From positions 1 through 64,000 of the forward strand of contig JAQWNC010000015.1 of NCBI GenBank assembly GCA_029246505.1: DNA of 64,000 bases. Reading direction: 5' to 3'. Source of the stretch: Arenicellaceae bacterium (GTDB lineage: Bacteria > Pseudomonadota > Gammaproteobacteria > Arenicellales > Arenicellaceae). The position numbers were made by a program, and so were the translations under genes. Shown in pieces: positions 1 through 64,000 of this stretch (its first letter is position 1; every line of letters begins with the position of its first letter). The notes beneath the pieces were generated by a model that worked only from the letters and a program-made list of their open reading frames with translations, did not search any database and was not told the origin of the DNA.

Positions 1-1
1 A

Positions 2-139
2 TTTGATCATCACCCGAACGTTTTATCTGGTGAGATTATCAATGCAGGCTGGGTAGAATACGGGCGCGATAATAAGATCAATCGAATTTTTGAATCTTTT
101 ACAACAACCGACCAATTCCAAAAGGAGAGTCACCCTTGA
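2..139 (+). CDS. C-terminal end of an unidentified protein (5' end outside window)
   Basis: An open frame enters the window at its left edge and reads about 45 residues to a TGA at 137-139. The visible tail ends in QFQKESHP and is too short to assign to a family. Its stop overlaps the TTG start of the next gene in a TTGA arrangement, so the two are probably translationally coupled and part of one operon. This is seen directly; the function is unknown. Confidence 0.55.
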   Translation, partial: FDHHPNVLSGEIINAGWVEYGRDNKINRIFESFTTTDQFQKESHP

Positions 140-867
140 AAGATTTGCATTACACTGAAATGTGGACGGAAAGGAAATTCACCGAGGCCCGTGTAAATAA
201 ATACCATAGCAAATTCTTTAGGCTATGGCAGAAACACGTTAAACATTACGACCAAGTGAAAGCCGTAAAAAGAATGCTTGGCAAGCCTGGATTATGGGCC
301 GATTGCCCTATTGGCAGTGGTCGGCTGTTCGAAACGATCGAATGGAACGAGAAATTAGGTTTGGACATCTCAGAATCTTTTCTAGCTCATAATCGACTTA
401 ATGGCATTAAATGTGAGAGGGTCGACTTAAACGAGCTAGCAATAGACGCTCGCTTCGACTACGTAACCTCGTTACATACCTTGGCGGCGTTCAGTAATTT
501 CGAAGAAATTGTCGAGAAAATGATTCGCAGCTTAAAGCCGGGTGGAAAAATACTATGCGACCTACCAATGCGCGAATTAGAAATCAACAACTCATTAGCT
601 CCAAAATTATGGGTGCAGCAACGGCTAGAGACATGGGACTGCGAGCTTATTTCAGCATGCCCTCACGATTTTTGGGATTCAGCAAAAATTCACCGCCTAC
701 GCGAACCACCGTCAACCCTATGTAAAAAAACAATCTCCCGTTTATGGGCTGAATATAATCGAGTGTACTTTAAACTAAAGCTCGGCGCGCTTATGTCCTT
801 ACTTTCGCGTGGTTGGCCAAACAGTTTCTACGATAAATACCTGATCACTCTGGAAAAGCGCAAATAA
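136..867 (+). CDS. class I SAM-dependent methyltransferase
   Basis: This 243-residue protein looks like a Rossmann-fold SAM methyltransferase. A glycine-rich motif I lies at about residues 53-63 (LWADCPIGSGR). An acidic residue after strand 2 (GLDIS) follows at 75-79, then a strand-4 segment (FDYVTSLHTLAAF) and a LKPGGKILCDLP loop near 133-144, which is typical of small-molecule and sugar methyltransferases. The start is TTG, chosen because AAGGAGAG at 122-129 sits at the right distance and the codon overlaps the preceding stop. Its place beside polysaccharide genes suggests sugar O- or N-methylation. The substrate cannot be read from the sequence. Confidence 0.75.
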   Translation: MKDLHYTEMWTERKFTEARVNKYHSKFFRLWQKHVKHYDQVKAVKRMLGKPGLWADCPIGSGRLFETIEWNEKLGLDISESFLAHNRLNGIKCERVDLNELAIDARFDYVTSLHTLAAFSNFEEIVEKMIRSLKPGGKILCDLPMRELEINNSLAPKLWVQQRLETWDCELISACPHDFWDSAKIHRLREPPSTLCKKTISRLWAEYNRVYFKLKLGALMSLLSRGWPNSFYDKYLITLEKRK

Positions 868-872
868 ATTAG

Positions 873-897
873 AAGCTGCATGACCAGCTACTTTTTC
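873..897 (+). terminator. possible weak intrinsic terminator after the methyltransferase
   Basis: AGCTG at 874-878 can pair with CAGCT at 885-889 around a six-base loop and is followed by a short T run at 892-896. The stem is only five base pairs, so this is a weak candidate. Confidence 0.25.
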
Positions 898-1475
898 ACT
901 TCTGCTGAAAACGAACTTTGAATGTAGTTAATTATAGATTCAGAAAAATTATCAATATTTTGATCGTCCGTTAATCCCGAAACCTCTTTGTTCCATTTAC
1001 TGTTGAAGCCACTAAAGCTCACCGAGTTATATGCAATAAGATAGTCTTTAACGTCGCTGATTAAGGGTGTTTTGGACTGATTTTCAATAACTTCAACCGC
1101 CTTAACCAAATCCTCATTACTTTTCACCATATATGCTCCCGAGCATGCCCCAAGCCAAGGCTGACCAAATAAAATGGTCATTTTACCTCTAACAAGCGCC
1201 TCCCACGCGGCATATCCGGTTATAGTTGCTGTAGCTCTACTGCTATCTATTAATGCAAAACTGGGAGTGTCGAGTGAAACCAGTCGCACATTAGAGTATT
1301 TAACCAGATCTAAGTAAAACTGCGGGTCCCGACCTTGCCAACCTTTGGAGGATTTTGCCTGCATTTGGAGATAGTACTCTTTTACATAGAGCAACCAACC
1401 ACTTGGTAGCGATCGAGACAACATATCGATCATTAACGTTTGATCAGCAAAATATCCACCTTCAAGGCAAGTTGA
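888..1475 (-). pseudogene. 5'-truncated capsule-synthesis (Capsule_synth-like) pseudogene
   Basis: The frame reads the C-terminal third of the full-length protein encoded at 11,477-13,084. Matching blocks include GGYFADQ, LYVKE, QAKSSK.WQGRDPQFY, SNVRLVS.DTPSF, TITGYA.WEALVRGK, ACSGA.MVK and DVKDYLIAY. The match begins at about the STC segment (near 1475), where the complete protein has some 345 more N-terminal residues; here there is instead a stop (TAG ending at 1491) and then the end of the ABC transporter gene. An internal ATG at 1433 could still give a 181-residue fragment. The two copies are clearly diverged at the DNA level, so this is not a recent exact duplication. It is probably non-functional. 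Confidence 0.8.
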
Positions 1476-1508
1476 GTAACTGTAGCGACACTAATTTGAG
1501 ATTCGGCG

Positions 1509-3371
1509 CTATTCAAGTTCGGTTTGTGCCTTCCACATATACGAGTATATCCCTCCTTTATCAAGCAACTCTTGATGAGTTCCCTCTTCAAAAATTCGGC
1601 CTTGTTGTAAAACCAAGATACGATCGGCTTTTTTGAGTGTGGACAACCTATGAGCAATCGATATCACCGTTTTACCCTGCCTAAACTGTTCGAGTTGACC
1701 CACTATTTCTTGCTCAGTTGCACTATCAAGCGCACTAGTTGCCTCATCGAAAATTAAAACAGGTGTATCTCTAAGAGTAGCTCTTGCCAAAGCTATACGC
1801 TGTAGTTGACCACCGGACAGCTTAAACCCCAATTCTCCGAGCTTTGTATCGTAGCCCGCATCAAGTTGACAAATAAATTCATGCGCGCGAGCTAACTTTG
1901 CCGCGTCAATAATTTCTTCGTTAGTTGCATCCTCTTTTGCAAATAACATGTTATTTCGCACCGTATCATGCAGCACCAAATCATTCTGGGAGACCACACT
2001 AAACATACTACGCCAGGAGGCGGCATCAGCTTCTTTACTTGTTATGCCGTTCATCGCGATACTGCCTAGAGTTGGTCGATACAAATCTACCAACAAATCT
2101 ACCAATGTACTTTTACCTGCACCTGAAGACCCAACAATCCCAACAAACTCACCTGCATAAATTTCCAAATTAACTTCGCTTATCGCAGTTTCTGTAATGC
2201 CTGGATACGAAAAAGTAACCTGGTTAAATCTAATAGATTGCAATGGACCATAAATAGGCTGTATCCCGTGAAGAGACTCCGAACGTCCTCCGTGATCAAA
2301 AAAGTCAGCAACATACTTTAGGGAAGGCATCGCTCTGGCTACTTTTACCCGAACTGCATATATCATTCCAGCCCGTGAGACGGCTCGATTGAGAACGAGG
2401 ATATAACCCAAAAGTATGGGTAAAAAAATTGCGAAGCCATCACCCATACGTAGATATGCGAAAACTAAAACCAATCCACCACAAAGAATTGTCACCAACT
2501 CTTGTAAAGCTGGCATCATCGCCGTAACCACAGCAACTTTCTTTTGAGCCGTGGCATTTCCACGAATCGATTCACTCAAATACTCATGCACACGCTCCTG
2601 CTTTCCATAAAGTCGAACCAACCGACCTGCACTAAGATATTCGACTGAAAGTTGAGAAAGCTTCCTCGAAAACTGAAGAATTTCTCGAGAATATAGAGTC
2701 AATTTCGATAAAAATGGTCTCAATATAAACCAATAGACTATGATCAGAGCAAATGAAACAAGCGAAATCTGCCAGCTCAATAGTAACAATATCGAGAGGT
2801 AACCCACTAATACCAATACATTAACAAGTAAGTCTGTTGTGGCAAGCGTTAGGGCGTTAACTGCAATAGATGCAACTCTAAGGTAATTTCCCTGCTCGCC
2901 CACCGAATAAATTGAAAGTGCCTCAAATTTCATCGCCATCAACTTTGAAACGACTTTTTCTTGATACTCCTGTGTGACTTGTCGGTTCAACTCAGCACTA
3001 TTGGTTGCAGATGCAAACTGTATTGCAACCCGTAATATTTGAGCTACTATCCCTAGTCCGATAAGAACAAAAAACATTCGGTACTTATCTCCCCCCTCAC
3101 CACACAATATCTCGGTGTAAGCCCCCAAATAATCCGGAATACTGGCAGCGCATTCACTAAAGCTACTTGTAATAACAATAATTGCGGATGCTGATAAAGC
3201 AACTGAAACAGCTTCCAAACCAGCCACGGTAATGCTTAGAAACAGTAGTAAAATCACCAAGACTCGATATTGGCTAATAGAGCCCAGCACCAACCAAAAC
3301 CCTCGCTCCGCCGACATATTCATGTCTTTGGTAACGAACCGAAGCATTTTATTAACTAGTTTTCGAAACAT
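1509..3371 (-). CDS. ABC exporter, flippase-like (fused membrane and ATPase domains)
   Basis: This 620-residue half-transporter has about six membrane segments in residues 25-330 and a nucleotide-binding domain from about 375. Walker A (GSSGAGKST) is near 414-422, the signature LSGGQ near 518-522, Walker B (VLIFDE) near 538-543, and the switch histidine in IAHRLST near 574. The architecture matches the MsbA/PglK type of exporter. Beside nucleotide-sugar and glycosyltransferase genes, it most plausibly flips a lipid-linked glycan or exports a glycan across the inner membrane. No separate Wzx-type flippase is visible in the window, which supports this reading by inference. It lies 36 bp downstream of the epimerase gene on the same strand. 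Confidence 0.85.
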   Translation of the reverse strand: MFRKLVNKMLRFVTKDMNMSAERGFWLVLGSISQYRVLVILLLFLSITVAGLEAVSVALSASAIIVITSSFSECAASIPDYLGAYTEILCGEGGDKYRMFFVLIGLGIVAQILRVAIQFASATNSAELNRQVTQEYQEKVVSKLMAMKFEALSIYSVGEQGNYLRVASIAVNALTLATTDLLVNVLVLVGYLSILLLLSWQISLVSFALIIVYWFILRPFLSKLTLYSREILQFSRKLSQLSVEYLSAGRLVRLYGKQERVHEYLSESIRGNATAQKKVAVVTAMMPALQELVTILCGGLVLVFAYLRMGDGFAIFLPILLGYILVLNRAVSRAGMIYAVRVKVARAMPSLKYVADFFDHGGRSESLHGIQPIYGPLQSIRFNQVTFSYPGITETAISEVNLEIYAGEFVGIVGSSGAGKSTLVDLLVDLYRPTLGSIAMNGITSKEADAASWRSMFSVVSQNDLVLHDTVRNNMLFAKEDATNEEIIDAAKLARAHEFICQLDAGYDTKLGELGFKLSGGQLQRIALARATLRDTPVLIFDEATSALDSATEQEIVGQLEQFRQGKTVISIAHRLSTLKKADRILVLQQGRIFEEGTHQELLDKGGIYSYMWKAQTELE

Positions 3372-3407
3372 AAGAAAGTAATTCGCTGCTAGCGGTTAAA
3401 ATCGCTT

Positions 3408-4418
3408 CTAGACCTCATAGAACTCTCGATACCACTCAACAAATTTCCCTATCCCGGTTTCGATGGCTGTATCTGGTTTGTAGCTCGTATCGTTAGAAAG
3501 CCGCGAGGTATCCGCTTGGGTAGCCCGAACATCACCCGGTTGCATTGGCATAAAGTTCTTTACGGCCGATTTCCCCAGATTCTCTTCTAATACTTCTATA
3601 TAACGCATTAAATTTTGCGGGGAACTATTGCCGATGTTGTATACCCGGTAGGGCGCCGCACTGGTTGCCGGGTTCGGGTTATTACCGTCCCATTTTGGAT
3701 CGGGCGTGGCCGCCTGATCGACAACCCTAACGACACCTTCAACAATATCGTCTACATAGGTAAAGTCTCGAATCATCTCACCATTATTAAAAACGTCAAT
3801 GGGCTCCCCAGCTAATATAGCCTTGGTAAATAGAAATAACGCCATATCTGGCCGCCCCCAAGGGCCATACACCGTGAAAAAGCGTAACCCGGTTGTAGGC
3901 AAGCCATAAAGATGTGAATAGGTGTGCGCCATCAACTCATTCGCTTTCTTGCTCGCGGCGTAAAGCGACACTGGGTGGTCGATATTGTCATCTTCAGAAA
4001 ATGGTAGCTTGGTATTTGAACCATAAACTGAACTGGACGATGCATACACCAAATGTTTCACACCATTGTGCCGACAGCCTTCCAAAATATTGCAGAACCC
4101 GACAATATTCGCGTCAATATAAGCATAAGGATTCTCTATCGAATACCGCACGCCAGCCTGAGCAGCCAAATTGACCACAACGTCATATTGCGCGCCCTTA
4201 AACAGTTCAGGTATGGCATCTCGATTAGCGATATCTTCCTTAACAAACTCGAATCCAGCTTTATCTTGTAGCAAGCTGAGACGGGCTTTTTTCAAGCTCG
4301 GATCATAATAATCATTCAAATCGTCAAGACCCACAACCCTATCACCCCGATCCAATAGGCGGTGGGATAATGTCGAGCCTATAAACCCGGCTGCACCAGT
4401 AACTAGTATCTTCATCAT
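3408..4418 (-). CDS. UDP-glucuronate 4-epimerase-type NAD-dependent epimerase
   Basis: This 336-residue extended short-chain dehydrogenase has the NAD-binding GAAGFIG at residues 8-14, a SSSSVYG segment near 127-133, and the catalytic Tyr153-x-x-x-Lys157. The opening, with [17 protein letters not shown], is characteristic of the CapI/LspL UDP-glucuronate 4-epimerase family, which interconverts UDP-GlcA-type and UDP-GalA-type sugars. Its ATG overlaps the stop of the upstream dehydrogenase gene by four bases, so the pair likely makes a uronic-acid sugar nucleotide for the surface polysaccharide. The exact stereochemistry and N-acetylation of the substrate are inferred, not visible. Confidence 0.85.
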
Positions 4419-5695
4419 AATGCCCAGTAACGGTAACCAAGACTGGTAAACTCATCACGATCAATTAGTCGCTTAACATCAATCGCGATACCACCTTCGA
4501 CTAATAGCTCAGCATATTCCTTAGGAGATTTAGATGCCAAAGAATCGTGCGCTACTGCCAGTACTATAGCGGAACAACCCCGAAGTTCGCTCCAATCACT
4601 TAGCTCAATACCATAATGCCCTTTGGCCTCATCAGCACTTACAACAGGATCATGGGTTTTTACATCGAACCCGTACTGCTGTAATTCATCGACAATTTTG
4701 AATGACTGGCTATTGCGCAAATCGGTACAATTTTCCTTAAAAGTCATGCCTAAAACAGCGACTTTACTATGAGTACCTAGCCCATTGCTCAGCACCATTT
4801 TTGCGGTTTTCTGAGCTAAAAACTTCCCCATTGAATCGTTGATTCTCCGACCAGCCAATATTACTTCTGGTTGATACCCCAGTGACTTAGCCTTATCTGT
4901 CAAATAATAAGGGTCTACCCCAATACAGTGCCCGCCAACGAGTCCGGGAGTAAACTTAAGAAAATTCCATTTCGTTTGAGCCGCTTTTAGAACTTCGGCA
5001 GTATCAATTCCGACCCGGTCAAAAACCATCGCCAACTCGTTCACAAAAGCAATATTAATGTCGCGTTGGGCGTTCTCAATAACTTTCGCAGCCTCGGCAA
5101 CCTTAATGCACGATGCCGCATAAATGCCCGCTTCGACAACCTTTTCATACAACGCTGAAAGCCGGGCAAGCGTTTCAGGTATATCTCCAGAAACTACTTT
5201 TACAATTTTTTGAAGGGTATGCTCGATATCACCAGGGTTAATTCGCTCCGGTGAATACCCCACATTAAAATCTTTTTTCCAAATCAGCCCTGACTCTTGC
5301 TCGAGCACCGGAACGCACACTTCCTCCGTCGCTCCTGGATAGACAGTAGACTCATATACCACGATAGTCCCTGGTTTCATGATCTGGCCTACAGCTCCTG
5401 ATGCAGCGACTAACGGGGACAAATCTGGTTTATTTGCGCCGTCAACCGGCGTTGGCACGGCCACAATTAATATATTGCAATCGGCCAAATCCTTAATGTC
5501 ATTGGTTACCGTTAGGTATTGAGCACGCTGGAATTGCTCCGTGCTGACTTCGCCCGTCACATCCAGGCTCTTACGATAATCGTCGATCTTCCTCGCACTC
5601 AGATCGTACCCAATTGTTGGCTGTTTTTCGCCAAAGGCGACGGCTAGTTGAAGCCCCACGTAACCCAGACCAATAATTCCGATTTTCTCAGACAT
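4415..5695 (-). CDS. UDP-N-acetylhexosamine 6-dehydrogenase (TviB/WbpO-like)
   Basis: This 426-residue nucleotide-sugar dehydrogenase has GLGYVG at residues 9-14 for NAD binding, the VPTPVD segment near 80, and the catalytic cysteine (C257) in [11 protein letters not shown]. It performs a four-electron oxidation of the C6 hydroxyl to a carboxylate. Overall sequence and length resemble the TviB/WbpO branch that oxidises UDP-GlcNAc or UDP-GalNAc, rather than UDP-glucose dehydrogenase. It is the first gene of a minus-strand operon with the epimerase and the ABC exporter. Branch assignment is from recognition only. Confidence 0.88.
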
Positions 5696-6171
5696 TAAAA
5701 ACTCGTGAAATCTATTCTTTAAGCGATGTTATACGCACCGCAAGTGGCGCGCGAATCTGAATTCATACACGCATAAGCGCTCACTTACCCTAGCCAATTG
5801 TAGCGACTAGCTGGCCTTCTACAACCCTAAAAGCCAATAAATTGATAATTCATTGTATAATAGTCTTAGTTAGCATGATTGGCTTTGTAGCTCCCTATTA
5901 ATCAGATTATATTCTAAGACGCATAACCAAGCACATTAGAGCTTTAGGGTTAAGGCGTCCGGGAGCAAAAGTCTTTCTATGAGTCGGACAACGCAAAAGG
6001 TGGACGCTTAAAGATTATTATATCCAGTTTTTTATCAACAGGTTTTCGTTAAGTTAGATGTACGATCTCAGCACGTTTAAGTCTTGGCTCTATAGAAGTG
6101 GGTGCTGTTACTTTATTTAGTGCGATTTAGCGTTAAAAGAAAATTTATAATTATTTAGTGTGGAGTGAGAC
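5696..6171. promoter_or_regulatory. 476-bp divergent intergenic region with candidate promoters
   Basis: The gap separates the minus-strand dehydrogenase operon from the plus-strand carrier-protein operon and must carry promoters for both. TATAAT matches occur on the plus strand at 5856-5861 and 6146-6151. The second is 20 bases before the TTG start of the acyl carrier protein gene, but I see no convincing -35 hexamer. GGAG at 6162-6165 serves as ribosome binding site for the start at 6172. I looked for an ops/JUMPstart element and found none. No further gene is visible. Confidence 0.4.
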
Positions 6172-6408
6172 TTGATAGATACAATAACAACTATAATTGA
6201 AAAATTCGCCGGTAAATCGCCAACGGCAGATGCTCATTTATTCGATGAGGGATATTTAGACTCTCTAAGTTTTTTAGGATTAGTTGAAGAGCTAGAAAGT
6301 CACTTCAATGTCAGAATGACAGCTGAATTCATGAACGAAGAAAATTTTTCAACGTTAGAAAAAATAGAGAAAACAATCGCACAAATCATAAAGAGCCAAC
6401 ATGCCTAA
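6172..6408 (+). CDS. acyl carrier protein-like (phosphopantetheine attachment)
   Basis: This 78-residue acidic protein has the acyl/peptidyl carrier fold signature DEGYLDSLSFLGLVEEL, with the phosphopantetheine attachment serine at residue 31. It begins with TTG after a GGAG ribosome site. Its end overlaps the following ligase gene by eight bases, and the partner is an amino-acid-type adenylating enzyme. It is therefore most likely a stand-alone carrier for an activated amino or carboxylic acid, like DltC or a stand-alone peptidyl carrier, rather than the fatty-acid ACP. It needs a 4'-phosphopantetheinyl transferase, which is not seen in this window. The low GC content resembles the rest of this operon. 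Confidence 0.85.
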   Translation: MIDTITTIIEKFAGKSPTADAHLFDEGYLDSLSFLGLVEELESHFNVRMTAEFMNEENFSTLEKIEKTIAQIIKSQHA

Positions 6409-7963
6409 CGATATCTGGGATTTGTTTGCTGATAGATGTACAAAATCACCAGACTCGGAGGCCGTTGTATATTCTGGAAAGCGGTGGACTTGGAAAGAGT
6501 TAGAGTGCGACGTAAACCAATTATCAAATAGATTATTTCTAGCCGGTGTTTCAAAAGGTAGCGTTGTTGGAGTGTACTTCGATCACTCCTTTGCTCAAAT
6601 CGCTTCTATTTTCGCAATTTCTAAACTGGGAGGAATCTTCACTTTAATTTCTCCGCATTTAAAATCTGAGCAGGTTAAAAGCCAAGTTTTTGACTCAGCA
6701 ATCACCCATATCGTAGGACAGGCAACATTTGTTAGTCAATACGTTGATTTTTTTGCTAATACTAATATTTCAATTCTTGAATTAGACGACTTTGGAAACT
6801 TTACAAATCCACCTGCCACCGCAACTATAGAGGTTACGCCAACCCCCACAAGCCACCATTTTATCCCAAAAGATGTAGCATGCTATATATATACCTCTGG
6901 AAGCACAGGGAAGCCTAAAGGTGTTGTTGTGCCACATAAGACGCTACTTGATGGCGCTCGCATCGTATCTTCTTATCTAAAAATCACCCGATCAGACAAC
7001 ATTTTAAGCATCCTGTCCTTTGGCTTTGACTATGGTTTAAATCAACTTTTAAGTGCTGTTTATACTGGCGCTAAAATAGTAGTCCTAAATTACAGACTAC
7101 CAATGGATTTATTGTCCTCAATCGAAAAAGAAAAAATTACCGCTTTCGCAGCTGTTCCTTCACTCTGGCCAAACTTATTTCATGAAAAACTTGTAAACAG
7201 AGCACTATTTGGTGAATTTGAGCATCTTCGTTATATAACCACCGCTGGGGGCACTCACTCAAAAAAGCTTTTAGAAAACCTAACGCGCTTTTTTCCAAAT
7301 ACAGATATTATTATTATGTACGGTTTAACCGAGTCATTTCGCTCAACATTTTTACCCCCAGAAAAAGTACTTGAAAAAATTGGGAGTATTGGAAAAGCTG
7401 TTCCCGAAGTCGAGATTATGATCGTAAATGAGAAAGGCAAACCATGTCTCAGCGGAGAAAAAGGCGAGCTGATTCACCGCGGCGCATTTGTAAATTATGG
7501 CTACTTAAACAATAAGGAACTAACGAAATTAAAATATAAACCGCTGAGCCTCGCTGGAAGCGGGTGTTTGCCTGAATATGCTGTTCGCTCAGGAGACCTT
7601 GTCAGCATGGACGATGAGGGATTCATTTTTTTTCATGGCAGAATCGATTCGCTTATTAAGGTACATGGCCATAGAGTGAGCCCTGGTGAAATCGAAGATA
7701 TAGCACTCTCTTTCAAAGATATTCGGTATGCAGTCGCTGTAGAGATAATATCCACTGATGACGATTCTTACATTGCGTTAGCTTACTCAACATATTCTGA
7801 AGGCGACATCGACAAACTAGAATTTCAAGATTATTTGAAAAGCAAACTTCCTTATTATGCCGTTCCTAAATTAATACGATTTTATCAGGACGTACATTTG
7901 AATAAAAATGGCAAAATTGATTACGCTCGTATCAAGGCTGAAATTGGTGCAAGTGAACCTTGA
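6401..7963 (+). CDS. AMP-forming acyl/amino-acid adenylating ligase (A-domain-like)
   Basis: This 520-residue member of the ANL superfamily should activate a carboxylic acid as its adenylate and load it on the adjacent carrier protein. The ATP-binding loop YTSGSTGKPKG lies at residues 164-174, YGLTE at 307-311, SGDL at 397-400, GRID followed by VHGHRV at 413-425, and the C-terminal catalytic lysine in NKNGK near 505. The FGFDYG segment retains an aspartate at 210. In amino-acid adenylation domains this position binds the substrate alpha-amino group, so an amino acid substrate is favoured (inference). It overlaps the carrier gene by eight bases and the next gene by TTGA. Substrate identity needs assay; 3-methylaspartate or glutamate are candidates from context. 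Confidence 0.85.
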   Translation: MPNDIWDLFADRCTKSPDSEAVVYSGKRWTWKELECDVNQLSNRLFLAGVSKGSVVGVYFDHSFAQIASIFAISKLGGIFTLISPHLKSEQVKSQVFDSAITHIVGQATFVSQYVDFFANTNISILELDDFGNFTNPPATATIEVTPTPTSHHFIPKDVACYIYTSGSTGKPKGVVVPHKTLLDGARIVSSYLKITRSDNILSILSFGFDYGLNQLLSAVYTGAKIVVLNYRLPMDLLSSIEKEKITAFAAVPSLWPNLFHEKLVNRALFGEFEHLRYITTAGGTHSKKLLENLTRFFPNTDIIIMYGLTESFRSTFLPPEKVLEKIGSIGKAVPEVEIMIVNEKGKPCLSGEKGELIHRGAFVNYGYLNNKELTKLKYKPLSLAGSGCLPEYAVRSGDLVSMDDEGFIFFHGRIDSLIKVHGHRVSPGEIEDIALSFKDIRYAVAVEIISTDDDSYIALAYSTYSEGDIDKLEFQDYLKSKLPYYAVPKLIRFYQDVHLNKNGKIDYARIKAEIGASEP

Positions 7964-8703
7964 AAGAGACCTCGAAAGAAAACTTGATGTCAATATGGAA
8001 AAATATTGGCCTGTCAACAGGTGACTCCATTGTTTGCCACAGCGCTTTATTTAAACTTGGAAAAATCGAAGGCGGAGTGCAGTCAATTTTGAGCACCATA
8101 ATAGATACCATTGGAGAGACTGGCAATTTCATCACGCCAACCTTTACCTATAGTTTCATGCGAAATGAGATTTATGACGTCGACAATTCACCATCAACTG
8201 TGGGAATATTAGGCGACATAGTCCGCAACAGTAACGAATCGGTGCGAAGCCTAGACGGAAATTTTTCTTGGAGCGCCCTTGGTAAAGACCGCGAAAATTT
8301 AATGCGCATAGATACAAAGGAGTCGTTTGGGAAAAACTCTTTTTTTGATAAATTACGCGGTAAGAATGGGAAATGTTTGTTGTTAGGTGTTGATTTTGAT
8401 GCCCTTCCATTTTTTATGTTTTTGGAAAAGGAACAAGAAGTGCCATACCGCTATAATAAGAAGTTTAATGGCAAAATCAAGGTGGGAGATTTAACAAGAA
8501 AAGATTACTTTGTTCATTATGTAAGAGATGAAAATTTGAACCCAATATCGGCAAGACTAAAAATCGGGGATATAATCAAATCTGACTCTCGATGTAAAAT
8601 TAGCAAAATTGGGTACGGCGAGGCAATCTGCGCCCCATTAAGTCTCATACAAGAATTTGTAGAGAAGCATATTCAACAGGATGCATTTATTCTCATCGAT
8701 TAA
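7960..8703 (+). CDS. AAC(3)-family N-acyltransferase of the polysaccharide type
   Basis: This 247-residue protein matches the aminoglycoside 3-N-acetyltransferase fold family: GDSIVCHSALFKLGKIEGG at residues 21-39, then PTFTYSF at 60-66 and LLGVDFDA at 141-148. Relatives in glycan clusters acylate amino sugars rather than antibiotics. Members usually carry a histidine in a T-F-x-H-x-x-E type motif at the position that here reads FFMFLE, with methionine at 153. The usual catalytic histidine may therefore be missing or displaced. Start is TTG in a TTGA overlap with the ligase stop. From context it probably moves the carrier-bound acyl group to an amino sugar; resistance is unlikely. Confidence 0.75.
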   Translation: MKETSKENLMSIWKNIGLSTGDSIVCHSALFKLGKIEGGVQSILSTIIDTIGETGNFITPTFTYSFMRNEIYDVDNSPSTVGILGDIVRNSNESVRSLDGNFSWSALGKDRENLMRIDTKESFGKNSFFDKLRGKNGKCLLLGVDFDALPFFMFLEKEQEVPYRYNKKFNGKIKVGDLTRKDYFVHYVRDENLNPISARLKIGDIIKSDSRCKISKIGYGEAICAPLSLIQEFVEKHIQQDAFILID

Positions 8704-8762
8704 ATTACGCCCCCATAGATTACCAAACTAGTACATCAACATTAAATATATAGGAGTGCACT

Positions 8763-9443
8763 TTGGCACAAGAACAAAAAAGAGATTGGGATCAAGTGAA
8801 GTATCATGGACGATACAACCGTTATCCTTTTACAGAAGTAGTCTCATATATGATGGGCACGTTTAGCATAGAATCGAGAGAAGCAACAAAGGTTCTCGAT
8901 CTTGGTTGCGGCGGCGCACATCACCTTCTGTTTTTGGCGGAAGAGAAATTTGATTACTTCGGCGTTGACGGATCTCAAGAAGCATTGGACATTGCCAAAA
9001 AGCGCTTAACCCAGAAAGGCTACGACACCAGTGGCCGTCTAGCGAAATCTTATTTTGAAGACCTACCATATAAAGAAAACACTTTTGACGTTGTTATTGA
9101 TCGGGGATCTCTCGTATGTAACAAGCTTGAAGATATCCCGCCCCTAATAGACGAAATTGGTAGGATCCTAAAACGAGGTGGTCGATTTTTTAGCATGATT
9201 TTAAACGAAGAATCGACCGCTAAAAACACGGCAAAGCATATTGGTAACAACGACTACATTGATCACGAGGGCCGCCTAGAAGAAGCGGGCGTATTGCACT
9301 ATACCAACACGGACGAAATGAAAGCTCTTTTTTCTGCATTTAGCATAGACTCAATCGAGCATATAACAAAAAAAATGGTTTACCCAAATATTGAAAAGCC
9401 TTCAATTGATTCTTGGAGCATCATGAAGTGTCGTAAGCCTTGA
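8763..9443 (+). CDS. class I SAM-dependent methyltransferase
   Basis: This 226-residue protein has a textbook motif I (VLDLGCGG at 44-51), an acidic FGVDGS loop after strand 2, EDLPYKENTFDVVIDRGS near the strand-4 region, and a LKRGGRFFSMIL segment. These are features of methyltransferase family 11/25 enzymes. The start is TTG with TAGGAG at 8751-8756. The stop overlaps the TTG of the mutase gene. In this operon it could N- or O-methylate the amino acid or the finished acyl-sugar. An N-methylated glutamyl substituent is known on a clostridial flagellar legionaminic acid, but the target here is only inferred. Confidence 0.8.
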   Translation: MAQEQKRDWDQVKYHGRYNRYPFTEVVSYMMGTFSIESREATKVLDLGCGGAHHLLFLAEEKFDYFGVDGSQEALDIAKKRLTQKGYDTSGRLAKSYFEDLPYKENTFDVVIDRGSLVCNKLEDIPPLIDEIGRILKRGGRFFSMILNEESTAKNTAKHIGNNDYIDHEGRLEEAGVLHYTNTDEMKALFSAFSIDSIEHITKKMVYPNIEKPSIDSWSIMKCRKP

Positions 9444-11422
9444 AGCCTATTGTTTTGCTCGGCGGAATTGGGGGAGACTCCCATTCTGTCGGGTTATCTA
9501 TTTTAAAGAATGCGCTACTTGAAAATAATATCGAGGTTTTATATCTCGGTATTCAGAACGACATTGAAGAATTTTTTAAGTTTCATGAAATAGTTAATGC
9601 CGTTTTAATTTCTAATATGGATGGGCATGCAGATATATATTTAAAACCCTTCTTTGATTTAGCCCTTAAATATAAAAAAGACCCTGACGTTAAATGGTAC
9701 TTAGGCGGAAATATATCGGTCGATAAATCTATCCTTAATGAAAAAAAGTACCTAGACATGGGCTTTACGCGAGTATTCTCTACTTTTGTTGATATCAAGC
9801 AGGTACTAATAATATTAAAAAGCAGCCTCAGTGATTGTAAACGACTGCCGAACTCGAAAGAATTTTTTAAACGAAATGGACCTGCGTATTTGAAAATTAG
9901 CAGCGATTTTAGTGTTTCTGACTTTGCTTGCAATAACGAACAATTCGCAATAGAACGAAAGGAGGTATTAAATCATTGGCGAACAGGGAGAGCTGCAGAA
10001 AGCCTTGAGCAAAACGCGTTTTTCTTAAGGGCCTGCGCAAGTTTTCCAAAAATAATGCATGAGGCCGAACAGGCGAACGAACTATTAATCCAGCCTCGTT
10101 CTGGTGTTGCTTATAAAAACCAGCAAATTAGTTATTTTAAATCCTTTAAAAAATTTGGAGCATCAGTGCTCTCCTATCAAGTAGATTCTTTAACTAGAAA
10201 TAACAGTTATTTTAAAATCGATGAAGTACTAAAAGAAAATATCGGGGGTTATGAAGATGTTTTAAATGGCTTTCCTGTTGTTAATCAAGGTGTTGAGCAC
10301 TTGAGAGAAATTATAAGAGAGGTCAACGCGCCTCTGCAAACCAGACATAGCACAAGAGACCCAAGACTCTTAGCTGAAATATCATACTCCGGCGGTGTAA
10401 CTGCTTATGAAGGTGGCCCGATATGTTACAACCTACCTTATTACAAGCATTTCTCTTTAGTAGACTCTATTAAATCATGGCAATATGTAGATTACTTAAC
10501 AGGCCTTTATTACAGCAAATATGGCATCATCCTCGACAGAGAATATTTTGGAACATTAACCGCGACCCTAATTCCGCCCTGTATCGCAATAAGCACTAAT
10601 ATACTTGAAGCACTTTTGTCAGCCTCTTTTGGCGTTAAATGCGTCACCCTTGGGTACGCTGAGCAAGGAAACAGACACCAAGATATTGCAGCGATACGAA
10701 TGTCTAAAAAGATAGCTACTAAATATTTAAAATCGTTTGGATACAAAAATGTAGAAGTACATACAGCTTTTTATCAATATATGGCGGCATTCCCTCAAAT
10801 TATTGAGCAGGCAGAGGAGTTGATTTATCAATCTGCAATAACTGCAAAACTGTCTGGTGCGACTAAAATATTAACAAAAACAGTTGTGGAAGCTTTTAAA
10901 GTACCAAGCATGGCAGATAATATCGAGAGCTTGTCTATTGTAAAAAGGGGCGTAAAAAATTCAGACTTCTCTTTGATCGATGAAACGAAGGTTTCCTTTG
11001 AAGAGACACTAATAGAACGAGAGGTAGAATCTATAATCGACAGTGTTATAGAGCTTGGAGGAGGCAATATCAGCAAAGGAATTGTAAAAGGATTTGCAAA
11101 TGGCTTGATAGATATCCCATTCGCCCCGAGTGTTTTTAATGCAGGGAATGTGGTCTGTATTAGAGATATAGAGGGTGCTGTGCGAATAGCAAACTTCGGA
11201 AATTTAGAAATACCCAAAGAAGTTAAAGACACCCACGAATCCTTTGTAAAAGAAAGACTGCGCAAAGAAGGTAATAAAACCAAGTTATTTAGTATTGTTG
11301 AAAAAGACGTATTAGCAGTTGCTAGGTCACAATATAGCTGTTGGCCATTATCAGATAAAAAGAATTTATCGTTTGGCGCGTCACTTGAACTTAATCATCA
11401 AATTAACGAGGCAGAATACTAA
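9440..11422 (+). CDS. glutamate (methylaspartate) mutase, S and E subunits fused
   Basis: This 660-residue protein joins the two chains of adenosylcobalamin-dependent glutamate mutase, which interconverts L-glutamate and (2S,3S)-3-methylaspartate. Residues 1 to about 135 are the small B12-binding subunit: D13-x-H15-x-x-G18 places H15 as the lower cobalt ligand, followed by the SNMDGHAD and YLGGNIS loops. From about residue 170 the large catalytic subunit follows. It has GFPVVNQGVEHLR, the Arg-containing QTRHSTRDPRLLAEI, GGVTAYEGGPICYNLPY, WQYVDYLTGLY, REYFGTLT.TLIPP and VTLGYAEQGNRHQDIAA. In the classical clostridial enzyme these are separate proteins. The start is TTG overlapping the upstream stop. 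Fermentative use is unlikely; the operon points to glycan or secondary metabolism. Confidence 0.85.
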   Translation: MKPIVLLGGIGGDSHSVGLSILKNALLENNIEVLYLGIQNDIEEFFKFHEIVNAVLISNMDGHADIYLKPFFDLALKYKKDPDVKWYLGGNISVDKSILNEKKYLDMGFTRVFSTFVDIKQVLIILKSSLSDCKRLPNSKEFFKRNGPAYLKISSDFSVSDFACNNEQFAIERKEVLNHWRTGRAAESLEQNAFFLRACASFPKIMHEAEQANELLIQPRSGVAYKNQQISYFKSFKKFGASVLSYQVDSLTRNNSYFKIDEVLKENIGGYEDVLNGFPVVNQGVEHLREIIREVNAPLQTRHSTRDPRLLAEISYSGGVTAYEGGPICYNLPYYKHFSLVDSIKSWQYVDYLTGLYYSKYGIILDREYFGTLTATLIPPCIAISTNILEALLSASFGVKCVTLGYAEQGNRHQDIAAIRMSKKIATKYLKSFGYKNVEVHTAFYQYMAAFPQIIEQAEELIYQSAITAKLSGATKILTKTVVEAFKVPSMADNIESLSIVKRGVKNSDFSLIDETKVSFEETLIEREVESIIDSVIELGGGNISKGIVKGFANGLIDIPFAPSVFNAGNVVCIRDIEGAVRIANFGNLEIPKEVKDTHESFVKERLRKEGNKTKLFSIVEKDVLAVARSQYSCWPLSDKKNLSFGASLELNHQINEAEY

Positions 11423-11476
11423 CTTATTGCTAGAAATTAGCCCCATCGCGCCGCCAGATATATCAACAATATAAAA

Positions 11477-13084
11477 TCAAATCGATAAATTATTCTTCAA
11501 ATAATCACGAATAGAGACACAAAAGGCATCTATGTTTTCGTCATCCGTCACTCCCGAAGCCTCTTTATTCCACTTGTTGCAAAACCCCGAAAAACTCACC
11601 AAAAAGTAGGCAATAAGGTAGTCTTTAACGTCCGCCAACACAGGGTTATTCGTAGGATCAACGATTTTCGAAATTGCAATGTGAAGGTCTTTGTTAGTTT
11701 TCACCATAAATGCCCCTGAACAGGCACCGTACCAAGGTCGCCCAAATAGGATAACCGGCTTACCTCTAACCAGCGCTTCCCAACCAGCATATCCAGTTAT
11801 CGTGGAGACAGCCTTACTTCTATCCATTAAGTCAAAGCTCGGCGTATCAATTGAAACTAACCGAACATTCGAATGATTAACCAGATCTCGATAAAACTGT
11901 GGATCTCTACCCTGCCAAGCCTTAGAAGACTTTGCCTGCAATTGCAGGGAATGTTCCTTTACATATAACAGCCAGCCTTCCGGTAACAATTTGGACAACA
12001 TCCCAATCATTAACGCTTGATCGGCAAAATAACCGCCATCAGGACAAGTGCTCGCTTCAGGCTGGTAATGTAAAGCAACAAATATAAACGGTGCGTTAAA
12101 ATCATCTTTTGACAAATTAATGCACAAATCAGTATAACATGTTGCTAATTGTTTTAATTTACGCAACTTATATCTTTCAACCTTTGCACTTTCTGCGGCA
12201 CTATAATGAGAATCCTCAAAGGCCATCTTTGAATGTTTCCAATAATTATCGGGATATAACTGTTTTAGTGAAAACACCCTATTTAATAATTTCCGAAGCC
12301 GCCTAGCCGCAAAAATGAGCGCCCAAGCCAAAGACTTTACAAACCCCAGCCAGCTTTTAGCCGACCAATTAACCTTTTCCGACTGATTGAGGGTTTCAAG
12401 CATCGCCATATATTTGGGTATCGCTCTCGCGTATTCGCGTCGTGTAGTTTCGAGGTGTTTATCGACTCGGGTTCCGACCTCCTTATTTACCTTAGTCCCT
12501 TGAAGCAATTGTTGCGCAACCTGCACCCTTGCAGAAAGTCCTTCGATAGTCTCACACCACATCACCCTGCCTAAAGTGGAGTTAAAATGGAATAGCACGG
12601 TATTAATACCACGATGCCGCGCAAGCAAATAAAGGACATAGTCCCAACCCATATGCGGCGTGACTCCAAACATCACCAAATCAGGATTAACCTCATCCAA
12701 TACCGCGCTCCAATACCGCAGCAATCGAATGTAATGCCGGTAACGATCTCTGTACGCAAAACAACAATCCATCGGATCCATTCGATCAAGCATGCGCATC
12801 AGAACTGACTCGTACGCCGAAAGAGCTCGTAGCGTCGATTCGTCGATCGCCGGTTCGCTTAAAGCCAATACTGGAATTCCTCTAATTGCAGCGGTACTGT
12901 CATGGAAAACCGCTCCAGGAAATAAAGATTTGAAATTTTCATATTGTTTATCAAAATTAGGCCGAACGCCAATAACACAATATGATAGTTCAATGTCGCC
13001 TTCAATCGCGAGGCGAGAAATCACCTGATCCCAAACCCCATCTACAGTGCAATGAGCCGCTATAGTCTTTACTACTTTTTTCAA
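11477..13084 (-). CDS. capsule polysaccharide synthesis (KpsC/KpsS-like) protein
   Basis: This 535-residue protein resembles the Capsule_synth family related to KpsC/KpsS Kdo transferases. The C-terminal 200 residues hold the recognisable blocks: ALHYQPE near 340, LLPEGWLLYVKEH, R.PQFY.DLV, NVRLVSIDTPSFDLM, TITGYAGWEALVRGKPVILFGRPWY. These resemble the nucleotide-sugar-binding half of that group. The N-terminal half, with a PDLVMFGVTPHMGWDY segment, is less familiar. Kdo and nonulosonic acids are both CMP-activated 2-keto sugars, so a role as transferase for the sugar made by the neighbouring NeuB pathway is attractive but inferred. A truncated, diverged copy lies at 888-1475. Confidence 0.65.
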   Translation of the reverse strand: MKKVVKTIAAHCTVDGVWDQVISRLAIEGDIELSYCVIGVRPNFDKQYENFKSLFPGAVFHDSTAAIRGIPVLALSEPAIDESTLRALSAYESVLMRMLDRMDPMDCCFAYRDRYRHYIRLLRYWSAVLDEVNPDLVMFGVTPHMGWDYVLYLLARHRGINTVLFHFNSTLGRVMWCETIEGLSARVQVAQQLLQGTKVNKEVGTRVDKHLETTRREYARAIPKYMAMLETLNQSEKVNWSAKSWLGFVKSLAWALIFAARRLRKLLNRVFSLKQLYPDNYWKHSKMAFEDSHYSAAESAKVERYKLRKLKQLATCYTDLCINLSKDDFNAPFIFVALHYQPEASTCPDGGYFADQALMIGMLSKLLPEGWLLYVKEHSLQLQAKSSKAWQGRDPQFYRDLVNHSNVRLVSIDTPSFDLMDRSKAVSTITGYAGWEALVRGKPVILFGRPWYGACSGAFMVKTNKDLHIAISKIVDPTNNPVLADVKDYLIAYFLVSFSGFCNKWNKEASGVTDDENIDAFCVSIRDYLKNNLSI

Positions 13085-13201
13085 AATAAATATACCCGCT
13101 GTAAGTCAATCTCGGCAGTCTCAATGCCTGAAAATACTATATTTTCCAGGCATCCAATTTAGTCGCACACCCTCGGAAACCCGTAACTAACGATCCAGTC
13201 G

Positions 13202-14536
13202 TTACATACCGCCCAGACAAATTATGCCGGCTTCAAGAAGAATAGAAATAGATTTCTCTATTGTATCAGCAGGTATCTTCGATAAATCAACAATATCCCG
13301 GACACTATGTTTACCATCACTTAAATTTATTACCCAATTTAAGGCACGAATCTCGCGACTATGCACTTCACCTCCAGTATTTGGGTATAAGCCGCTTTTT
13401 CCTAATCTTGGTTCGCAATATGGATTGTTACTCCGGTAAAACCGATCTGACTCAATCTCATCAATAATTTCCTTATAAACTTCAAAAACGTCTAGCAATG
13501 CGGGAAAACTTAGCAAATCCTTGTTGTCTGCAGAGGAATGATACTCTGGATACTCGCCAGGTACTCCTCTCATAATTGAACCCACCGGTAGATCAAAGCC
13601 GGGGGAACAATACTGTCTTTCATCACTCCCATAAGGATAAAAGTCTCTTATTTCAATTCCGACGTTTTGTGCACAATGGTTACTACTTAACACCCTCTCC
13701 ACCAACCTATCTGTATAAGAGTTTATCTTGCGACTGCGCTTATATGTAAAGTGCGTATCTAAGCCAGTACAAGTCAAAATAAATCCCGCTAACATATTGG
13801 ACTTGAGGTGCTCACCATACCTGTCCAAATATACGATCGACCCAATAGTTTCCGGGGCCAACAAAAAACGATACGTGTAATGCCGATTTTGCAGTCCACT
13901 CACATACTTATATATCAATGATTGCAGTAACGGCCCTGAAAGTTCGTTGTTTGCCAGGCTCGGATGACAAATATAAGATGAGAAAAAGACTTCTCTGTCT
14001 GATATACCATCAAGTACGATATCTCCGTATGTGAGCGAGCCATCTTCCAAAGAAGAATCTATAAAAACTCGATAATCACCTTCGCGCGGTAACTGATCAT
14101 ATTCGTTTTTGGTAAGGCAAAACCCCCAGTTTCGCTTGTAGTAGCTTGTACGATAAGGAATAGCATTTGGCATGTTATTATCAATGTACAAATGCGAAGT
14201 GAGCTCGCTCCAAGGTAATGTCTGATCCATCGGCTCAGAATAGCCCATCAGATGAAGATTGTTGTCGGTAAACCGCGCTATTCGCCGCCCGTCAGGGGTT
14301 TCTAACCAAGCATCCCTTACGTTCCATTCAAGCGGTACCGTCCAATCAAAAACCTCCTCGCCACTAGCCATCTCGTGAATATCATACGGAATATGCTCAT
14401 GAAGAATTTCAAAGGACTGCCTAACACCGTTCCCAGTCAAGCTTCTGGATAAACCCCATAGCCTGTCAAATAGGTGTTCTATTGCGCCGATGCCCATCGG
14501 CTGATCGATATGATGAGGATTAGTCACTCTAGTCAT
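13202..14536 (-). CDS. DUF4910/M28-like aminopeptidase-fold protein of polysaccharide clusters
   Basis: This 444-residue protein matches the DUF4910/DUF2172 type: an aminopeptidase-like (M28 fold) core plus a C-terminal winged-helix domain. The DUF2172-like start includes LFDRLWGLSRSLTGNGVRQSFEIL. Probable metal ligands lie in SYICHPSLANNELSGP, YPYGSDERQYCSPG and PEYHSSADN. The winged helix is near 385-440 (SVRDIVDLSKIPADTIEKSI). Family members sit repeatedly beside glycan biosynthesis genes but have no settled reaction. A deacylase or amidase acting on an amino-sugar intermediate is possible (inference). The ATG overlaps the stop of the decayed cytidylyltransferase by ATGA. Confidence 0.7.
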   Translation of the reverse strand: MTRVTNPHHIDQPMGIGAIEHLFDRLWGLSRSLTGNGVRQSFEILHEHIPYDIHEMASGEEVFDWTVPLEWNVRDAWLETPDGRRIARFTDNNLHLMGYSEPMDQTLPWSELTSHLYIDNNMPNAIPYRTSYYKRNWGFCLTKNEYDQLPREGDYRVFIDSSLEDGSLTYGDIVLDGISDREVFFSSYICHPSLANNELSGPLLQSLIYKYVSGLQNRHYTYRFLLAPETIGSIVYLDRYGEHLKSNMLAGFILTCTGLDTHFTYKRSRKINSYTDRLVERVLSSNHCAQNVGIEIRDFYPYGSDERQYCSPGFDLPVGSIMRGVPGEYPEYHSSADNKDLLSFPALLDVFEVYKEIIDEIESDRFYRSNNPYCEPRLGKSGLYPNTGGEVHSREIRALNWVINLSDGKHSVRDIVDLSKIPADTIEKSISILLEAGIICLGGM

Positions 14537-15021
14537 TCTGCTTTATAAAGCGTAGTCAAAGCCCAATTTTTGTTTAACCCAAACAACGAATTCAACCCGG
14601 CTAGATCCTCTTCAGTATTCAAATCTAACTTTATATAGGGAATCTCTGAGTTGATATCTCTATGCATTGTCACTCGTAAAAAAGAATAGGATTCCGGCTT
14701 TTGCCGCGGGCAAGCTGTTACGTACTCTACTACGCATAATGTTCTTGCGTTGTCGATCAGCTTCTAATATCAATTTAGCCGACAAGACTTCTGCACCAAA
14801 ATCTCTTGGCCAGTTATGGCCTACTCCTAAAATATAATTGTAGACCAAGTCTATCGGTTGATTCGCCAAATAGAATCAATAAAACCTGCCTCATCGTCAC
14901 AAAACACTTATGTCTCATGAGCGATTGTCACGTAAGAAAACACAACACCATGGACGCTTAACTTTTTAATTACTTCACATTTAAACCGTATCTCAGACAC
15001 GATGAGAAAACTAGTTTTCAT
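14533..15021 (-). pseudogene. decayed SpsF/NeuA-type cytidylyltransferase
   Basis: Three reading frames together give pieces of a cytidylyltransferase. The start MKTSFLIVSEI at 15,021 resembles the family opening. A middle segment (PIDLVYNYILGVGHNWPRDF then GAEVLSAKLILEADR) matches the region before the family's EREHVTP motif. The last segment (IPYIKLDLNTEEDLAGL) matches the usual RLTVDTPEDL ending. Stops and frameshifts separate these segments. The whole is about 490 bp against roughly 720 for an intact gene, so an internal deletion is likely. Its final TGA still overlaps the next gene's ATG, showing it was once an operon member. A single 69-residue frame inside it is not a gene. Confidence 0.6.
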
Positions 15022-15063
15022 TTGTACTGCTTGATTTATTCTAGACTCACAAAATCATCTTCT

Positions 15064-15744
15064 TCATTTTGCGACTCTGTGTCGTTCAGATTGAAGTTCT
15101 ATTAAGGTAGACAAGCACCGAACTGGTTTCAACTCAATATTCTCCACTTCCAATTCTTTCATTAGTATCAAGTCATCCAACGTATCAAGTGTAATGCGAT
15201 CCGTATGATCAACCTGCATAAAATCAGAATCTAACTCAACTTTTTTCAGTTGCGGATCGTTACGAATATCCCAAGTTACATGTTCCTTAGCTTCAGAAGA
15301 AGTTGGTGACCCAGCATACGCTCTAAGAACTTCCGCGCGAATAACTTCTCCTGCAAAATGCGATAAAGGTACAACAAAACCATAGTCGGCGTTGTTTCCA
15401 GCCACTGCATCATACAGTCCCTCGATAAGGGCTGGCTGCGCAAGATAGTTATCGCAGGTAAGACGCAATATATACTCCCCCACATACCCTTGGGCACAAT
15501 CTATGTATCTCTGCAGCACATCATCCTCGCCGCCCTCAAAGTATTCAGCACCGGCAGCTTCAACAAGCCCTTTAAGAATACGATTCTCGGCTCGTCGCCC
15601 CGTAGCAACAATGACCCGCTCCACTGGTGCCACGCTGTGTGCAATTGCACACACTCTTTGCACTATAGTTTGCCCAAAGAAAGTAAATAATACTTTGCCC
15701 GGTAATCTTGTGGATCCGAGCCGAGCCTGTAGTATCGCAATCAC
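15064..15744 (-). CDS. SpsF-like cytidylyltransferase
   Basis: This 226-residue nucleotidyltransferase opens with IAILQARLGSTRLPGKVL, the substrate/CTP-binding signature of the SpsF/CMP-nonulosonate synthetase-like family. EDDVLQRYIDCA, RLTCDNYLAQP, EAKEHVTWDI and the ending DRITLDTLDDL follow. Enzymes of this kind activate 2-keto acid sugars or related sugars with CTP. With the NeuB-type synthase and PseG-like protein just upstream in the same operon, it is the probable CMP-activating step for the nonulosonic acid. The start is GTG. The 96-bp gap to the upstream gene shows no other gene that I can identify. Confidence 0.78.
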   Translation of the reverse strand: MIAILQARLGSTRLPGKVLFTFFGQTIVQRVCAIAHSVAPVERVIVATGRRAENRILKGLVEAAGAEYFEGGEDDVLQRYIDCAQGYVGEYILRLTCDNYLAQPALIEGLYDAVAGNNADYGFVVPLSHFAGEVIRAEVLRAYAGSPTSSEAKEHVTWDIRNDPQLKKVELDSDFMQVDHTDRITLDTLDDLILMKELEVENIELKPVRCLSTLIELQSERHRVAK

Positions 15745-15840
15745 ATTTCTAACTTTTAGGTTGAATCCAGCGTTCGTTTTTAATGTTGGCCGATTCTATA
15801 CGAGAAAGACCACTCTTATAAGCAATGACGACTAGAAAAT

Positions 15841-16890
15841 CTAATCGCAGGCAGCTTTCTTCTGTATTTGTGTAAGAATTACATCCACCACACGATTTCG
15901 ACCCAGCCCATCCACTAATGCACTCATATTTTGGCTATAACTTCGCAATGAAGCTGGCTGTTCCCGCAGTTTAAAAAACTCCCGCACTAAACGATCTCCC
16001 GAGTATGATTCGGTAATTCCAATGTATATGCCCGCCCTAGCCTCAGCAAGCGCCTGCCCCAAAGGTCGTTGGTTTTCAGCTAAGGCAATTGCTATCGTCG
16101 GTAAACCCGAATAAGCAAACTCCCAAAGCGTCGTTCCTGCAGCAGAAATTGCTAAATCCGATCGTGAAATCAAAGGTGCCATATCTTTCACATCTTTATA
16201 TACACGCCAATTTGGGTTTCTGTTTAACGCAGGTTGAATCGTGTCGAGAAATCGATTTAATGGCCCAATTACGATATGTACACAGCCACTAAAACCAGCA
16301 CCCTCAAGACTTTCTAGAACCTTTAAGGTAGTGTTGTTTGGATCTGACCCACCAAACGTAAGCAATAACTCTTTTAACTGCTGGCGCTCTCGACGCAAAC
16401 CTTTTGCTTGGAAAAACTCGGATCGTAGCACTACGTATTCCAAACCAAGTAATAGCTCCGCATTCGGGGCTACGCGCCCGTAGCCGAGACTAACGGCGTG
16501 TGGATTCTGGTTCAAAAGTACGTCCACATTCAGCTGATCGGAAATCACATAATCACACCACAACATAAGCGACCATCGGTTATCATGAACCCGCTCTAGC
16601 CAATCAGCGGCAAAGCAGTAACCATCCACAATTAGCATTTTAGCGTTTAAGCGCATGCATAGCTTACGTGTAGCTTGCAAATCTTCATCAGTTCCGGCCT
16701 CTAAATTAAGAGTTTCACTGTTAATCTGATTCTCAAGCAATCTCCGTTCAATTGCCGGTGAGCTTTCGCTCAGCGCAAATAATACACGAATGCCCTTTTC
16801 ACGTAGAGCCTGGGCTAAACCCAAACACCGCATAATGTGCCCCATCCCGATAGCAGCTGAACAATCAACACGAAATACAACGAGCGGCAT
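15841..16890 (-). CDS. pseG: PseG-like UDP-sugar hydrolase/glycosyltransferase-fold protein
   Basis: PseG removes UDP from the activated 2,4-diamino-type sugar to give the free sugar used by the NeuB-type synthase. The start at 16,890 (ATG, then PLVVFRVDCS) was chosen because the family begins with FRxDxSxxIGxGHxxRC, seen here as FRVDCSAAIGMGHIMRC. A frame running up to 16,980 would overlap the previous gene by 79 bases. About 349 residues. The C-terminal half shows LLLTFGGSDPNN, the ISAAGTTLWEFAYSGLPTI nucleotide-binding region and ALAENQ. B. subtilis SpsG is a similar relative. The exact substrate stereochemistry is not readable. Confidence 0.78.
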   Translation of the reverse strand: MPLVVFRVDCSAAIGMGHIMRCLGLAQALREKGIRVLFALSESSPAIERRLLENQINSETLNLEAGTDEDLQATRKLCMRLNAKMLIVDGYCFAADWLERVHDNRWSLMLWCDYVISDQLNVDVLLNQNPHAVSLGYGRVAPNAELLLGLEYVVLRSEFFQAKGLRRERQQLKELLLTFGGSDPNNTTLKVLESLEGAGFSGCVHIVIGPLNRFLDTIQPALNRNPNWRVYKDVKDMAPLISRSDLAISAAGTTLWEFAYSGLPTIAIALAENQRPLGQALAEARAGIYIGITESYSGDRLVREFFKLREQPASLRSYSQNMSALVDGLGRNRVVDVILTQIQKKAACD

Positions 16891-16901
16891 AAACGAGTTG
16901 T

Positions 16902-17375
16902 TCAAAGTGGCAAGTATCCCACGAACCCGGTAATCAACCAGCGCCCATTCGAGTTTCGAAACTGAAATAAGCTTCGCCAAGCCATCGCCTCAACTTCACC
17001 TGTGGCTAATATTAAGTCGCCATCAAATACTTTTGTAAGGAGAGCGATATCTCCCTGAATGTTTGCGCTTTCCAATTTTAAGGATTTATAGAGCGCACTG
17101 TGAGCATCGTACCTTGGTGCAAAAGTTAACTTGGCAAATTCTCGTGCTTGCTTAGAGAAGCTCTTTTGATAAGACTCTAATGTCGTAAACTGAGGCGTCC
17201 AGTCGGCGGGGTTATTGCTATTATGAGCATGAATACCCAAAAATCTTGATTCATCAAAGTCGGGGGCAGTTATCGACCAGTCCTGAGAAATGAATGCCTC
17301 TATATCGCGATACACGCAGATATCCCAAAAGACTCTCATCACTTTGTCCTCGCTATAAGGGTTCTTAAACAACAT
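16902..17375 (-). CDS. small NTF2/SnoaL-like protein of unknown function
   Basis: This 157-residue protein has no catalytic motif that I recognise. The ending NGRWLITGFVGYLPL and the overall length are reminiscent of NTF2-like (SnoaL) cone-shaped folds, which often act as small isomerases, dehydratases or binding proteins; this is only a fold guess. Its ATG overlaps the stop of the NeuB-type synthase gene by one base, and the PseG-like start lies 11 bp downstream. It is therefore embedded in the nonulosonic acid operon and probably serves that pathway. Confidence 0.6.
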   Translation of the reverse strand: MLFKNPYSEDKVMRVFWDICVYRDIEAFISQDWSITAPDFDESRFLGIHAHNSNNPADWTPQFTTLESYQKSFSKQAREFAKLTFAPRYDAHSALYKSLKLESANIQGDIALLTKVFDGDLILATGEVEAMAWRSLFQFRNSNGRWLITGFVGYLPL

Positions 17376-18562
17376 TATTCAACTGTTTGCAAATCACTTA
17401 TTAAAATATGCGACCCCTCCACTACATCTTTGGTTAATCTTTTGCCAATAACTTCGCCAACCCGGTCTGGTGAGACGGCCTCTTTAGGGCACGGCCTTAA
17501 CGGAAAGATATGATCTTTTCCTATAATTGTACCCGCAACAAGCGGCCTCATATAACGCAACGCGCGCCGTTGAACAATGACCGTATTAGCCTCATTCGCT
17601 TCAACTCTCTTGACTCCGTCACCAATTGCCAATTCCAGAGCCCGAGGGTCATCTACCCGTTTTCGTACGATTTTCAATCGATCTTCATAACTTGTGGCTT
17701 TGCTTGCAAAAAGCTCCTCTTTTAACTCTCTGGTTTGTGTCACCATTTCTTGCCATGAATCAGGAGTCATGGAAAATGAATGATCCTGGCCTTCACGCGT
17801 ATTATCAAACGTAAAATGTTTTTCCACTGCGCAGCAATCAAATAAACCTACTGCACCAAGCACTGTCATACAGCCATGGGTATGATCGGACAGCCCTAGA
17901 GGCACATCAACCCATCGGTTTCGATAAGTCTGAAGTACCTTTAAATTAATATGTCGGTAGCGGTTAAGTTGATCTTCCCGTGATTCCGTTTTATTAGCCG
18001 TATACTCAGTATTGCACTGCATAAGTAATACATCACTTGTATGGCGGAGTGCGACCTCCATTGCCGCTTCAACCTCAACCATGTCAGATGCGCCAGTTGC
18101 GATCAAAACCGGTACGTCATAACTGCACATAGCCTCTATTTCTTCCAGCCAGTTGATATCACCCGACCCCAGTTTGAAGGCGCTCACATAAGGTGCTACA
18201 GCTTCTATCAAATCAATAGAGTACGGAGAGGTAAAATATTCCACCTCCAATTTCGCGCAAAGCTCTTTTAACTCAACAGTCCAACTGAGCGGTATAGCCG
18301 CTGCAGCATAAGAATCAAACACAGGTTGCTTCCAGCCCGACTGATGAGTATTGACCTCCGCTAGATTCTTGAACCCGTAATCGGAGACTATGGTGCTAGC
18401 AGAAAAGTTCTGCATCTTGACCGCGTCCACCCCAGACTCCGCGCAGGCATGCACTAGCTCTTTCGCGATACTCAATTCACCACAATGGTTTGCTGCGATA
18501 TCCGCAATAAAAAATACGGGTTTGTTTGAGCCAACTTCTCGACTACCAATTTTAATGTTCAT
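17375..18562 (-). CDS. neuB: NeuB-family nonulosonic acid synthase with SAF domain
   Basis: The enzyme condenses phosphoenolpyruvate with a six-carbon amino sugar to a nine-carbon 2-keto acid. Visible features are FFIADIAANHCGELSIAKELV near the N-terminus, GVDAVKMQNF, YFTSPYSID, FKLGSGDINWLE, VLIATGASDM, GLSDHTHGCMTVLGAVGL and the AVEKHFTFDN metal/PEP region, then a C-terminal antifreeze-like SAF domain (LVAGTIIGKDHIF to the end). The start at 18,562 is an ATG overlapping the preceding stop as ATGA; a GTG nine bases upstream is possible. About 395 residues, somewhat longer than typical NeuB. Whether it makes pseudaminic, legionaminic or another acid cannot be told from sequence alone. Confidence 0.88.
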   Translation of the reverse strand: MNIKIGSREVGSNKPVFFIADIAANHCGELSIAKELVHACAESGVDAVKMQNFSASTIVSDYGFKNLAEVNTHQSGWKQPVFDSYAAAAIPLSWTVELKELCAKLEVEYFTSPYSIDLIEAVAPYVSAFKLGSGDINWLEEIEAMCSYDVPVLIATGASDMVEVEAAMEVALRHTSDVLLMQCNTEYTANKTESREDQLNRYRHINLKVLQTYRNRWVDVPLGLSDHTHGCMTVLGAVGLFDCCAVEKHFTFDNTREGQDHSFSMTPDSWQEMVTQTRELKEELFASKATSYEDRLKIVRKRVDDPRALELAIGDGVKRVEANEANTVIVQRRALRYMRPLVAGTIIGKDHIFPLRPCPKEAVSPDRVGEVIGKRLTKDVVEGSHILISDLQTVE

Positions 18563-19446
18563 AAACCCCACTCGGTCTTGGTGGCCCCCTGTAGCTCAAA
18601 CCGGTACTTCTGGAGTTGCGGGTACAGCGCTATTTCTCTAAGTGTATCGGCTTCCGTCAACAAGCCGCGAGGGTGCTTCCCTAGATCACTGATCAAAGCA
18701 AGGTTAACCTTCCGGTTCCCATTCGCCTTGACCTGATCTTCCTTATAGCCATAGCATGCTGCGAGTCGTCGGAGGAAGTCTATCTCCTCGCTTGAATCCA
18801 CAGCCCCAATATGCGCTACGCCCCTAGCACTCTTTTCAATTAAACTCGCAATTGCTTCTGCCAACATCGAGTCGCTTAATCTATTCTGTATTACTCCTTT
18901 ATGAACACCAACCGTTTCCCCTAGGGCTAGATTATCCAAAAATGCTTCTGTCCTGGTATGCCTCCAAGGAGACCACCCATGGATCGAAGAGAATCGTAAT
19001 ATTAACCAGCGCACGTTAGCCTTCGATTCCAATAGGTTCTCACATCGTGTTTTAAAACGTCCGTAAGGCGTTATTGATTTTGCTGGCAAACTCTCCACCA
19101 GTGATTCAATCTTATACCCATCAAGCGCCAAAGCAGAGGAAGTGTAAACATAGTGAGCATCGTGTTTCTGACAATACTCAAGGCACAACCCATGATTAGT
19201 GTAGTCACTCTCTTGAATACCCGCGCTTAAATTAATAACACAGGCAGGATCAAATTCTTCCAGAGCATCACGTAAGTGGGTGGATTTTGTAATACATGTC
19301 AATTTCAATGGCATGTCATCCGGCAAACAAGAACTATCAGACGGAACTGAGGAACTCCCCAGAACCTGCCAATCTTTGACGTTGAATCGTTTCGCCAGGT
19401 GATACGCAATCCACGACCGTCCTCCTAGAACAAAGGCACGTCTCAT
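18559..19446 (-). CDS. RmlD-like NAD(P)-dependent sugar reductase/epimerase (SDR)
   Basis: About 295 residues, starting at ATG 19,446 (RRAFVLGGRSWIAYHLAKRF), four bases after the upstream stop. A TTG further upstream would overlap the previous gene. The N-terminal nucleotide-binding turn is GGRSWIA, followed by ACVINLSAG and YVYTSSALALDG, with a Tyr-x-x-x-Lys (YGRFK) at the catalytic position and LILRFSSIHGWSP. This is the layout of dTDP-4-dehydrorhamnose reductase-like proteins such as SpsK. Between the PseB-like dehydratase and the NeuB-type synthase it may reduce the 4-keto intermediate. That would leave a hydroxyl where pseudaminic acid has an amine (inference). Confidence 0.72.
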   Translation of the reverse strand: MRRAFVLGGRSWIAYHLAKRFNVKDWQVLGSSSVPSDSSCLPDDMPLKLTCITKSTHLRDALEEFDPACVINLSAGIQESDYTNHGLCLEYCQKHDAHYVYTSSALALDGYKIESLVESLPAKSITPYGRFKTRCENLLESKANVRWLILRFSSIHGWSPWRHTRTEAFLDNLALGETVGVHKGVIQNRLSDSMLAEAIASLIEKSARGVAHIGAVDSSEEIDFLRRLAACYGYKEDQVKANGNRKVNLALISDLGKHPRGLLTEADTLREIALYPQLQKYRFELQGATKTEWGL

Positions 19447-19450
19447 CAAT

Positions 19451-20485
19451 CTAGAACGTAAAATCCGCTGCAACGTGTTTGCGAATCAACGCTCGGATAT
19501 CATCTACATCCAACCGCTCTTCATTAGTACCTGAATTGTATACAAACCCCGTTTTAACTTTTTTTGCAGCGTAGTGAGCCTGATAATCGGAAAGTAAAAA
19601 CCTGCCAATTTGCGGGAGAATCACAAAATAATCTCCAGCATCTACCGTCGTATAAGAATCGGAAGAGGTAACCATTTCTTCGTGTATCTTTTCGCCCGGT
19701 CGCACCCCAACAATTTCGGTTTCGCAATTCGGGGCAATGGCTTCCGCCATATCGAGAATCCGGTAGGACGGTATTTTTGGCACGAATATTTCACCACCCA
19801 TCGCACGATCGATAGCACGCAGCACCATATTAACGCCCTGTTCTAAGGTGATATTAAATCTTGTCATATCAGGATCAGTCACCGGTATAGTACCGGTCTT
19901 CCGCTTATTCAAAAAAAACGGAATAACCGAACCCCTGGAACCCATTACATTTCCATAGCGCACTACCGACAAGCTCAGATCGCGGCCTCCTTTAATATTG
20001 TTAGCCGCGACAAACAATTTATCGGAACAGAGCTTTGTTGCACCATATAGATTAATAGGTGCAGCGGCCTTATCCGTGGAAAGCGCGACAACGCGATTTA
20101 CACCGCAATCAAGTGCGGCATCCAGTACATTTTGAGCGCCGTACACATTGGTAAGAATGCATTCCATAGGGTTATCCTCCGCCGCAGGCACTTGCTTTAA
20201 CGCCGCTGCATGAACAATGGTATCTATACCCTCACACGCTCTTTTAAGCCGTGCTCCATCGCGCACATCACCTATAAAATAACGAATTTGCTCATACTTT
20301 GAGCGAGGAAACTGTTGGGCCATTTCATACTGTTTCAACTCGTCTCTAGAAAAAACTACCAAACGGGTAACTTGAGGATAATTGTGCAATACAGTATCAA
20401 CAAATGCCTTTCCAAATGAGCCAGTACCTCCAGTAACCAGAATGGATGTCGACTTAAGTTCTCTAATGTTATCTTTTATTTGCAA
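19451..20485 (-). CDS. pseB: UDP-N-acetylglucosamine 4,6-dehydratase (inverting), PseB type
   Basis: This 344-residue SDR carries the hallmarks of PseB: LVTGGTGSFGKAF for NADP, FSRDELKQYEM, IVHAAALKQVPAAEDNPMEC, LSTDKAAAPINLYGATK (with the Asp-Lys and Tyr-x-x-x-Lys catalytic residues), VRYGNVMGSRGSVIPFF and RPGEKIHEEM. PseB dehydrates UDP-GlcNAc at C6 and inverts C5, giving a UDP-4-keto-6-deoxy-L-arabino sugar, the first step of pseudaminic acid synthesis. It starts with TTG after TGAGG and leads a minus-strand operon running to the cytidylyltransferase and beyond. Confidence 0.9.
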   Translation of the reverse strand: MQIKDNIRELKSTSILVTGGTGSFGKAFVDTVLHNYPQVTRLVVFSRDELKQYEMAQQFPRSKYEQIRYFIGDVRDGARLKRACEGIDTIVHAAALKQVPAAEDNPMECILTNVYGAQNVLDAALDCGVNRVVALSTDKAAAPINLYGATKLCSDKLFVAANNIKGGRDLSLSVVRYGNVMGSRGSVIPFFLNKRKTGTIPVTDPDMTRFNITLEQGVNMVLRAIDRAMGGEIFVPKIPSYRILDMAEAIAPNCETEIVGVRPGEKIHEEMVTSSDSYTTVDAGDYFVILPQIGRFLLSDYQAHYAAKKVKTGFVYNSGTNEERLDVDDIRALIRKHVAADFTF

Positions 20486-20716
20486 CGCTAAACCTCAATA
20501 AATTTTGATACCGGTAGTTTACAGGCTAGGGAATATATACATCTGTGCACGGTGGCACTTATATTTATGTTCAGCCGATAGGCAGTCAATGCCTTTTATT
20601 CTACCGCTTATACATGGCTGTTCCTACAGGCAATAATTGCAGATAACAGGTATATTCTGTTCCACTAGATCGCCTGTTTAGGTAGGCGCTCAGAAATTAG
20701 GATTTAAGGGCAGATT
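20486..20716. promoter_or_regulatory. divergent promoter region between pseB-like gene and GT4
   Basis: This 231-bp gap lies between divergent genes and should hold promoters for both. No strong -35/-10 pair, operator or terminator stood out when I read it. Confidence 0.35.
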
Positions 20717-21904
20717 TTGACGATAAGCAATCACCATAAAAACCTGGAAATCATTATCCTAATGACTCTGGGGGTTAGTTTGAAGCAATGGCACACTTCC
20801 GGGCAGGCCGCCCGGGAGTCAAATATCTATAAACGTTTCTGCTCAAAAGGGCATCACGTTTCCATGCTCACTTATGGCAAAGATGATCTGGAGCACACCA
20901 AATATTGGTCGCCAATCACTATTCTTCCCTGGGCAGGCCGAATAAATCACTTCATCAAGTACGCTTTCGTGGCTCCATTTTATTACTGGGGCGTATTTCG
21001 AAAAGCGAATATTGTTAAGTCTAACCAATCTCCCGGTTCTTTAGTCGGGCTGGTCGGAAAAATAATAAACCCGGGCTTAAAATGGATAGTTCGCTGTGGT
21101 TGGGTTCGAACAAAAAATGCTTTGATCGCCGAAGGAAAAATAGGCTGGCTGTTAAAGCGGGCTCTGTTTGCCGAATGGTTGGCCTTTAAAACATGTGATG
21201 CGATTATAGTAACCACACAATCAGATGCCGACTATGTGGTCTCTAGCTACAATATTAAACCCGCCAAAATCACTGTAATACCAAACTCTGTAGATACCGA
21301 GTTGCTTTACTACAAACAGGAACTACCGGATTTTTCAGGAACTAATTCAGGAGCTAATTCAAGAACTATAAAACTACTTCTGGTCGGTCGTTTGGCGGAA
21401 ATGAAAAACTTCCATCTGGTTTTTGAAGCCCTGCACAAATTACCCAACACTTTCGAAATAGATGCCATTGGCTCTGGTAGCTATAAATCTACACTTGAAA
21501 GTTGTGCCAAGCGAATGGAACTAAATGTCAGATTTCTCGGCAATATACCTAATGACGAAATGACGCACCAATATCATACGCACGATTTAGTATTAATGAC
21601 CGAAGCGTGGGGCTCCGGCATGCCTAAAGTAATATTGGAAGCGATGGCAACTGGCACCCCGTTTTTATCTTCAAATATCCGATCTGTGCGTCAATTCGTA
21701 AAAGATTGCGTAAATGGGTTTATATGTGAGCCAAATATCGAAGCTATTCGCGCTGGCATGAAACGCGTATTGAATAGCGACAAAGCAAAATTAAACCAAA
21801 TACGACAATCGGCCAGGCAAGACATAGAAAATTTCTACTCGATGGATGCCTGTGTTGAGTCAGAATTAGAGCTATTCCATAGCCTTTTATCAAAAAAACA
21901 ATAG
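20717..21904 (+). CDS. GT4-family glycosyltransferase
   Basis: This 395-residue GT-B retaining glycosyltransferase has a donor-binding C-terminal half with VIPNSVDTELL, LLLVGRLAEMKNF, FLGNIPNDEM and the E-x7-E type motif in EAWGSGMPKVILEAMATGTP. Between the domains (near residue 210) a serine/asparagine/glycine-rich stretch derives from a short 12-base repeat (about 21,337-21,375). The start is TTG, with AAGGG about six bases upstream. Donor and acceptor are unknown. It is monocistronic-looking, followed by a degraded MBL-type fragment. Confidence 0.8.
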   Translation: MTISNHHKNLEIIILMTLGVSLKQWHTSGQAARESNIYKRFCSKGHHVSMLTYGKDDLEHTKYWSPITILPWAGRINHFIKYAFVAPFYYWGVFRKANIVKSNQSPGSLVGLVGKIINPGLKWIVRCGWVRTKNALIAEGKIGWLLKRALFAEWLAFKTCDAIIVTTQSDADYVVSSYNIKPAKITVIPNSVDTELLYYKQELPDFSGTNSGANSRTIKLLLVGRLAEMKNFHLVFEALHKLPNTFEIDAIGSGSYKSTLESCAKRMELNVRFLGNIPNDEMTHQYHTHDLVLMTEAWGSGMPKVILEAMATGTPFLSSNIRSVRQFVKDCVNGFICEPNIEAIRAGMKRVLNSDKAKLNQIRQSARQDIENFYSMDACVESELELFHSLLSKKQ

Positions 21905-21985
21905 CAAAATCCCATGGCAGGCATACCGTCAACTGGCAGAGCTCAATTCTTCGACACAAAAACTACTCTCCGCAAATGTAATTAA

Positions 21986-22090
21986 ATGGAAATCGAATTC
22001 ATAGGCCATGCAGGGTTAATTGTCGAACGTGAGAATTGCACCAAAGCTAATTGGCATAACATAACAGTACAAGTATGCAGCTTGCTATGA
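21986..22090 (+). pseudogene. truncated N-terminus of an MBL-fold (UlaG-like) gene
   Basis: A 34-codon frame begins MEIEFIGHAGLIVE. This closely matches the start of stand-alone metallo-beta-lactamase-fold proteins common in surface polysaccharide clusters (typical pattern M.I.F.GHA...IE). The frame runs into unrelated sequence and stops at 22,088-22,090, overlapping the start of the next gene in another frame. No HxHxDH motif follows. It is best read as the stump of a deleted gene, with moderate confidence because it is so short. Confidence 0.45.
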
Positions 22091-23019
22091 CCGCACGACT
22101 TAATCCAAAACTGGCCACAGGTGTTTTACTCGTCATTGTTTTGGTCACTATCGCTTTAGTTAGGTATATGTCCTCAAATTCAAGCCATGAGGTCACGTGG
22201 ACAATAATAAACGTGAGTCATGGAGACCGAACCGGCGACGCACACTTATTGCAGGTTCCCAACGGAGAAACCTGGCTTATCGATACAGGCTTCGCCGATC
22301 TCGCCGAATTTATGCTGGTTCCTTACCTGCAAGAAAACAACATTACGCGTCTCGACAAATTGATTATTAGTCACCCGCATCGAAATCATTATGGCGGGAT
22401 ACATGTATTGTTGGATGCTGGCATTTCTATCGGCGAGCTGTACTTCAACGCACCTCACCCCATCCCATGCGCCAATGAAGATTGGGCTATGGGATGTGAT
22501 TTGGAACACGTATTAAGTATGCAAGAATATGCTGTTCAATTTGGTGTTCCGATCAAAAGTCTCGAACCAAACCTGGTTTTGTCGACTACCCTGAACGAGG
22601 TTTTTAGCTTCCGGGTTCTTTACCGCTTTGATGGCAACGACACTCCAGCCGGCATTACCTCGATTAACGATACCAGCGCTATCATGCGGATGGACGTTGG
22701 TGAAGTATCAGTGCTATTCCCGGGTGATATAGGCCAGCAAATTGGTGAATACCTTTCAATAAACGGGGAAGGCCTAGATACTGATTTACTTTCTATACCC
22801 CACCATGGGGTTAGCGTTTCTGCACCTGATAGCTTTTTCGACCGCGCATCGCCAGAAATAGGATTTGTCTCCGGACTCGATTCCTTGTGGAACTCAGATC
22901 GGGCAGCACGGATAAAAAGTTACTTTGACACAAAGAACATTCCCGTTTACGTGTCCGACAAGTACCGAGCCATTCGTGTCGAAATCAATAATGGAAGCTA
23001 TGAAGTTTATACCGAGTAG
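22075..23019 (+). CDS. ComEC-like MBL-fold hydrolase, membrane-anchored
   Basis: This 314-residue protein has one N-terminal membrane segment (about residues 14-32) and a metallo-beta-lactamase domain of the ComEC C-terminal kind. It shows VSHGDRTGDAHLLQVPNGETWLIDTG, a metal motif HPHRNHYGG (usual form HxHxDH, with asparagine here in place of aspartate), LFPGDIG and a later SIPHHGV. The domain is expected on the outer face of the inner membrane. ComEC-like domains are proposed nucleases or phosphodiesterases; here the function is unknown. The start could be the ATG at 22,075 or the one at 22,087. Its end overlaps the downstream lipoprotein gene by about 20 bases, so they are likely coupled. 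Confidence 0.7.
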   Translation: MQLAMTARLNPKLATGVLLVIVLVTIALVRYMSSNSSHEVTWTIINVSHGDRTGDAHLLQVPNGETWLIDTGFADLAEFMLVPYLQENNITRLDKLIISHPHRNHYGGIHVLLDAGISIGELYFNAPHPIPCANEDWAMGCDLEHVLSMQEYAVQFGVPIKSLEPNLVLSTTLNEVFSFRVLYRFDGNDTPAGITSINDTSAIMRMDVGEVSVLFPGDIGQQIGEYLSINGEGLDTDLLSIPHHGVSVSAPDSFFDRASPEIGFVSGLDSLWNSDRAARIKSYFDTKNIPVYVSDKYRAIRVEINNGSYEVYTE

Positions 23020-23947
23020 CTTGACTCGCCTGCTTACTCTGGTAGGTGCAAGCATAACTCTGCTCGCGTGCGCTGAGAATCAACAACCATCCGTTCCCAG
23101 CGAAATTTATGTGAATAGATCAGTATCAAGTCCGGCGGATATAGTTCAATTTAACGGAAAATTCGTAGTATCAGAGTTGTACAACAATCGACTCGCCATT
23201 CTGGATGATCCGACAGATCAAACTCCTGAGTATTTCGACCCTGCCACCATCGGAAAAAAGTTTAGCTCACCACATTATCTTGCCGTCACTCCAGAAAACA
23301 CGCTTCTTATTAGCAATGGCTGGGGCAATAGTATTGTCGAAATTAATGACCTGAAAGGCACTGGTTGGAAAGAACTCCGAGGTACAGAAACAGGATTTTG
23401 GGCTCCCCACGGAATATGTATATCCGAAGATGGCAGAATTTACATCGGCGATTCCCTTAATTCGCGTCTTGTAAGGCTTGACGATATGGACGGCAATGGC
23501 TGGAAGGTGTTCCCAGACTCGTACAATCAAATTGCCTACATTAGACAATTGACATGCAAAAACAATCAAGTCTGGATATCAAACTCCTACGAATCTAACG
23601 CGGGCTTAAATCCCGGAACCGGTGGAAACATACTCCTTCTGGAAGATTTTGACTTAGGCAACATATCCTCGGTATTTGAATTACCTGACGCAAATTTCAC
23701 CGCAGTAATGCCTTTACACAACCAACTTTTGCTCGGTATTTGGGGGAACTATTCCCAAATCGCGACCATCGAGCAAACAGCTAGTCCTCAATTACAGCTG
23801 TGGGGACTAGATGCCAACCTCGGTACGCCCTACTCTTTACAAACTTTTGACGCCGAAGATCGGTACAAATACGGTGCTGCCATGATAGGCAAATTAGACC
23901 CTCTACCCGAAGAACAAACAGGCGGAATAGTATTTTTCAATTTTTAA
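23000..23947 (+). CDS. lipoprotein with NHL/beta-propeller repeats
   Basis: Beginning at ATG 23,000 (KFIPSSLTRLLTLV), the protein has a lipoprotein signal peptide with a lipobox ending LLAC. The body, about 290 residues, contains repeated blade-like segments such as SPADIVQFNGKFVVSELYNNRLAIL, SPHYLAVTPENTLLISNGWGN and APHGICISEDGRIYIGDSLNSRLVRLDDMDGNGW. These are characteristic of NHL or SMP-30-like six-bladed propellers. A longer frame from 22,925 exists but overlaps the MBL gene and lacks a sensible start. It is probably a membrane-anchored periplasmic or surface binding protein; the ligand is unknown. Confidence 0.72.
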   Translation: MKFIPSSLTRLLTLVGASITLLACAENQQPSVPSEIYVNRSVSSPADIVQFNGKFVVSELYNNRLAILDDPTDQTPEYFDPATIGKKFSSPHYLAVTPENTLLISNGWGNSIVEINDLKGTGWKELRGTETGFWAPHGICISEDGRIYIGDSLNSRLVRLDDMDGNGWKVFPDSYNQIAYIRQLTCKNNQVWISNSYESNAGLNPGTGGNILLLEDFDLGNISSVFELPDANFTAVMPLHNQLLLGIWGNYSQIATIEQTASPQLQLWGLDANLGTPYSLQTFDAEDRYKYGAAMIGKLDPLPEEQTGGIVFFNF

Positions 23948-24020
23948 CCCAAGGGTTATTCAAATAGCTTCAGCTATAAAACCGATTTAAGTCAATCAAA
24001 TACCATAAAACCACCAATGG

Positions 24021-25118
24021 CTAAAATTGATCAAATAGCGCCTGCCATTGCTTAATAATAGGCTTTATACCTAGACGGCTGGTTATTTCTAGTGTGCCGT
24101 CCGCCAAACGTGCTAAGAGCTCAGTATCGTCGATCAACGCCAACAAGGCCGAAGCAATGTCCTCAGGGCTCTCTGTCGGTACTAGCATCCCGTTAACGCC
24201 AGTCTCTATCATCTCTGAAGGTCCACTCGGACAGTCCGTCGCTATAACCGGCACACCGCACATCAACGCTTCCGCATGCGCCATTGGAAACCCTTCCAAT
24301 CGAGACGCCATAACAAATAATCTAGATTGACGGATAACGTTATGGGGATTTTTCAATCGTCCAGTTAGAACTATAAGGTTCTGTAAATCTAACTTACAAA
24401 TTTTTTCCGCTATCTCTCGCCGCAAAGGGCCATCGCCAATGATGCATATTTGCCAACCAGCTAATCGCGTCCGGATTAAACTAACTGCATCTAACAATAT
24501 ATCAAAACCTTTAAGGTAATCGAGTCGCCCCATGCTGGTAATCCACTTTTTTGAGCGATCACAACCTTCAGGTACATCAAAAAATTCAGAGGGGCTAGAA
24601 ACCGAAATGGGGTTATATATCACCTTACTCTTAATGCTCGGCATCCAACCAAAACCTCGCTGGACGCCTTTACTAACACTTACTAAATAATCTGCGAAAG
24701 GGTAAACAGCGCGCCTCAATAGTCTCCAATATAGTCGGTACGAATTTTTTGTGGGATCACTATGTTCTGTAACGACAACTTTCGTTGCCAAACGTCTCGC
24801 AGCAAGAATTGCTAATACATTGGTCTCAGTGCAAAAAGAAATTGTCACACTAGGATTTAAATCTCGCAATGTATCCCGAATTAAAGAAATACGTTCTAAG
24901 TTACTACGAAGTGCATTCGTTATAGCGTATGAAGTAGCCATGCAATCTAATGCGACCCGACGAATATTGGTGGGAACATCGTAAAAATCCGATTGCTGAG
25001 AGGCCAACGTGATGAGGGTCACATCGTGACCCTCAACCGCAAAACCATTTGCAAGGTTGATGGCTACCCGTTCAGCTCCCCCGGATTGAAGTGATGCTAT
25101 AACAAGCGCTATCTTCAA
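24021..25118 (-). CDS. GT4-family glycosyltransferase
   Basis: This GT-B retaining glycosyltransferase has an N-terminal KIALVIASLQSGGAERVAINLANG acceptor-side motif and a donor domain with VIYNPISV, ITSMGRLDYLKGFDILLDA, IIGDGPLRREI, LTGRLKNP and SRLEGFPMAHAEALMCGVPVIATDC. It belongs with the CapM/WaaG-like GT4 proteins. The start was placed at TTG 25,118 because the family begins KIALV; a second TTG at 25,157 would overlap more of the divergent gene. Its sugar and linkage are not readable. It is convergent with the beta-propeller lipoprotein gene. Confidence 0.8.
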   Translation of the reverse strand: MKIALVIASLQSGGAERVAINLANGFAVEGHDVTLITLASQQSDFYDVPTNIRRVALDCMATSYAITNALRSNLERISLIRDTLRDLNPSVTISFCTETNVLAILAARRLATKVVVTEHSDPTKNSYRLYWRLLRRAVYPFADYLVSVSKGVQRGFGWMPSIKSKVIYNPISVSSPSEFFDVPEGCDRSKKWITSMGRLDYLKGFDILLDAVSLIRTRLAGWQICIIGDGPLRREIAEKICKLDLQNLIVLTGRLKNPHNVIRQSRLFVMASRLEGFPMAHAEALMCGVPVIATDCPSGPSEMIETGVNGMLVPTESPEDIASALLALIDDTELLARLADGTLEITSRLGIKPIIKQWQALFDQF

Positions 25119-25231
25119 GCGTACCAACTCGTAGTTTGCAAAAAACGCTCTCGCCAAAATACACTGATATAATACATAGGCGAGATTATATCGCTCCTAC
25201 AGGAGTACGAGTCAGAATTTTTACATCTAGA

Positions 25232-26071
25232 ATGCGCTTCCCAATAAAACTCAATCAAAATTATTGGCCAAATTGGCTCTGTCAATTATTGCCATCCATG
25301 GAAGATCCGGCCGATTTGTTAGGTCCAAATCTTGCTGATTCTAAATTCACACGCGCGGTGTCTGCATTCAAATTTGGCAGCACATTTAAAACAACGAAAC
25401 GGGCACGCTTTCCCCTGACCATAAAAGCATTACAAGATATCGACCTGGCGAGTGACGCCGTCGTCCTGGACGTCGGCGCATCCGACGGGGTGGCGTCATT
25501 GGATGCCATTAACTCGCTGAGGTATTCCGACTACTTTGTGACCGACTTGAACACAAAAGTCGGGCATATTTTCCACGCTGAAAAACACTATTTTTATGAC
25601 TCTAACAACCATTGCATTCTTATTTCCAGCCCACGCTTTATTTGGTACAACGAGCTTAGCAGCGCTGTATGGCCGTTTACAAAGTTAACCAATAACACAT
25701 TTACCTCAGCACCGGATTGCCAGCAAACTACCTGTCGATATGTAAGTTTATTTAATCCAGAATTAACCAAAAATCCTAACGTAACGGTACAAAATCATAA
25801 CCTGTTCGAGCCCTGGTACGGGCCTAAACCGAATTTGATTATTGCTGCGAACATACTAAACCGGTCGTATTTTAGTGATATCGAATTGAACAATGCCATC
25901 GATCAGTTGATTCAAAACCTGGCCGGTGATGGCTACATCGCTATTGTCGATAGTCGGGAAACAGAAAGGTCGAGCATATTTGCTGTAACAACAAAGAAAA
26001 TCGAATTGATAAAGTCGATTAATGGCGGAGCTGAAACACAATCGCTGGTGCTTTCCCGACAGCAAAACTAG
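25232..26071 (+). CDS. putative SAM-dependent methyltransferase-like protein
   Basis: About 279 residues from ATG 25,232. The frame is open from 25,136, but that longer start crowds the divergent glycosyltransferase. A motif-I-like segment VVLDVGASDGVASLDAI is followed by YFVTDLNTKVGHIF, and NLIIAANILNRSYFSD with NLAGDGYIAIVDSRE resembles the strand-4 and post-motif regions of class I methyltransferases. No clear ribosome binding site precedes either start. It sits between glycan genes, so a sugar or small-molecule substrate is likely but unproven. Confidence 0.55.
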   Translation: MRFPIKLNQNYWPNWLCQLLPSMEDPADLLGPNLADSKFTRAVSAFKFGSTFKTTKRARFPLTIKALQDIDLASDAVVLDVGASDGVASLDAINSLRYSDYFVTDLNTKVGHIFHAEKHYFYDSNNHCILISSPRFIWYNELSSAVWPFTKLTNNTFTSAPDCQQTTCRYVSLFNPELTKNPNVTVQNHNLFEPWYGPKPNLIIAANILNRSYFSDIELNNAIDQLIQNLAGDGYIAIVDSRETERSSIFAVTTKKIELIKSINGGAETQSLVLSRQQN

Positions 26072-26109
26072 CACACCACCAAAAGCTTCATGCTAACCAT
26101 CAAGTGTTG

Positions 26110-28158
26110 CTATTCAGCGATCTGGTATACCTGAATACTGTTTAGTTGCCAGATATTTGTAAAAACATCCGGGTTATTTAGCACTAGTTGCGAAAAGGCG
26201 TTGCTATATTGCTGACTATAGAGCCGAATATCGACTGGCCAATGTCCACCTGCTTCATGACCAAACGAACTCACGTTGCCGTCACGGTTATTGAGCACCA
26301 AATATCCACCACGGTAATCGTCAATATCGCTTAGCTCGTACTCAGGTAGATAGGTTACGGTTGTATAGAGATTAAAAAACTTATGCCCATGATAAACATG
26401 CGGCGTAAAAGCATTGACCGCGTAGCCAGTCACCTGGTCAGTTAATAAGTTATTTGGCGGTAGCGTATTTAAAAAATTCAACATATCCTCGAAATTCTCA
26501 AAACTCGCTTCAGGTGCAACCGGAGCCAACATCGTCAACTTGCTATAGTTATTCTCCAGGTAACGCGAGTTTATTGGGAGTAAAAATACAATCAATAAAA
26601 TACTCACAAAAACCATTCGAGCGCTTTCGCCGTAGCTATGGGAACCACCACTGTCGGTGCTATTTTTAAATACACCCGTCTGGCGGATGGTTTCCCATCC
26701 TCGCACCAGATACCACGCAGCATACAACTCAACGGTTATTAAAAAGCACAGGCGCCAAACCACTTCGGCATAACTGACACGCAAAAACAAATCTATAAAT
26801 ACCGGATTAAACACGGTGAAAAGTGGCGACCACAAACCGGCCGATATATACGAAGGCACATCTTGTTTTCGATTACTTAGAAAATATAATAAATACGCAA
26901 GAACACCCCAAACTGTTAAAACCTGATAAAACTGTTGGGTCGGTTTCAATACGAACAAGTTTTTAGCGAAAGGCAATAGGTCCGATACTGGCTGAAGAAA
27001 ATCTCCATCCAAGGGCCAGTTCCGTTCAACAAAGAAATACAAGTAACAGTGGGCAATTACATAAATACCGACGGCCGAGAAAAACAGGGTACTGACAAGC
27101 CGCGAGCGGTTCTGACTTGCGTTCGTAACAGTTTCGATCGCTCCTGTATTTGCTAATGCAGTAACGGCTTCAGTAACTCCTTTAGTTACTGCAGCGGTAT
27201 TTACTGCAGTGCTGCCGGCTATAGAAGTATTGCTGTCTGTATAAGCGCGGCTGCGCCGTAAATAGAAAACCCCGACCAGCATGGTAGCCATCACCACCAA
27301 ATATAGCGCCTCTTGGAGGTGCAATGCGGCTACCACCAGTGCTAGTGCCGCCGAACCAACCAGTAATCTTATAGAAATTACGCCAGCCGCCAGCACACGA
27401 ATAAATATTGCCATCAGTGCAAAAAACCCAACTAATGCAAAAAATGCCGGAGCAAACGTGTAATAACGCACATAGCTAAAGGGCCCCACCCCAAAATGCA
27501 GCACCATAAATAACGTGGCTATCGCAGCAGCCAGGCCGATATTTTTTAGGTACTGTCCTTCGGATAAAACAGCTTTAGCAAACGAAAAGAATGCGGCAAT
27601 AAAAACCAATATATTAATAAGATTAATCGGCCCAAGTTCACCAATTAGCTCGGTATTGGTAAAGTTCAGGGTAAACGCGACGAAGCGATACCAGTAGTAA
27701 TTAGTCGTTTTTAATACTTCAGCCAGGCCAGTTATTTCCAGGGAATCGTCATTACTAAACCACAGCTGTAGGTCTGTAATTTGCCCGAGATGCCAATACA
27801 CATCCGCCGGTAACTCAGTATAGGGGCCCGCCCAAAAACCATAAATAACCGCACTGGCTGCTAACAACAGACCGTAACGGTCAGGCTTTTGCAGCCACTG
27901 GTTTATCTCGGTGCGCGGCGAAGGGTTTTTTCGAACCCGCCACCCAGCAGCCATAAACGCTAGTAATATTAATCCAAAATATAAGTACTTAAGGTCCGTA
28001 GCGTCCCAACCAAGGCAACCGGTAATCGCTGTCGCAACAACAAAAAGCCCTAACGAATTAAGTGGAACTTCGCCAAAAGTAACTGGCTTTCTGCCAAATG
28101 CAATTAGCACTGCACACCCTGGCAATAGCAGAAGTAAGGTATATAAAAGAATAAACAT
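26110..28158 (-). CDS. large polytopic membrane protein of the glycan operon
   Basis: About 682 residues with roughly a dozen hydrophobic segments and a C-terminal hydrophilic domain of about 140 residues. An FWAGPYTELPADVYWHLGQI segment near residue 110 after the first helices recalls the acidic loop of GT-C glycosyltransferases. It could be a GT-C transferase or a polymerase-like protein. A low-complexity Ala/Thr/Val-rich loop is encoded at about 27,105-27,240. The start at ATG 28,158 (FILLYTLLLLLPG) is preferred to an upstream codon that overlaps the sugar transferase gene. It is the last gene of the ten-gene operon. Confidence 0.6.
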   Translation of the reverse strand: MFILLYTLLLLLPGCAVLIAFGRKPVTFGEVPLNSLGLFVVATAITGCLGWDATDLKYLYFGLILLAFMAAGWRVRKNPSPRTEINQWLQKPDRYGLLLAASAVIYGFWAGPYTELPADVYWHLGQITDLQLWFSNDDSLEITGLAEVLKTTNYYWYRFVAFTLNFTNTELIGELGPINLINILVFIAAFFSFAKAVLSEGQYLKNIGLAAAIATLFMVLHFGVGPFSYVRYYTFAPAFFALVGFFALMAIFIRVLAAGVISIRLLVGSAALALVVAALHLQEALYLVVMATMLVGVFYLRRSRAYTDSNTSIAGSTAVNTAAVTKGVTEAVTALANTGAIETVTNASQNRSRLVSTLFFSAVGIYVIAHCYLYFFVERNWPLDGDFLQPVSDLLPFAKNLFVLKPTQQFYQVLTVWGVLAYLLYFLSNRKQDVPSYISAGLWSPLFTVFNPVFIDLFLRVSYAEVVWRLCFLITVELYAAWYLVRGWETIRQTGVFKNSTDSGGSHSYGESARMVFVSILLIVFLLPINSRYLENNYSKLTMLAPVAPEASFENFEDMLNFLNTLPPNNLLTDQVTGYAVNAFTPHVYHGHKFFNLYTTVTYLPEYELSDIDDYRGGYLVLNNRDGNVSSFGHEAGGHWPVDIRLYSQQYSNAFSQLVLNNPDVFTNIWQLNSIQVYQIAE

Positions 28159-28177
28159 TATTGCGCTAGATTTACCG

Positions 28178-29476
28178 TTATCGACCCTTGCCGAATAACA
28201 CAACACGCAAAGTACGCAAAACAATGAACATATCGAGCATCAAAGTGAAGTGTCTAATGTAATACAGGTCATATTCCAATTTTCGCTCTGCGTCTTCCTC
28301 GCTTGACCCATAGCGATACATTACCTGAGCCCACCCGGTGATTCCCGGCTTCACGGCATGTCGATAGCTATAAAAAGGTATTTTCTTTTCTAACTGGGCG
28401 ACAAAACTGGGTCGTTCTGGTCGCGGGCCAATCAGGCTCATATCTCCGCGTAAAACATTAAACAATTGCGGCAACTCATCTAATCGAGCCGCACGTAAGT
28501 ATTTGCCTAGCCCGGTAATTCGGCTATCGCCTTGTACGGTCCACTGTGCACCATCTTTCTCAGCATCTATTACCATGGTTCGAAACTTATAAAGACTAAA
28601 CGATTGGTCATTCGCCCCAACTCGTTTTTGCTTGTAAATCGCTACACCCTTGTCCTGAAGCCTTACAAGAATTGAGATCAGCAACATTAACCAACCCAAT
28701 AAAAGCAACCCAATTAGAGCACCAAACACGTCTATCGCTCTTTTTATGCGCAACGGAATTTCCTGATGTAACAAACCAAAATCTGCACTGGTAGCAAACC
28801 AGGATTTACTCATCAAGCGAACTGGCAAGCGATATAGGAACTTTTCGTAATACTCCTCCAAGGTAAAAACCCTGATGCCCGACATACGCAAGGCAACCAC
28901 CTGCTCGGCTTTTTCTTCAGTAAGCACTCCGGGAAGAGCTACAACTCCTGCAACTTCCCGTTCTGTATTAATTCCACTATAAGATTGCACATCCTGCTCA
29001 CCATAGATCGACTCCACATCTTCACGAATAGTGTCAAGAATCGTGCTATCACCCCACACGTACCAGGTGGGGCATACGGTAAACCACCGAATACCATAAG
29101 CAAGCGCTAATCTGGACAGCACTAACCAGCACCCAAACAGCAACATTCCGTACAAAAATACGGTGCGCCAAAGCAAGGGATCAAGTTCCACCAATTTGAA
29201 CACGTAACCAACCGCTAATATCATCACCGTCGCTAAACCTGTCGCGGCGCCCATTTGAGCTGGCATATGAATAAACGACAGCTGTCGTCGCAAAACATAG
29301 CCGCCAAATAAATAGACGGCGAGCAAATTACAAACTACCGCGAGCGCTAAAGTTCCTAATGCACCAGGGATTCGCGCGCCATATTCCAACTCGGACAAAC
29401 CGGTCATTACCAAAACCAGAACCAGTACGTCTACTGCCACTAGCAGCAACATAAAAATTAGTCGTGCGCCTAACAC
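28178..29476 (-). CDS. exopolysaccharide polyprenyl-phosphate sugar-1-phosphate transferase
   Basis: This is a PHPT-type initiating transferase with several N-terminal membrane helices, a CoA-binding-like central domain, and the C-terminal bacterial sugar transferase domain. Key blocks are RAIDVFGALIGLLLLG, YKQKRVGANDQSFSLYKFRTM, GKYLRAARLDELPQLFNVLRGDMSLIGPRPER, and VKPGITGWAQV. It moves a sugar-1-phosphate from a UDP-sugar to undecaprenyl phosphate, starting a repeat unit at the inner membrane. The architecture is like the EpsB/WcaJ families. The GTG at 29,476, preceded by GGAG, was taken as start because an upstream ATG at 29,509 overlaps the previous gene by about 40 bases. Confidence 0.85.
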   Translation of the reverse strand: MLGARLIFMLLLVAVDVLVLVLVMTGLSELEYGARIPGALGTLALAVVCNLLAVYLFGGYVLRRQLSFIHMPAQMGAATGLATVMILAVGYVFKLVELDPLLWRTVFLYGMLLFGCWLVLSRLALAYGIRWFTVCPTWYVWGDSTILDTIREDVESIYGEQDVQSYSGINTEREVAGVVALPGVLTEEKAEQVVALRMSGIRVFTLEEYYEKFLYRLPVRLMSKSWFATSADFGLLHQEIPLRIKRAIDVFGALIGLLLLGWLMLLISILVRLQDKGVAIYKQKRVGANDQSFSLYKFRTMVIDAEKDGAQWTVQGDSRITGLGKYLRAARLDELPQLFNVLRGDMSLIGPRPERPSFVAQLEKKIPFYSYRHAVKPGITGWAQVMYRYGSSEEDAERKLEYDLYYIRHFTLMLDMFIVLRTLRVVLFGKGR

Positions 29477-30642
29477 TTTTTCAGACTCCGCCTTTCCGTA
29501 TATGCACACGGCATGGCTTTGCTAACCTGCTCAATCACAATACCAAGCTCGTATTCTTGCTTGACTAATTCCCTAGAACGCTCGCCGTACTGCTGAATTA
29601 ACGATGGCTTATCAATCACCTTACCCATTGCACTGGCCAACGCTTCAGCCTCACGCGCGGGCACCAAAAGGCCATTATCTTTTACCACCTCTTTGCAACC
29701 TGGCACATCAGTAGTGATCACCCCTCGCCCCATCGACATTGCTTCAAGCGCAGCTCGTGGCAGCCCCTCACGGTATGACGGTAAAACAAATATATGAGAT
29801 CGCTCAATATACGGCCGTACATCTCTCGTTTCACCCAGATACTCCACCAGTTGTTGGTCCTCCAATCTACCAAGCTCATCCGATTGAATCGACGCCGGAC
29901 TAGAATCTACCGGACCTAAAAGTTGACATTTAAACTGCTTCCCGCGAGATTTTAGCAGACGCACTGCCTCTACCAACTCCCACAAACCTTTGTCACGCAG
30001 CATACGCCCGACATAAAGAAAAATCGGGCCCTCAATACCTACGGGTGGTATTGGCTTTTGATTAAAATAAGCAGTATCAACACCAGTGCCTGAAATAACC
30101 TCTTTGTTAGCGAGTCGACCTATTCCCAGGCTTTCAAATACCTGCTGGTCATCACGATTCTGAAAAAACATAACATCACCAAGGCCATACAGCTTCCTAT
30201 ATAGTGGCATTAACGCAATCCGCACAAGCTTGGCTAAAAGCGACGACCCAATAAACAAATAGCCCAGCCCGGTGACCATTGCTACGCGATGCTTAATCCC
30301 GAGGAGTTTTGCAGCAATCGCCCCGTACAGTATTGGCTTAATACTGAAATTAAATACCACATCGGCATTATTGATTTTATAAACGTCTCGGTACTGCAAT
30401 ATCGCTCCAATTTCCCGAAGTACATTCAACCCATGTTGTTGCATGTTCAACGCGATGTGCTGGATGCCAAGCTGCTTCAACTCATGCTCCCAGCCATCTA
30501 CTGGTGTCAAACATATAACTTTCTTGTATTGCCGCACAAGCTCACGCACCAAACCCTGATAATGTAAAAAAAGATACTGTGAAGTATTGTGACTAATAAC
30601 CAGAACCTGATCGCCCCTTCTATTACTGTTATTGTCGCTCAT
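29470..30642 (-). CDS. GT4 glycosyltransferase (PglA/CapM-like)
   Basis: This 390-residue GT-B enzyme shows VLVISHNTSQYLFLHYQGLVREL at the N-terminus and FNFSIKPILYGAIAAKLLGI, typical of the PglA/WbtD/CapM group that adds the second sugar to an undecaprenyl-linked first sugar. The donor domain has YVGRMLRDKGLWELVEA and SYREGLPRAALEAMSMGR with GVITTDVPG. Its location directly before the initiating transferase supports action early in repeat-unit assembly. Its ATG overlaps the preceding gene's stop. Confidence 0.83.
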   Translation of the reverse strand: MSDNNSNRRGDQVLVISHNTSQYLFLHYQGLVRELVRQYKKVICLTPVDGWEHELKQLGIQHIALNMQQHGLNVLREIGAILQYRDVYKINNADVVFNFSIKPILYGAIAAKLLGIKHRVAMVTGLGYLFIGSSLLAKLVRIALMPLYRKLYGLGDVMFFQNRDDQQVFESLGIGRLANKEVISGTGVDTAYFNQKPIPPVGIEGPIFLYVGRMLRDKGLWELVEAVRLLKSRGKQFKCQLLGPVDSSPASIQSDELGRLEDQQLVEYLGETRDVRPYIERSHIFVLPSYREGLPRAALEAMSMGRGVITTDVPGCKEVVKDNGLLVPAREAEALASAMGKVIDKPSLIQQYGERSRELVKQEYELGIVIEQVSKAMPCAYTERRSLKKC

Positions 30643-31760
30643 GGCTTTGCTCCGGTATAAAGCTCTTGATAGCTGTGGCTAAACTGCCCAAGAGAAAATT
30701 CCGCTTTTACCCGTTTACGTGCACGACTCCCAAAACTATTACGAAGCTCTTTCTTCATATCCACCGCGTCGAACATCGCCGCTGCAAGAGAACCAGCCCT
30801 ATAATCACTCAGTACAACGCCGCATCCGTCGAGAATAGTTGGTGCATCTCCGACCGGAGTGCTAATGCAATACACTTTAGTCGCCATCGCTTCTGCTAGT
30901 ACATTTGGCCAGCCCTCGCTGATAGACGCAAGCACATGACAATCAAGCGCCGCCAGAATGCGAGGAACATCTGAGCGTGGACCTAACAATTGAACTTTGC
31001 CATTTAAATTGTGCTGTTGAATAAACTCGACCAAATCAATGTTCGCATTATCTATACCTCTCCCCGCCAAAATAAGAACCACAGACTCTCGTCGCGCAGC
31101 CACGGCTGAAAATGCATTCAACAATAGTTGTTGATTTTTTAACGGGTCATAACGCCCGACTAACCCAAATACAAACACATCATCAGCAATACCTAGCTCC
31201 TTCCGGACAGCCGCACCGGCGACCTCATCGGAGCGATATTTATCAACGTCAATACCATTTGGTATTACCGCTGCCTTTGACTTCGAGTAACCAATACGCT
31301 GATGCGCTACCTGAGCCACTTCACCACAATAGACAATTTGGTCAGGGATCATTTTCGACAATAAAGCTGCCACTCGTTGCATTAAATAAAGATGCAACTG
31401 GCGGTTGATCAAGCGTGTTTCGCTCTGTCTAATATTCCAAATTCGACGCATGTTTTGCCCTGCGCCTATAAATACCAGTGCAAGATCTGCGGCGTATAAC
31501 CAACTCTGGACAATATCGGGTACAAATCTACCAACGAATTTACGGAGTTTCAGCACGCGGTACCAGGTTAACGGGTTTCTAGACATCATCAGACTGTCAA
31601 CGCGCACACCCAGTTTTTCTAAATCCGGCTTTAAGTCATCATGAGAGGTAAGCGTTATAACCCGATGTTCAATACCGCTAGTTGAACCAACCAGTCGAAG
31701 TAGCGCCATTTCTGTTCCACCCACGGCTAACCCTGGTAGCACGTGCAGCACCCGCGTCAT
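30639..31760 (-). CDS. GT4-family glycosyltransferase
   Basis: This 373-residue GT-B protein begins VLHVLPGLAVGGTEMALLRLV. Its donor domain includes VIPNGIDVDKYRSD, FGLVGRYDPLKNQQLLLNAF, LAGRGIDN, LLGPRSDVP and SISEGWPNVLAEAMATKVY. It overlaps both neighbours by four bases, so it is a firm operon member that adds one sugar of the repeat unit. Specificity is unknown. Confidence 0.83.
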   Translation of the reverse strand: MTRVLHVLPGLAVGGTEMALLRLVGSTSGIEHRVITLTSHDDLKPDLEKLGVRVDSLMMSRNPLTWYRVLKLRKFVGRFVPDIVQSWLYAADLALVFIGAGQNMRRIWNIRQSETRLINRQLHLYLMQRVAALLSKMIPDQIVYCGEVAQVAHQRIGYSKSKAAVIPNGIDVDKYRSDEVAGAAVRKELGIADDVFVFGLVGRYDPLKNQQLLLNAFSAVAARRESVVLILAGRGIDNANIDLVEFIQQHNLNGKVQLLGPRSDVPRILAALDCHVLASISEGWPNVLAEAMATKVYCISTPVGDAPTILDGCGVVLSDYRAGSLAAAMFDAVDMKKELRNSFGSRARKRVKAEFSLGQFSHSYQELYTGAKP

Positions 31761-33046
31761 TCGACCCTCGCAGGCTTAAACCGTGCGAAACGAGTGACGT
31801 ACACCACGGTAGTCAGGATAAGTATCCAGTCTGTCATTACATGATGCCTAAACGCCTGCCCATGATTCGTCGTCCCAATGCTCCAAGTAAACGACAAACT
31901 AAAATAAACCAAAGCTAACAGTACATATTTTTTGTCGTGCAAGCATAGAAGGATCATTAGCGGTATACCGAGCCAGCGAATCAACGCTTGCAGCAACAAC
32001 ACCCAGGTTGAAACACTTCCAACATCACCATGAAAAGGGCCTAGCAAATAGAATGCATAAGATAGAATCAAACCACCCACGGAGCTAAGCCAACCGCTAA
32101 ATTCACCCTCTATTAAATATTGCGTATTGGGCGCCGAATCATTTACCCACCCTCTATAGGCTCGAATTGCATCGACCCAGGAACCTTTAAGCATATCAAC
32201 ATAATATTCACCTTGCGGCACCGGCAAATACAGAAGCCCTGCAAGCATCAATAATCCAGCTATTCCAACCATGGCAACAAGCATCAGTTTGGTACGCGGC
32301 TGTAACTGATTAGATTGAAACAACCAGAACAAACCGATAATAATAATGGCAACAATGGCATACACCAACATGATCTGATGAAATAATCCCATTACGCACA
32401 ACCAAAACGTACCCAGCCAAAAAAGCCAAAGTCGATTATTCTGAAATAGCCACCAAAACGATGCCGTAGCCAACATCACCGCCAATGCCATAAATACTTC
32501 ACGCGCCGTTACCGACCCATAAATTAGTTCTGCGGGTAATAATGTCCAAACCAATACTCCAAAAACTGCCCAGGCCGAATTTCCAACATCCAACCAGTCA
32601 AAAAACCAGAGTAAAACTATAATGTTAAAAGAAAATGCAAGTACCGTAAGTGATTGCCCTAAAATAAGGTGGGGCCCAAACGAGAAAACCGCATGATCTC
32701 CTGAGGCAGCGCGCAAGAGCGGTCCCGTATCGTGTATAAGAATATCTGGCCCAAATATATGGTAGAAAGTCGCCAACCATTTAACGTAGAACTCTGACCC
32801 TACACTCCAGGCAATTGCATCTGGAAAACCGGCGATAGTGGTCGCTAATTTATTCAAATAATAAGGATCCAACGCGGTAAAGAAAAATGGCCCGGCTAGA
32901 TAATTTAGTAATGAAAAAACTTGATGGGCGAAGATACCGGTGCATGCGGCCCAAAAGACCGGGCCGGTTCGAAAATTAAACGGAGATACGTATCGCAAAA
33001 CAATAAACGGCAATAAACAGAGCGTAGCTCCGGCTAACCAAATCAT
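31757..33046 (-). CDS. polytopic membrane protein, possible GT-C transferase or polymerase
   Basis: This 429-residue protein is hydrophobic over most of its length, with about ten predicted membrane spans. A short periplasmic-type loop carries AIAWSVGSEFYVKWLATFYHIFGPD, and SVTAREVFMAL recalls GT-C and O-antigen polymerase folds. No motif fixes its reaction. Four-base overlaps on both sides tie it to the repeat-unit operon. The Wzy-like polymerase of this cluster may be this gene or the one at 26,110; I cannot decide which. Confidence 0.6.
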   Translation of the reverse strand: MIWLAGATLCLLPFIVLRYVSPFNFRTGPVFWAACTGIFAHQVFSLLNYLAGPFFFTALDPYYLNKLATTIAGFPDAIAWSVGSEFYVKWLATFYHIFGPDILIHDTGPLLRAASGDHAVFSFGPHLILGQSLTVLAFSFNIIVLLWFFDWLDVGNSAWAVFGVLVWTLLPAELIYGSVTAREVFMALAVMLATASFWWLFQNNRLWLFWLGTFWLCVMGLFHQIMLVYAIVAIIIIGLFWLFQSNQLQPRTKLMLVAMVGIAGLLMLAGLLYLPVPQGEYYVDMLKGSWVDAIRAYRGWVNDSAPNTQYLIEGEFSGWLSSVGGLILSYAFYLLGPFHGDVGSVSTWVLLLQALIRWLGIPLMILLCLHDKKYVLLALVYFSLSFTWSIGTTNHGQAFRHHVMTDWILILTTVVYVTRFARFKPARVE

Positions 33047-34179
33047 AATAAATACGCCTGACTAGGCTGTTTTCGAGCAAGTATTTTACTCAGAGACTTT
33101 ACCATCGGCTGCAGACCATATTTACGATGCACTCTTTGAACTTGTTGGCTCGTATCATTTTCATCAGATAGTAGGCGCTCACGCCAAACGTTCGAAATTG
33201 CCCCATGGTCTTTAACTTTCACGACAGTACCATCGTTTGCAATTACTTCCGCACAGTCACCTGCATCGGTAGCGAGGCAATATGCACCACAGGCCAACGC
33301 CTCTAGCAGGGCATTCGGAAGCCCTTCACTCACCGATGTCATGGTAAAAATAGTAAGTGCGCTGTAAACCTGCGGCATATCGTTTTCGTGCTCTATATGC
33401 ACGATACGCAATCCCCGCTGCTGCAAAGCATGTATTTCTCTCATCACAGAATCAGCGTGCTCACCTGAGCCCCGACCTAATACCACATACTGGGCGACAC
33501 CCGGCATTTGAGCTTCCAAACATTGCAGCGCATTAAAAAAGGTATGGTGATCTTTGGCAGGATCCAAACGGCCCACAATACCAATTACCGGACGATGCTG
33601 ATCTAGCCCAATGCGCAATAACCAGGCTTTGCCTGCCTCCGGGTCGGGTTGAAAACGCTTAGTATCAATTCCATTTTGCAGAACATGCATTTTGCTGCCG
33701 CTGTACCCCTCATCTACCGCACTCACAGCGCCGGCTCGCGAATTACTAATATAATGGTCACAATAGATTGCCACCATCCGCTGCACAAGATATCCCAGCC
33801 CAGCTACAAAACCGTACTCCGGTAATGTTGATCTAGTCGCTACAATTTGCCAACTAAACACCGCATTCGGGCAAACGGTCTTTGCAGCTAATGCGTGTAA
33901 ACATGCAGACGGCAGACTGCAGAATATGGCATCAGGTGAAAACTCTTTGGCAAACCGCCAAATATTAATAGTAGGCCTTATTACGTCGAGCTTGCCTTGT
34001 TTATTAAGATCGAGCACGGATATTCCCGCACTCTCAGCCGGCGAAATAAAATCACCTCGTTTACGCAATAACCAGACTTCTACTTGATGGCCGTATTCTT
34101 TCAATTGCAAGGCTATTAGATGAAATTGAGATTCAGCGCCACCGACTTCCAACGAAGAAATAACCAGTGCGATCTTCAC
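33043..34179 (-). CDS. GT4-family glycosyltransferase
   Basis: This 378-residue GT-B enzyme begins KIALVISSLEVGGAESQFHLIALQL. Its donor-side motifs are VLQNGIDTKRFQPD, IGIVGRLDPAKDHHTFFNAL, VLGRGSGEH and SVSEGLPNALLEALACGAY. A four-base ATGA overlap joins it to the GT2 gene upstream and to the membrane protein gene downstream. Donor and linkage are unknown. Confidence 0.83.
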   Translation of the reverse strand: MKIALVISSLEVGGAESQFHLIALQLKEYGHQVEVWLLRKRGDFISPAESAGISVLDLNKQGKLDVIRPTINIWRFAKEFSPDAIFCSLPSACLHALAAKTVCPNAVFSWQIVATRSTLPEYGFVAGLGYLVQRMVAIYCDHYISNSRAGAVSAVDEGYSGSKMHVLQNGIDTKRFQPDPEAGKAWLLRIGLDQHRPVIGIVGRLDPAKDHHTFFNALQCLEAQMPGVAQYVVLGRGSGEHADSVMREIHALQQRGLRIVHIEHENDMPQVYSALTIFTMTSVSEGLPNALLEALACGAYCLATDAGDCAEVIANDGTVVKVKDHGAISNVWRERLLSDENDTSQQVQRVHRKYGLQPMVKSLSKILARKQPSQAYLL

Positions 34180-35147
34180 TGTCCAGCACCATGCAATTTA
34201 TCTAAAGTATTAACCAGCAAGGACATGAGCGAACCTGGCAAATAAGTAAGTAATCGTCTTAGCTGCAACCCAACACTCTGATTCTCTGCCAATAAACGAT
34301 CAATACAACTTCTTGCCTTTTCTCGGTAACCACTGCGCAAGTAAAGATAAAGCAAGCGTTCGGTCGCATCACTGCGACCAACAAAACTTACATCTCCCAT
34401 CTCCGTAACGTTACCTGCATCGATGGGGTCTTTTTTACCTTGCCGACGGGTTTCCGCGGCTGACCGTGCGTGCTGTGCAAACGCCATTTGCTCTCCAACT
34501 CGAGCTGCAGATATCGCCTCATTTGAATATCGCAGCGAATACAAATACTTCTCGAGGTTCACCAGCTCTCCAAGCTCCTGAAGCCGGAGCGTTAAATCAT
34601 AATCCTGAGCATAAACAAAAAATGCTCGATAACCGCCAATATCTAATAGTGCCTTTTTTCGCAGCATCAAACTCCCATGAATAAATTGATTCTCTACTAA
34701 ATTCTGATCCATTAAATTCAAATGATCCAAAGTGAAATCTCTCCTTCCGATCACATCACCATCCGCATCAATAATTTCGACCCGAGTTCCACAGCCAATA
34801 TAACCCTGATTTGCTTCCAAGAATCTAACTTGCTCACCAAATCGATGCGGTGCAGAAATATCGTCATCATCATGGCGCGCAATATACTTGCCTTTGGCAA
34901 TTTCGATACCTTGATTCAAACGCCTGGTTAGGCCAATATTTTGACCATCACTTAGGTAATGAATTCTGCTATCCGAATAACTCGCAATGATTTCCTCCGT
35001 TTGATCAGAAGAACCATCATCAATTAGCACGCACTCAAAGCTGGGAAACGACTGTGAAAAAATACTATCAAGCGCTTTGCGCAAATATTTTGCGCCGTTG
35101 TACACCGGCATTAGCACTGATATTTTCGGCACTACAGCGCTATTCAA
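34176..35147 (-). CDS. GT2-family glycosyltransferase
   Basis: This 323-residue GT-A inverting enzyme opens with ISVLMPVYNGAKYLRKALDSIFSQ and has LIDDGSSDQT and the metal-binding aspartates in ARHDDDDIS near residue 92-99. FIHGSLMLRKKALLDIGGY follows before a less conserved C-terminal helix region. It is expected to act on the cytoplasmic face using a nucleotide sugar. ATGA overlaps link it to the nucleotidyltransferase and the next GT4 gene. Confidence 0.85.
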   Translation of the reverse strand: MNSAVVPKISVLMPVYNGAKYLRKALDSIFSQSFPSFECVLIDDGSSDQTEEIIASYSDSRIHYLSDGQNIGLTRRLNQGIEIAKGKYIARHDDDDISAPHRFGEQVRFLEANQGYIGCGTRVEIIDADGDVIGRRDFTLDHLNLMDQNLVENQFIHGSLMLRKKALLDIGGYRAFFVYAQDYDLTLRLQELGELVNLEKYLYSLRYSNEAISAARVGEQMAFAQHARSAAETRRQGKKDPIDAGNVTEMGDVSFVGRSDATERLLYLYLRSGYREKARSCIDRLLAENQSVGLQLRRLLTYLPGSLMSLLVNTLDKLHGAGQ

Positions 35148-35902
35148 GAGTTACCCCAGTATTGTTCAATTTCTATGGCATCGTCTCGTGTGTTAACGCC
35201 CACTGCTTCCATCGAGCTTTGTGCCGTGAAAGTTTCCACTCTTCCACGTTTTGTGAACCATGTTATAAACGGCAAAAAGTTTCGCTCTCCAGTGCCGACA
35301 CCCAATTCAACTTGAGTAGAATAGGTTTTTAGATCGTGAAAGTAGGTAGATGCACTTAGCCCGAACAAGCCACAGTCATTTTCACCCACTGCAGGCATGG
35401 TATCGCCTTCGCGTCGATGCAGTACTTTGTGTATTACCCCATTGGAATCACGTTGCATATGAATATAAGGGTCGGCGATCTCAATGGTCGAAAACACCAG
35501 ACCAGCAGACAATCTAGGTTTTAGCTTTTCAGCTAATGTTTGGGCTGTTGCAGCTGAAATACAAATTTGATCACACCAACTGATAGTTACAGAGCTCAAG
35601 CCTTTGTCAATGTAAAAAGGCGCTGGAATCATTATTGCGTCCAACATACCAGTGGGTTCAGGCTGCACAAAAAGATTCACATTGGGAATCGCTTCAGCCT
35701 CCAGCCACTCACCAACAACTGCTTTAAATCGCGGACTCACTACCACAGAAATTTCGTCAACTAGCTCCCGATGGCATGTTATTACGTGCCATAACATGGC
35801 TTTTCCAGCGACTTCAAATAGGCACTTCGGGCCATCATAAGATAAGCGAGATCCAGCTCCTGCCGCGGGGATAATAAGTAGCGACCTACCGGCAGAATTC
35901 AT
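35144..35902 (-). CDS. sugar-phosphate nucleotidyltransferase-like (MobA/GlmU fold)
   Basis: This 252-residue protein starts LLIIPAAGAGSRLSYDGPKCLFEVAGKAMLWHVI, the nucleotide-binding signature of NTP transferases (AAGxGxR...PK). TISWCDQICIS occupies the metal-aspartate position and LVFSTIEIADPY follows. The final third includes GVGTGERNFLPFI. It probably activates a sugar phosphate or related phosphate with an NTP. It overlaps the HAD phosphatase gene and the GT2 gene by four bases each, which suggests a pathway step specific to this operon. Confidence 0.75.
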   Translation of the reverse strand: MNSAGRSLLIIPAAGAGSRLSYDGPKCLFEVAGKAMLWHVITCHRELVDEISVVVSPRFKAVVGEWLEAEAIPNVNLFVQPEPTGMLDAIMIPAPFYIDKGLSSVTISWCDQICISAATAQTLAEKLKPRLSAGLVFSTIEIADPYIHMQRDSNGVIHKVLHRREGDTMPAVGENDCGLFGLSASTYFHDLKTYSTQVELGVGTGERNFLPFITWFTKRGRVETFTAQSSMEAVGVNTRDDAIEIEQYWGNS

Positions 35903-36558
35903 TTTTCAGAATATCCGTTTAGATACCTCGACACGCCTTCCAGGCCCTCGAAGCTCCCCAAAAACCGTTCACTAGGCAACTCAAGACCAGTGCGCACGCA
36001 AGCAACGAAAGCGCCGCTTTGTATAGCCGCAGATAATCCTGCTGCACTATCTTCGATAATCAAGGTTTTAGTCGGCGCTGAATCACACTGCTTCATTGCC
36101 GTATTGAATACCTCCGGATCAGGCTTTGACCGACTCACATTTTCGGCAGCTACAATCGCGTCAAACGACCGGCTCGGAGCCAACTGGTTGGCCGCATAGT
36201 TTGCAATATAAGACGAAGCAGCAGTTGCTATGGCTATACTCTTGGTAATGTATATTATTTGCTCCAAAGATTCCTTGCTATCAGGGAACAAAATATCTCC
36301 GCTCATCAACAACGTTCGCGCGCGTTGCTGCTTAAAATCAACTAGCTCACTAACTCTAGTGCTACTAATTTGTGTTCCGCGAATAGTTTTTTCAACTACC
36401 TCTAGCGTTTTCTGTCCGGCTATTTCAAAATAGTCTGGGCCATTAATACCAATAAATGTCCATAGTTCCGAGTACGCTTGTGCGTGCTGCGATGACGAAT
36501 CAATCAAAACCCCGTCAAGATCAAACACTACACATTCTATACCCCGCGTATTGCTCAT
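35899..36558 (-). CDS. HAD-family phosphatase (beta-phosphoglucomutase-like)
   Basis: This 219-residue HAD protein has the nucleophile motif VVFDLDGVLIDSS near residue 10, an alpha-helical cap, the IAIATAASS motif II region, the conserved lysine in SRSKPDPEVF and the metal-binding IIEDSAAGLSAA. It should dephosphorylate, or less likely isomerise, a small phosphorylated metabolite, here probably a sugar or glycerol-type phosphate in the same pathway as the adjacent nucleotidyltransferase and CofD-like fusion. It is coupled to both neighbours by ATGA overlaps. Confidence 0.78.
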   Translation of the reverse strand: MSNTRGIECVVFDLDGVLIDSSSQHAQAYSELWTFIGINGPDYFEIAGQKTLEVVEKTIRGTQISSTRVSELVDFKQQRARTLLMSGDILFPDSKESLEQIIYITKSIAIATAASSYIANYAANQLAPSRSFDAIVAAENVSRSKPDPEVFNTAMKQCDSAPTKTLIIEDSAAGLSAAIQSGAFVACVRTGLELPSERFLGSFEGLEGVSRYLNGYSEK

Positions 36559-38549
36559 GCGGAAGAGTTGAATATAGCCCTCAAACGCTGCGAGAAAATA
36601 ACTCCGAGTGCTCTCATGCCATCCATAGCACCGGTGCGCAGGACTTGATCCGGAGACATAGGGAGAAAATCTACGGGAACTTCAAACGATCGTCCATCCG
36701 ATCGCATCAATCTTGCAAGTAAATACTGGTTAGCACTCGGATCATCTATCCAATCTGAGCTACTTTCCAAATGGGCGTTTTTCACAACTTTCAAGCCAGA
36801 TAAAGTATCAGATATATAGCGGCCATAGCAAACAAGGTAGGCCAAACTCAGAACGTGGCTGCCAATATAACTAAGCCCGCCTTTAATCAAATGGGAACGA
36901 TACCGATAGCGATAGGATTGGTGAATATCAGCCAATGACAAACGCCTGCTTCCCCACACTGCGTCAACTTTTTCCTGATTTAAATTGGAAACCAGCGCCA
37001 CAATATCGCTGCCGAAATACATTCCTGACGACTCAAACATACAAACAAAGTCATGCTGGCTGGCTACAGCTTCTCTGACTAACTGCTGATTATTCGTTTC
37101 GCCGTCAGTAGATGGAACAACATGGCAAAGACTTAAATCACTTTCAGCGACTAGGCTATCTAAGATTTTTCGATTACTACTATAAAAAATGGTAACTTCG
37201 CATGGGTACAAATCTATTTTCGCGCGCTGCATTTCTCGTATCGTCTGAACAATCTTATTGATAGATGCAGTGTCTAAACACACTACCGCCACTCTCGGTT
37301 TACACTTCTGGCGACGCGCCATATCGATAAAAGGTAGTAATACTTTACTGGTATCGTGTTGCCCACTAACCCCATCCTCAAAATTACTAATTCGCACCTG
37401 GCGCAGGTCTTCTATGCGCTCAAGTTCACCTTCAAGAATATAGTTATCAGATAAAGTACTTTGTTCAGGCCTATTGATTATGTAATGGGTAATGAGTGCC
37501 GGTTCGGGTAATGAATTAGTGCCTTTCTCTTGTAAATAATGCCGTGCCTTTTGAATGATATCGGTTGCCGCAGCACCGGTAATTTCAGAGTCTTCATGAA
37601 TATTTGTAATCAATAACTTCAGCGCACGAGTATTGGCCGCTAGTAGTTCACCCATCCCAGGCGTCATATAGGACGGGAACAAACTAGAATGCTGTGTTCC
37701 CGGCGAATAAACAATCAAATCCGCACCGGCTATGCATTCTTTGACCTTAGGATTTAACTTAAGCGCTGTGTCTTTCAGTGCTTTAAGCTTGCCTAATTTG
37801 GCGGCATCGGCTTGAGAGAGTAAATAGATGTTGTCAATTTTATTTCGCCGATTGGCATCAACAATATCTTCCTCACCCTGCAATATCTCTCCATCGGTAT
37901 TTTTAGCGACTAAAAACGCATTTTTACCATCAGTGACATTTAAAATAATATCGTCTGGGAGTCCAAGTAAAGCGCAATAATCAGCGACTGCAGCATTGAA
38001 TTTACTCTTTTGTAGTAAATAACTGCCAGCAAAAATAATGTTCCCCAAACTGCAATCAGCGAACTTAAACGGGCGGTTCTCGACACTCTTGTAATTTAGA
38101 AACTGCTCGACTCGAACCGCCAGTGCCTTTCGAGTTTCTTCAGGAAGCGCAGTTAAACTGGTTTCAAAAGCAGTACTAAAGCTATTCTCTACAATGACGC
38201 CCTCTGGAACCTCCAGGCTACCTATACTGCCCAAATATGCCAATGCCTCCACATCACTGCAGGGTTCTGGCAATCGCATATCTAGCAGCGTGATCAGCTC
38301 CGGTTGACAGCTAGCAAGCAGTAGAGCTAACCGCGACGCGTTCTTACGAAAATCAGATGGACCTAGTGAATTGCCTAAAAACCGCCTAATTTCACCAGTG
38401 GACATTCCATTGTCATAACCATTAATAATAAACTGTAGCTTTAGGCCAGCGACACCCACCAATTGATTGCTAATGGACGATGAACCACGCCCACCCGCAA
38501 ATACAGCCACGCGCAACGGTGTTACCGGGTTTTGTTCGTTAGTTATCAA
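36555..38549 (-). CDS. CofD/YvcK-like domain fused to a GT2-like domain
   Basis: This 664-residue protein has two parts. Residues 1 to about 390 follow the CofD/YvcK pattern: VAVFAGGRGSSSISNQL, YDNGMSTGEIRRFLG, LGPSDFRKNASRLA, then LIVYSPGTQHSSLFPSYMTPG and KLLITNIHEDSEITG. CofD makes phospholactyl-coenzyme F420 and YvcK binds UDP-sugars. Residues from about 410 look like a GT2/GT-A domain (VCLDTASINKIVQTIREM, VTIFYSSNRK, FVCMFESSGMYFGSD, DAVWGSRRLS, YISDTLSGLKVV). The fusion heads the ten-gene operon. It may transfer a phospho-linked or nucleotide-linked group onto the glycan; this is conjecture. Confidence 0.75.
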   Translation of the reverse strand: MITNEQNPVTPLRVAVFAGGRGSSSISNQLVGVAGLKLQFIINGYDNGMSTGEIRRFLGNSLGPSDFRKNASRLALLLASCQPELITLLDMRLPEPCSDVEALAYLGSIGSLEVPEGVIVENSFSTAFETSLTALPEETRKALAVRVEQFLNYKSVENRPFKFADCSLGNIIFAGSYLLQKSKFNAAVADYCALLGLPDDIILNVTDGKNAFLVAKNTDGEILQGEEDIVDANRRNKIDNIYLLSQADAAKLGKLKALKDTALKLNPKVKECIAGADLIVYSPGTQHSSLFPSYMTPGMGELLAANTRALKLLITNIHEDSEITGAAATDIIQKARHYLQEKGTNSLPEPALITHYIINRPEQSTLSDNYILEGELERIEDLRQVRISNFEDGVSGQHDTSKVLLPFIDMARRQKCKPRVAVVCLDTASINKIVQTIREMQRAKIDLYPCEVTIFYSSNRKILDSLVAESDLSLCHVVPSTDGETNNQQLVREAVASQHDFVCMFESSGMYFGSDIVALVSNLNQEKVDAVWGSRRLSLADIHQSYRYRYRSHLIKGGLSYIGSHVLSLAYLVCYGRYISDTLSGLKVVKNAHLESSSDWIDDPSANQYLLARLMRSDGRSFEVPVDFLPMSPDQVLRTGAMDGMRALGVIFSQRLRAIFNSSA

Positions 38550-38821
38550 ATCTTGACCGCTTGAATCGCAGTTTCCTCCGTATTGCTAACATGTGCGACC
38601 TCTTTTTCAATTTAGCAATCGCGCTTTAAACAGCCTATTAATTAGTAAGTATTGTAAAAGAGCCGCCAGGTAACATCAAAGAGAACCTTTGCTACATACA
38701 AGTGTTTTCGGACTTTCCACATCTAGGTTCAAAAAATTTACAGTGGTACAATTCGATGTCATCCCCCAAACGTAGTACTGCAAAAAATACTCTGTAAAAA
38801 GTAGTGGAGAGGGAGAAAAGT
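38550..38821. promoter_or_regulatory. divergent promoter region
   Basis: This 272-bp AT-rich gap between divergent glycan genes should contain promoters for both the ten-gene minus-strand operon and the plus-strand GT2. GAGAGGGAG at 38,807-38,815 is a strong ribosome binding site and fixes the downstream start at 38,822. I did not find a convincing -35/-10 pair. Confidence 0.4.
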
Positions 38822-39550
38822 TTGAGTAAAATCCTGTCAATCGTCATACCCGCCTATAACGAAGAAGCCTATATAGGTGAGCTCATAAAACTTATTGGTG
38901 AAGTCGATGTATCAGCCTTGGGACTTAAACTGGAAATTATAGTTATAAATGATTGCTCATCTGACAGCACCGCTAACACCGTAGCCAACATCCCCAGTGT
39001 GCGTCTACTAAATCATACAATTAACAGTGGTAAAGGTCGGGCGGTAAGAACCGGCTTAGAGGCGGTTACCGGTGACTACGTATTAATTCAGGACGCAGAT
39101 CTTGAATACGACCCTCAGGACTATTTAGTTCTTGTACCACCGGTGCTCAATGGTGATATTGACGTAGTATATGGCAGTCGTTACTTAAAAGGCCTCGATA
39201 AAGGCATATTGAATAATTTCATTAACGCCAAACACCCGCAACAATCCTGGGCTGCCTATATCGGTGGTCGCAGCATTAGCCTCTTTGCATGGGCATTTAC
39301 TGGGCGACTACTAAACGACACGGTCACCGCCTATAAGCTCTTTCCAGCGCAGCTTCTGTGCAATATGGAGCTGGTAACCACTGGTTTTGAATTAGATCAC
39401 GAAATATCGTGCAAGGTTTTAGCTGGCGGTCATCGCATTAAAGAAGTGCCTATTCGCTACTACCCTCGGACGGTCGCTGACGGTAAAAAAATTGGACTAA
39501 AAGATTGGTTCATAGCGATTAAGACCTTTTATCGGTTCAGAAATGGTTAG
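38822..39550 (+). CDS. GT2 glycosyltransferase, polyprenyl-phosphate type
   Basis: This approximately 242-residue GT-A enzyme opens ILSIVIPAYNEEAYIGELIKLI, with IVINDCSSDSTANTV, GKGRAVRTGLEAVTGDYVLIQDADLEYDPQDY and GFELDHEISCKVLAGGHRIKEVPI. This is the dolichol/polyprenol-phosphate sugar synthase layout (DPM1-like), although it lacks C-terminal membrane helices. The start at TTG 38,822 is chosen because the GTG at 38,804 lies inside its own Shine-Dalgarno sequence. It overlaps the following GT-C-like gene by eight bases. The pair may charge a lipid carrier and then transfer its sugar in the periplasm. Confidence 0.83.
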   Translation: MSKILSIVIPAYNEEAYIGELIKLIGEVDVSALGLKLEIIVINDCSSDSTANTVANIPSVRLLNHTINSGKGRAVRTGLEAVTGDYVLIQDADLEYDPQDYLVLVPPVLNGDIDVVYGSRYLKGLDKGILNNFINAKHPQQSWAAYIGGRSISLFAWAFTGRLLNDTVTAYKLFPAQLLCNMELVTTGFELDHEISCKVLAGGHRIKEVPIRYYPRTVADGKKIGLKDWFIAIKTFYRFRNG

Positions 39551-40976
39551 TTACCTCTGGGAACTCGACAAAAGAGTAGCCCAAAATCGCTTATATCCCT
39601 TTGCATTGGGGGCACTAGGCCTACTAATTTTTTGCTATTGGAGCATCAACCCGTCAAATATTTCGCCTTTAGTCCCGGACAGTAGCGGCTACCTAGATTT
39701 TCAAGCGTTTAGAGGAGCTGGTTACCCGCTATTTCTCGATGCACTTCGTTTGTTTGATCCTGATTTGATCGGCATCTCATACTACCAATTAGGTATGTTA
39801 ATTATTTCACTATGCATGCTGGCGTACTCAGTTGGATGTTTCAGTGGCTCTGCACTTGCCGGTGCAGCTATCGTCATCGGAGCCGGTCTGCATCCGCTAT
39901 ACATTCGTTATTGCTTCACAATCCTATCTGAGCCGTTATTTTTTGCCTCACTCAACGTTTTTTTTGCAATTCAGCTACGTAAGCACTTTGACACCAAGCT
40001 CTACTGGGGCGCAACCGGCGCAATACTTGCATGGCTGATACTAATTAAAGGAGCTTCATGGGCGTTTGTTTGCGTACCGATCAGCATATTAATTCATCAG
40101 TTTTTACGTACCACCGGACATCGCTTTGTTTCTTTGTCCAGATACATTGCCTGTATTTTAATCGGTTTCGCGATAATTAGTGGTGGCGGTCTGATTTACC
40201 GTTACGCGCATCATCAAACAATAAAAGCCGAATCGTTTCTGGGTAACCAGCTGATCGGAAAATTTAGCCTAACGTCGATAGATCCGCTACAAACTAGCTA
40301 CCCGGCATCCGCCAGACTTTGGCAGCAAGAGTTCGCTACCACTATTCAGGTTAAAAACGAGTACTTTAGCGATAACTGGGACTACCAGTTTCTATTCTCT
40401 CTTAACTATTACGATTATCTGCGATTTGGAAAGGCAGACCATATGCTCGAACTCAGTGGCAGTAAACTGAGTCGACCGGAATTTCAATCACGACTTGCTA
40501 CTGAACTACTCTCGCTGGCAAGCAAGGAATATATAAAGGACGTCGCTGTAAATTTCTATGCCCTATGGACCCAGGGAGAGCTACAAACTCCCGCGTTCGC
40601 AAAGCAGTACAATGATCAACTTAATATCGCTGCGGAATTTATGCCTAATACGCAATCGCCCTATTATTTAAATGAATCGGGTCAAACAGCAGCGTATCTA
40701 ATTAAACCATTCCTGTATTTTTCCTTTTTGCTCAACATTGCGTACTTACTCTATGGGGCCAGCTGCTGGCTTGTGAATAAAGTAATCCCCTCGCAAATTA
40801 TGCCAATCTTCGTTGTCGCCCTGGCAATACAAAGTTACTTTCTTCTGGTTGCGCTTCTACAGGCTGGCTTGGTGCGATACATGATTCCTATGTGGCCACT
40901 GCTATTGATTAGCACGTTGTCGGGAGTAACAACACTTCTAGAAAAGTACTTTTCGCAAGCCGTAGATAAAAATTAG
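39543..40976 (+). CDS. GT-C-like polytopic membrane glycosyltransferase
   Basis: This 477-residue protein has about ten membrane segments. Just after the first is a loop with LVPDSSGYLDFQAFRGAGYPLFLDAL, matching the acidic-loop and GYP pattern of ArnT/PMT-type (GT-C) transferases that use polyprenyl-phosphate sugars. A soluble segment follows at about 225-360, then more helices. Overlap with the polyprenyl-phosphate-type GT2 gene supports a two-gene unit that decorates a periplasmic acceptor such as lipid A, a glycan or a protein. The acceptor is unknown. Confidence 0.7.
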   Translation: MVSYLWELDKRVAQNRLYPFALGALGLLIFCYWSINPSNISPLVPDSSGYLDFQAFRGAGYPLFLDALRLFDPDLIGISYYQLGMLIISLCMLAYSVGCFSGSALAGAAIVIGAGLHPLYIRYCFTILSEPLFFASLNVFFAIQLRKHFDTKLYWGATGAILAWLILIKGASWAFVCVPISILIHQFLRTTGHRFVSLSRYIACILIGFAIISGGGLIYRYAHHQTIKAESFLGNQLIGKFSLTSIDPLQTSYPASARLWQQEFATTIQVKNEYFSDNWDYQFLFSLNYYDYLRFGKADHMLELSGSKLSRPEFQSRLATELLSLASKEYIKDVAVNFYALWTQGELQTPAFAKQYNDQLNIAAEFMPNTQSPYYLNESGQTAAYLIKPFLYFSFLLNIAYLLYGASCWLVNKVIPSQIMPIFVVALAIQSYFLLVALLQAGLVRYMIPMWPLLLISTLSGVTTLLEKYFSQAVDKN

Positions 40977-41636
40977 CTAGTCGTCAGGCCGACCTGCTAA
41001 TCGCAGTGCTCGCCTGGCATTGCGCATCATGCGCTGATCAAATTCAATCAATACAGCGCCCGAGTCGTCCTTTAAAGCACCACGAGAAACCCACCACGGC
41101 TCGCCCACACATATGTGTACCACACTGAAGGGTTTAGGAATTTTATGCTTATCCCAGCTATTAACGACCCATTGGCGGCTAGCTTCAAAATGATAGGGAA
41201 TAATTGGACTATCGGCCATAACCGACACCCATAGCGCGCCAGGCTGTGCTTTATATCTAGGTCCTCGCGGGCCGTCCGGTGTAATAGAAACATTATGTTT
41301 GCGTAGCAACGCACGCAACATGCCGCGGGTTGCTTTGGTGGTACCTCGTGAACTCGAACCTCTCACTGTCGAATGACCGAACGCACGAATACCCCGAGCC
41401 ATATATTCACCATTTTTGCTATCACTGGCCAACATATGAACGTTCTCGCCTCGAACCGACCAAACCGCGATGCCTACATTGTCATGCCAACACGACCAAA
41501 TCCATGGTTGCTTACTTTGTCGCATCGCGGCAATAACGTCATTGCCGTACCATTTTACTCGGCAGGTACACATCACCAGATGCGTTAGCCATACATAAAG
41601 CCTAGGAAAAATAATCAGCGACAGTAATTCAAACAT
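40977..41636 (-). CDS. DUF374 lysophospholipid acyltransferase-like protein
   Basis: This 219-residue protein is of the DUF374 branch of the LPLAT acyltransferases. WIWSCWHDNVG replaces the usual HxxxxD with C-W-H-D, then MLASDSKNGEYMARGIRAFGHSTVRGSSSRG and the SITPDGPRGPRYKAQPGAL motif follow. An N-terminal hydrophobic segment anchors it to the inner membrane. In lipid A and lipid assembly regions such proteins are thought to acylate saccharolipids; no substrate is shown here. It is convergent with, and directly abuts, the GT-C-like gene. Confidence 0.75.
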   Translation of the reverse strand: MFELLSLIIFPRLYVWLTHLVMCTCRVKWYGNDVIAAMRQSKQPWIWSCWHDNVGIAVWSVRGENVHMLASDSKNGEYMARGIRAFGHSTVRGSSSRGTTKATRGMLRALLRKHNVSITPDGPRGPRYKAQPGALWVSVMADSPIIPYHFEASRQWVVNSWDKHKIPKPFSVVHICVGEPWWVSRGALKDDSGAVLIEFDQRMMRNARRALRLAGRPDD

Positions 41637-41720
41637 GCCATCTACACAAGAAAACCCACGATGCCCTCAGGCCTATTACTCAAATAAAAATTGGTTAACG
41701 CTACTCAGGTGCAGCCACGC

Positions 41721-42791
41721 CTAAGTTTTATCCAGCTTTTTTAAGCGTTTTTCCAGGCGATCCAAACGCTTTACCAAACCTAACTGTTTTACGTGCGTTT
41801 TCCACGGTCGCGCAGGTACACCAGCATACATTCCAGGCTCGGTAATATCTTCAGTGACTCCTGCACGGTGCACAAATACACTGTCATCGGCAATCGATTT
41901 GTGATCTAGCACTCCGGTTTGACCACTCATCATAACTCGCTCACCAACAATTGAACTACCAGCAATTACACAATGAGCGGTGATGATCGAATCTTTCCCA
42001 ATCTCTACATTGTGGGCAATATGAACCGACGCATCCAGGCGGACCCCGCTACGAATGAGCGTATCGCCCAAGGTCGCACGATCAATATTGCATAACGCAC
42101 CAATCACCACATCATTTTCAATTACCACTCGCCCGGTGTGTGGCATGCGGTGAAAATATTTGTTCTCATCTGGAACGAAGCCAAAGCCTTCCATGCCGAT
42201 TACCGTATTGGCTTTAACGATTACTTTTTCGCCTAATACCGATCTATACCCAATATTGACCCCAGGGTGTATGACACAGTGATTACCGATTTCAACATCA
42301 TGCTCAATCACAGCATTACTTCGGATTATTGTTCCATCGCCAATACGAACATTAGCGCCGATCACTGCCCCCGGGCCTACTCGAACGCCATTACCCGTTT
42401 CCGCAGATTCGTGCACTTGTGCGCTCGAATGAATATCTGGCCACTCAGAATCTGTCGCGTCATAATCATCGATTTTACTGCGCACTAACGCCATAAATAA
42501 TCTAGGGTTGGAAGTAATGGCAATATTTAAGCGTTCAGAAGCATGTAGGCTAATAATCAAGTCAGCCAGTGCGCCCGTGGTTACCAGTAATGCTGGAAAA
42601 GACGTAAGCAAAGTCCGTGCGGCCGCTTCAGAATCAACAAATACAAGACTATGCTCATCGCAATCAGCAGCATTGGAAACTTTCAGAATGGTCCTACAGG
42701 CATCAAATTGCTCGCTATACGGAGTGAGTAAATCACCACCTAACGATACAACATCGGCGGTGCTAATATTTAAAGAAATAGGCATGCTCAC
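41721..42791 (-). CDS. lpxD: LpxD-like UDP-3-O-acylglucosamine N-acyltransferase
   Basis: This 356-residue protein has an N-terminal uridine-binding-like domain and a left-handed beta-helix made of hexapeptide repeats (for example VRVGPGAVIGANVRIG and VEIGNHCVIHPGVNIG). The catalytic histidine lies in LDASVHIAHNVEIG, as in LpxD. GMEGFGFVPD and the TGRVVIENDVVIGALCNIDRATLG run also match. A lysine/arginine-rich coiled tail closes it. LpxD adds the second hydroxyacyl chain in lipid A synthesis. It lies outside the usual bamA-skp-lpxD-fabZ-lpxA context, so this may be an extra copy acting on a polysaccharide or variant lipid A (inference). Confidence 0.8.
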   Translation of the reverse strand: MSMPISLNISTADVVSLGGDLLTPYSEQFDACRTILKVSNAADCDEHSLVFVDSEAAARTLLTSFPALLVTTGALADLIISLHASERLNIAITSNPRLFMALVRSKIDDYDATDSEWPDIHSSAQVHESAETGNGVRVGPGAVIGANVRIGDGTIIRSNAVIEHDVEIGNHCVIHPGVNIGYRSVLGEKVIVKANTVIGMEGFGFVPDENKYFHRMPHTGRVVIENDVVIGALCNIDRATLGDTLIRSGVRLDASVHIAHNVEIGKDSIITAHCVIAGSSIVGERVMMSGQTGVLDHKSIADDSVFVHRAGVTEDITEPGMYAGVPARPWKTHVKQLGLVKRLDRLEKRLKKLDKT

Positions 42792-43119
42792 ATTGTAGCT
42801 CGTTATACTCTTTAAAAAAATAAGATTGGCGCCGGGTACATAGCATCAATCCGGTTACTTGCCAGTGGCCCTCCCCAGGCCAGTAGAAAACTTCCCTATG
42901 CGGCAGGTAAGCAAAAACTATCGATGCCTTTTACGTCGACTGTCAAAACTCCCTTTACCAGCAGAACCCTTTTTATCGGCAGAGCTCGACTTGCGGGCTG
43001 AATTTTTTCCGTTTAAAGCGTAAAGCCTCTTGGACGACAAAACGGCGAACAACGCTTGCCACGTACTTTTACTTCAGAATAAAAGGCCACGATTCCTGAG
43101 CCTTAAATATATAATTCGG
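42792..43119. other. gene-free stretch with an unidentified basic-tail reading frame
   Basis: This 328-bp stretch holds no assignable gene. On the minus strand, 42,918 to about 43,073 is open and reads a lysine-, serine- and arginine-rich tail (for example KNSARKSSSADKKG then SRRKRHR) before a stop. It looks like the basic end of a lost nucleic-acid-binding protein, but I cannot identify it. The region belongs with the decayed genes that follow. Confidence 0.3.
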
Positions 43120-43705
43120 CTACTCACTACCAATATCGGTATTCCTTAGAATAACCTTCGGCAATCTCGCGTCTTCAACCAAATACACTTCCACCGGGGT
43201 AAGTTTGGTTCGATACCAAAACCAATCACCATCACGTAGATATTTAAACCGCCGACTAACTAATTTGGCAAACAACGTCCAAATATGGCGCCTCTTAAAG
43301 CCTATTCGAACAACTCCCCGACTCTTAAGTCGAACTCGTCTAACGATGCCTAGGTCAAATATAACCGTTCTTGTATGTCAGTATTAGAAGTAATATCAGG
43401 CCAATCAATCGCCCGCTTAAAGCCATTGGCTTCGCGAGTATCGTTGTACGATGGCAAACCATGATCCCGCACACGCCGTATATTGAGGGCAGCTAGATCC
43501 AGGCCGTGAGAACTAAGTCACCAAACAAAATTTTTCGTGACTCATCAACTGCTTGCATAGGCTGGGTGGAATGACCAGGTAAAACGGTTCTATACCTCCT
43601 TCGCACCTAGAAGATCATGGCGAAAAACAGCCTTCCTTAATTCTAAATGTTCAAAAGGATGGTAAAACAGATCAAAGTATCGCTCCGGCAAGGATAAATA
43701 CGACT
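43120..43705 (-). pseudogene. broken animal-type haem peroxidase (C-terminal part)
   Basis: Reading several frames gives a consistent haem peroxidase (An_peroxidase) C-terminus. LELRKAVFRHDLL is followed by a TAG, then AVDESRKILFG, then GLDLAALNIRRVRDHGLPSYND (the family's most conserved block, usually ALNIQRGRDHG), REANGFKRAIDWPDITSNTD, and finally FKYLRDGDWFWY, LTPVEV and VILRNTDIG ending at a TAG at 43,120-43,122. Stops and frameshifts interrupt it and the N-terminal part is missing. It runs up to the start of the decayed response regulator on the other strand. Confidence 0.8.
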
Positions 43706-44440
43706 TTTCAGCGCATCGGAATAGAAGACGATGAGCCGCTTGCAGCCAGTCGGCTCACGTAAATGGAAAATGACTTAAGTGGTTATAAAACAGTCGGGAT
43801 TGCTAATTCTTATACTCAAGCGCTGGATCTGATCAAACTTGAAAGCCCCATATTCTACTCATAGACATTAAATTGCTGGGGGCCAATTGATTATCTATCG
43901 CGCGTGATGTCGAATAATTAGTAGGATCCGCAACAGCAATTATTTTCTGTACCTCTTACTATCAATACGCGATAAACGCGTTTACCACTCAAGCCAGTGA
44001 CTACTTACTTAAGCGAGTTAAAATTTCTGATAAAAAGCAGGCTCTGCTTAAAATCACTCTATCAAAGAACGGACAGGCAACACTATCGGATGAAGTATTT
44101 ATAGTTGGATCAGAACAAAGCGATACACTGCGTCTAAAACTTGGCGACATCACACACTTTATAGCTGAACACAAAATGGTTTTTGCACACAGCCTAGGTC
44201 CTTAATAGTACTATCGATCAGAGTACAGCTATTGATCATTCACTTGACCAACTTAAAACTATTCACAGGGAGGCTTTTAATCGCGCCCATCGAAACACTT
44301 TAGTCGTCGCCCGACATATAAAAAGACTGTTTCATGACGGCACAGGTAAATACTGGATTACGGAAGGAAACAATAAAACACCTATTGCAATTAATCATCG
44401 CAGTATCGCCGACATTAAACCCACGTTTAAAACGAGAATA
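43706..44440 (+). pseudogene. algR: broken AlgR/LytTR-type response regulator
   Basis: The plus strand reads a response regulator in pieces. IEDDEPLAASRL then a TAA, then GYKTVGIANSYTQALDLIK belong to the receiver domain. After frameshifts, TAIIFCTSYYQYAINAF and ASDYLLKRV form the end of the receiver. RLKLGDITHFIAEHKMVFAHS, SLDQLKTIHREAF, RAHRNTLVVARHIKRL and INHRSIADIK form a LytTR DNA-binding domain. The order and spacing match AlgR of pseudomonads, which controls surface polysaccharide and motility genes. At least two stops and two frameshifts make it non-functional. Downstream bases at 44,442-44,464 form a hairpin. Confidence 0.8.
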
Positions 44441-44441
44441 A

Positions 44442-44480
44442 CGATAATAATGGCGTCATTATCGGGGTTTAATTATGCTT
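44442..44480 (+). terminator. hairpin after the decayed response regulator
   Basis: CGATAAT at 44,442-44,448 pairs with ATTATCG at 44,458-44,464 across a nine-base loop and is followed by a T-rich stretch. It could be the old intrinsic terminator of the broken algR-like gene. The stem is AT-rich, so confidence is low. Confidence 0.3.
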
Positions 44481-44503
44481 TTTAGCCTCGCTAAGAAAGA
44501 AAC

Positions 44504-45460
44504 CTAAACCCGAGAATAGCAACGTAAGCTAGTAACTAGCTCATCCAAACTCCAACTATCTAAAATAGTTTGTGCTGACTCGTAATTAGTATTATCAGTT
44601 CCGCTCAAACCATCGAACATAAGCTTTAGTATTTCTGCTCGTGAACGACCCTGTTTACGTAGCTGCATCAAAGAATCAGAACCATCGCGCTTGGCCAAAC
44701 GTTTGCCTTTGGCGTCGGTTATCAAGGGAACATGCCAGTACTTAGGAATCTGATAATTCAAAACTTGGATCAAGGCTAACTGACGCGAAGTAGAGTCGAG
44801 TAAATCTGCACCACGAAGAACATCTGTAATCTTCATCCGAGCATCATCTACGACCGTTGCTAGGTGGTATGCGAATAATCCGTCAGCACGGCGCACAATA
44901 AAATCTCCTACATCAACCGCAAGGTTCTGCTTGGTTTCCCCCAGTATTTCGTCGACGAACCTAATCACGCGGTCATCTACCCTAAATCGCCAACTAAACT
45001 GCTTGCCTGAATCAATCCTTTGTTGCTTCGCAATACTGGGGTTCCTGCAGGTTCCTGGATACAAGCTGGCTTCTCCGTGAGGTGCACTGACGACCGCCTG
45101 CCATTCTTTACGAGAACAAATGCACTTGTACAAATGCCCAGTTTGCCTCAATTGGTCGAATACCTGTTGATAATGATCATCACAATCGGATTGGGTATAT
45201 GGGCCACAAGTGTCTTTGACGCTAACGACACCTTGGTCAGTATTTGGCCCCCTATCCCAGTCGATACCTAGCCAATTTAAGTCCTCTAAAGCTTGTTCAG
45301 CCATTCCAGGTATCGTCCTAAGCGCATCTAGATCGTCCATGCGAAGTATAAAAATCGCGCCAGACCAACGGGCCTGTAACCACGCAAATAGAGCAGATCG
45401 CAGGTTGCCCAGATGCAAGGGGCCGGAAGGGCTTGGCGCGTATCGGCTTGCCAAACTCAT
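44504..45460 (-). CDS. gluQ: glutamyl-Q tRNA(Asp) synthetase
   Basis: This 318-residue GluRS paralogue lacks the anticodon-binding domain. It attaches glutamate to the queuosine base of tRNA(Asp). The HIGH-type motif appears as PSGPLHLGN near residues 11-19, the zinc site as YKCICSRKEW with YPGTCR, and the KMSKS-type loop as KRLAKRDGS. The start is ATG. It is the only intact gene between the decayed peroxidase/algR and radical SAM remnants. In many gammaproteobacteria it follows dksA, which is not seen here. Confidence 0.92.
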   Translation of the reverse strand: MSLASRYAPSPSGPLHLGNLRSALFAWLQARWSGAIFILRMDDLDALRTIPGMAEQALEDLNWLGIDWDRGPNTDQGVVSVKDTCGPYTQSDCDDHYQQVFDQLRQTGHLYKCICSRKEWQAVVSAPHGEASLYPGTCRNPSIAKQQRIDSGKQFSWRFRVDDRVIRFVDEILGETKQNLAVDVGDFIVRRADGLFAYHLATVVDDARMKITDVLRGADLLDSTSRQLALIQVLNYQIPKYWHVPLITDAKGKRLAKRDGSDSLMQLRKQGRSRAEILKLMFDGLSGTDNTNYESAQTILDSWSLDELVTSLRCYSRV

Positions 45461-45466
45461 ATTGAT

Positions 45467-45991
45467 TCAGGAAATGACACTAAGATGCCTCAATTGTCGC
45501 TTTCGATTACCGACGGGTTTTTTGGTAACTAAATGGGTGGTGCTCAAAAAAACTGGCAGTGACTGTAGGTCAGAGCTTGCATAATCCATTTTTAAAACGT
45601 CTATAAGACCTGCCTCACTTATATCCAAGTAAGTTGCGGCAAGTTCGAAAAACACACTAAAAAGTTTAACCAATGCGATTTTATGAGTCCAGCCCAAATC
45701 CTCATACAAATAATAGCTTAATGCCAGAAACCTCTCAAAGTGTTTATTACCAAGTAATAGCGGCAAACTATAAGAAAGCCTGCCTGAATTCCCAACCAGA
45801 TCTCAAAATCTGGCAAATCGATTGATTCGCTGAAAAGCAAAAAAGTCGGTTTGATCTGAAGACATAATACTGTATGGCGGCGCTTTACTAAAACTAGGTG
45901 CAAAGGGCTTTGTGTGCCTCACGATTGGCAGACCTCGTAAACACTTTAGAGTACTCAGCTGAATCTTATGTGGGCCTACCAAAATTACCAA
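45467..45991 (-). pseudogene. broken B12-binding radical SAM protein (DUF4080 C-terminus)
   Basis: The minus strand reads the C-terminal DUF4080 domain found behind B12-binding radical SAM enzymes: GPHKIQLSTLKCLRGLPIVRHT, APPYSIMSSDQTDF, QRINRFARF, then an in-frame TGA at 45,803-45,805 where the family has tryptophan, then DLVGNSGRLSYSLPLLLG, HFERFLALSYYLYEDLG and a final MDYASSDLQSLPVFL. The frame is otherwise preserved across the stop. The N-terminal radical SAM and B12 domains, about 400 residues, are absent. The ending abuts gluQ with a six-base gap. Confidence 0.78.
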
Positions 45992-46177
45992 TATTTAAGC
46001 ATAGCAATTTGTGATGTCTTTAATATAAGGCGTTATTTCTCACAACTGTTTAAAGCGTTACCGGTAAACTACTCTTGTAGCCCAGTTCGGTATACATTTA
46101 GGCATCCATAGGCATATATGATATGTAGCAATGTCTGTAACCCAAAGATTCTGCACCAATGATTAGGTTAGCAACTC

Positions 46178-46951
46178 ATGAGTGATAAAGTATCAGCCGC
46201 GCTGGTATTAATCGGCAACGAAATTCTATCTGGACGCACACAAGATGCCAACTTGAAGTATATAGCCGATAGCTTAAGCGCGGTCGGCATCGTATTGCTT
46301 GAAGCCCGAATAATACCCGACGTTCATGACACAATTGTCGAAACTTTACAGGAGCTAAAGACAGGTTTTGACTATGTTTTCACGACTGGCGGCATTGGCC
46401 CCACACATGATGACATTACTTCAGAATGTGTAGCTCTCGCCGTTGATCAACCCTTGGAACTACACCCCATTGCATTCAAAGCAATGGATAATTTTTACCG
46501 AAAGAAAAATATCGAATTTAATGAAGCTAGACAACGAATGGCAAAAACACCGCGTGGTGCAACAATAATCGAAAGCACAGCCTCCATAGCGCCCGGTTAC
46601 GTAGCAGAAAATATAATTGTTATGGCTGGTGTCCCAAAAATAATGAAACGTATGCTAGTCGACGTTATACCCACGTTAAAGCACGGCAAGATCACACAAA
46701 GCATGCAGTTGCATACAAATTTACCGGAGGGTGTGCTTGCCCAACCACTTACAGATTTGCAATCACGTTACCCCCAAATAGATATTGGAAGTTATCCCCA
46801 AATGACTGATGGTAATGGATTCCATGTAATCCTGGTTAGCAGGTCTACTAACACTAGTGCCTTGGCAGCATTGGATATTGAGCTTAGAAAAATGATCACT
46901 GCCGCTGGAGGAATATTCGATCTGGATGCTAAGCCAGAACTTATTGATTGA
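46178..46951 (+). CDS. CinA/MoaB-like molybdopterin-binding-fold protein
   Basis: This 257-residue protein corresponds to the N-terminal domain of CinA. ALVLIGNEILSGRTQDANLKYIA opens it, followed by ARIIPDVHDTIVETLQEL, FTTGGIGPTHDDITSECVALA, NEARQRMAKTPRGA and IIVMAGVPKIMKRML. These are the substrate-binding loops of the MoaB/Mog fold. It lacks the CinA C-terminal nicotinamide-nucleotide deamidase domain, as do stand-alone members in other bacteria. A role in nucleotide (ADP-ribose-type) or pterin chemistry is inferred from family. Start ATG 46,178; no strong ribosome site is visible. Confidence 0.85.
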   Translation: MSDKVSAALVLIGNEILSGRTQDANLKYIADSLSAVGIVLLEARIIPDVHDTIVETLQELKTGFDYVFTTGGIGPTHDDITSECVALAVDQPLELHPIAFKAMDNFYRKKNIEFNEARQRMAKTPRGATIIESTASIAPGYVAENIIVMAGVPKIMKRMLVDVIPTLKHGKITQSMQLHTNLPEGVLAQPLTDLQSRYPQIDIGSYPQMTDGNGFHVILVSRSTNTSALAALDIELRKMITAAGGIFDLDAKPELID

Positions 46952-46978
46952 AAAATTTGCGTACGAAAAAACGCATAT

Positions 46979-47443
46979 CTATGGCTGCTGAATATTGTCA
47001 ATTTGAGCGCGAACTCGACCCACCTGAACACTATCTCCTTGTGCCTTATAGGACTCCAGCATAATCGATAGGTTCAACGCTCTAAGCTGAGAATTGTTAT
47101 CAACAAAAGTATTCGAGCGAGATGCCGTAACCACCGCTTGAGCATAATCCGTTTGACTAAACTTTATCTGAGCCATTCGGTGCCAAATTTCGGGGTTAGA
47201 AGGCTCAATACGTAATGCCCGCTCAAGTACTCTGGCACCTTCGTCCAAGTTTCCAGCATTCACCTCTTCTTGAGATTGGTCAAGCAAACTGGAAATTGCC
47301 GGGGCAGTTTGCGTGTTGACACTCTGCTGCCCGCCTCCGATAGTGAGCCCATCGATAACAACCTCTTCACCTTGAATCTGGGTTCCGACACACGCCTGAA
47401 GTAAGAACGTTGATGCAACTAGAAAAATTCGCGCAAAACCAAT
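46979..47443 (-). CDS. TPR lipoprotein downstream of PBP1b
   Basis: Starting at ATG 47,443 (IGFARIFLVASTFLLQAC) the protein has a lipoprotein signal and lipobox, giving about 130 mature residues. The body contains two TPR-like units (LDEGARVLERALRIEPSNPEIWHRMAQIKF then YAQAVVTASRSNTF). A longer frame to 47,503 overlaps mrcB. It is probably a periplasm-facing outer-membrane lipoprotein co-transcribed with mrcB, which makes it a candidate accessory factor of the synthase by position. It is not LpoB-like in sequence. Confidence 0.72.
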   Translation of the reverse strand: MGFARIFLVASTFLLQACVGTQIQGEEVVIDGLTIGGGQQSVNTQTAPAISSLLDQSQEEVNAGNLDEGARVLERALRIEPSNPEIWHRMAQIKFSQTDYAQAVVTASRSNTFVDNNSQLRALNLSIMLESYKAQGDSVQVGRVRAQIDNIQQP

Positions 47444-47478
47444 CATTTTCTTTTGATCTAACAGATTAAAGGATTTGC

Positions 47479-49866
47479 TTATTTGAATATACCCTTGAGC
47501 CATTCATCCACACCCCTACGTTTGTTGGTCTTTTTCTGAGTGCCATCTGTATTATTTATATTTCTGTTGCTTGTGCCTGCCGCACAGCCTGACTGCGACG
47601 CTGGCTCATAGCTGGCAATATAAGGTAATGTTACAGCATTCAAGCAGCTAGCATCTATTTTCATACCGGTAACTGGATTTACCGGAATAAAGGTCAGGTC
47701 TGGAAGTAAAGTAAGTGTTAACGGCCGCGTAGAGATATTTGCAAAGGTATCTGACCAAATATGGGCAGCGCCACTAGCACCTGACAAACCAGTTGATTCG
47801 TTATCATCGCGTCCTACCCAAACAACCATAAGATAATCTCCACTAAACCCCGCATACCAGCTATCGCGATACCCATCACTAGTACCGGTTTTACCTGCAT
47901 ATCCTGGTGCGCGACCAAACCGGTCACCGATAGCTCGCGCTGTGCCATCCAGAACTACCTGCTGCATGGCATAAACTATAAGCGCTATAGATTCCGGTTG
48001 CGCCACTTGCTCAATCGATAACGGGTATCGGCCTAGCGGCTCTCCACCATCAGACAGCACCGAGCGAACACTTTTAGTCGGCGTTTTGAACCCACTATTG
48101 GCCAGCGTTAAATATAAATCAGCGACCTCACTAACCGTCATTGGGACTGCGCCAAGTAGCGCAGAAGGATACAAAGGCCCTTCATGGTCATATTTAAATC
48201 TTTTAAGTAAATCCCCGAAAGTATCGAGCCCAACTTCCATCCCAAGATTTACCGTTGCTAAATTATAGGAGTGTTTAAGACCATCCATTAGCATTACAAA
48301 TCCGTGCTCTTCACCATTATAGTTTTGTGGTATCCAGTCTTCGCTGCCCTTCTGGGATACAGTTATACTTTTGTCAGCAATTAAACTCCCCAAACCATAC
48401 GCAGAAGGTTGCTCCAGGGCGCTCAAATACACAAATGGTTTTAACAGAGAGCCTACTGGTCTAATTGCATCTAAAGCACGATTATAGCCAGCGAACCCAC
48501 GGTCTCGACCTCCGGCCAATGCGACGACCTCTCCATTATCCGCACGGAGGACTATAGCCGCCGCCTCCAATGAGCCAGCTTGGATGCCTCTAGATTTTTC
48601 AATCTGCGATAAGCGGTCACTTATCACCGTCTCCACAACATTCTGAATTCGTGGGTTCAGCGTCGTATAGACTCGCAAACCTGCATCAAAAAGCGCGGCA
48701 TCTTTAAAATCATTTCCTAGCTGGTTTCTTACGAGATCCAGAAAATCAGGATAGCTTCTACGCTGAATGGAAACAGATCTTCCAGTCCCAAGCGGTAACT
48801 GTTGAAGTTGCCCAGTTTGCACCTCGTTGAGAATACCCTCTCGCTGCATTACCCTAAGTACTATATTTCTACGTTCCAGTGCTCGTTCTGGGTGCTTTAG
48901 CGGGTTATAGTGACTTGGCCCTTTGACCAGTCCTGCCAAAGTTGCTAGCTCTGCACCATTTAATTCCTGCAATGGCCTTCCGAATAGAAATTGCGACCCC
49001 AAACCAAAGCCATGGATTGCGCGGTTACCGGCTTGCCCAAGATATACTTCATTAATATAAGCAACCAATAATTCTTGTTTGCTGTAGTGCATCTCAAGAA
49101 GAACGGCCATAACCAGCTCAACTACTTTACGTGAAATAGTTCGCTCGGCTGTCAAATAATAATTCTTCACCAATTGCTGAGTTAAAGTACTTCCTCCCTG
49201 CACTACTCGGCCCTGAACAATATTAGCAATTGCAGCGCGCAATATACCGATCGGTGACACACCCCAGTGTGAGAAAAAGTTGCGATCTTCTATGGCTATT
49301 AAAGCTGTGACTAAACCTTCTGGAATTTGGTCCCAAGTTAATAGCTCGCGGTCTTCGTGGCTTATCGAAGAAACACTACCAAATAGGCGCCCTTCTAGTT
49401 GGAACAAGTCCAACTTCTCGCTAGTGGAAGTTACCGAAACAATTTTTGTTTTCGTAGGATTAAAGCCAATACGAACACGACCAGAAAGCCTTAATTCATC
49501 CCAAAACTGAAATTCGCGAACATGGATAGTTAAACTACCCCCGCTATTCTCATAGGTACCGGGCTCAGTAGCGCCAATTTGAAAACGGTACCCTAATTCA
49601 CCTAACTCGTCTAAAACGCTGGACTCTGCGATCGTTAGGCCTACATATAAGTCTAATGGTCGAGTGTAGACATGTGCCGGTATTGCCCAGTTTCCACCCT
49701 CAAATTGATTGCGAATAGTAATATCTAAATAAACCACTGCCGCGACGATAACAACAGCTAGCATGATCAAAAACCTTACAAGCCAGGCCTTATAGGCAAG
49801 TAAAAAGGTTGAATGCCGGGGGCTTCTTAGTAGCTTTGAGACTTTACTGGTTTTTTTAGCAACCAA
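47479..49866 (-). CDS. mrcB: penicillin-binding protein 1B
   Basis: This 795-residue bifunctional peptidoglycan synthase has a basic cytoplasmic tail and one membrane segment (residues 31-50). A UB2H-like region covers about 70-150. The glycosyltransferase domain has the catalytic glutamate E193 in IAIEDRNFFSHWG and GGSTLTQQLVKN. The transpeptidase domain has the nucleophile in RPVGSLLKPF, SYN and the KTG triad (GKTGTSDGYRDSWYAG). It polymerises lipid II and cross-links the wall. The start is TTG with AGGAAG four bases upstream. A short C-terminal tail is rich in asparagine, threonine and lysine. Confidence 0.93.
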   Translation of the reverse strand: MVAKKTSKVSKLLRSPRHSTFLLAYKAWLVRFLIMLAVVIVAAVVYLDITIRNQFEGGNWAIPAHVYTRPLDLYVGLTIAESSVLDELGELGYRFQIGATEPGTYENSGGSLTIHVREFQFWDELRLSGRVRIGFNPTKTKIVSVTSTSEKLDLFQLEGRLFGSVSSISHEDRELLTWDQIPEGLVTALIAIEDRNFFSHWGVSPIGILRAAIANIVQGRVVQGGSTLTQQLVKNYYLTAERTISRKVVELVMAVLLEMHYSKQELLVAYINEVYLGQAGNRAIHGFGLGSQFLFGRPLQELNGAELATLAGLVKGPSHYNPLKHPERALERRNIVLRVMQREGILNEVQTGQLQQLPLGTGRSVSIQRRSYPDFLDLVRNQLGNDFKDAALFDAGLRVYTTLNPRIQNVVETVISDRLSQIEKSRGIQAGSLEAAAIVLRADNGEVVALAGGRDRGFAGYNRALDAIRPVGSLLKPFVYLSALEQPSAYGLGSLIADKSITVSQKGSEDWIPQNYNGEEHGFVMLMDGLKHSYNLATVNLGMEVGLDTFGDLLKRFKYDHEGPLYPSALLGAVPMTVSEVADLYLTLANSGFKTPTKSVRSVLSDGGEPLGRYPLSIEQVAQPESIALIVYAMQQVVLDGTARAIGDRFGRAPGYAGKTGTSDGYRDSWYAGFSGDYLMVVWVGRDDNESTGLSGASGAAHIWSDTFANISTRPLTLTLLPDLTFIPVNPVTGMKIDASCLNAVTLPYIASYEPASQSGCAAGTSNRNINNTDGTQKKTNKRRGVDEWLKGIFK

Positions 49867-50240
49867 ATTACTTCCTAATAATTAACGAATCGTACTTTTT
49901 TGCGTTCATATTTAGCTTTATAAGAATACTGTTTAGCAAAGAACAAAATCGTAACAGATCGAAAGCAAATTCTGCAGTCTTGTTACCGACTTTCTCACGT
50001 TCAACCCAATAGTACGATTCAATCGGTATAAGCTCTATACATAGAAAACATTGCTACAAGATTGCATTCATAGTGGCGTTATTAGGCGCAAAGGCTATGG
50101 GAAGTTAATCAGAAAGATAGGTTAACTTTTCGGTATTACGAATTTTTGACCTAAAGCTTTGTTCTGACCAAACGTAAAAAATCCCCTGAGACCAGCGGCC
50201 TCAAGGGATACTATTTATACATCAAAAGCTATATATAAAC
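49867..50240. other. 374-bp intergenic region with terminator
   Basis: This gap between mrcB and the end of the TonB operon (both minus strand) contains the operon's intrinsic terminator at 50,175-50,209 and presumably the mrcB promoter. I see no gene in it. Confidence 0.5.
50175..50209 (-). terminator. intrinsic terminator of the TonB/ExbBD operon
   Basis: On the minus strand, ATCCCTTGAG pairs with CTCAGGGGAT around a nine-base loop (one mismatch) and is followed by a run of T. On the plus strand this is the A tract at 50,176-50,181 and the stem at 50,181-50,209. It lies 32 bp after the last exbD stop and so ends the nine-gene operon. Confidence 0.85.
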
Positions 50241-50651
50241 CTAACTGGATTCCATCGATATAGAAGGGTTTAACACTTTTGCATCTCGAATGCCGTCAAC
50301 GGCCTCTACAATACTTTTCGTCTTTGCTTTAGGGTCTACTTTAACAACTACCGAAGATTCAGGGCTCTCAGCTCTCATTCTAATAATTGTAGGTTTTACT
50401 GCACGATAATCAACTAAGCGATCTTCAATACGTATCTCACTCAAATTATTAATACTTACTACAATAGGTGGCGGCGCATCTGGGTTGGGTGGTTCATTAG
50501 AGTCAGCCGGCTTATTTAGTCCAATTCCGGACTCTTTCACAAAACTTGCAGTAACGATAAAGAAAATTAACATGATGAACACCACATCCAACATTGGAGT
50601 GATATCGATATCCGTCTGGTCCTCTTTTTTGGCATTGCCAAATCGTTTCAT
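50241..50651 (-). CDS. exbD: ExbD-family biopolymer transport protein
   Basis: This 136-residue protein has the typical short cytoplasmic start, a single membrane helix with the proton-pathway aspartate in PMLDVVFIMLIFFIVTASF (about residues 19-37), a proline-rich linker and a periplasmic domain ending SIVEAVDGIRDA. ExbD partners ExbB in a proton-driven motor that energises TonB. It is the last gene of the operon and a paralogue of the exbD at 55,047. Confidence 0.9.
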   Translation of the reverse strand: MKRFGNAKKEDQTDIDITPMLDVVFIMLIFFIVTASFVKESGIGLNKPADSNEPPNPDAPPPIVVSINNLSEIRIEDRLVDYRAVKPTIIRMRAESPESSVVVKVDPKAKTKSIVEAVDGIRDAKVLNPSISMESS

Positions 50652-50736
50652 TTTTCAAATACCTCTACTATTGAGTTTTCAATACGTAATCAATATAACG
50701 TCTGAATACATTTAGTTTATCTTTTGTCGCTTCTTA

Positions 50737-52200
50737 TTAATTAGCTTCGATCTGTTTTGCGATTAACCCCGCTGTGGTTTCTTCTAAAAGCTGCTCAACC
50801 CGTTTGGCTCGACCAGATGCCAACCAATGTAAGAATAGCGTCGGGAGAGCAACCACCAGACCTAATACAGTGGTAACCAACGCCTGCGAAATACCGCCAG
50901 CCATCATTTGCGGATCACCTGCCCCGTATAATGTGATCGCCTGGAAGGTTTGAATCATGCCCGTTACTGTACCAAGTAAGCCCAGTAATGGGGCAACGGT
51001 CGCGATAATTTTCACAAACATAAGCCAAGCATTTAGCTTGGGTGTTTCTTTCAAAATAGCCTCTGAAAGCTTAAGTTCCATTGATTCAGGATCGGAGTTA
51101 GGGTTATCCTGAAATACCTTAACAACTCGACCTAATGGATTTGACGTGAGAGGTTTGTCAATATTCTTGCTCTGTTTAGTCACTTTGGCTTGAACACCGC
51201 TTAGAATGAATATTCGTAGCAGTGCGATTACTAAGCCAATAATACCTAAAGTAATAATTACATAACCAACAACTTTACCTTCCTGAACCTTCTCAATTAA
51301 CGTAGGTTCTCGTACGAGCGCAGAAAGTAGCACGCCCTTGGTTGGGTCCAATAAAAATGAAGTAACTCCCGCGCTAGAATTCTGTAAATCATTAGATAAA
51401 TCTACATAATTTCCAGGCATTTGACGGTCCAGAAGCACCAAGCCTCGTTCACTATCAAAAGTCGCTATATCATTGCCTGAGACAGTATTAAAAACACCAA
51501 CCCGAGTAACTTCACGATCTTCAGTAGCGTACACATCGACCAATTGACCATCTATATTTTCAGCTTGGCCAGACTTAAAGGTGACGGGCGCTGAAAATTT
51601 AACGACCTTACCTTGTTCGATCATATCATTTTGTAAATGAAACCATAGCTCTTCTATTTCATCAATCGACACCAACTGTGTCAAACTCGCCATTTTGGCA
51701 ACCATTTGCTGAAGCGTATCGGCTCGATCAGGAAAGTGAGCACTGATATAAGACGTTTTATAATCTTCCTGAGCTTCACTAGCAGTCTGTTGAATTACTC
51801 CGAATAGCTCTTGTAAATCACCAAGTTCTTTTCGCAGCTCAGATTGTAATTCCTCCAATCTAACGTCGTTTAGAACAAACTGTGCATCCAGCCTATCGCT
51901 GATCCGCTCTTGCCGGACACGCTCATTTCTCATTGCGGTAAGTTCGCTCTGACGTTTATCGCGCGCCGCTGCAAATCTACCTTGGCGTTGTTGATCGATA
52001 TTTTTATCTTGTTGCTGCATACGCAGCGTATCCGCCAGCAACGCACTAAGATCGAGAGCTGCACGCGTTTGCTGTTCATCAGCGGCGGCAGGTGCGTTTG
52101 TTTGCTCCTCCTCCTGTGCGCTAATAGTCACTGCCCCGAGCGATATAATTGTAATGAGCACTAATCTAACGCGGCACTTAAGCATAGAAAAACCATTCAT
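50737..52200 (-). CDS. long ExbB/TolQ/MotA-type proton channel subunit with periplasmic N-domain
   Basis: About 487 residues from ATG 52,200, chosen because GGAGG lies nine bases upstream; an earlier ATG overlaps the previous gene. A signal peptide is followed by a coiled-coil periplasmic region of about 200 residues, a beta-rich segment and a C-terminal ExbB core (VAPLLGLLGTVTGMIQTFQAITLYGAGDPQMMAGGISQALVTTVLG). This large form occurs in TonB-type operons of marine gammaproteobacteria with DUF3450 partners. It is a close paralogue of the protein at 56,058. Confidence 0.85.
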   Translation of the reverse strand: MNGFSMLKCRVRLVLITIISLGAVTISAQEEEQTNAPAAADEQQTRAALDLSALLADTLRMQQQDKNIDQQRQGRFAAARDKRQSELTAMRNERVRQERISDRLDAQFVLNDVRLEELQSELRKELGDLQELFGVIQQTASEAQEDYKTSYISAHFPDRADTLQQMVAKMASLTQLVSIDEIEELWFHLQNDMIEQGKVVKFSAPVTFKSGQAENIDGQLVDVYATEDREVTRVGVFNTVSGNDIATFDSERGLVLLDRQMPGNYVDLSNDLQNSSAGVTSFLLDPTKGVLLSALVREPTLIEKVQEGKVVGYVIITLGIIGLVIALLRIFILSGVQAKVTKQSKNIDKPLTSNPLGRVVKVFQDNPNSDPESMELKLSEAILKETPKLNAWLMFVKIIATVAPLLGLLGTVTGMIQTFQAITLYGAGDPQMMAGGISQALVTTVLGLVVALPTLFLHWLASGRAKRVEQLLEETTAGLIAKQIEAN

Positions 52201-52201
52201 T

Positions 52202-53032
52202 TTAAAATGCCTCCGGGGATGCAATAGGTAACATCATCAAACCAGGGCTTACTTTGCCCTGTGCAATGCGTATCGCATGTGAAATACCAGCATTATGGGA
52301 TGAATCAAGCTCGGTCCACGTATCAGAACTTTTATCCCAATACCCTGACTGACCGCCATCAAGAGTTTGATAATACAAACCAGAACGCCCTACCTGAAAA
52401 ATATTAACTGATAGAGACTCTCCGGTGAGATCTAATGTATCGTTGTAAACATCGATACTATTACCATAGCCATTTTCAATCGAATATGCGCCTAACACTT
52501 GCCGAAATCTTTCCGCTGCTGAAATGTTAGCGTTGGTTAAGTAGCCCTTGATACGCTCCACTCGGTCGCGTCGTTCCTGTATTTTAAACGGCGCATCTGA
52601 CCCAATAAATCGCTCTAAGCCAGAGATCATTCGTAACATTAAAGGCACGATTTGACGCTCAATCAGTGATGCATCTTCAATAGACCGTTCAAATTCGGCC
52701 ATAGCTACTTGCTGTGCCTCAAGAGTCCGTCGAAGCCGGTCGTTATACACCAACAGGCTCTCGACCGCTTTTTCTTGTGTTTGATATTGAGTATCAATTT
52801 TGTCTGTAGCCTCTTGTAAATCATCGACGGCTTGCTGCGAGGCTACTGCATCGTTTGTGCGCTGCAAACCGCTGCTCACCAAATCATCCGTTAAGTCTGC
52901 CCTCGCGACGCCGGGCTGAAATACCATAGCCCCTACGCTAACTACGAAAATTAGCATGAATCCTTGCATAGTGTTCTGCAATACCCGCCGCGAACCGCCA
53001 GCATACCTTTTTTTAGTCAATCTACTAGTCAT
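52202..53032 (-). CDS. DUF3450 periplasmic coiled-coil protein
   Basis: About 276 residues from ATG 53,032, with AAGAGG seven bases upstream. A basic N-terminus and signal-like hydrophobic segment (GFMLIFVVSVGAMVF) are followed by a long coiled coil (about residues 50-130), then ERFIGSDAPFKIQERRDRVERI and GRSGLYYQTLDGGQSGYWDKSSDTW, the DUF3450 signature. Family members always sit beside long ExbB proteins. They may form a periplasmic scaffold for the TonB motor. It is a paralogue of 57,412. Confidence 0.85.
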   Translation of the reverse strand: MTSRLTKKRYAGGSRRVLQNTMQGFMLIFVVSVGAMVFQPGVARADLTDDLVSSGLQRTNDAVASQQAVDDLQEATDKIDTQYQTQEKAVESLLVYNDRLRRTLEAQQVAMAEFERSIEDASLIERQIVPLMLRMISGLERFIGSDAPFKIQERRDRVERIKGYLTNANISAAERFRQVLGAYSIENGYGNSIDVYNDTLDLTGESLSVNIFQVGRSGLYYQTLDGGQSGYWDKSSDTWTELDSSHNAGISHAIRIAQGKVSPGLMMLPIASPEAF

Positions 53033-53051
53033 TCTCAACCTCTTGTTACGA

Positions 53052-54377
53052 CTACACTTCAATGTCTGTACTAATTACAATGGGCTTTTCAAGTTCTTGA
53101 ATCCTATAAACTTCAGCTTCTATATATTTAACCCAGTTATTGGCATCTTTAGACATACCATCATATTTAATAGCACTGCTAAAAGTAGCCTTAGCAGTAT
53201 CATATTTTTTCTGCTCGAACTGCGCCGAACCAAGAGCCAATACTGCACGACCGGTGTTATCCAATTTACCTTTCTTAATACCTTGCTTAATTGCTGCTTC
53301 TGCTTCAGCCCAACGACTTAATGCCATCAATGACTGACCTAGTTGAATATAGAGTTTGCCATCAGGAGCTAATTTAGCTGATTGCTCCATTGGAGCAATG
53401 GCCCGCTCATACTCTTTGGATAAATAAAGTGCTTGGGAATATAAACGATAGTTCTTTAATTCTTTCTTAAGTACCCCATCATCGAACCCCTTCTCTAATA
53501 TCGTGGCTGCCTTGTAAAAGCTGTCTTGTGATAGTAATAGAGATGACAGAGTGATGATTTCAGATTCACTAACCAGTATCCCATGATCGTACATAGACTG
53601 GTAAATTGCCGACATTTTTGATTGCTCTTCCAGCTCATTGTAGACACCAGCCACTGCAAGCAAATAAGTTTTCTTAGGGTAGTACTCAACTAGCTGCCTA
53701 AGCACCGGCAACATATTCGTGTAATCATTTTTTTGCCGGTAAATACTACTAAGTAAATTGAACCAGCCCTCTTTCGGAGTCGAGCCTATCTCCACGTACT
53801 TTTGAATACCGGTTTTAACATTTGGTAAAGCTGCATCGTAATCTTGCAGCATGTAATGGGCTTGCCCTACTAACATATACGCGTCAGCTGGTGGGTCTTC
53901 CTGTGTTTTAAACCACTGCTGTGCATAGTCGAGCGCATTTTTATAATCTTCTTGCGTAAAATATACCTGCGCAACTACATAAAACATTTGGTTATAAAAT
54001 CCGATAGGCAGCCCATCTGGAGTAGCAAGAATTTTTTTAAACTCTCTAAGCGAACAATTATAGTCGTCTCTACTAAAACAAATATTACCGCGGTAATTCG
54101 CTACATAAGCATTTTCAATATTATTTAATTCAGGAGTAGCCGCAATTTTATTGAGAATGATTGTCGCCTCAGCATTATTTCCCGCCTCGAAAAATTCCGC
54201 CAACGCCTCAAAATCTTTGATCAGCTTTTGCCCGATCGACTGCACTCGCACGCGTTTTTGTTTGGACTGCCCTTCCTGATTTTGCGCCTGAACGGCGGGT
54301 CCGAAAGAAACTAAAACAAATACTAAAGCGCCTAGCGCTACCAATTTAACATTCATAAAAGACTTAAAAATATTCAT
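53052..54377 (-). CDS. TPR-repeat periplasmic protein of the TonB operon
   Basis: This 441-residue protein has a signal peptide (LVALGALVFVLVSFGPAVQA) and then TPR-like helix pairs through to the end, for example EAGNNAEATIILNKIA, DYNCSLREFKKILATP, DYKNALDYAQQWF, YERAIAPMEQSAKLAP and RWAEAEAAIKQGIKKG. GAGG lies seven bases before the start. Such proteins occur downstream of TonB in these operons and probably dock receptor or TonB components; the precise partner is unknown. Confidence 0.85.
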   Translation of the reverse strand: MNIFKSFMNVKLVALGALVFVLVSFGPAVQAQNQEGQSKQKRVRVQSIGQKLIKDFEALAEFFEAGNNAEATIILNKIAATPELNNIENAYVANYRGNICFSRDDYNCSLREFKKILATPDGLPIGFYNQMFYVVAQVYFTQEDYKNALDYAQQWFKTQEDPPADAYMLVGQAHYMLQDYDAALPNVKTGIQKYVEIGSTPKEGWFNLLSSIYRQKNDYTNMLPVLRQLVEYYPKKTYLLAVAGVYNELEEQSKMSAIYQSMYDHGILVSESEIITLSSLLLSQDSFYKAATILEKGFDDGVLKKELKNYRLYSQALYLSKEYERAIAPMEQSAKLAPDGKLYIQLGQSLMALSRWAEAEAAIKQGIKKGKLDNTGRAVLALGSAQFEQKKYDTAKATFSSAIKYDGMSKDANNWVKYIEAEVYRIQELEKPIVISTDIEV

Positions 54378-54437
54378 AAGTAAACCTCATACATCTAAAA
54401 TTGATCTTCAATAACTACGATAATCGCAACTGTCGCT

Positions 54438-55037
54438 TTAGCAACCTTCTTCCATTTCAAAAACTATCCTTATCGGCACGTTTGTGACATCCACTGGCTT
54501 ACCGCCAACTTGTCTTGGCTTATATTTATATTTAGCCGCCGCTTTCGTTGCTGCAGACTCAAACATACCGGAAGAGCTTGCCGTTACATAAGGGTCACGG
54601 GTACCGCCGCTGGCAGTAACCGTATATTCCAGCTCTACCCAACCACATAAACCACGCTCTTGAGCACGGCGAGGATATATCGGAGGGGCCCGAAATATAG
54701 GTAAGTATTCGCCGTCGTTTGAGTTAAATCCCTTCATATTCTTGTCTATCCCAACTCTAACCATACCCAGACTTAAGTCGCTGTTGATATCAATATCAGG
54801 CGACACATCTATTTCTGGTGTGTCGGGTTGATCCTGAATATCTTCGGGACGGTCAGGTTTAGGTGTTATTGTTTGCGGGTCTTCATTTTTCGGAACATAA
54901 ACAAAGTCCGGAAGCTTAAACGAATCCTTAGTACCCAATTCGGGCTCGTTCATGCTTATCAGCGCATTCATCGCGAAAAGCAGGCTGAGCATAATTACAC
55001 TCGCAAATGCAAAAGATTGCAGCGATCTAAAAACCAT
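54438..55037 (-). CDS. tonB: TonB energy-transducing protein
   Basis: This 199-residue protein has one N-terminal membrane helix (residues 10-28), a proline- and aspartate-rich spacer (near 60-90) and a C-terminal TonB domain with APPIYPRRAQERGLCGWVELEYTV and YKYKPRQVGGKPV. TonB spans the periplasm and opens outer-membrane receptors using the ExbB/ExbD proton motor. It follows exbD by nine bases. The presence of this dedicated set suggests a large receptor repertoire, as in polysaccharide-degrading marine bacteria (inference). Confidence 0.9.
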   Translation of the reverse strand: MVFRSLQSFAFASVIMLSLLFAMNALISMNEPELGTKDSFKLPDFVYVPKNEDPQTITPKPDRPEDIQDQPDTPEIDVSPDIDINSDLSLGMVRVGIDKNMKGFNSNDGEYLPIFRAPPIYPRRAQERGLCGWVELEYTVTASGGTRDPYVTASSSGMFESAATKAAAKYKYKPRQVGGKPVDVTNVPIRIVFEMEEGC

Positions 55038-55046
55038 AGTTTTCTC

Positions 55047-55451
55047 CTAGTCTCCGATGGTCGAAATTATTGGGATCTCAATACCGGATTCTTTAAGCCC
55101 ATCGATAACTTTCAGTACAGTTTCGGCTGTTGACTCAATATCTGCTTGCAACAAAACTACACCATCCGGGTTTTCCGCGCGTAAGCGGCTTATATTTGCC
55201 TTAATCGCTCGCGAATCTATTTTGCGCTTATCTAACCAAATTTCATCTTTTGCATCAACAGCGATCAATACTGACGCCCGCGGATACTTATCATCTGTTT
55301 GTGCGTCAGGCTTTATAACATTAGCCCCACTTTCTTTTATGAAACTGGCCGTTACAATAAAGAAAATCAACATTATGAACACCACATCAAGCATCGGCGT
55401 AATGTCGATCTTGGTATCCTCATCTTGCTTCATTCGATTCATTCGTTTCAT
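55047..55451 (-). CDS. exbD: ExbD-family biopolymer transport protein
   Basis: This 134-residue protein has a cytoplasmic start (RMKQDEDTKID), one membrane helix with the key aspartate in ITPMLDVVFIMLIFFIVTASF and a periplasmic domain with VLLQADIESTAETVLKVIDGL. It lies between the short ExbB gene and tonB, the classical order. It differs from the second ExbD at 50,241 mainly in the linker and C-terminus. Confidence 0.92.
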   Translation of the reverse strand: MKRMNRMKQDEDTKIDITPMLDVVFIMLIFFIVTASFIKESGANVIKPDAQTDDKYPRASVLIAVDAKDEIWLDKRKIDSRAIKANISRLRAENPDGVVLLQADIESTAETVLKVIDGLKESGIEIPIISTIGD

Positions 55452-55494
55452 TAATATACTCCGAGCCCAGTACTTGCCGAGCGACTAAACTGTC

Positions 55495-56025
55495 TTAATG
55501 GTCTATTGTCAGGCGTTCGGCCAACAACTCGCGTTCAGTTTCATATCGACGCTGGAGCCAGAAACTGAGAAACAACCCAGAAAGCGCCGCCACCATTCCA
55601 GCCATAGTTGGAACCGTTGCTTGTGATACGCCACCGGCCATTGCCCTAGCGTTACTGGTACCGTTGATCGCCATAACCTGAAACACTTCAATCATACCTG
55701 TAACTGTGCCAAGCAAGCCGAACAATGGACATAATGCTACGCAGGCTTGGATCATGGGCAAATACTGCCGTAAGCGCACAGAAACTGAAGAGACAAGCTC
55801 TTCACGAACCTGATGCGCCGCCCATGAACTCCGTTCTGGACGTGCTTCCCACTCTTGTAAAGCCACTCGAACCGCATGCTTATGTGGTCCTCTCAAATAA
55901 AAGATACGATCGAGGATCATGTACCACATCACGACTAACAAACCCGCAATCAGGTACAGTACCCAACCACCGAGGTCCATAAAATCACGAATTGACTCAA
56001 TCCAAACTAAAATAAACTCTGGCAT
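55495..56025 (-). CDS. exbB: ExbB-family proton channel protein (short form)
   Basis: This 176-residue protein has three membrane segments: one near residues 20-40, and two in the core CPLFGLLGTVTGMIEVFQVMAING and AGGVSQATVPTMAGMVAALSGLFLSF. It lacks the long periplasmic domain of its neighbours. It is the pentamer-forming partner of ExbD in the proton motor. Confidence 0.92.
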   Translation of the reverse strand: MPEFILVWIESIRDFMDLGGWVLYLIAGLLVVMWYMILDRIFYLRGPHKHAVRVALQEWEARPERSSWAAHQVREELVSSVSVRLRQYLPMIQACVALCPLFGLLGTVTGMIEVFQVMAINGTSNARAMAGGVSQATVPTMAGMVAALSGLFLSFWLQRRYETERELLAERLTIDH

Positions 56026-56057
56026 TTAAATATACCTCGATAAGTCTGTTGTGAGCC

Positions 56058-57419
56058 CTAGGCTTCGATTTGACGGGCGACCATTCCGGCAGATTGTTCT
56101 TCAAGAACATCCTGCACTTGCTTAGCCTTACTGGATGCCAAGGTATGCATCAGAACCGTTGGAATCGCGACACATAGGCCGAGCACTGTGGTAACTAGTG
56201 CTTGTGAAATACCACCAGCCATCAACTTGGGATCACCTGCACCAAATAACGTTATCGATTGAAACGTTTCAATCATGCCGGTAACTGTACCTAGCAACCC
56301 CATTAAAGGTGCAACCACAGCAACAATCTTGAGAAACATTAGCATTTTATTTAGCTTCGGTGTTTCCTTCATTATCTGTTCGGTCAACTTGAGCTCTAGC
56401 GCTTCTGTACTGCTATTAGGGTTGTCTTTCAGTACTTGAAGTACTCGACCAAGTGGGTTTTTAGGAGACGGCGAGCCAGCGTTCTTCGCTTGCTTTTTAA
56501 CCGCCCCAGAAATACCAAATAAAACCAAAAGTCTCCAGATGGCAATAGTCGTTGCAATGATACCCATTGTAATAATCACATAACCAACGGTTCCACCCTG
56601 CGTTACTCGCTCAGCCAAGCTGGGACGCTCAACGTTTGCTCCGAGCAAAGTACCCCTAGTTGGATCCACATAAAATGAAACTGCAGTACCTGGAGAAGCT
56701 CCTTGTAGATCCGACACAGAACCAAGATATTGGCCGTCGGGTTGACGCGGCAATTCAGCGATACCGCCTCTTCCATATGTCAAAAATTTGTCATCACCAA
56801 CTAAATTAAACACACCAACTCTAGTCACCGTCTGATCTTGTTTTGATCCGGAAGCTGTTGCAACAGGAGCATTGAACGAAACGACCTTACCCTGCTGTAC
56901 CATTTCATTAAGTATTTCGCTCCAGACACTTTCAATTTCAGCAGCCGTCACCAATTTGTTTGATTGGCTAAGCTTTATAGAAATCGCCCCCAAAGCTTCA
57001 CTGCGGCCTGGAAATTGAGACGACACCACAGAAGTTTCAAAGTTGGCTTGCGCTTCACCGACCACTTGCTGCAAACCTGCGTAAAGGTCTTTTAAATCAC
57101 CTAGAGTAGTTTCCTTCTGTATGCGCAAGGCGTTGAGCGCTTCATCATTATCTGCAAACTGGTCTTCCAGAGACTCACTACGCACCTCTAACGTTGCACG
57201 CTCTGCTTGCAAAGTAGCCACCATGCCAGCCTTATTAGCTGATGACGCAAACTGTTGCTCGCGCTGAACTGCCTGCTCAGACTTTTGCAAGGTACCGGTA
57301 CGAACCTCCTCAAGTAAGTCATCGAGAGCATCCGCAGATACCTGTAAAGGTATGGCAATGATTGCGAGTAACGCCGTATAAAGTGAAATTAAAGTTATAT
57401 GATGTTTCATGCTACACAC
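56058..57419 (-). CDS. long ExbB/TolQ/MotA-type proton channel subunit with periplasmic N-domain
   Basis: This 453-residue protein has a signal peptide (ending LQVSA), a coiled-coil region (about 40-130), a beta-rich periplasmic segment with NLVGDDKFLTYGRGG, a membrane helix near 265-285, and a C-terminal ExbB core (VAPLMGLLGTVTGMIETFQSITLFGAGDPKLMAGGISQALVTTVLG). It overlaps the DUF3450 gene by eight bases. It closely resembles the protein encoded at 50,737, so the DUF3450-long-ExbB pair occurs twice in this operon. Confidence 0.86.
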   Translation of the reverse strand: MCSMKHHITLISLYTALLAIIAIPLQVSADALDDLLEEVRTGTLQKSEQAVQREQQFASSANKAGMVATLQAERATLEVRSESLEDQFADNDEALNALRIQKETTLGDLKDLYAGLQQVVGEAQANFETSVVSSQFPGRSEALGAISIKLSQSNKLVTAAEIESVWSEILNEMVQQGKVVSFNAPVATASGSKQDQTVTRVGVFNLVGDDKFLTYGRGGIAELPRQPDGQYLGSVSDLQGASPGTAVSFYVDPTRGTLLGANVERPSLAERVTQGGTVGYVIITMGIIATTIAIWRLLVLFGISGAVKKQAKNAGSPSPKNPLGRVLQVLKDNPNSSTEALELKLTEQIMKETPKLNKMLMFLKIVAVVAPLMGLLGTVTGMIETFQSITLFGAGDPKLMAGGISQALVTTVLGLCVAIPTVLMHTLASSKAKQVQDVLEEQSAGMVARQIEA

Positions 57420-58098
57420 CCTCTGGCGCTGAAGTTGGAATGTTCATCAATTCAGGCGCGACTACTTTAGCCGCTACCCGAATCGCCGTACGAATATATC
57501 GATTATTTGAGCCAGGCAAGTCTACAAAAGCACCACTGGCGCGGTCCCACATGCCTGAAACGTTTCCATCTTTGGTTTGATAGTAAAGTGCTAGTCGACC
57601 GACGCGCAACATATCTACTTCGACGTCACTTCCTTCTATAGTAATAGTATCTGCATAGGCCTCATACGTATTACCATATTCTGTCTCGATCGTGTAAATA
57701 TCCATAATATTACGGAAACGATCGGACATTGACGCAGCAGGATCTACCATCAATGCTTTAAGTTGGCCCACACTACTTAACCGTGTATCCATATGAAAGG
57801 GCAGGTCAGCGGTAATAAATGTTTCCAGAGCTGAAAGCATCCTTCCCAGCAAATCTGCGACTTGCGGCGCAAGACTTCCAGACTGCACAATTGAATCACG
57901 AATCTCGGCCTGAGCCACACCCTGCCCAACAATCTGGTCGGCCAGCTGATCGTTATAAACTTTTATCGCCTCAATTAATTTATTTTCACGGTCAAACTCT
58001 TCTTCGACTGTTTGTGCCGAAGCGCTGCCTACTGAGCCAATGCTAATAGCAGTAAAGACTACAATGTGCCACGCTCGTTTCAATGCGGATTTAATCAT
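57412..58098 (-). CDS. DUF3450 periplasmic coiled-coil protein (first gene of the TonB operon)
   Basis: This 228-residue protein has a signal peptide, a coiled coil over about residues 30-95, then LETFITADLPFHMDTRLSSV, YTIETEYGNTYEAY, and GRLALYYQTKDGNVSGMWDRASGAF, the DUF3450 pattern. It leads the operon DUF3450, long ExbB, ExbB, ExbD, TonB, TPR, DUF3450, long ExbB, ExbD. Its promoter should lie in the gene-free region to the right. Confidence 0.86.
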   Translation of the reverse strand: MIKSALKRAWHIVVFTAISIGSVGSASAQTVEEEFDRENKLIEAIKVYNDQLADQIVGQGVAQAEIRDSIVQSGSLAPQVADLLGRMLSALETFITADLPFHMDTRLSSVGQLKALMVDPAASMSDRFRNIMDIYTIETEYGNTYEAYADTITIEGSDVEVDMLRVGRLALYYQTKDGNVSGMWDRASGAFVDLPGSNNRYIRTAIRVAAKVVAPELMNIPTSAPEGV

Positions 58099-59054
58099 TT
58101 CGTTTTTAACCTCTGATAATGCAGTCTGAATATTGTCTGTTCATTCGATTAACTATCAAATCATTTAAATCTATTCAACGATTTGTACAGGAGAAGATTT
58201 ACCACAAAAAGGCCTTGGGCTGCTAGCAGCCACTAATCGACACACTCCTATTTGCTAAAGATAAGGAGGAGTTATGTACAGGCAACTGGTACAAGAGAAT
58301 TGAATGATGCCTACTACAATTTACGCCGCCTAAGCCGCACAATTATTCTAAATAAGCATACTACTACTCTAGCGCTTTCCTAACGCCTGTTCTCTTTTTA
58401 GCTGTTTGCCCCCTCTTTTTTAGTATAAGTCAGCTTATGGAAACCTTGCCCGCACCTTAGTTTGCAACACAAATCATACAAATTAAAGTATGGGAAAACA
58501 TAAATATTCGCTATTTGGCTAACCTACATCTTCGCCTCAACTAACCACACTACGGTCCCCAAGACCCCTAATACACACTATAGAAATCTCACCAACACCT
58601 TATTCTCTATTATAGAAATTTTAGGCTAAGACCGTATTGCACGTGGAACTATACACGATCAAACAAGTTAGACAACATGAAATTTATCGATTTTTCGTGT
58701 CGATTATTTGACTAGCAAATCAAAAACCTTGGTGTCTGGTTTCGGGCCCAGCATACCAAATAATCTAGCTTGTTGATGAAAATCAAGCATATACGCCCTG
58801 CAAGGTAATTATCCTTAAATTTAATCGAAGCGGTTCACAAACTAATCTTAATTTAACTCGCGAGTAAACAATATTTGGCTTATTATCGGCAGACTTCGGC
58901 TCACCTCCTTGCGCGCGGGCAAATTTTTTTCTGGTGTACTGCGACGGCAAAAAATATCAGTGAATTCCAGACGTACAGGGTCCCCGTGTCGCTCGAAACC
59001 ATCACCTGGGATCAATAAATACGCACCTACATAACCAGTAGCGATCGGGAACGA
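58099..59054. other. 956-bp gene-poor region upstream of the TonB operon
   Basis: I find no confident gene here. It should hold the minus-strand promoter of the TonB operon. A tiny frame with a near-perfect ribosome site lies at 58,274-58,303. A 30-codon minus-strand frame ending near 58,710 (containing HQQARLFGMLGPKPD) reads like a protein fragment but I cannot identify it. No clear Fur box was seen. Confidence 0.4.
58274..58303 (+). other. nine-codon minigene with near-perfect Shine-Dalgarno
   Basis: AAGGAGGAG at 58,263-58,271 is followed two bases later by ATG and the frame MYRQLVQEN, then TGA. A second short frame starts two bases after the stop. There is no larger gene on the plus strand until 59,055 or 59,362. 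It may be a leader peptide, the stump of a lost gene or chance. Confidence 0.3.
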
Positions 59055-59231
59055 ATGCATGAACCTGAACTTAATAAGGCTAGAATTTCAGATCAACGCG
59101 ATGAAATGTGCAAATTATCGGACCAGGTCCGGCTAAGCCTTTATAACAAGCCCCGGACTGACCATAATGCTAACGAATTACGAAACGCTGGTGTAACACG
59201 CGAAAAGTCGAAAAATCAGCCGCTAAACTAA
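59055..59231 (+). CDS. possible small protein, 58 residues, unidentified
   Basis: The frame begins MHEPELNKARISDQRDEM, is rich in charged and polar residues, and ends SKNQPLN before TAA. GGGAA at 59,047-59,051 precedes the ATG at about the right distance. I know no family for it. A 70-codon frame on the opposite strand overlaps its start, so chance is possible. Confidence 0.25.
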   Translation: MHEPELNKARISDQRDEMCKLSDQVRLSLYNKPRTDHNANELRNAGVTREKSKNQPLN

Positions 59232-59361
59232 CCTAACAATGGCGTAACTGAACCATAAGACACTAAAATTATAGCTGCTAGCGTAAACGCGATAACACCG
59301 TAACAACCCTTGGCTGATTTTACCCAATCAGAACTAATCCAACTACCCTTTTAACTATAAT

Positions 59362-59706
59362 ATGAAAAATCCCCACAAGATAATGATCGCCAATAAATTC
59401 GCGCTAATTGTTTTAGTGCTGACCATCCTATCGGGGTGCGCTCACTATGGCGCTGCCCAAATCGTCTCTATGCCTTCTGGCGCCGAGGTTATTAATCTCG
59501 ATGATGGCACTCTATTAGGCGTTACTCCAGCGACGGTTTGGTGGAAAGATAGCGGTGCCAATCGAAAAAACATAACTGTTCGTTTTAAAAAGCCTGGTTA
59601 CAAAGACAAAGTAACCCAGTTTTGGTTAAGCATGCGCCACACTTCACAAGTAAAAGCACTTGCCGAACCACAGTTAATTGAAGTAAATATCGAAGAGTCC
59701 AACTAG
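59362..59706 (+). CDS. small PEGA-like lipoprotein
   Basis: This 114-residue protein has a lipoprotein signal ending ILSGC near residue 26. The mature part shows VSMPSGAEVINLDDGTLLGVTPATVWW and VRFKKPGYKDKV, the beta-sandwich pattern of PEGA domains (small surface-layer-type domains, usually xxPxGAxVyxdG...G.TP). The start may be this ATG or the one at 59,383. The gene directly downstream encodes a protein of the same architecture. Confidence 0.65.
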   Translation: MKNPHKIMIANKFALIVLVLTILSGCAHYGAAQIVSMPSGAEVINLDDGTLLGVTPATVWWKDSGANRKNITVRFKKPGYKDKVTQFWLSMRHTSQVKALAEPQLIEVNIEESN

Positions 59707-59726
59707 TTATTTCTCGGAGCAATATA

Positions 59727-60086
59727 ATGAAAAGTTCAATAAAAATTATTTTAGTTACCTTTATTTTCGGACTCGCTTTAGGTTGCGCCAGCACGCGCGA
59801 CGTCCCGCTGACCGTTCACTCAGATCCTTTAGGCGCAATAGTATTGATGCAGACTGCTTATGAGGATGGGACACAATCTGACTGGATTTTACTAGGAAAT
59901 AGTCCTGTACAAGTTACCCGAAATATCAGCAAAAAAAATACCGCAACTATTAGCTTGAAGGTGATCAAAGAGGGTTACTTCGATCAAGTAAAGGCGTGGG
60001 ACATTGATGACTTTTTCAAAGAGCATCGGCAACAAGATCGAATTTTATGGGTACCTTACCTGGTAGGAAGTAAAGCCTCTCGTTAA
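59727..60086 (+). CDS. small PEGA-like lipoprotein (neighbouring paralogue)
   Basis: This 119-residue protein has a signal peptide (IKIILVTFIFGLALGC) with the lipobox cysteine near residue 18. TVHSDPLGAIVLMQ, LLGNSPVQVTRNI and LKVIKEGYFDQVKAW follow the same PEGA-like layout as the preceding gene. Twenty bases separate the two; a GGAG at 59,717-59,720 serves this start. They probably form an envelope lipoprotein pair of unknown role. Confidence 0.65.
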   Translation: MKSSIKIILVTFIFGLALGCASTRDVPLTVHSDPLGAIVLMQTAYEDGTQSDWILLGNSPVQVTRNISKKNTATISLKVIKEGYFDQVKAWDIDDFFKEHRQQDRILWVPYLVGSKASR

Positions 60087-60222
60087 GTATAAGCCTAAGC
60101 AAATATAGATAATTTGCCTGAGCAAAACTTTATCGAGAGTAACGAGCTTACCGCACCCATCATCTAGGGCTTTCTATCGCCTGACTCTTGTGAAACTCGT
60201 TCTCAATTGATCAAGGACCCCT

Positions 60223-60474
60223 TCAACTAGGAGCGGTCAGTTTTTTATATTTTTCCTGTAGCTGTTCTTCAGACTCAGCATTATCGAGATTGGTAAAAAT
60301 ACACGCCACCGGACAAACTACCACGCATTGCTTTTCATCATAATGACCGACACACTCCGTGCATCTGTCTGCCTCAATCTCATAGATTAGTTCACCCTGA
60401 AAAATAGCTTCATTCGGGCATTCTGGTTCGCATACATCACAATTGATGCAATCATCAGTAATTGTTAGTGACAC
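60223..60474 (-). CDS. yfhL: YfhL-family 4Fe-4S ferredoxin
   Basis: This 83-residue protein has two cluster-binding motifs: CINCDVCEPECP near residues 9-20, and a second with CTECVGHYDEKQCVVVCP, where the spacing between the second and third cysteines is expanded, as is typical of YfhL/FdxA-like small ferredoxins. It carries electrons in the cytoplasm. It follows coaD by 23 bases on the same strand. Confidence 0.9.
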   Translation of the reverse strand: MSLTITDDCINCDVCEPECPNEAIFQGELIYEIEADRCTECVGHYDEKQCVVVCPVACIFTNLDNAESEEQLQEKYKKLTAPS

Positions 60475-60497
60475 TCAAACACTCCATTTCACGGGCA

Positions 60498-60977
60498 TCA
60501 CGAATACTTGTCTGCTAGAGCACTCTGAACTTCCACCGGCACAAAGCTACTAACGTCGCCGCCAAAACTGGCGATTTCCTTAACCAACGAAGAAGAAACG
60601 AAATAATTCGCTTCAGATGGGGTTAAAAATACTGTCTCCAGCTCAGGGGCTAACCTGCGATTTGCGGAAGCCAGTTGAAATTCAAATTCAAAATCAGATA
60701 CTGCCCGCAAACCTCTCACCAACACCTTAGCCTCAAGTTCAGCGGCGAAATCAATCAGTAAAGAATTAAAACCTACAACTTCTATTTTTGGGTTACTACC
60801 GATTGTTTGTTGAATAAGCTGCACCCGCTCATCTAGATCAAACAACGATGATTTCTTAGGGCTAATCGCAACTGCGACATATAGCTTGTCAAAAATATGA
60901 CAGGCTCTCTCAACAAGATCAAGATGCCCATTGGTTACTGGGTCAAAAGTTCCTGGGTACATCGCGATCTGTGACAT
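60498..60977 (-). CDS. coaD: phosphopantetheine adenylyltransferase
   Basis: This 159-residue enzyme catalyses the fourth step of coenzyme A synthesis, joining ATP and 4'-phosphopantetheine to dephospho-CoA. Visible are the nucleotidyltransferase motif [35 protein letters not shown], the [21 protein letters not shown] active-site run and [16 protein letters not shown]. Length is typical. It is followed by the ferredoxin gene, as is common in gammaproteobacteria. Confidence 0.95.
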
Positions 60978-61064
60978 CTATTCTCCAAATTCATGTTCGT
61001 GTAGTAGCTACCAAAGTCCTATTCTGAGCAATAAACATATTTTCGACAAGCTACAAGGCATTTA

Positions 61065-61622
61065 TCAAGCTATCTGATATACCTCGTAGCGTACATGACC
61101 AGCGGTTTTAGAACGAAGCTTCAGCCAGGATTTCGGCACAAAATTAACTACCGATTTCGTCGAAGTCTCAATGTACATTAACGCTTTCTTTGCAAAATGG
61201 TCGCCTTCGATTAACTGAGCGATCACTTCAGAATATAAACCTGATTGGTAAGGCGGGTCCAAAAATACTAAATCAAACTTTTTACCTGTCAGTACCAGGT
61301 TTAGTTTTGATACATCGTGTTGAATAATTTCCGCATCTGCTTCCAACACCCCACACATCTTGCGTATGGCCGAACATAGCTTTACATTATTTTCAATAAA
61401 GAATACCTTACTAGCGCCGCGCGATAAGGCCTCTATCCCCAAAACCCCTGAACCTGCGCAAGCGTCCAGAACAATTGTACCCACTATTGTTGGCATCAAC
61501 CAATTGAACAGGGTCTCTCTTACACGATCAGGCGTTGGCCGCAAACCAGCCTCACTCAGCAACGGTAGTTTACGCCCCCGCCATGAGCCGCCTATGATGC
61601 GAACGGAAGATTGTGCCGACAC
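61065..61622 (-). CDS. rsmD: 16S rRNA (guanine966-N2)-methyltransferase
   Basis: This 185-residue SAM methyltransferase has the start VRIIGGSWRGRKL, RPTPDRVRETLFNWL, motif I in VLDACAGSGVLGIEALSRGA and the catalytic FDLVFLDPPYQSG. It methylates G966 of 16S rRNA. It lies in the usual rsmD-coaD order, just downstream of the two M16 peptidase genes. Confidence 0.95.
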   Translation of the reverse strand: MSAQSSVRIIGGSWRGRKLPLLSEAGLRPTPDRVRETLFNWLMPTIVGTIVLDACAGSGVLGIEALSRGASKVFFIENNVKLCSAIRKMCGVLEADAEIIQHDVSKLNLVLTGKKFDLVFLDPPYQSGLYSEVIAQLIEGDHFAKKALMYIETSTKSVVNFVPKSWLKLRSKTAGHVRYEVYQIA

Positions 61623-61633
61623 TCTACTCCTAC

Positions 61634-62977
61634 CTATTCCTCAGTTACTGAACCACCCAGCACCACTTGAATTAAGTCTTCCGGACGCATGTGTTGCTTA
61701 ACAACTTGGTTAACGCGCTTTAGGTCAACAGCCTCTAATTCTGCTATATAAGTCTGTAGATAATCTACAGGAAGGCCGTAATAAGCAATAGCCATCAAAA
61801 TACGTCCCACCTTCGAATTACTATCTGTACTTAATGGGAAAGAGCCCGCTAAATGTTTTACTGCATTTTGAACTTGCTCTTCAGATGGCCCATTTTCTAC
61901 GAACTCGCCTAGCACATCTCGAACCAACCCTACTGCCTCATCGCGTTTGTCATTACGAGTTTGAAGCCGGATTGTAAAAGAACCAGAGCTCACCATACGA
62001 GAAAAGCCGCTACTCACACCATAAGTTAATCCACGTTTTTCACGTAGCTCATCTGCGAGAATACTTACTAATCCTCCACCACCCAAAATGTAGTTTGCGA
62101 CAATCAAAGGAATAAAGTCTGGATGACCTCGCGGGATGCCTTGATGACCTATAAGAATGGTACTTTGCTGCGAGTCAAAAGAAATAAATTGCTCGCTGGC
62201 GGCTGGAACCATTGGCACTGAAACGTCTCCAGCCAGTCTACCTAACGGTATCGATGCCAATAAACCATCAACCCATGATTCGACTTGAGGTCGAGTCATA
62301 TCTCCAACTACTGCAACCACTAAGTTTGATTGAACAATATATTTTTGATGAAACGCAACGAGGTCCGATTGGTCAATCGCGGCTAATGTAGATTCATCAC
62401 CCGAAGCGGGTAGACCATAGGGATGGTCAGGAAACAATGTCGCCGCATAAGCTTTGCCAGCCATCACCCCGGGCGACTGTTTCTGGCGCTCTAATCCAAC
62501 CAAACGTCTTGCGCGTTCACGCTCCAGAACATCTGGATTAAAGGTTGGTTTAGATAGGGTTTTCCCGAATAATTCACTAGCTTTCTGAAAAATTCCAGCT
62601 TCACTTAGACTTTTAAAGCTTGCTACCACTTTATCTGCATCACTGCTCGCGCCAATTTGCGCTCCGGTTGACTCGATCGCCTCAGCAAGAGAATCTTGAC
62701 CCATGCCTTCGACTCCCATCGTCAGCATTTGACTCATAAGCGATGACAATCCGAGTTTATCGGTAGGATCGTTTGCCGACCCGGCCTTAAACCCCATCGA
62801 AACCTGAACCATTGGAATCTCGTGCGCCTCAACAAAGTAAACTGGAACTCCGTGTTGTGTTTCCCACACCTGAATTTCTGGTGCCGCAGACGCTGTCTGC
62901 AATGTAAATAGCATTAATATTGTCACCACTAAAACTGCTAGGTTCGTAAGCCCTCTCAAAATTCGATAAGCACTCAT
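61634..62977 (-). CDS. M16-family peptidase-like subunit lacking the zinc motif
   Basis: This 447-residue protein has a signal peptide (ending TASAAPE) and two M16 half-domains. The first helical motif reads LGLSSLMSQML where a catalytic M16 member would have HxxEH, so it cannot bind zinc. Later features (HPYGLPASGDE, VAVVGDM, ILGGGGLVSILADELREKRGLTYG) are normal for the family. Such members pair with an active subunit, here the upstream gene. It is probably periplasmic. Confidence 0.88.
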   Translation of the reverse strand: MSAYRILRGLTNLAVLVVTILMLFTLQTASAAPEIQVWETQHGVPVYFVEAHEIPMVQVSMGFKAGSANDPTDKLGLSSLMSQMLTMGVEGMGQDSLAEAIESTGAQIGASSDADKVVASFKSLSEAGIFQKASELFGKTLSKPTFNPDVLERERARRLVGLERQKQSPGVMAGKAYAATLFPDHPYGLPASGDESTLAAIDQSDLVAFHQKYIVQSNLVVAVVGDMTRPQVESWVDGLLASIPLGRLAGDVSVPMVPAASEQFISFDSQQSTILIGHQGIPRGHPDFIPLIVANYILGGGGLVSILADELREKRGLTYGVSSGFSRMVSSGSFTIRLQTRNDKRDEAVGLVRDVLGEFVENGPSEEQVQNAVKHLAGSFPLSTDSNSKVGRILMAIAYYGLPVDYLQTYIAELEAVDLKRVNQVVKQHMRPEDLIQVVLGGSVTEE

Positions 62978-64000
62978 TACGCACCCTCCCCTACATTTAT
63001 AGTATCTTCTGGGTTACTTTCCTTCGGTGACAACTTCACTGTGGTAGCATTGTTGGCAACCAAATATTTTTTCGCAACTGCCATAACCTGTTCCGGAGTC
63101 ACAGTTGATATCTTCTCAAGCCGGGTCTCTTCCAATTCCCAATTTAGACCGATAGTAACCAAGCGACCAATCTTCATAGCCTGATAGAACACTGAATCGC
63201 GTTCAAACACATCAGCTGCTTTGAGCTGTGCTTTCACACGATCAAGCTCTAGCTGACTAACTGGTGCGCTTCGGACCAGAGAAAGTTGCTCTTCAAGGCC
63301 TGCGATTAACTCGTCAGTTGACACTCCTTGGGAAGGGGAACCTCCAAATGTTATCAAGCCATCCAAACGCGTTGTTGCATCATAAGACGTCCATATTGAT
63401 GCCGCCAATTGCTGCTTACGAACCAACGTCTTTTCAAAACGCGCGCTTTGACCTCCATCGAGCACATAAACCAAGACTTCCAGAGCATACGGCTCCCAGT
63501 CCTTTGGATTATCAGCAGAAATTACAGGTACGTAATAGCCCCGAATAAACGAAGGTACTCGCGCGATACGTTCAACCGTTTTATCTCTTCCTGACGCAAA
63601 TCTAGGTTCTGGCGGTGGGTTATTAAGTTCGACCTGAGAGGGTTCCAATGCCCCGAACCATTCTTCAGCCAATTCAAACACTTCGTCTGGTATCACATCT
63701 CCTACGACCACTACTGTGGCGTTATTTGGCGCATAGTATCGTTCATACCAGTCAGCTAAATCAGCAACTGCCATTGAATCAAGATCCTTCCTCCAACCAA
63801 TAATTGGCTGCCCATACGGGCTTACCTGCCACGCTTCAAATCCGAATTGCTCATACAGCCAGGCATCGGGATTATCGTCGGTTCGCATCCTTCGCTCTTC
63901 CTTCACAACCTCAATTTCTTTTATAAATTCATCTTTTGAAAGCAATAGATTTTGCATTCTATTGGATTCGATTTCAAAACTTAAAGGTAGTCGAGACTTC
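62977..64000 (-). CDS. M16-family zinc peptidase, 5' end outside window
   Basis: The frame continues to the right edge without a stop, upstream of the internal ATG at 63,957, as residues RLPLSFEIESNRM. The visible part starts just after where the HxxEH zinc motif should be. It includes EIEVVKEERRMRTDDNPDAW, carrying the third-ligand-type glutamate region, then YGQPIIGWRKDLDSM and the C-terminal M16 half with YVLDGGQSARFEK. It is most likely the catalytic partner of the adjacent subunit. It ends one base into the next gene (ATG/TGA overlap at 62,977). Confidence 0.88.
   Translation of the reverse strand, partial: KSRLPLSFEIESNRMQNLLLSKDEFIKEIEVVKEERRMRTDDNPDAWLYEQFGFEAWQVSPYGQPIIGWRKDLDSMAVADLADWYERYYAPNNATVVVVGDVIPDEVFELAEEWFGALEPSQVELNNPPPEPRFASGRDKTVERIARVPSFIRGYYVPVISADNPKDWEPYALEVLVYVLDGGQSARFEKTLVRKQQLAASIWTSYDATTRLDGLITFGGSPSQGVSTDELIAGLEEQLSLVRSAPVSQLELDRVKAQLKAADVFERDSVFYQAMKIGRLVTIGLNWELEETRLEKISTVTPEQVMAVAKKYLVANNATTVKLSPKESNPEDTINVGEGA

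Follow-up and report, generated by a model that had tools for sequence, protein, structure and literature searches.

The window analysed here comprises positions 1 to 64,000 of the forward strand (64,000 nucleotides) of contig JAQWNC010000015.1 from an Arenicellaceae bacterium (Gammaproteobacteria; Arenicellales; assembly GCA_029246505.1). Between positions 6172 and 11422 it carries five intact genes on the plus strand, encoding in turn a carrier protein, an adenylating ligase, an AAC(3)-like acyltransferase, a methyltransferase and a glutamate mutase in which the S and E subunits are fused (Table 1). Profile matches for all five genes bear out the coordinates and families given in an original prediction made from this DNA, as well as its remark that most junctions overlap: three of the four do so (by 8, 4 and 4 nt), with a gap of 59 nt between the AAC(3)-like and methyltransferase genes. 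Four of the five begin with TTG, taking the starts as set by the ORF finder. The operon had also been described as AT-rich against its surroundings, and its GC content (0.383, against 0.441 in the remaining window) was indeed lower than that of every one of 483 windows of the same size, none of which overlaps the operon, although these were placed one per 100 bases and hence overlap one another.

The same prediction placed the operon next to nonulosonic acid genes. These are nearby, starting 3.6 kb past the operon, but they lie on the opposite strand (15064-20485) in a separate operon. A two-sequence PseC profile matched nothing in the window or in the 20 kb that follow it. Without PseC, the nonulosonic acid of this cassette may carry a single nitrogen, normally acetylated, which counts against the pathway proposed below. 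A DUF4910 protein, a NeuB homologue, an N-acyltransferase and a carrier protein are all present at the locus, the combination that marks DUF4910-linked neighbourhoods for carrier-protein sugar acylation.

Table 1. Genes of the five-gene operon and of the neighbouring nonulosonic acid region, with profile scores
Feature	Coordinates	Strand	Evidence
Acyl/aminoacyl carrier protein	6172..6408	+	PF00550 34.1 bits; 78 aa; TTG start
Stand-alone adenylating ligase, proposed 3-methylaspartate:carrier-protein ligase	6401..7963	+	PF00501 238.4 bits; VinN-type pocket
AAC(3)-like N-acyltransferase, a proposed methylaspartyl transferase from carrier to sugar amine	7960..8703	+	PF02522 97.2 bits
Class I SAM-dependent methyltransferase, proposed target the amino group of the acyl unit	8763..9443	+	Methyltransf_31 72.2 bits
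Fused glutamate mutase	9440..11422	+	PF06368 457.9 bits; TIGR01503 442.9 bits
DUF4910/DUF2172 metallopeptidase-like protein	13202..14536	-	PF16254 288.2 bits
Cytidylyltransferase, divergent	15064..15744	-	PF02348 61.2 bits; below NCBIfam cut-offs
PseG-type UDP-sugar hydrolase	15841..16980	-	TIGR03590 232.3 bits (cut-off 153.55)
NeuB-type nonulosonic acid synthase, divergent	17375..18571	-	PF03102 179 bits; below NeuB/PseI equivalog cut-offs
RmlD-like reductase, in the expected place of PseC	18559..19473	-	PF04321 39.2 bits
PseB-type UDP-GlcNAc 4,6-dehydratase	19451..20485	-	TIGR03589 497.7 bits (cut-off 407.75)

Glutamate mutase is familiar as an enzyme of fermentation, and a few natural products also depend on it. 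The fused protein of the window consists of a B12-binding S domain (approximately residues 2-135) and a catalytic E domain (approximately residues 165-631). The E domain exceeds the TIGR01503 equivalog cut-off of 390.1 bits, and the S domain falls below the curated equivalogs NF002612 (73.9 against 110 bits) and TIGR01501 (61.9 against 135.8 bits). In the PDB, the protein matches the E subunit of 6h9e/1cb7 at an E-value of about 1e-98. All eight of the residues that we take to form the active site (Arg66, Arg100, Arg149, Glu171, Tyr177, Tyr181, Lys326 and Glu330 of GlmE, counted on 1cb7) are present, as R220, R253, R302, E324, Y330, Y334, K480 and E484. These eight are invariant across five fused mutases, as are D13, H15, G18, S58, G89 and G90 of the S domain, whose B12 motif DxHxxG reads DSHSVG (residues 13-18). 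The source genome also encodes an adenosyltransferase and an ACP-synthase family protein.

For the ligase, the closest ligase model by score was TIGR03098 (472 bits, below the cut-off of 592.35). The related ligases of two further loci, L113 and L114, scored 505 and 453 bits, compared with 767 and 769 for the family members L053 and L058, and in a tree of 22 ligases those of the window, L113 and L114 formed one clade with a support of 1.00. When a 140-residue pocket segment was searched against 177,635 PDB sequences, VinN (3wv4/3wvn) was the only match at E<=1e-5. VinN is the adenylating enzyme for 3-methylaspartate, with the roles of its pocket residues set out in the part of PMC11253843 considered here. 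The match is weak (36 bits) and is shared with exosortase-type ligases, the one tested giving a better value (2.9e-13) despite having no mutase in its own stretch; a DltA-like ligase also matched VinN about equally to the window ligase (5.4e-8), far behind its match to DltA. With either the whole ligase or its C-terminal 360 residues as query, linear gramicidin synthetase came first, and VinN ninth and seventh, respectively. Of the features that mark a VinN-type pocket, the window ligase has Asp230, a bulky aromatic residue at 231 (Tyr in place of F231) and a shortened beta13-beta14 loop with Arg331, which aligns to VinN without a gap, but it lacks Ser299 and Lys330. Taken together, the predicted making of 3-methylaspartate by the mutase and its predicted activation by the ligase are well supported.

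The operon is conserved beyond its own class. At L114 (genome G437; 72% GC, another class) all five genes occur in the identical order, with identities to the window of 32% for the carrier protein (over 50 residues), 46% for the ligase, 33% for the AAC(3)-like protein, 48% for the methyltransferase and 47% for the mutase, and with 4-nt overlaps at both the carrier protein/ligase and ligase/AAC(3) junctions. A DUF4910 gene (42% identical) lies directly upstream and PseB (55%) nearby, with NeuB, PseG and PseC approximately 24 kb off. A mutase not conserved with the other four genes had been named beforehand as evidence against the reading; in L114 it is kept with all four. At L113 (genome G436) the ligase and mutase are adjacent (45 and 49% identical to those of the window) and accompanied by a divergent carrier protein, glycosyltransferases and a PIG-L/methyltransferase protein, with no AAC(3) at the mutase locus and no nonulosonic acid match within approximately 20 kb of it, both of which count against the glycan reading proposed below. 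Two more loci (L079 and L080) have a ligase, carrier protein, AAC(3)-like protein, methyltransferase and DUF4910 near NeuB but no mutase, and Maritalea (L077) has a fused HAD-IIIC loader.

The carrier protein has the expected phosphopantetheine serine within GYLDSLSFL and lies under every NCBIfam equivalog cut-off listed, DltC and AmcB being nearest. Enzymes of the AAC(3) family use phosphopantetheine thioesters as substrates. The AAC(3)-like protein clears the PF02522 gathering threshold of 25 bits, but reaches none of the NCBIfam AAC(3) equivalogs (best 69.6 against 270 bits). The usual catalytic histidine, which we take to be H154 of AAC(3)-IV-type enzymes, is Met in both the window and L114 copies, a change that counts against a transfer role; the two proteins share a motif, ALPxFM..E. 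With the equivalog cut-offs unreached and this histidine replaced, the protein does not qualify as an aminoglycoside 3-N-acetyltransferase proper. Gene context suggests that the AAC(3)-like enzyme may transfer a methylaspartyl group onto an amino sugar, while N-methylation by the methyltransferase is a guess. The original make-activate-transfer reading therefore stands for making and activating, through the active site, the pocket and the synteny with L114, whereas transfer depends on context, with the usual histidine missing.

We propose, at a probability of roughly 0.58, that the operon makes a (2S,3S)-3-methylaspartyl group and places it on an amino sugar of a cell-surface glycan. In this model, the AdoCbl-dependent mutase would convert L-glutamate to 3-methylaspartate, which the ligase would adenylate in the manner of VinN, reading it as a beta-amino acid through its distal carboxyl, and load onto the small carrier protein. 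The methyltransferase would methylate the acyl unit, probably at its amino group, or the product, and the AAC(3)-like enzyme would pass the methylaspartyl group on from the carrier to a sugar with a free amine, a step that DUF4910 would also serve. The likeliest acceptor would be the nonulosonic acid, or a precursor of it, from the neighbouring PseB-PseG-NeuB cassette, and the resulting decoration would bear free amino and carboxyl groups. The families, the active-site residues of the mutase, the VinN-like pocket and the conserved operon belong to the sequences themselves; from these we infer each chemical step, the step order and the acceptor.

It is unlikely, though worth weighing, that the product is instead a small secreted or cell-associated 3-methylaspartate compound whose genes lie at a glycan locus incidentally. 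The other four fused mutases found have such natural-product-like settings, which counts against the glycan reading: with an NRPS and an Asp/Glu racemase on a Roseibium plasmid, with a PKS and an adenylation/carrier gene in Streptosporangiaceae, with ATP-grasp and TauD genes in Embleya and paired with PanD in Marinobacter. An AAC(3)-HAD loader fusion in Erwinia likewise sits in a cluster without nonulosonic acid genes. However, no condensation or thioesterase domain was found in the family-searched window genes or in ten neighbours of L113 and L114, all three sets are surrounded by glycosyltransferase or sugar-nucleotide genes, and AAC(3)-like enzymes recur with a carrier protein and a loader beside NeuB and DUF4910 in nonulosonic acid clusters.

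There is a similarly small chance that the module works as proposed with a different acyl group, either through preference for another acid or through alteration of the unit on the carrier, for example by a VinO-like decarboxylation. The ligase differs from VinN at two pocket positions, Ser299 and Lys330 being replaced by Ala and Phe, and shares its pocket letters with exosortase-type ligases, of which that of L058 adjoins a PLP decarboxylase (TIGR03099); the pairing with PanD in Marinobacter points the same way. Against this, no decarboxylase was found in the family-searched window genes or the four L114 neighbours searched, and three genomes combine the mutase with the ligase, the ligases belonging to a single clade.

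Less likely still is transfer by DUF4910 or another enzyme, with the AAC(3)-like protein as a helper or in some other role. The His to Met change in both mutase-linked copies, the L113 mutase locus, where AAC(3) was not found, and a proposal of DUF4910 transacylation to an amino sugar in part of Das et al. 2014 (PMC4000134) would all fit such an arrangement. DUF4910 does often accompany carrier-protein acylation modules, occurring in five of the six genomes of the class sample with an AAC(3)-like match (23/369 overall), but 18 of those 23 genomes have no such match, the three plasmid DUF4910 loci examined all lie in other sugar clusters, and the AAC(3)-like gene sits mid-operon in both classes with its motif conserved. 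Finally, an ordinary methylaspartate pathway of glutamate breakdown, at a glycan locus by chance, is largely refuted: the E domain does score above the cut-off of the equivalog built for the catabolic enzyme, but methylaspartate ammonia-lyase (PF07476, E<=0.001) and MutL had no match in the genome (97.5% complete), making a catabolic role for the mutase unlikely, and the five-gene operon is conserved across classes.

The proposed glycan pathway has a close precedent in the vicenistatin starter unit, made, in the part of PMC11284099 considered here, by the VinH/VinI mutase, the VinN ligase, the VinL carrier protein and the VinO decarboxylase. Both would pass through a glutamate mutase, a VinN-type ligase and a stand-alone carrier protein to 3-methylaspartyl-ACP; unlike that pathway, the window operon has fused mutase subunits, an AAC(3)-like transferase, a methyltransferase and a glycan setting, and no decarboxylase, second adenylating enzyme or polyketide synthase was seen at it. 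Its ligase also resembles the exosortase-A-associated ligase/decarboxylase pair (TIGR03098/TIGR03099) in model and pocket, but belongs to a separate clade and is accompanied by a mutase rather than a visible decarboxylase. The claim that such a carrier-protein route had not been described was too strong, as sections of PMC4000134 and PMC7874193 report related sets. A 2014 table in the former already lists aminosugar N-acetyltransferases in the company of DUF4910, a carrier protein and a NeuB homologue, and its neighbourhoods (such as Clostridium acetobutylicum CA_C2186-2199) also contain a nucleotidyltransferase and a methyltransferase domain; their loaders differ, being an N-acetyltransferase-HAD fusion or an ATP-grasp ligase, and section 10 and its table name neither a glutamate mutase nor an adenylating amino-acid ligase. 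Pseudaminic acid flagellar islands of Aeromonas group II (PMC7874193) and Enterobacteriaceae (PMC4875605) similarly hold a carrier protein, a reductase and an AMP-dependent synthetase/CoA ligase, although the relevant parts of these papers interpret them as fatty-acid synthesis and mention neither a mutase nor an AAC(3)-like gene. A structural likeness is alphaLeg5GluNMe7Ac on Clostridium botulinum flagellin (part of PMC5207245), a nonulosonic acid bearing an acidic amino acid with an N-methyl group, which is written as glutam-4-yl and is glutamyl, not methylaspartyl. We found no report of a glutamate mutase feeding carrier-protein sugar acylation in literature judged mostly from titles. Transfer of this kind is thus known in part, and the novelty lies in an amino acid made by a B12 enzyme.

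A fuller version of the proposal, which we put forward tentatively and at somewhat less than even odds, is that nonulosonic acids or another amino sugar are decorated with 3-methylaspartyl, attached by the distal carboxyl and probably N-methylated. An AAC(3)-type transferase lacking the histidine would deliver this group from its own carrier protein, and the operon would be one of the cassettes that make up a broader plug-in system. The transfer module of that system would comprise the carrier protein, the AAC(3)-like enzyme and often DUF4910, and its interchangeable acyl builders would include the mutase, a DltA-like ligase, an FkbH-like loader and perhaps an aldolase.

If the proposal is true, a cell-surface sugar is built in part from a product of glutamate mutase, linking B12 supply to the outer coat of the cell. 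The comparison of loci also points to a reusable transfer module in nonulosonic acid clusters, whose acyl groups could be predicted from the adjoining genes, and the similarity in pockets suggests which class of substrates to try first with the exosortase-A ligase/decarboxylase pair.

Sequence comparison leads us to put at about 75% the probability that the five co-directional genes of the operon would make and activate 3-methylaspartate. As the original prediction had it, the unit is mostly overlapping and AT-rich, with overlaps at three of its four junctions and a GC content of 0.383 against 0.441, and none of the 483 same-size windows not overlapping it is as low. It forms a plus-strand block between minus-strand sugar genes, flanked on one side by an ABC transporter together with genes of the UDP-sugar dehydrogenase and epimerase types, and on the other by a capsule-type gene, a metallopeptidase-like DUF4910 gene and a nonulosonic-acid cassette. 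Its edges, checked for repeats, showed no insertion marks.

Coordinates of the features discussed, by sequence or locus
Feature	Sequence	Coordinates	Content
Five-gene operon	window, + strand	6172-11422	carrier protein, adenylating ligase, AAC(3)-like acyltransferase, SAM methyltransferase, fused glutamate mutase
Nonulosonic-acid cassette	window	15064-20485	cytidylyltransferase, PseG, NeuB, RmlD-like reductase, PseB
CofD/YvcK-like protein	window	36555-38549	664 aa (PF01933, 78 bits), within the glycan locus
Decarboxylase-mutase pair	L017, Marinobacter halodurans	8260-10748	PanD-type aspartate decarboxylase adjoining fused glutamate mutase
mutS-mutE-mutL, then ligase	L050, genome of the class	5209-9756	
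mutS-mutE-mutL, then ligase	L051, second genome of the class	11241-15839	
Exosortase-A-associated ligase	L053	8606-10189	TIGR03098, VinN-like pocket
Ligase-decarboxylase pair	L058	7212-10027	TIGR03098 ligase adjoining PLP decarboxylase TIGR03099
Second carrier-protein module of G436	L120	2-3661	adenylating ligase, AAC(3)-like; carrier protein on other strand past glycosyltransferase-like ORF (by eye)
Pseudaminic-type cluster	L080	7211-11813	DltA-like ligase, AAC(3)-like enzyme, carrier protein, methyltransferase, DUF4910
NeuB/PseG cluster	L079	2799-13346	AAC(3)-like, carrier protein, AMP ligase; aldolase-, VOC-, cyclase-like genes (by eye)

The E domain of the fused mutase passes the methylaspartate mutase equivalog model; for the S domain, the dedicated models give scores under cut-off only. 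When compared with solved glutamate mutase (6h9e, 1cb7), the E domain keeps R66, R100, R149, E171, Y177, Y181, K326 and E330; these glutamate mutase active-site residues are invariant, together with DxHxxG, across the five fused S-E mutases. The organism's own genome (2.64 Mb, 97.5% complete) encodes a single E subunit, that of the operon, as well as a cobalamin adenosyltransferase and a phosphopantetheinyl transferase family gene. A catabolic methylaspartate reading was rejected, since neither methylaspartate ammonia-lyase nor MutL has a match in this genome. The absence of the mutase from all 20 further genomes of the genus or family that were examined, its rarity in the class sample (matches at E<=1e-30 in 3/368 other genomes, all stand-alone E subunits) and the base composition suggest that the operon was horizontally acquired. 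No relative was found in the viral contigs scanned, and a scan of genome contigs with two narrow peptide patterns recovered three relatives, absence there meaning little. Of the four other fused mutases, the Roseibium one stands with NRPS and racemase genes, the Marinobacter one with PanD, the Streptosporangiaceae one with PKS and adenylation genes, and the Embleya one with ATP-grasp/TauD genes. A Methylobacter plasmid MutE (L015) lies in an unrelated setting. In Marinobacter halodurans, PanD and the fused mutase could form a short route to 3-aminoisobutyrate.

Because the mutase adjoins the ligase, 3-methylaspartate is the natural candidate for the ligase substrate. VinN, the vicenistatin-pathway ligase, activates (2S,3S)-3-methylaspartate and loads it onto the carrier protein VinL, according to passages of PMC11284099, where vinI mutants are stated to yield the desmethyl product. 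By passages of PMC11253843, VinN takes the substrate as a beta-amino acid, and the features named there are D230, F231, S299, K330, R331 and a loop shortened by one residue. The operon ligase retains the Asp (D230), Arg331 and the loop length, has Tyr in place of F231, and is changed at positions 299 (Ala) and 330 (Phe). Against PDB, the whole ligase placed linear gramicidin synthetase A first and VinN ninth (5.4e-44), and residues 161-520 placed VinN seventh; the 140-residue pocket segment, searched against 177,635 PDB sequences at E<=1e-5, matched VinN only (4.8e-8, 36 bits). The pocket comparison points to a beta-amino-acid type, without proving it. Among the controls, an exosortase-type ligase also had VinN as its best match, more strongly than the operon ligase (2.9e-13), and the L080 ligase from a pseudaminic cluster (170-residue segment) matched DltA at 2.4e-44, with VinN far behind at 5.4e-8, a VinN value about that of the operon ligase; the L050 pocket segment had no PDB match at E<=1e-5. 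The low bit score of the VinN match, equalled or exceeded by the exosortase-type and L080 controls, lowers the odds for both the activation step and the whole reading.

By score the nearest model to the ligase is TIGR03098, the exosortase-A-associated ligase, yet at 472 of 592 bits it falls below cut-off, and in the ligase tree the operon ligase lies outside the confirmed members L053 and L058. The exosortase-A ligase and decarboxylase are themselves a possible pair resembling VinN and the decarboxylase VinO, with a carrier-bound acidic amino acid as substrate. Ligase matches were seen in 51 genomes besides the organism's own, with wider stretches examined for 19 of them. Two mutase-ligase pairs, L050 (G323) and L051 (G249), were rejected as support and are not counted as glycan operons, having separate S, E and MutL genes, with an FMN oxidoreductase gene at L050 and trimethylamine-methyltransferase-like and GcvT genes at L051. 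Their ligases have pocket letters in common with the operon ligase and join its clade at a support of only 0.375, and both loci apparently use glutamate mutase catabolically, together with a CoA or carrier ligase.

The gene set as a whole is kept elsewhere. A profile from the five fused mutases, run against 398 genomes of the phylum, matched the own genome and four others, two of the four being fused; this search, not the peptide-pattern scan, recovered L113 (genome G436) and L114 (genome G437). The G437 genome is a single contig of 72% GC and belongs to another class. On one strand, L114 carries DUF4910 and then, in the order of the window operon, carrier protein, ligase, AAC(3), methyltransferase and mutase, with identities to the window of 42, 32, 46, 33, 48 and 47% and 4-nt overlaps at carrier protein/ligase and ligase/AAC(3), so that the mutase does travel with the other four genes. 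PseB (55%) and a cytidylyltransferase lie less than 10 kb from its mutase, and NeuB, PseG and PseC matches about 24 kb away. In L113 the mutase and ligase are adjacent (49 and 45%), with a divergent carrier protein, a PIG-L/methyltransferase protein and glycosyltransferases; there is no AAC(3) at the mutase locus and no nonulosonic match within about 20 kb. The sole Antibiotic_NAT gene of G436 is at a different locus, where it immediately follows a second adenylating ligase and has another carrier protein nearby. In a tree of 22 ligases, those of the window, L113 and L114 fall into a single clade (support 1.00), and the three mutases group with that of Marinobacter (0.97), the order inside this group being weak (window with L113, 0.84; L114 with Marinobacter, 0.40). 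The independent test of neighbor genes was tblastn with the window proteins; the home-made HMMs were built partly from loci L053 and L076-L082, where their matches arise by construction, and naming was by eye for several neighbors at L079-L082 and L114, namely the PseC, cytidylyltransferase and aldolase-, VOC- and cyclase-like ones.

We lean towards the AAC(3)-like protein transferring the group to a surface amino sugar. The original prediction had called this carrier-protein route undescribed, which is too strong for the transfer theme: Das et al. (2014) had already placed aminosugar N-acetyltransferases and a carrier protein alongside DUF4910 and a NeuB homologue, and proposed that an amino sugar is transacylated (PMC4000134), and excerpts of PMC7874193 and PMC4875605 report AMP-forming ligases alongside carrier proteins in flagellar glycosylation islands, so the theme is already known in outline. 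For the mutase component, open-licence literature, at listing level, showed no paper linking glutamate mutase with a glycan substituent; by a term search, a Clostridium pseudaminic-acid paper (PMC13317340) mentions neither carrier proteins nor adenylation.

The identity of the acceptor is evenly balanced, with the nonulosonic acid standing at even odds. A search of the window and the next 20 kb detected no PseC aminotransferase, which, with the RmlD-like reductase, suggests a 9-deoxy sugar with a 7-hydroxyl, comparable to fusaminic acid, and implies one nitrogen. The acceptor amine might then have to be freed by de-N-acetylation, or be that of another sugar. DUF4910 was considered as the de-N-acetylase freeing that amine; Das et al. 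found in it no known peptidase active site (PMC4000134). Each of three DUF4910 plasmid loci examined has a separate PIG-L deacetylase, and among the 18 further loci with DUF4910 in the class sample, 16 gave no NeuB match (L100 and L102 did), within stretches some of which end at contig ends; on this comparison DUF4910 is non-specific to the transfer module. N-methylation by the operon methyltransferase is a tentative proposal, a little short of an even chance, for which the N-methyl-glutamyl group on clostridial legionaminic acid (PMC5207245, in part) is an analogy only.

Transfer by the AAC(3)-like enzyme also draws on its distribution. AAC(3)-like matches (E<=1e-10) occurred in 6/369 genomes of the class sample and DUF4910 in 23/369, with both in five of the six (Fisher p 3.5e-6, or 4.7e-5 without the own genome, values that serve as a guide only, the class and phylum samples overlapping and genomes being phylogenetically non-independent). 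The two lie within 5 kb in all four non-own genomes having both; three of these (L079, L080, L081) add a carrier protein and AMP ligase, and NeuB is present in L079, L080 and L082. The fifth non-own genome (L083) has no DUF4910, carrier protein, AMP ligase or NeuB. An AAC(3)-like match occurs in 68 plasmid records, of which three from the top of the list were examined: Maritalea has PseB, an AAC(3)-HAD-IIIC fusion, DUF4910 and NeuB; Solidesulfovibrio an adenylating enzyme, carrier protein, hypothetical gene and AAC(3); and Erwinia an AAC(3)-HAD-IIIC fusion whose cluster has no nonulosonic genes.

At the position of the usual AAC(3) histidine, three residues before the conserved Glu, both the window and L114 have Met (ALPxFM..E); inspection by eye shows the histidine in six of nine compared sequences but not in the window, L080 and L078. 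That two distant operons share the change looks more like adaptation than decay, and means that the chemistry cannot be copied from aminoglycoside acetyltransferases. Across these loci the transfer part recurs while the acyl builders vary: the L080 gene set predicts a sugar carrying an alanyl-type group, and that of L079 would be another acyl builder.
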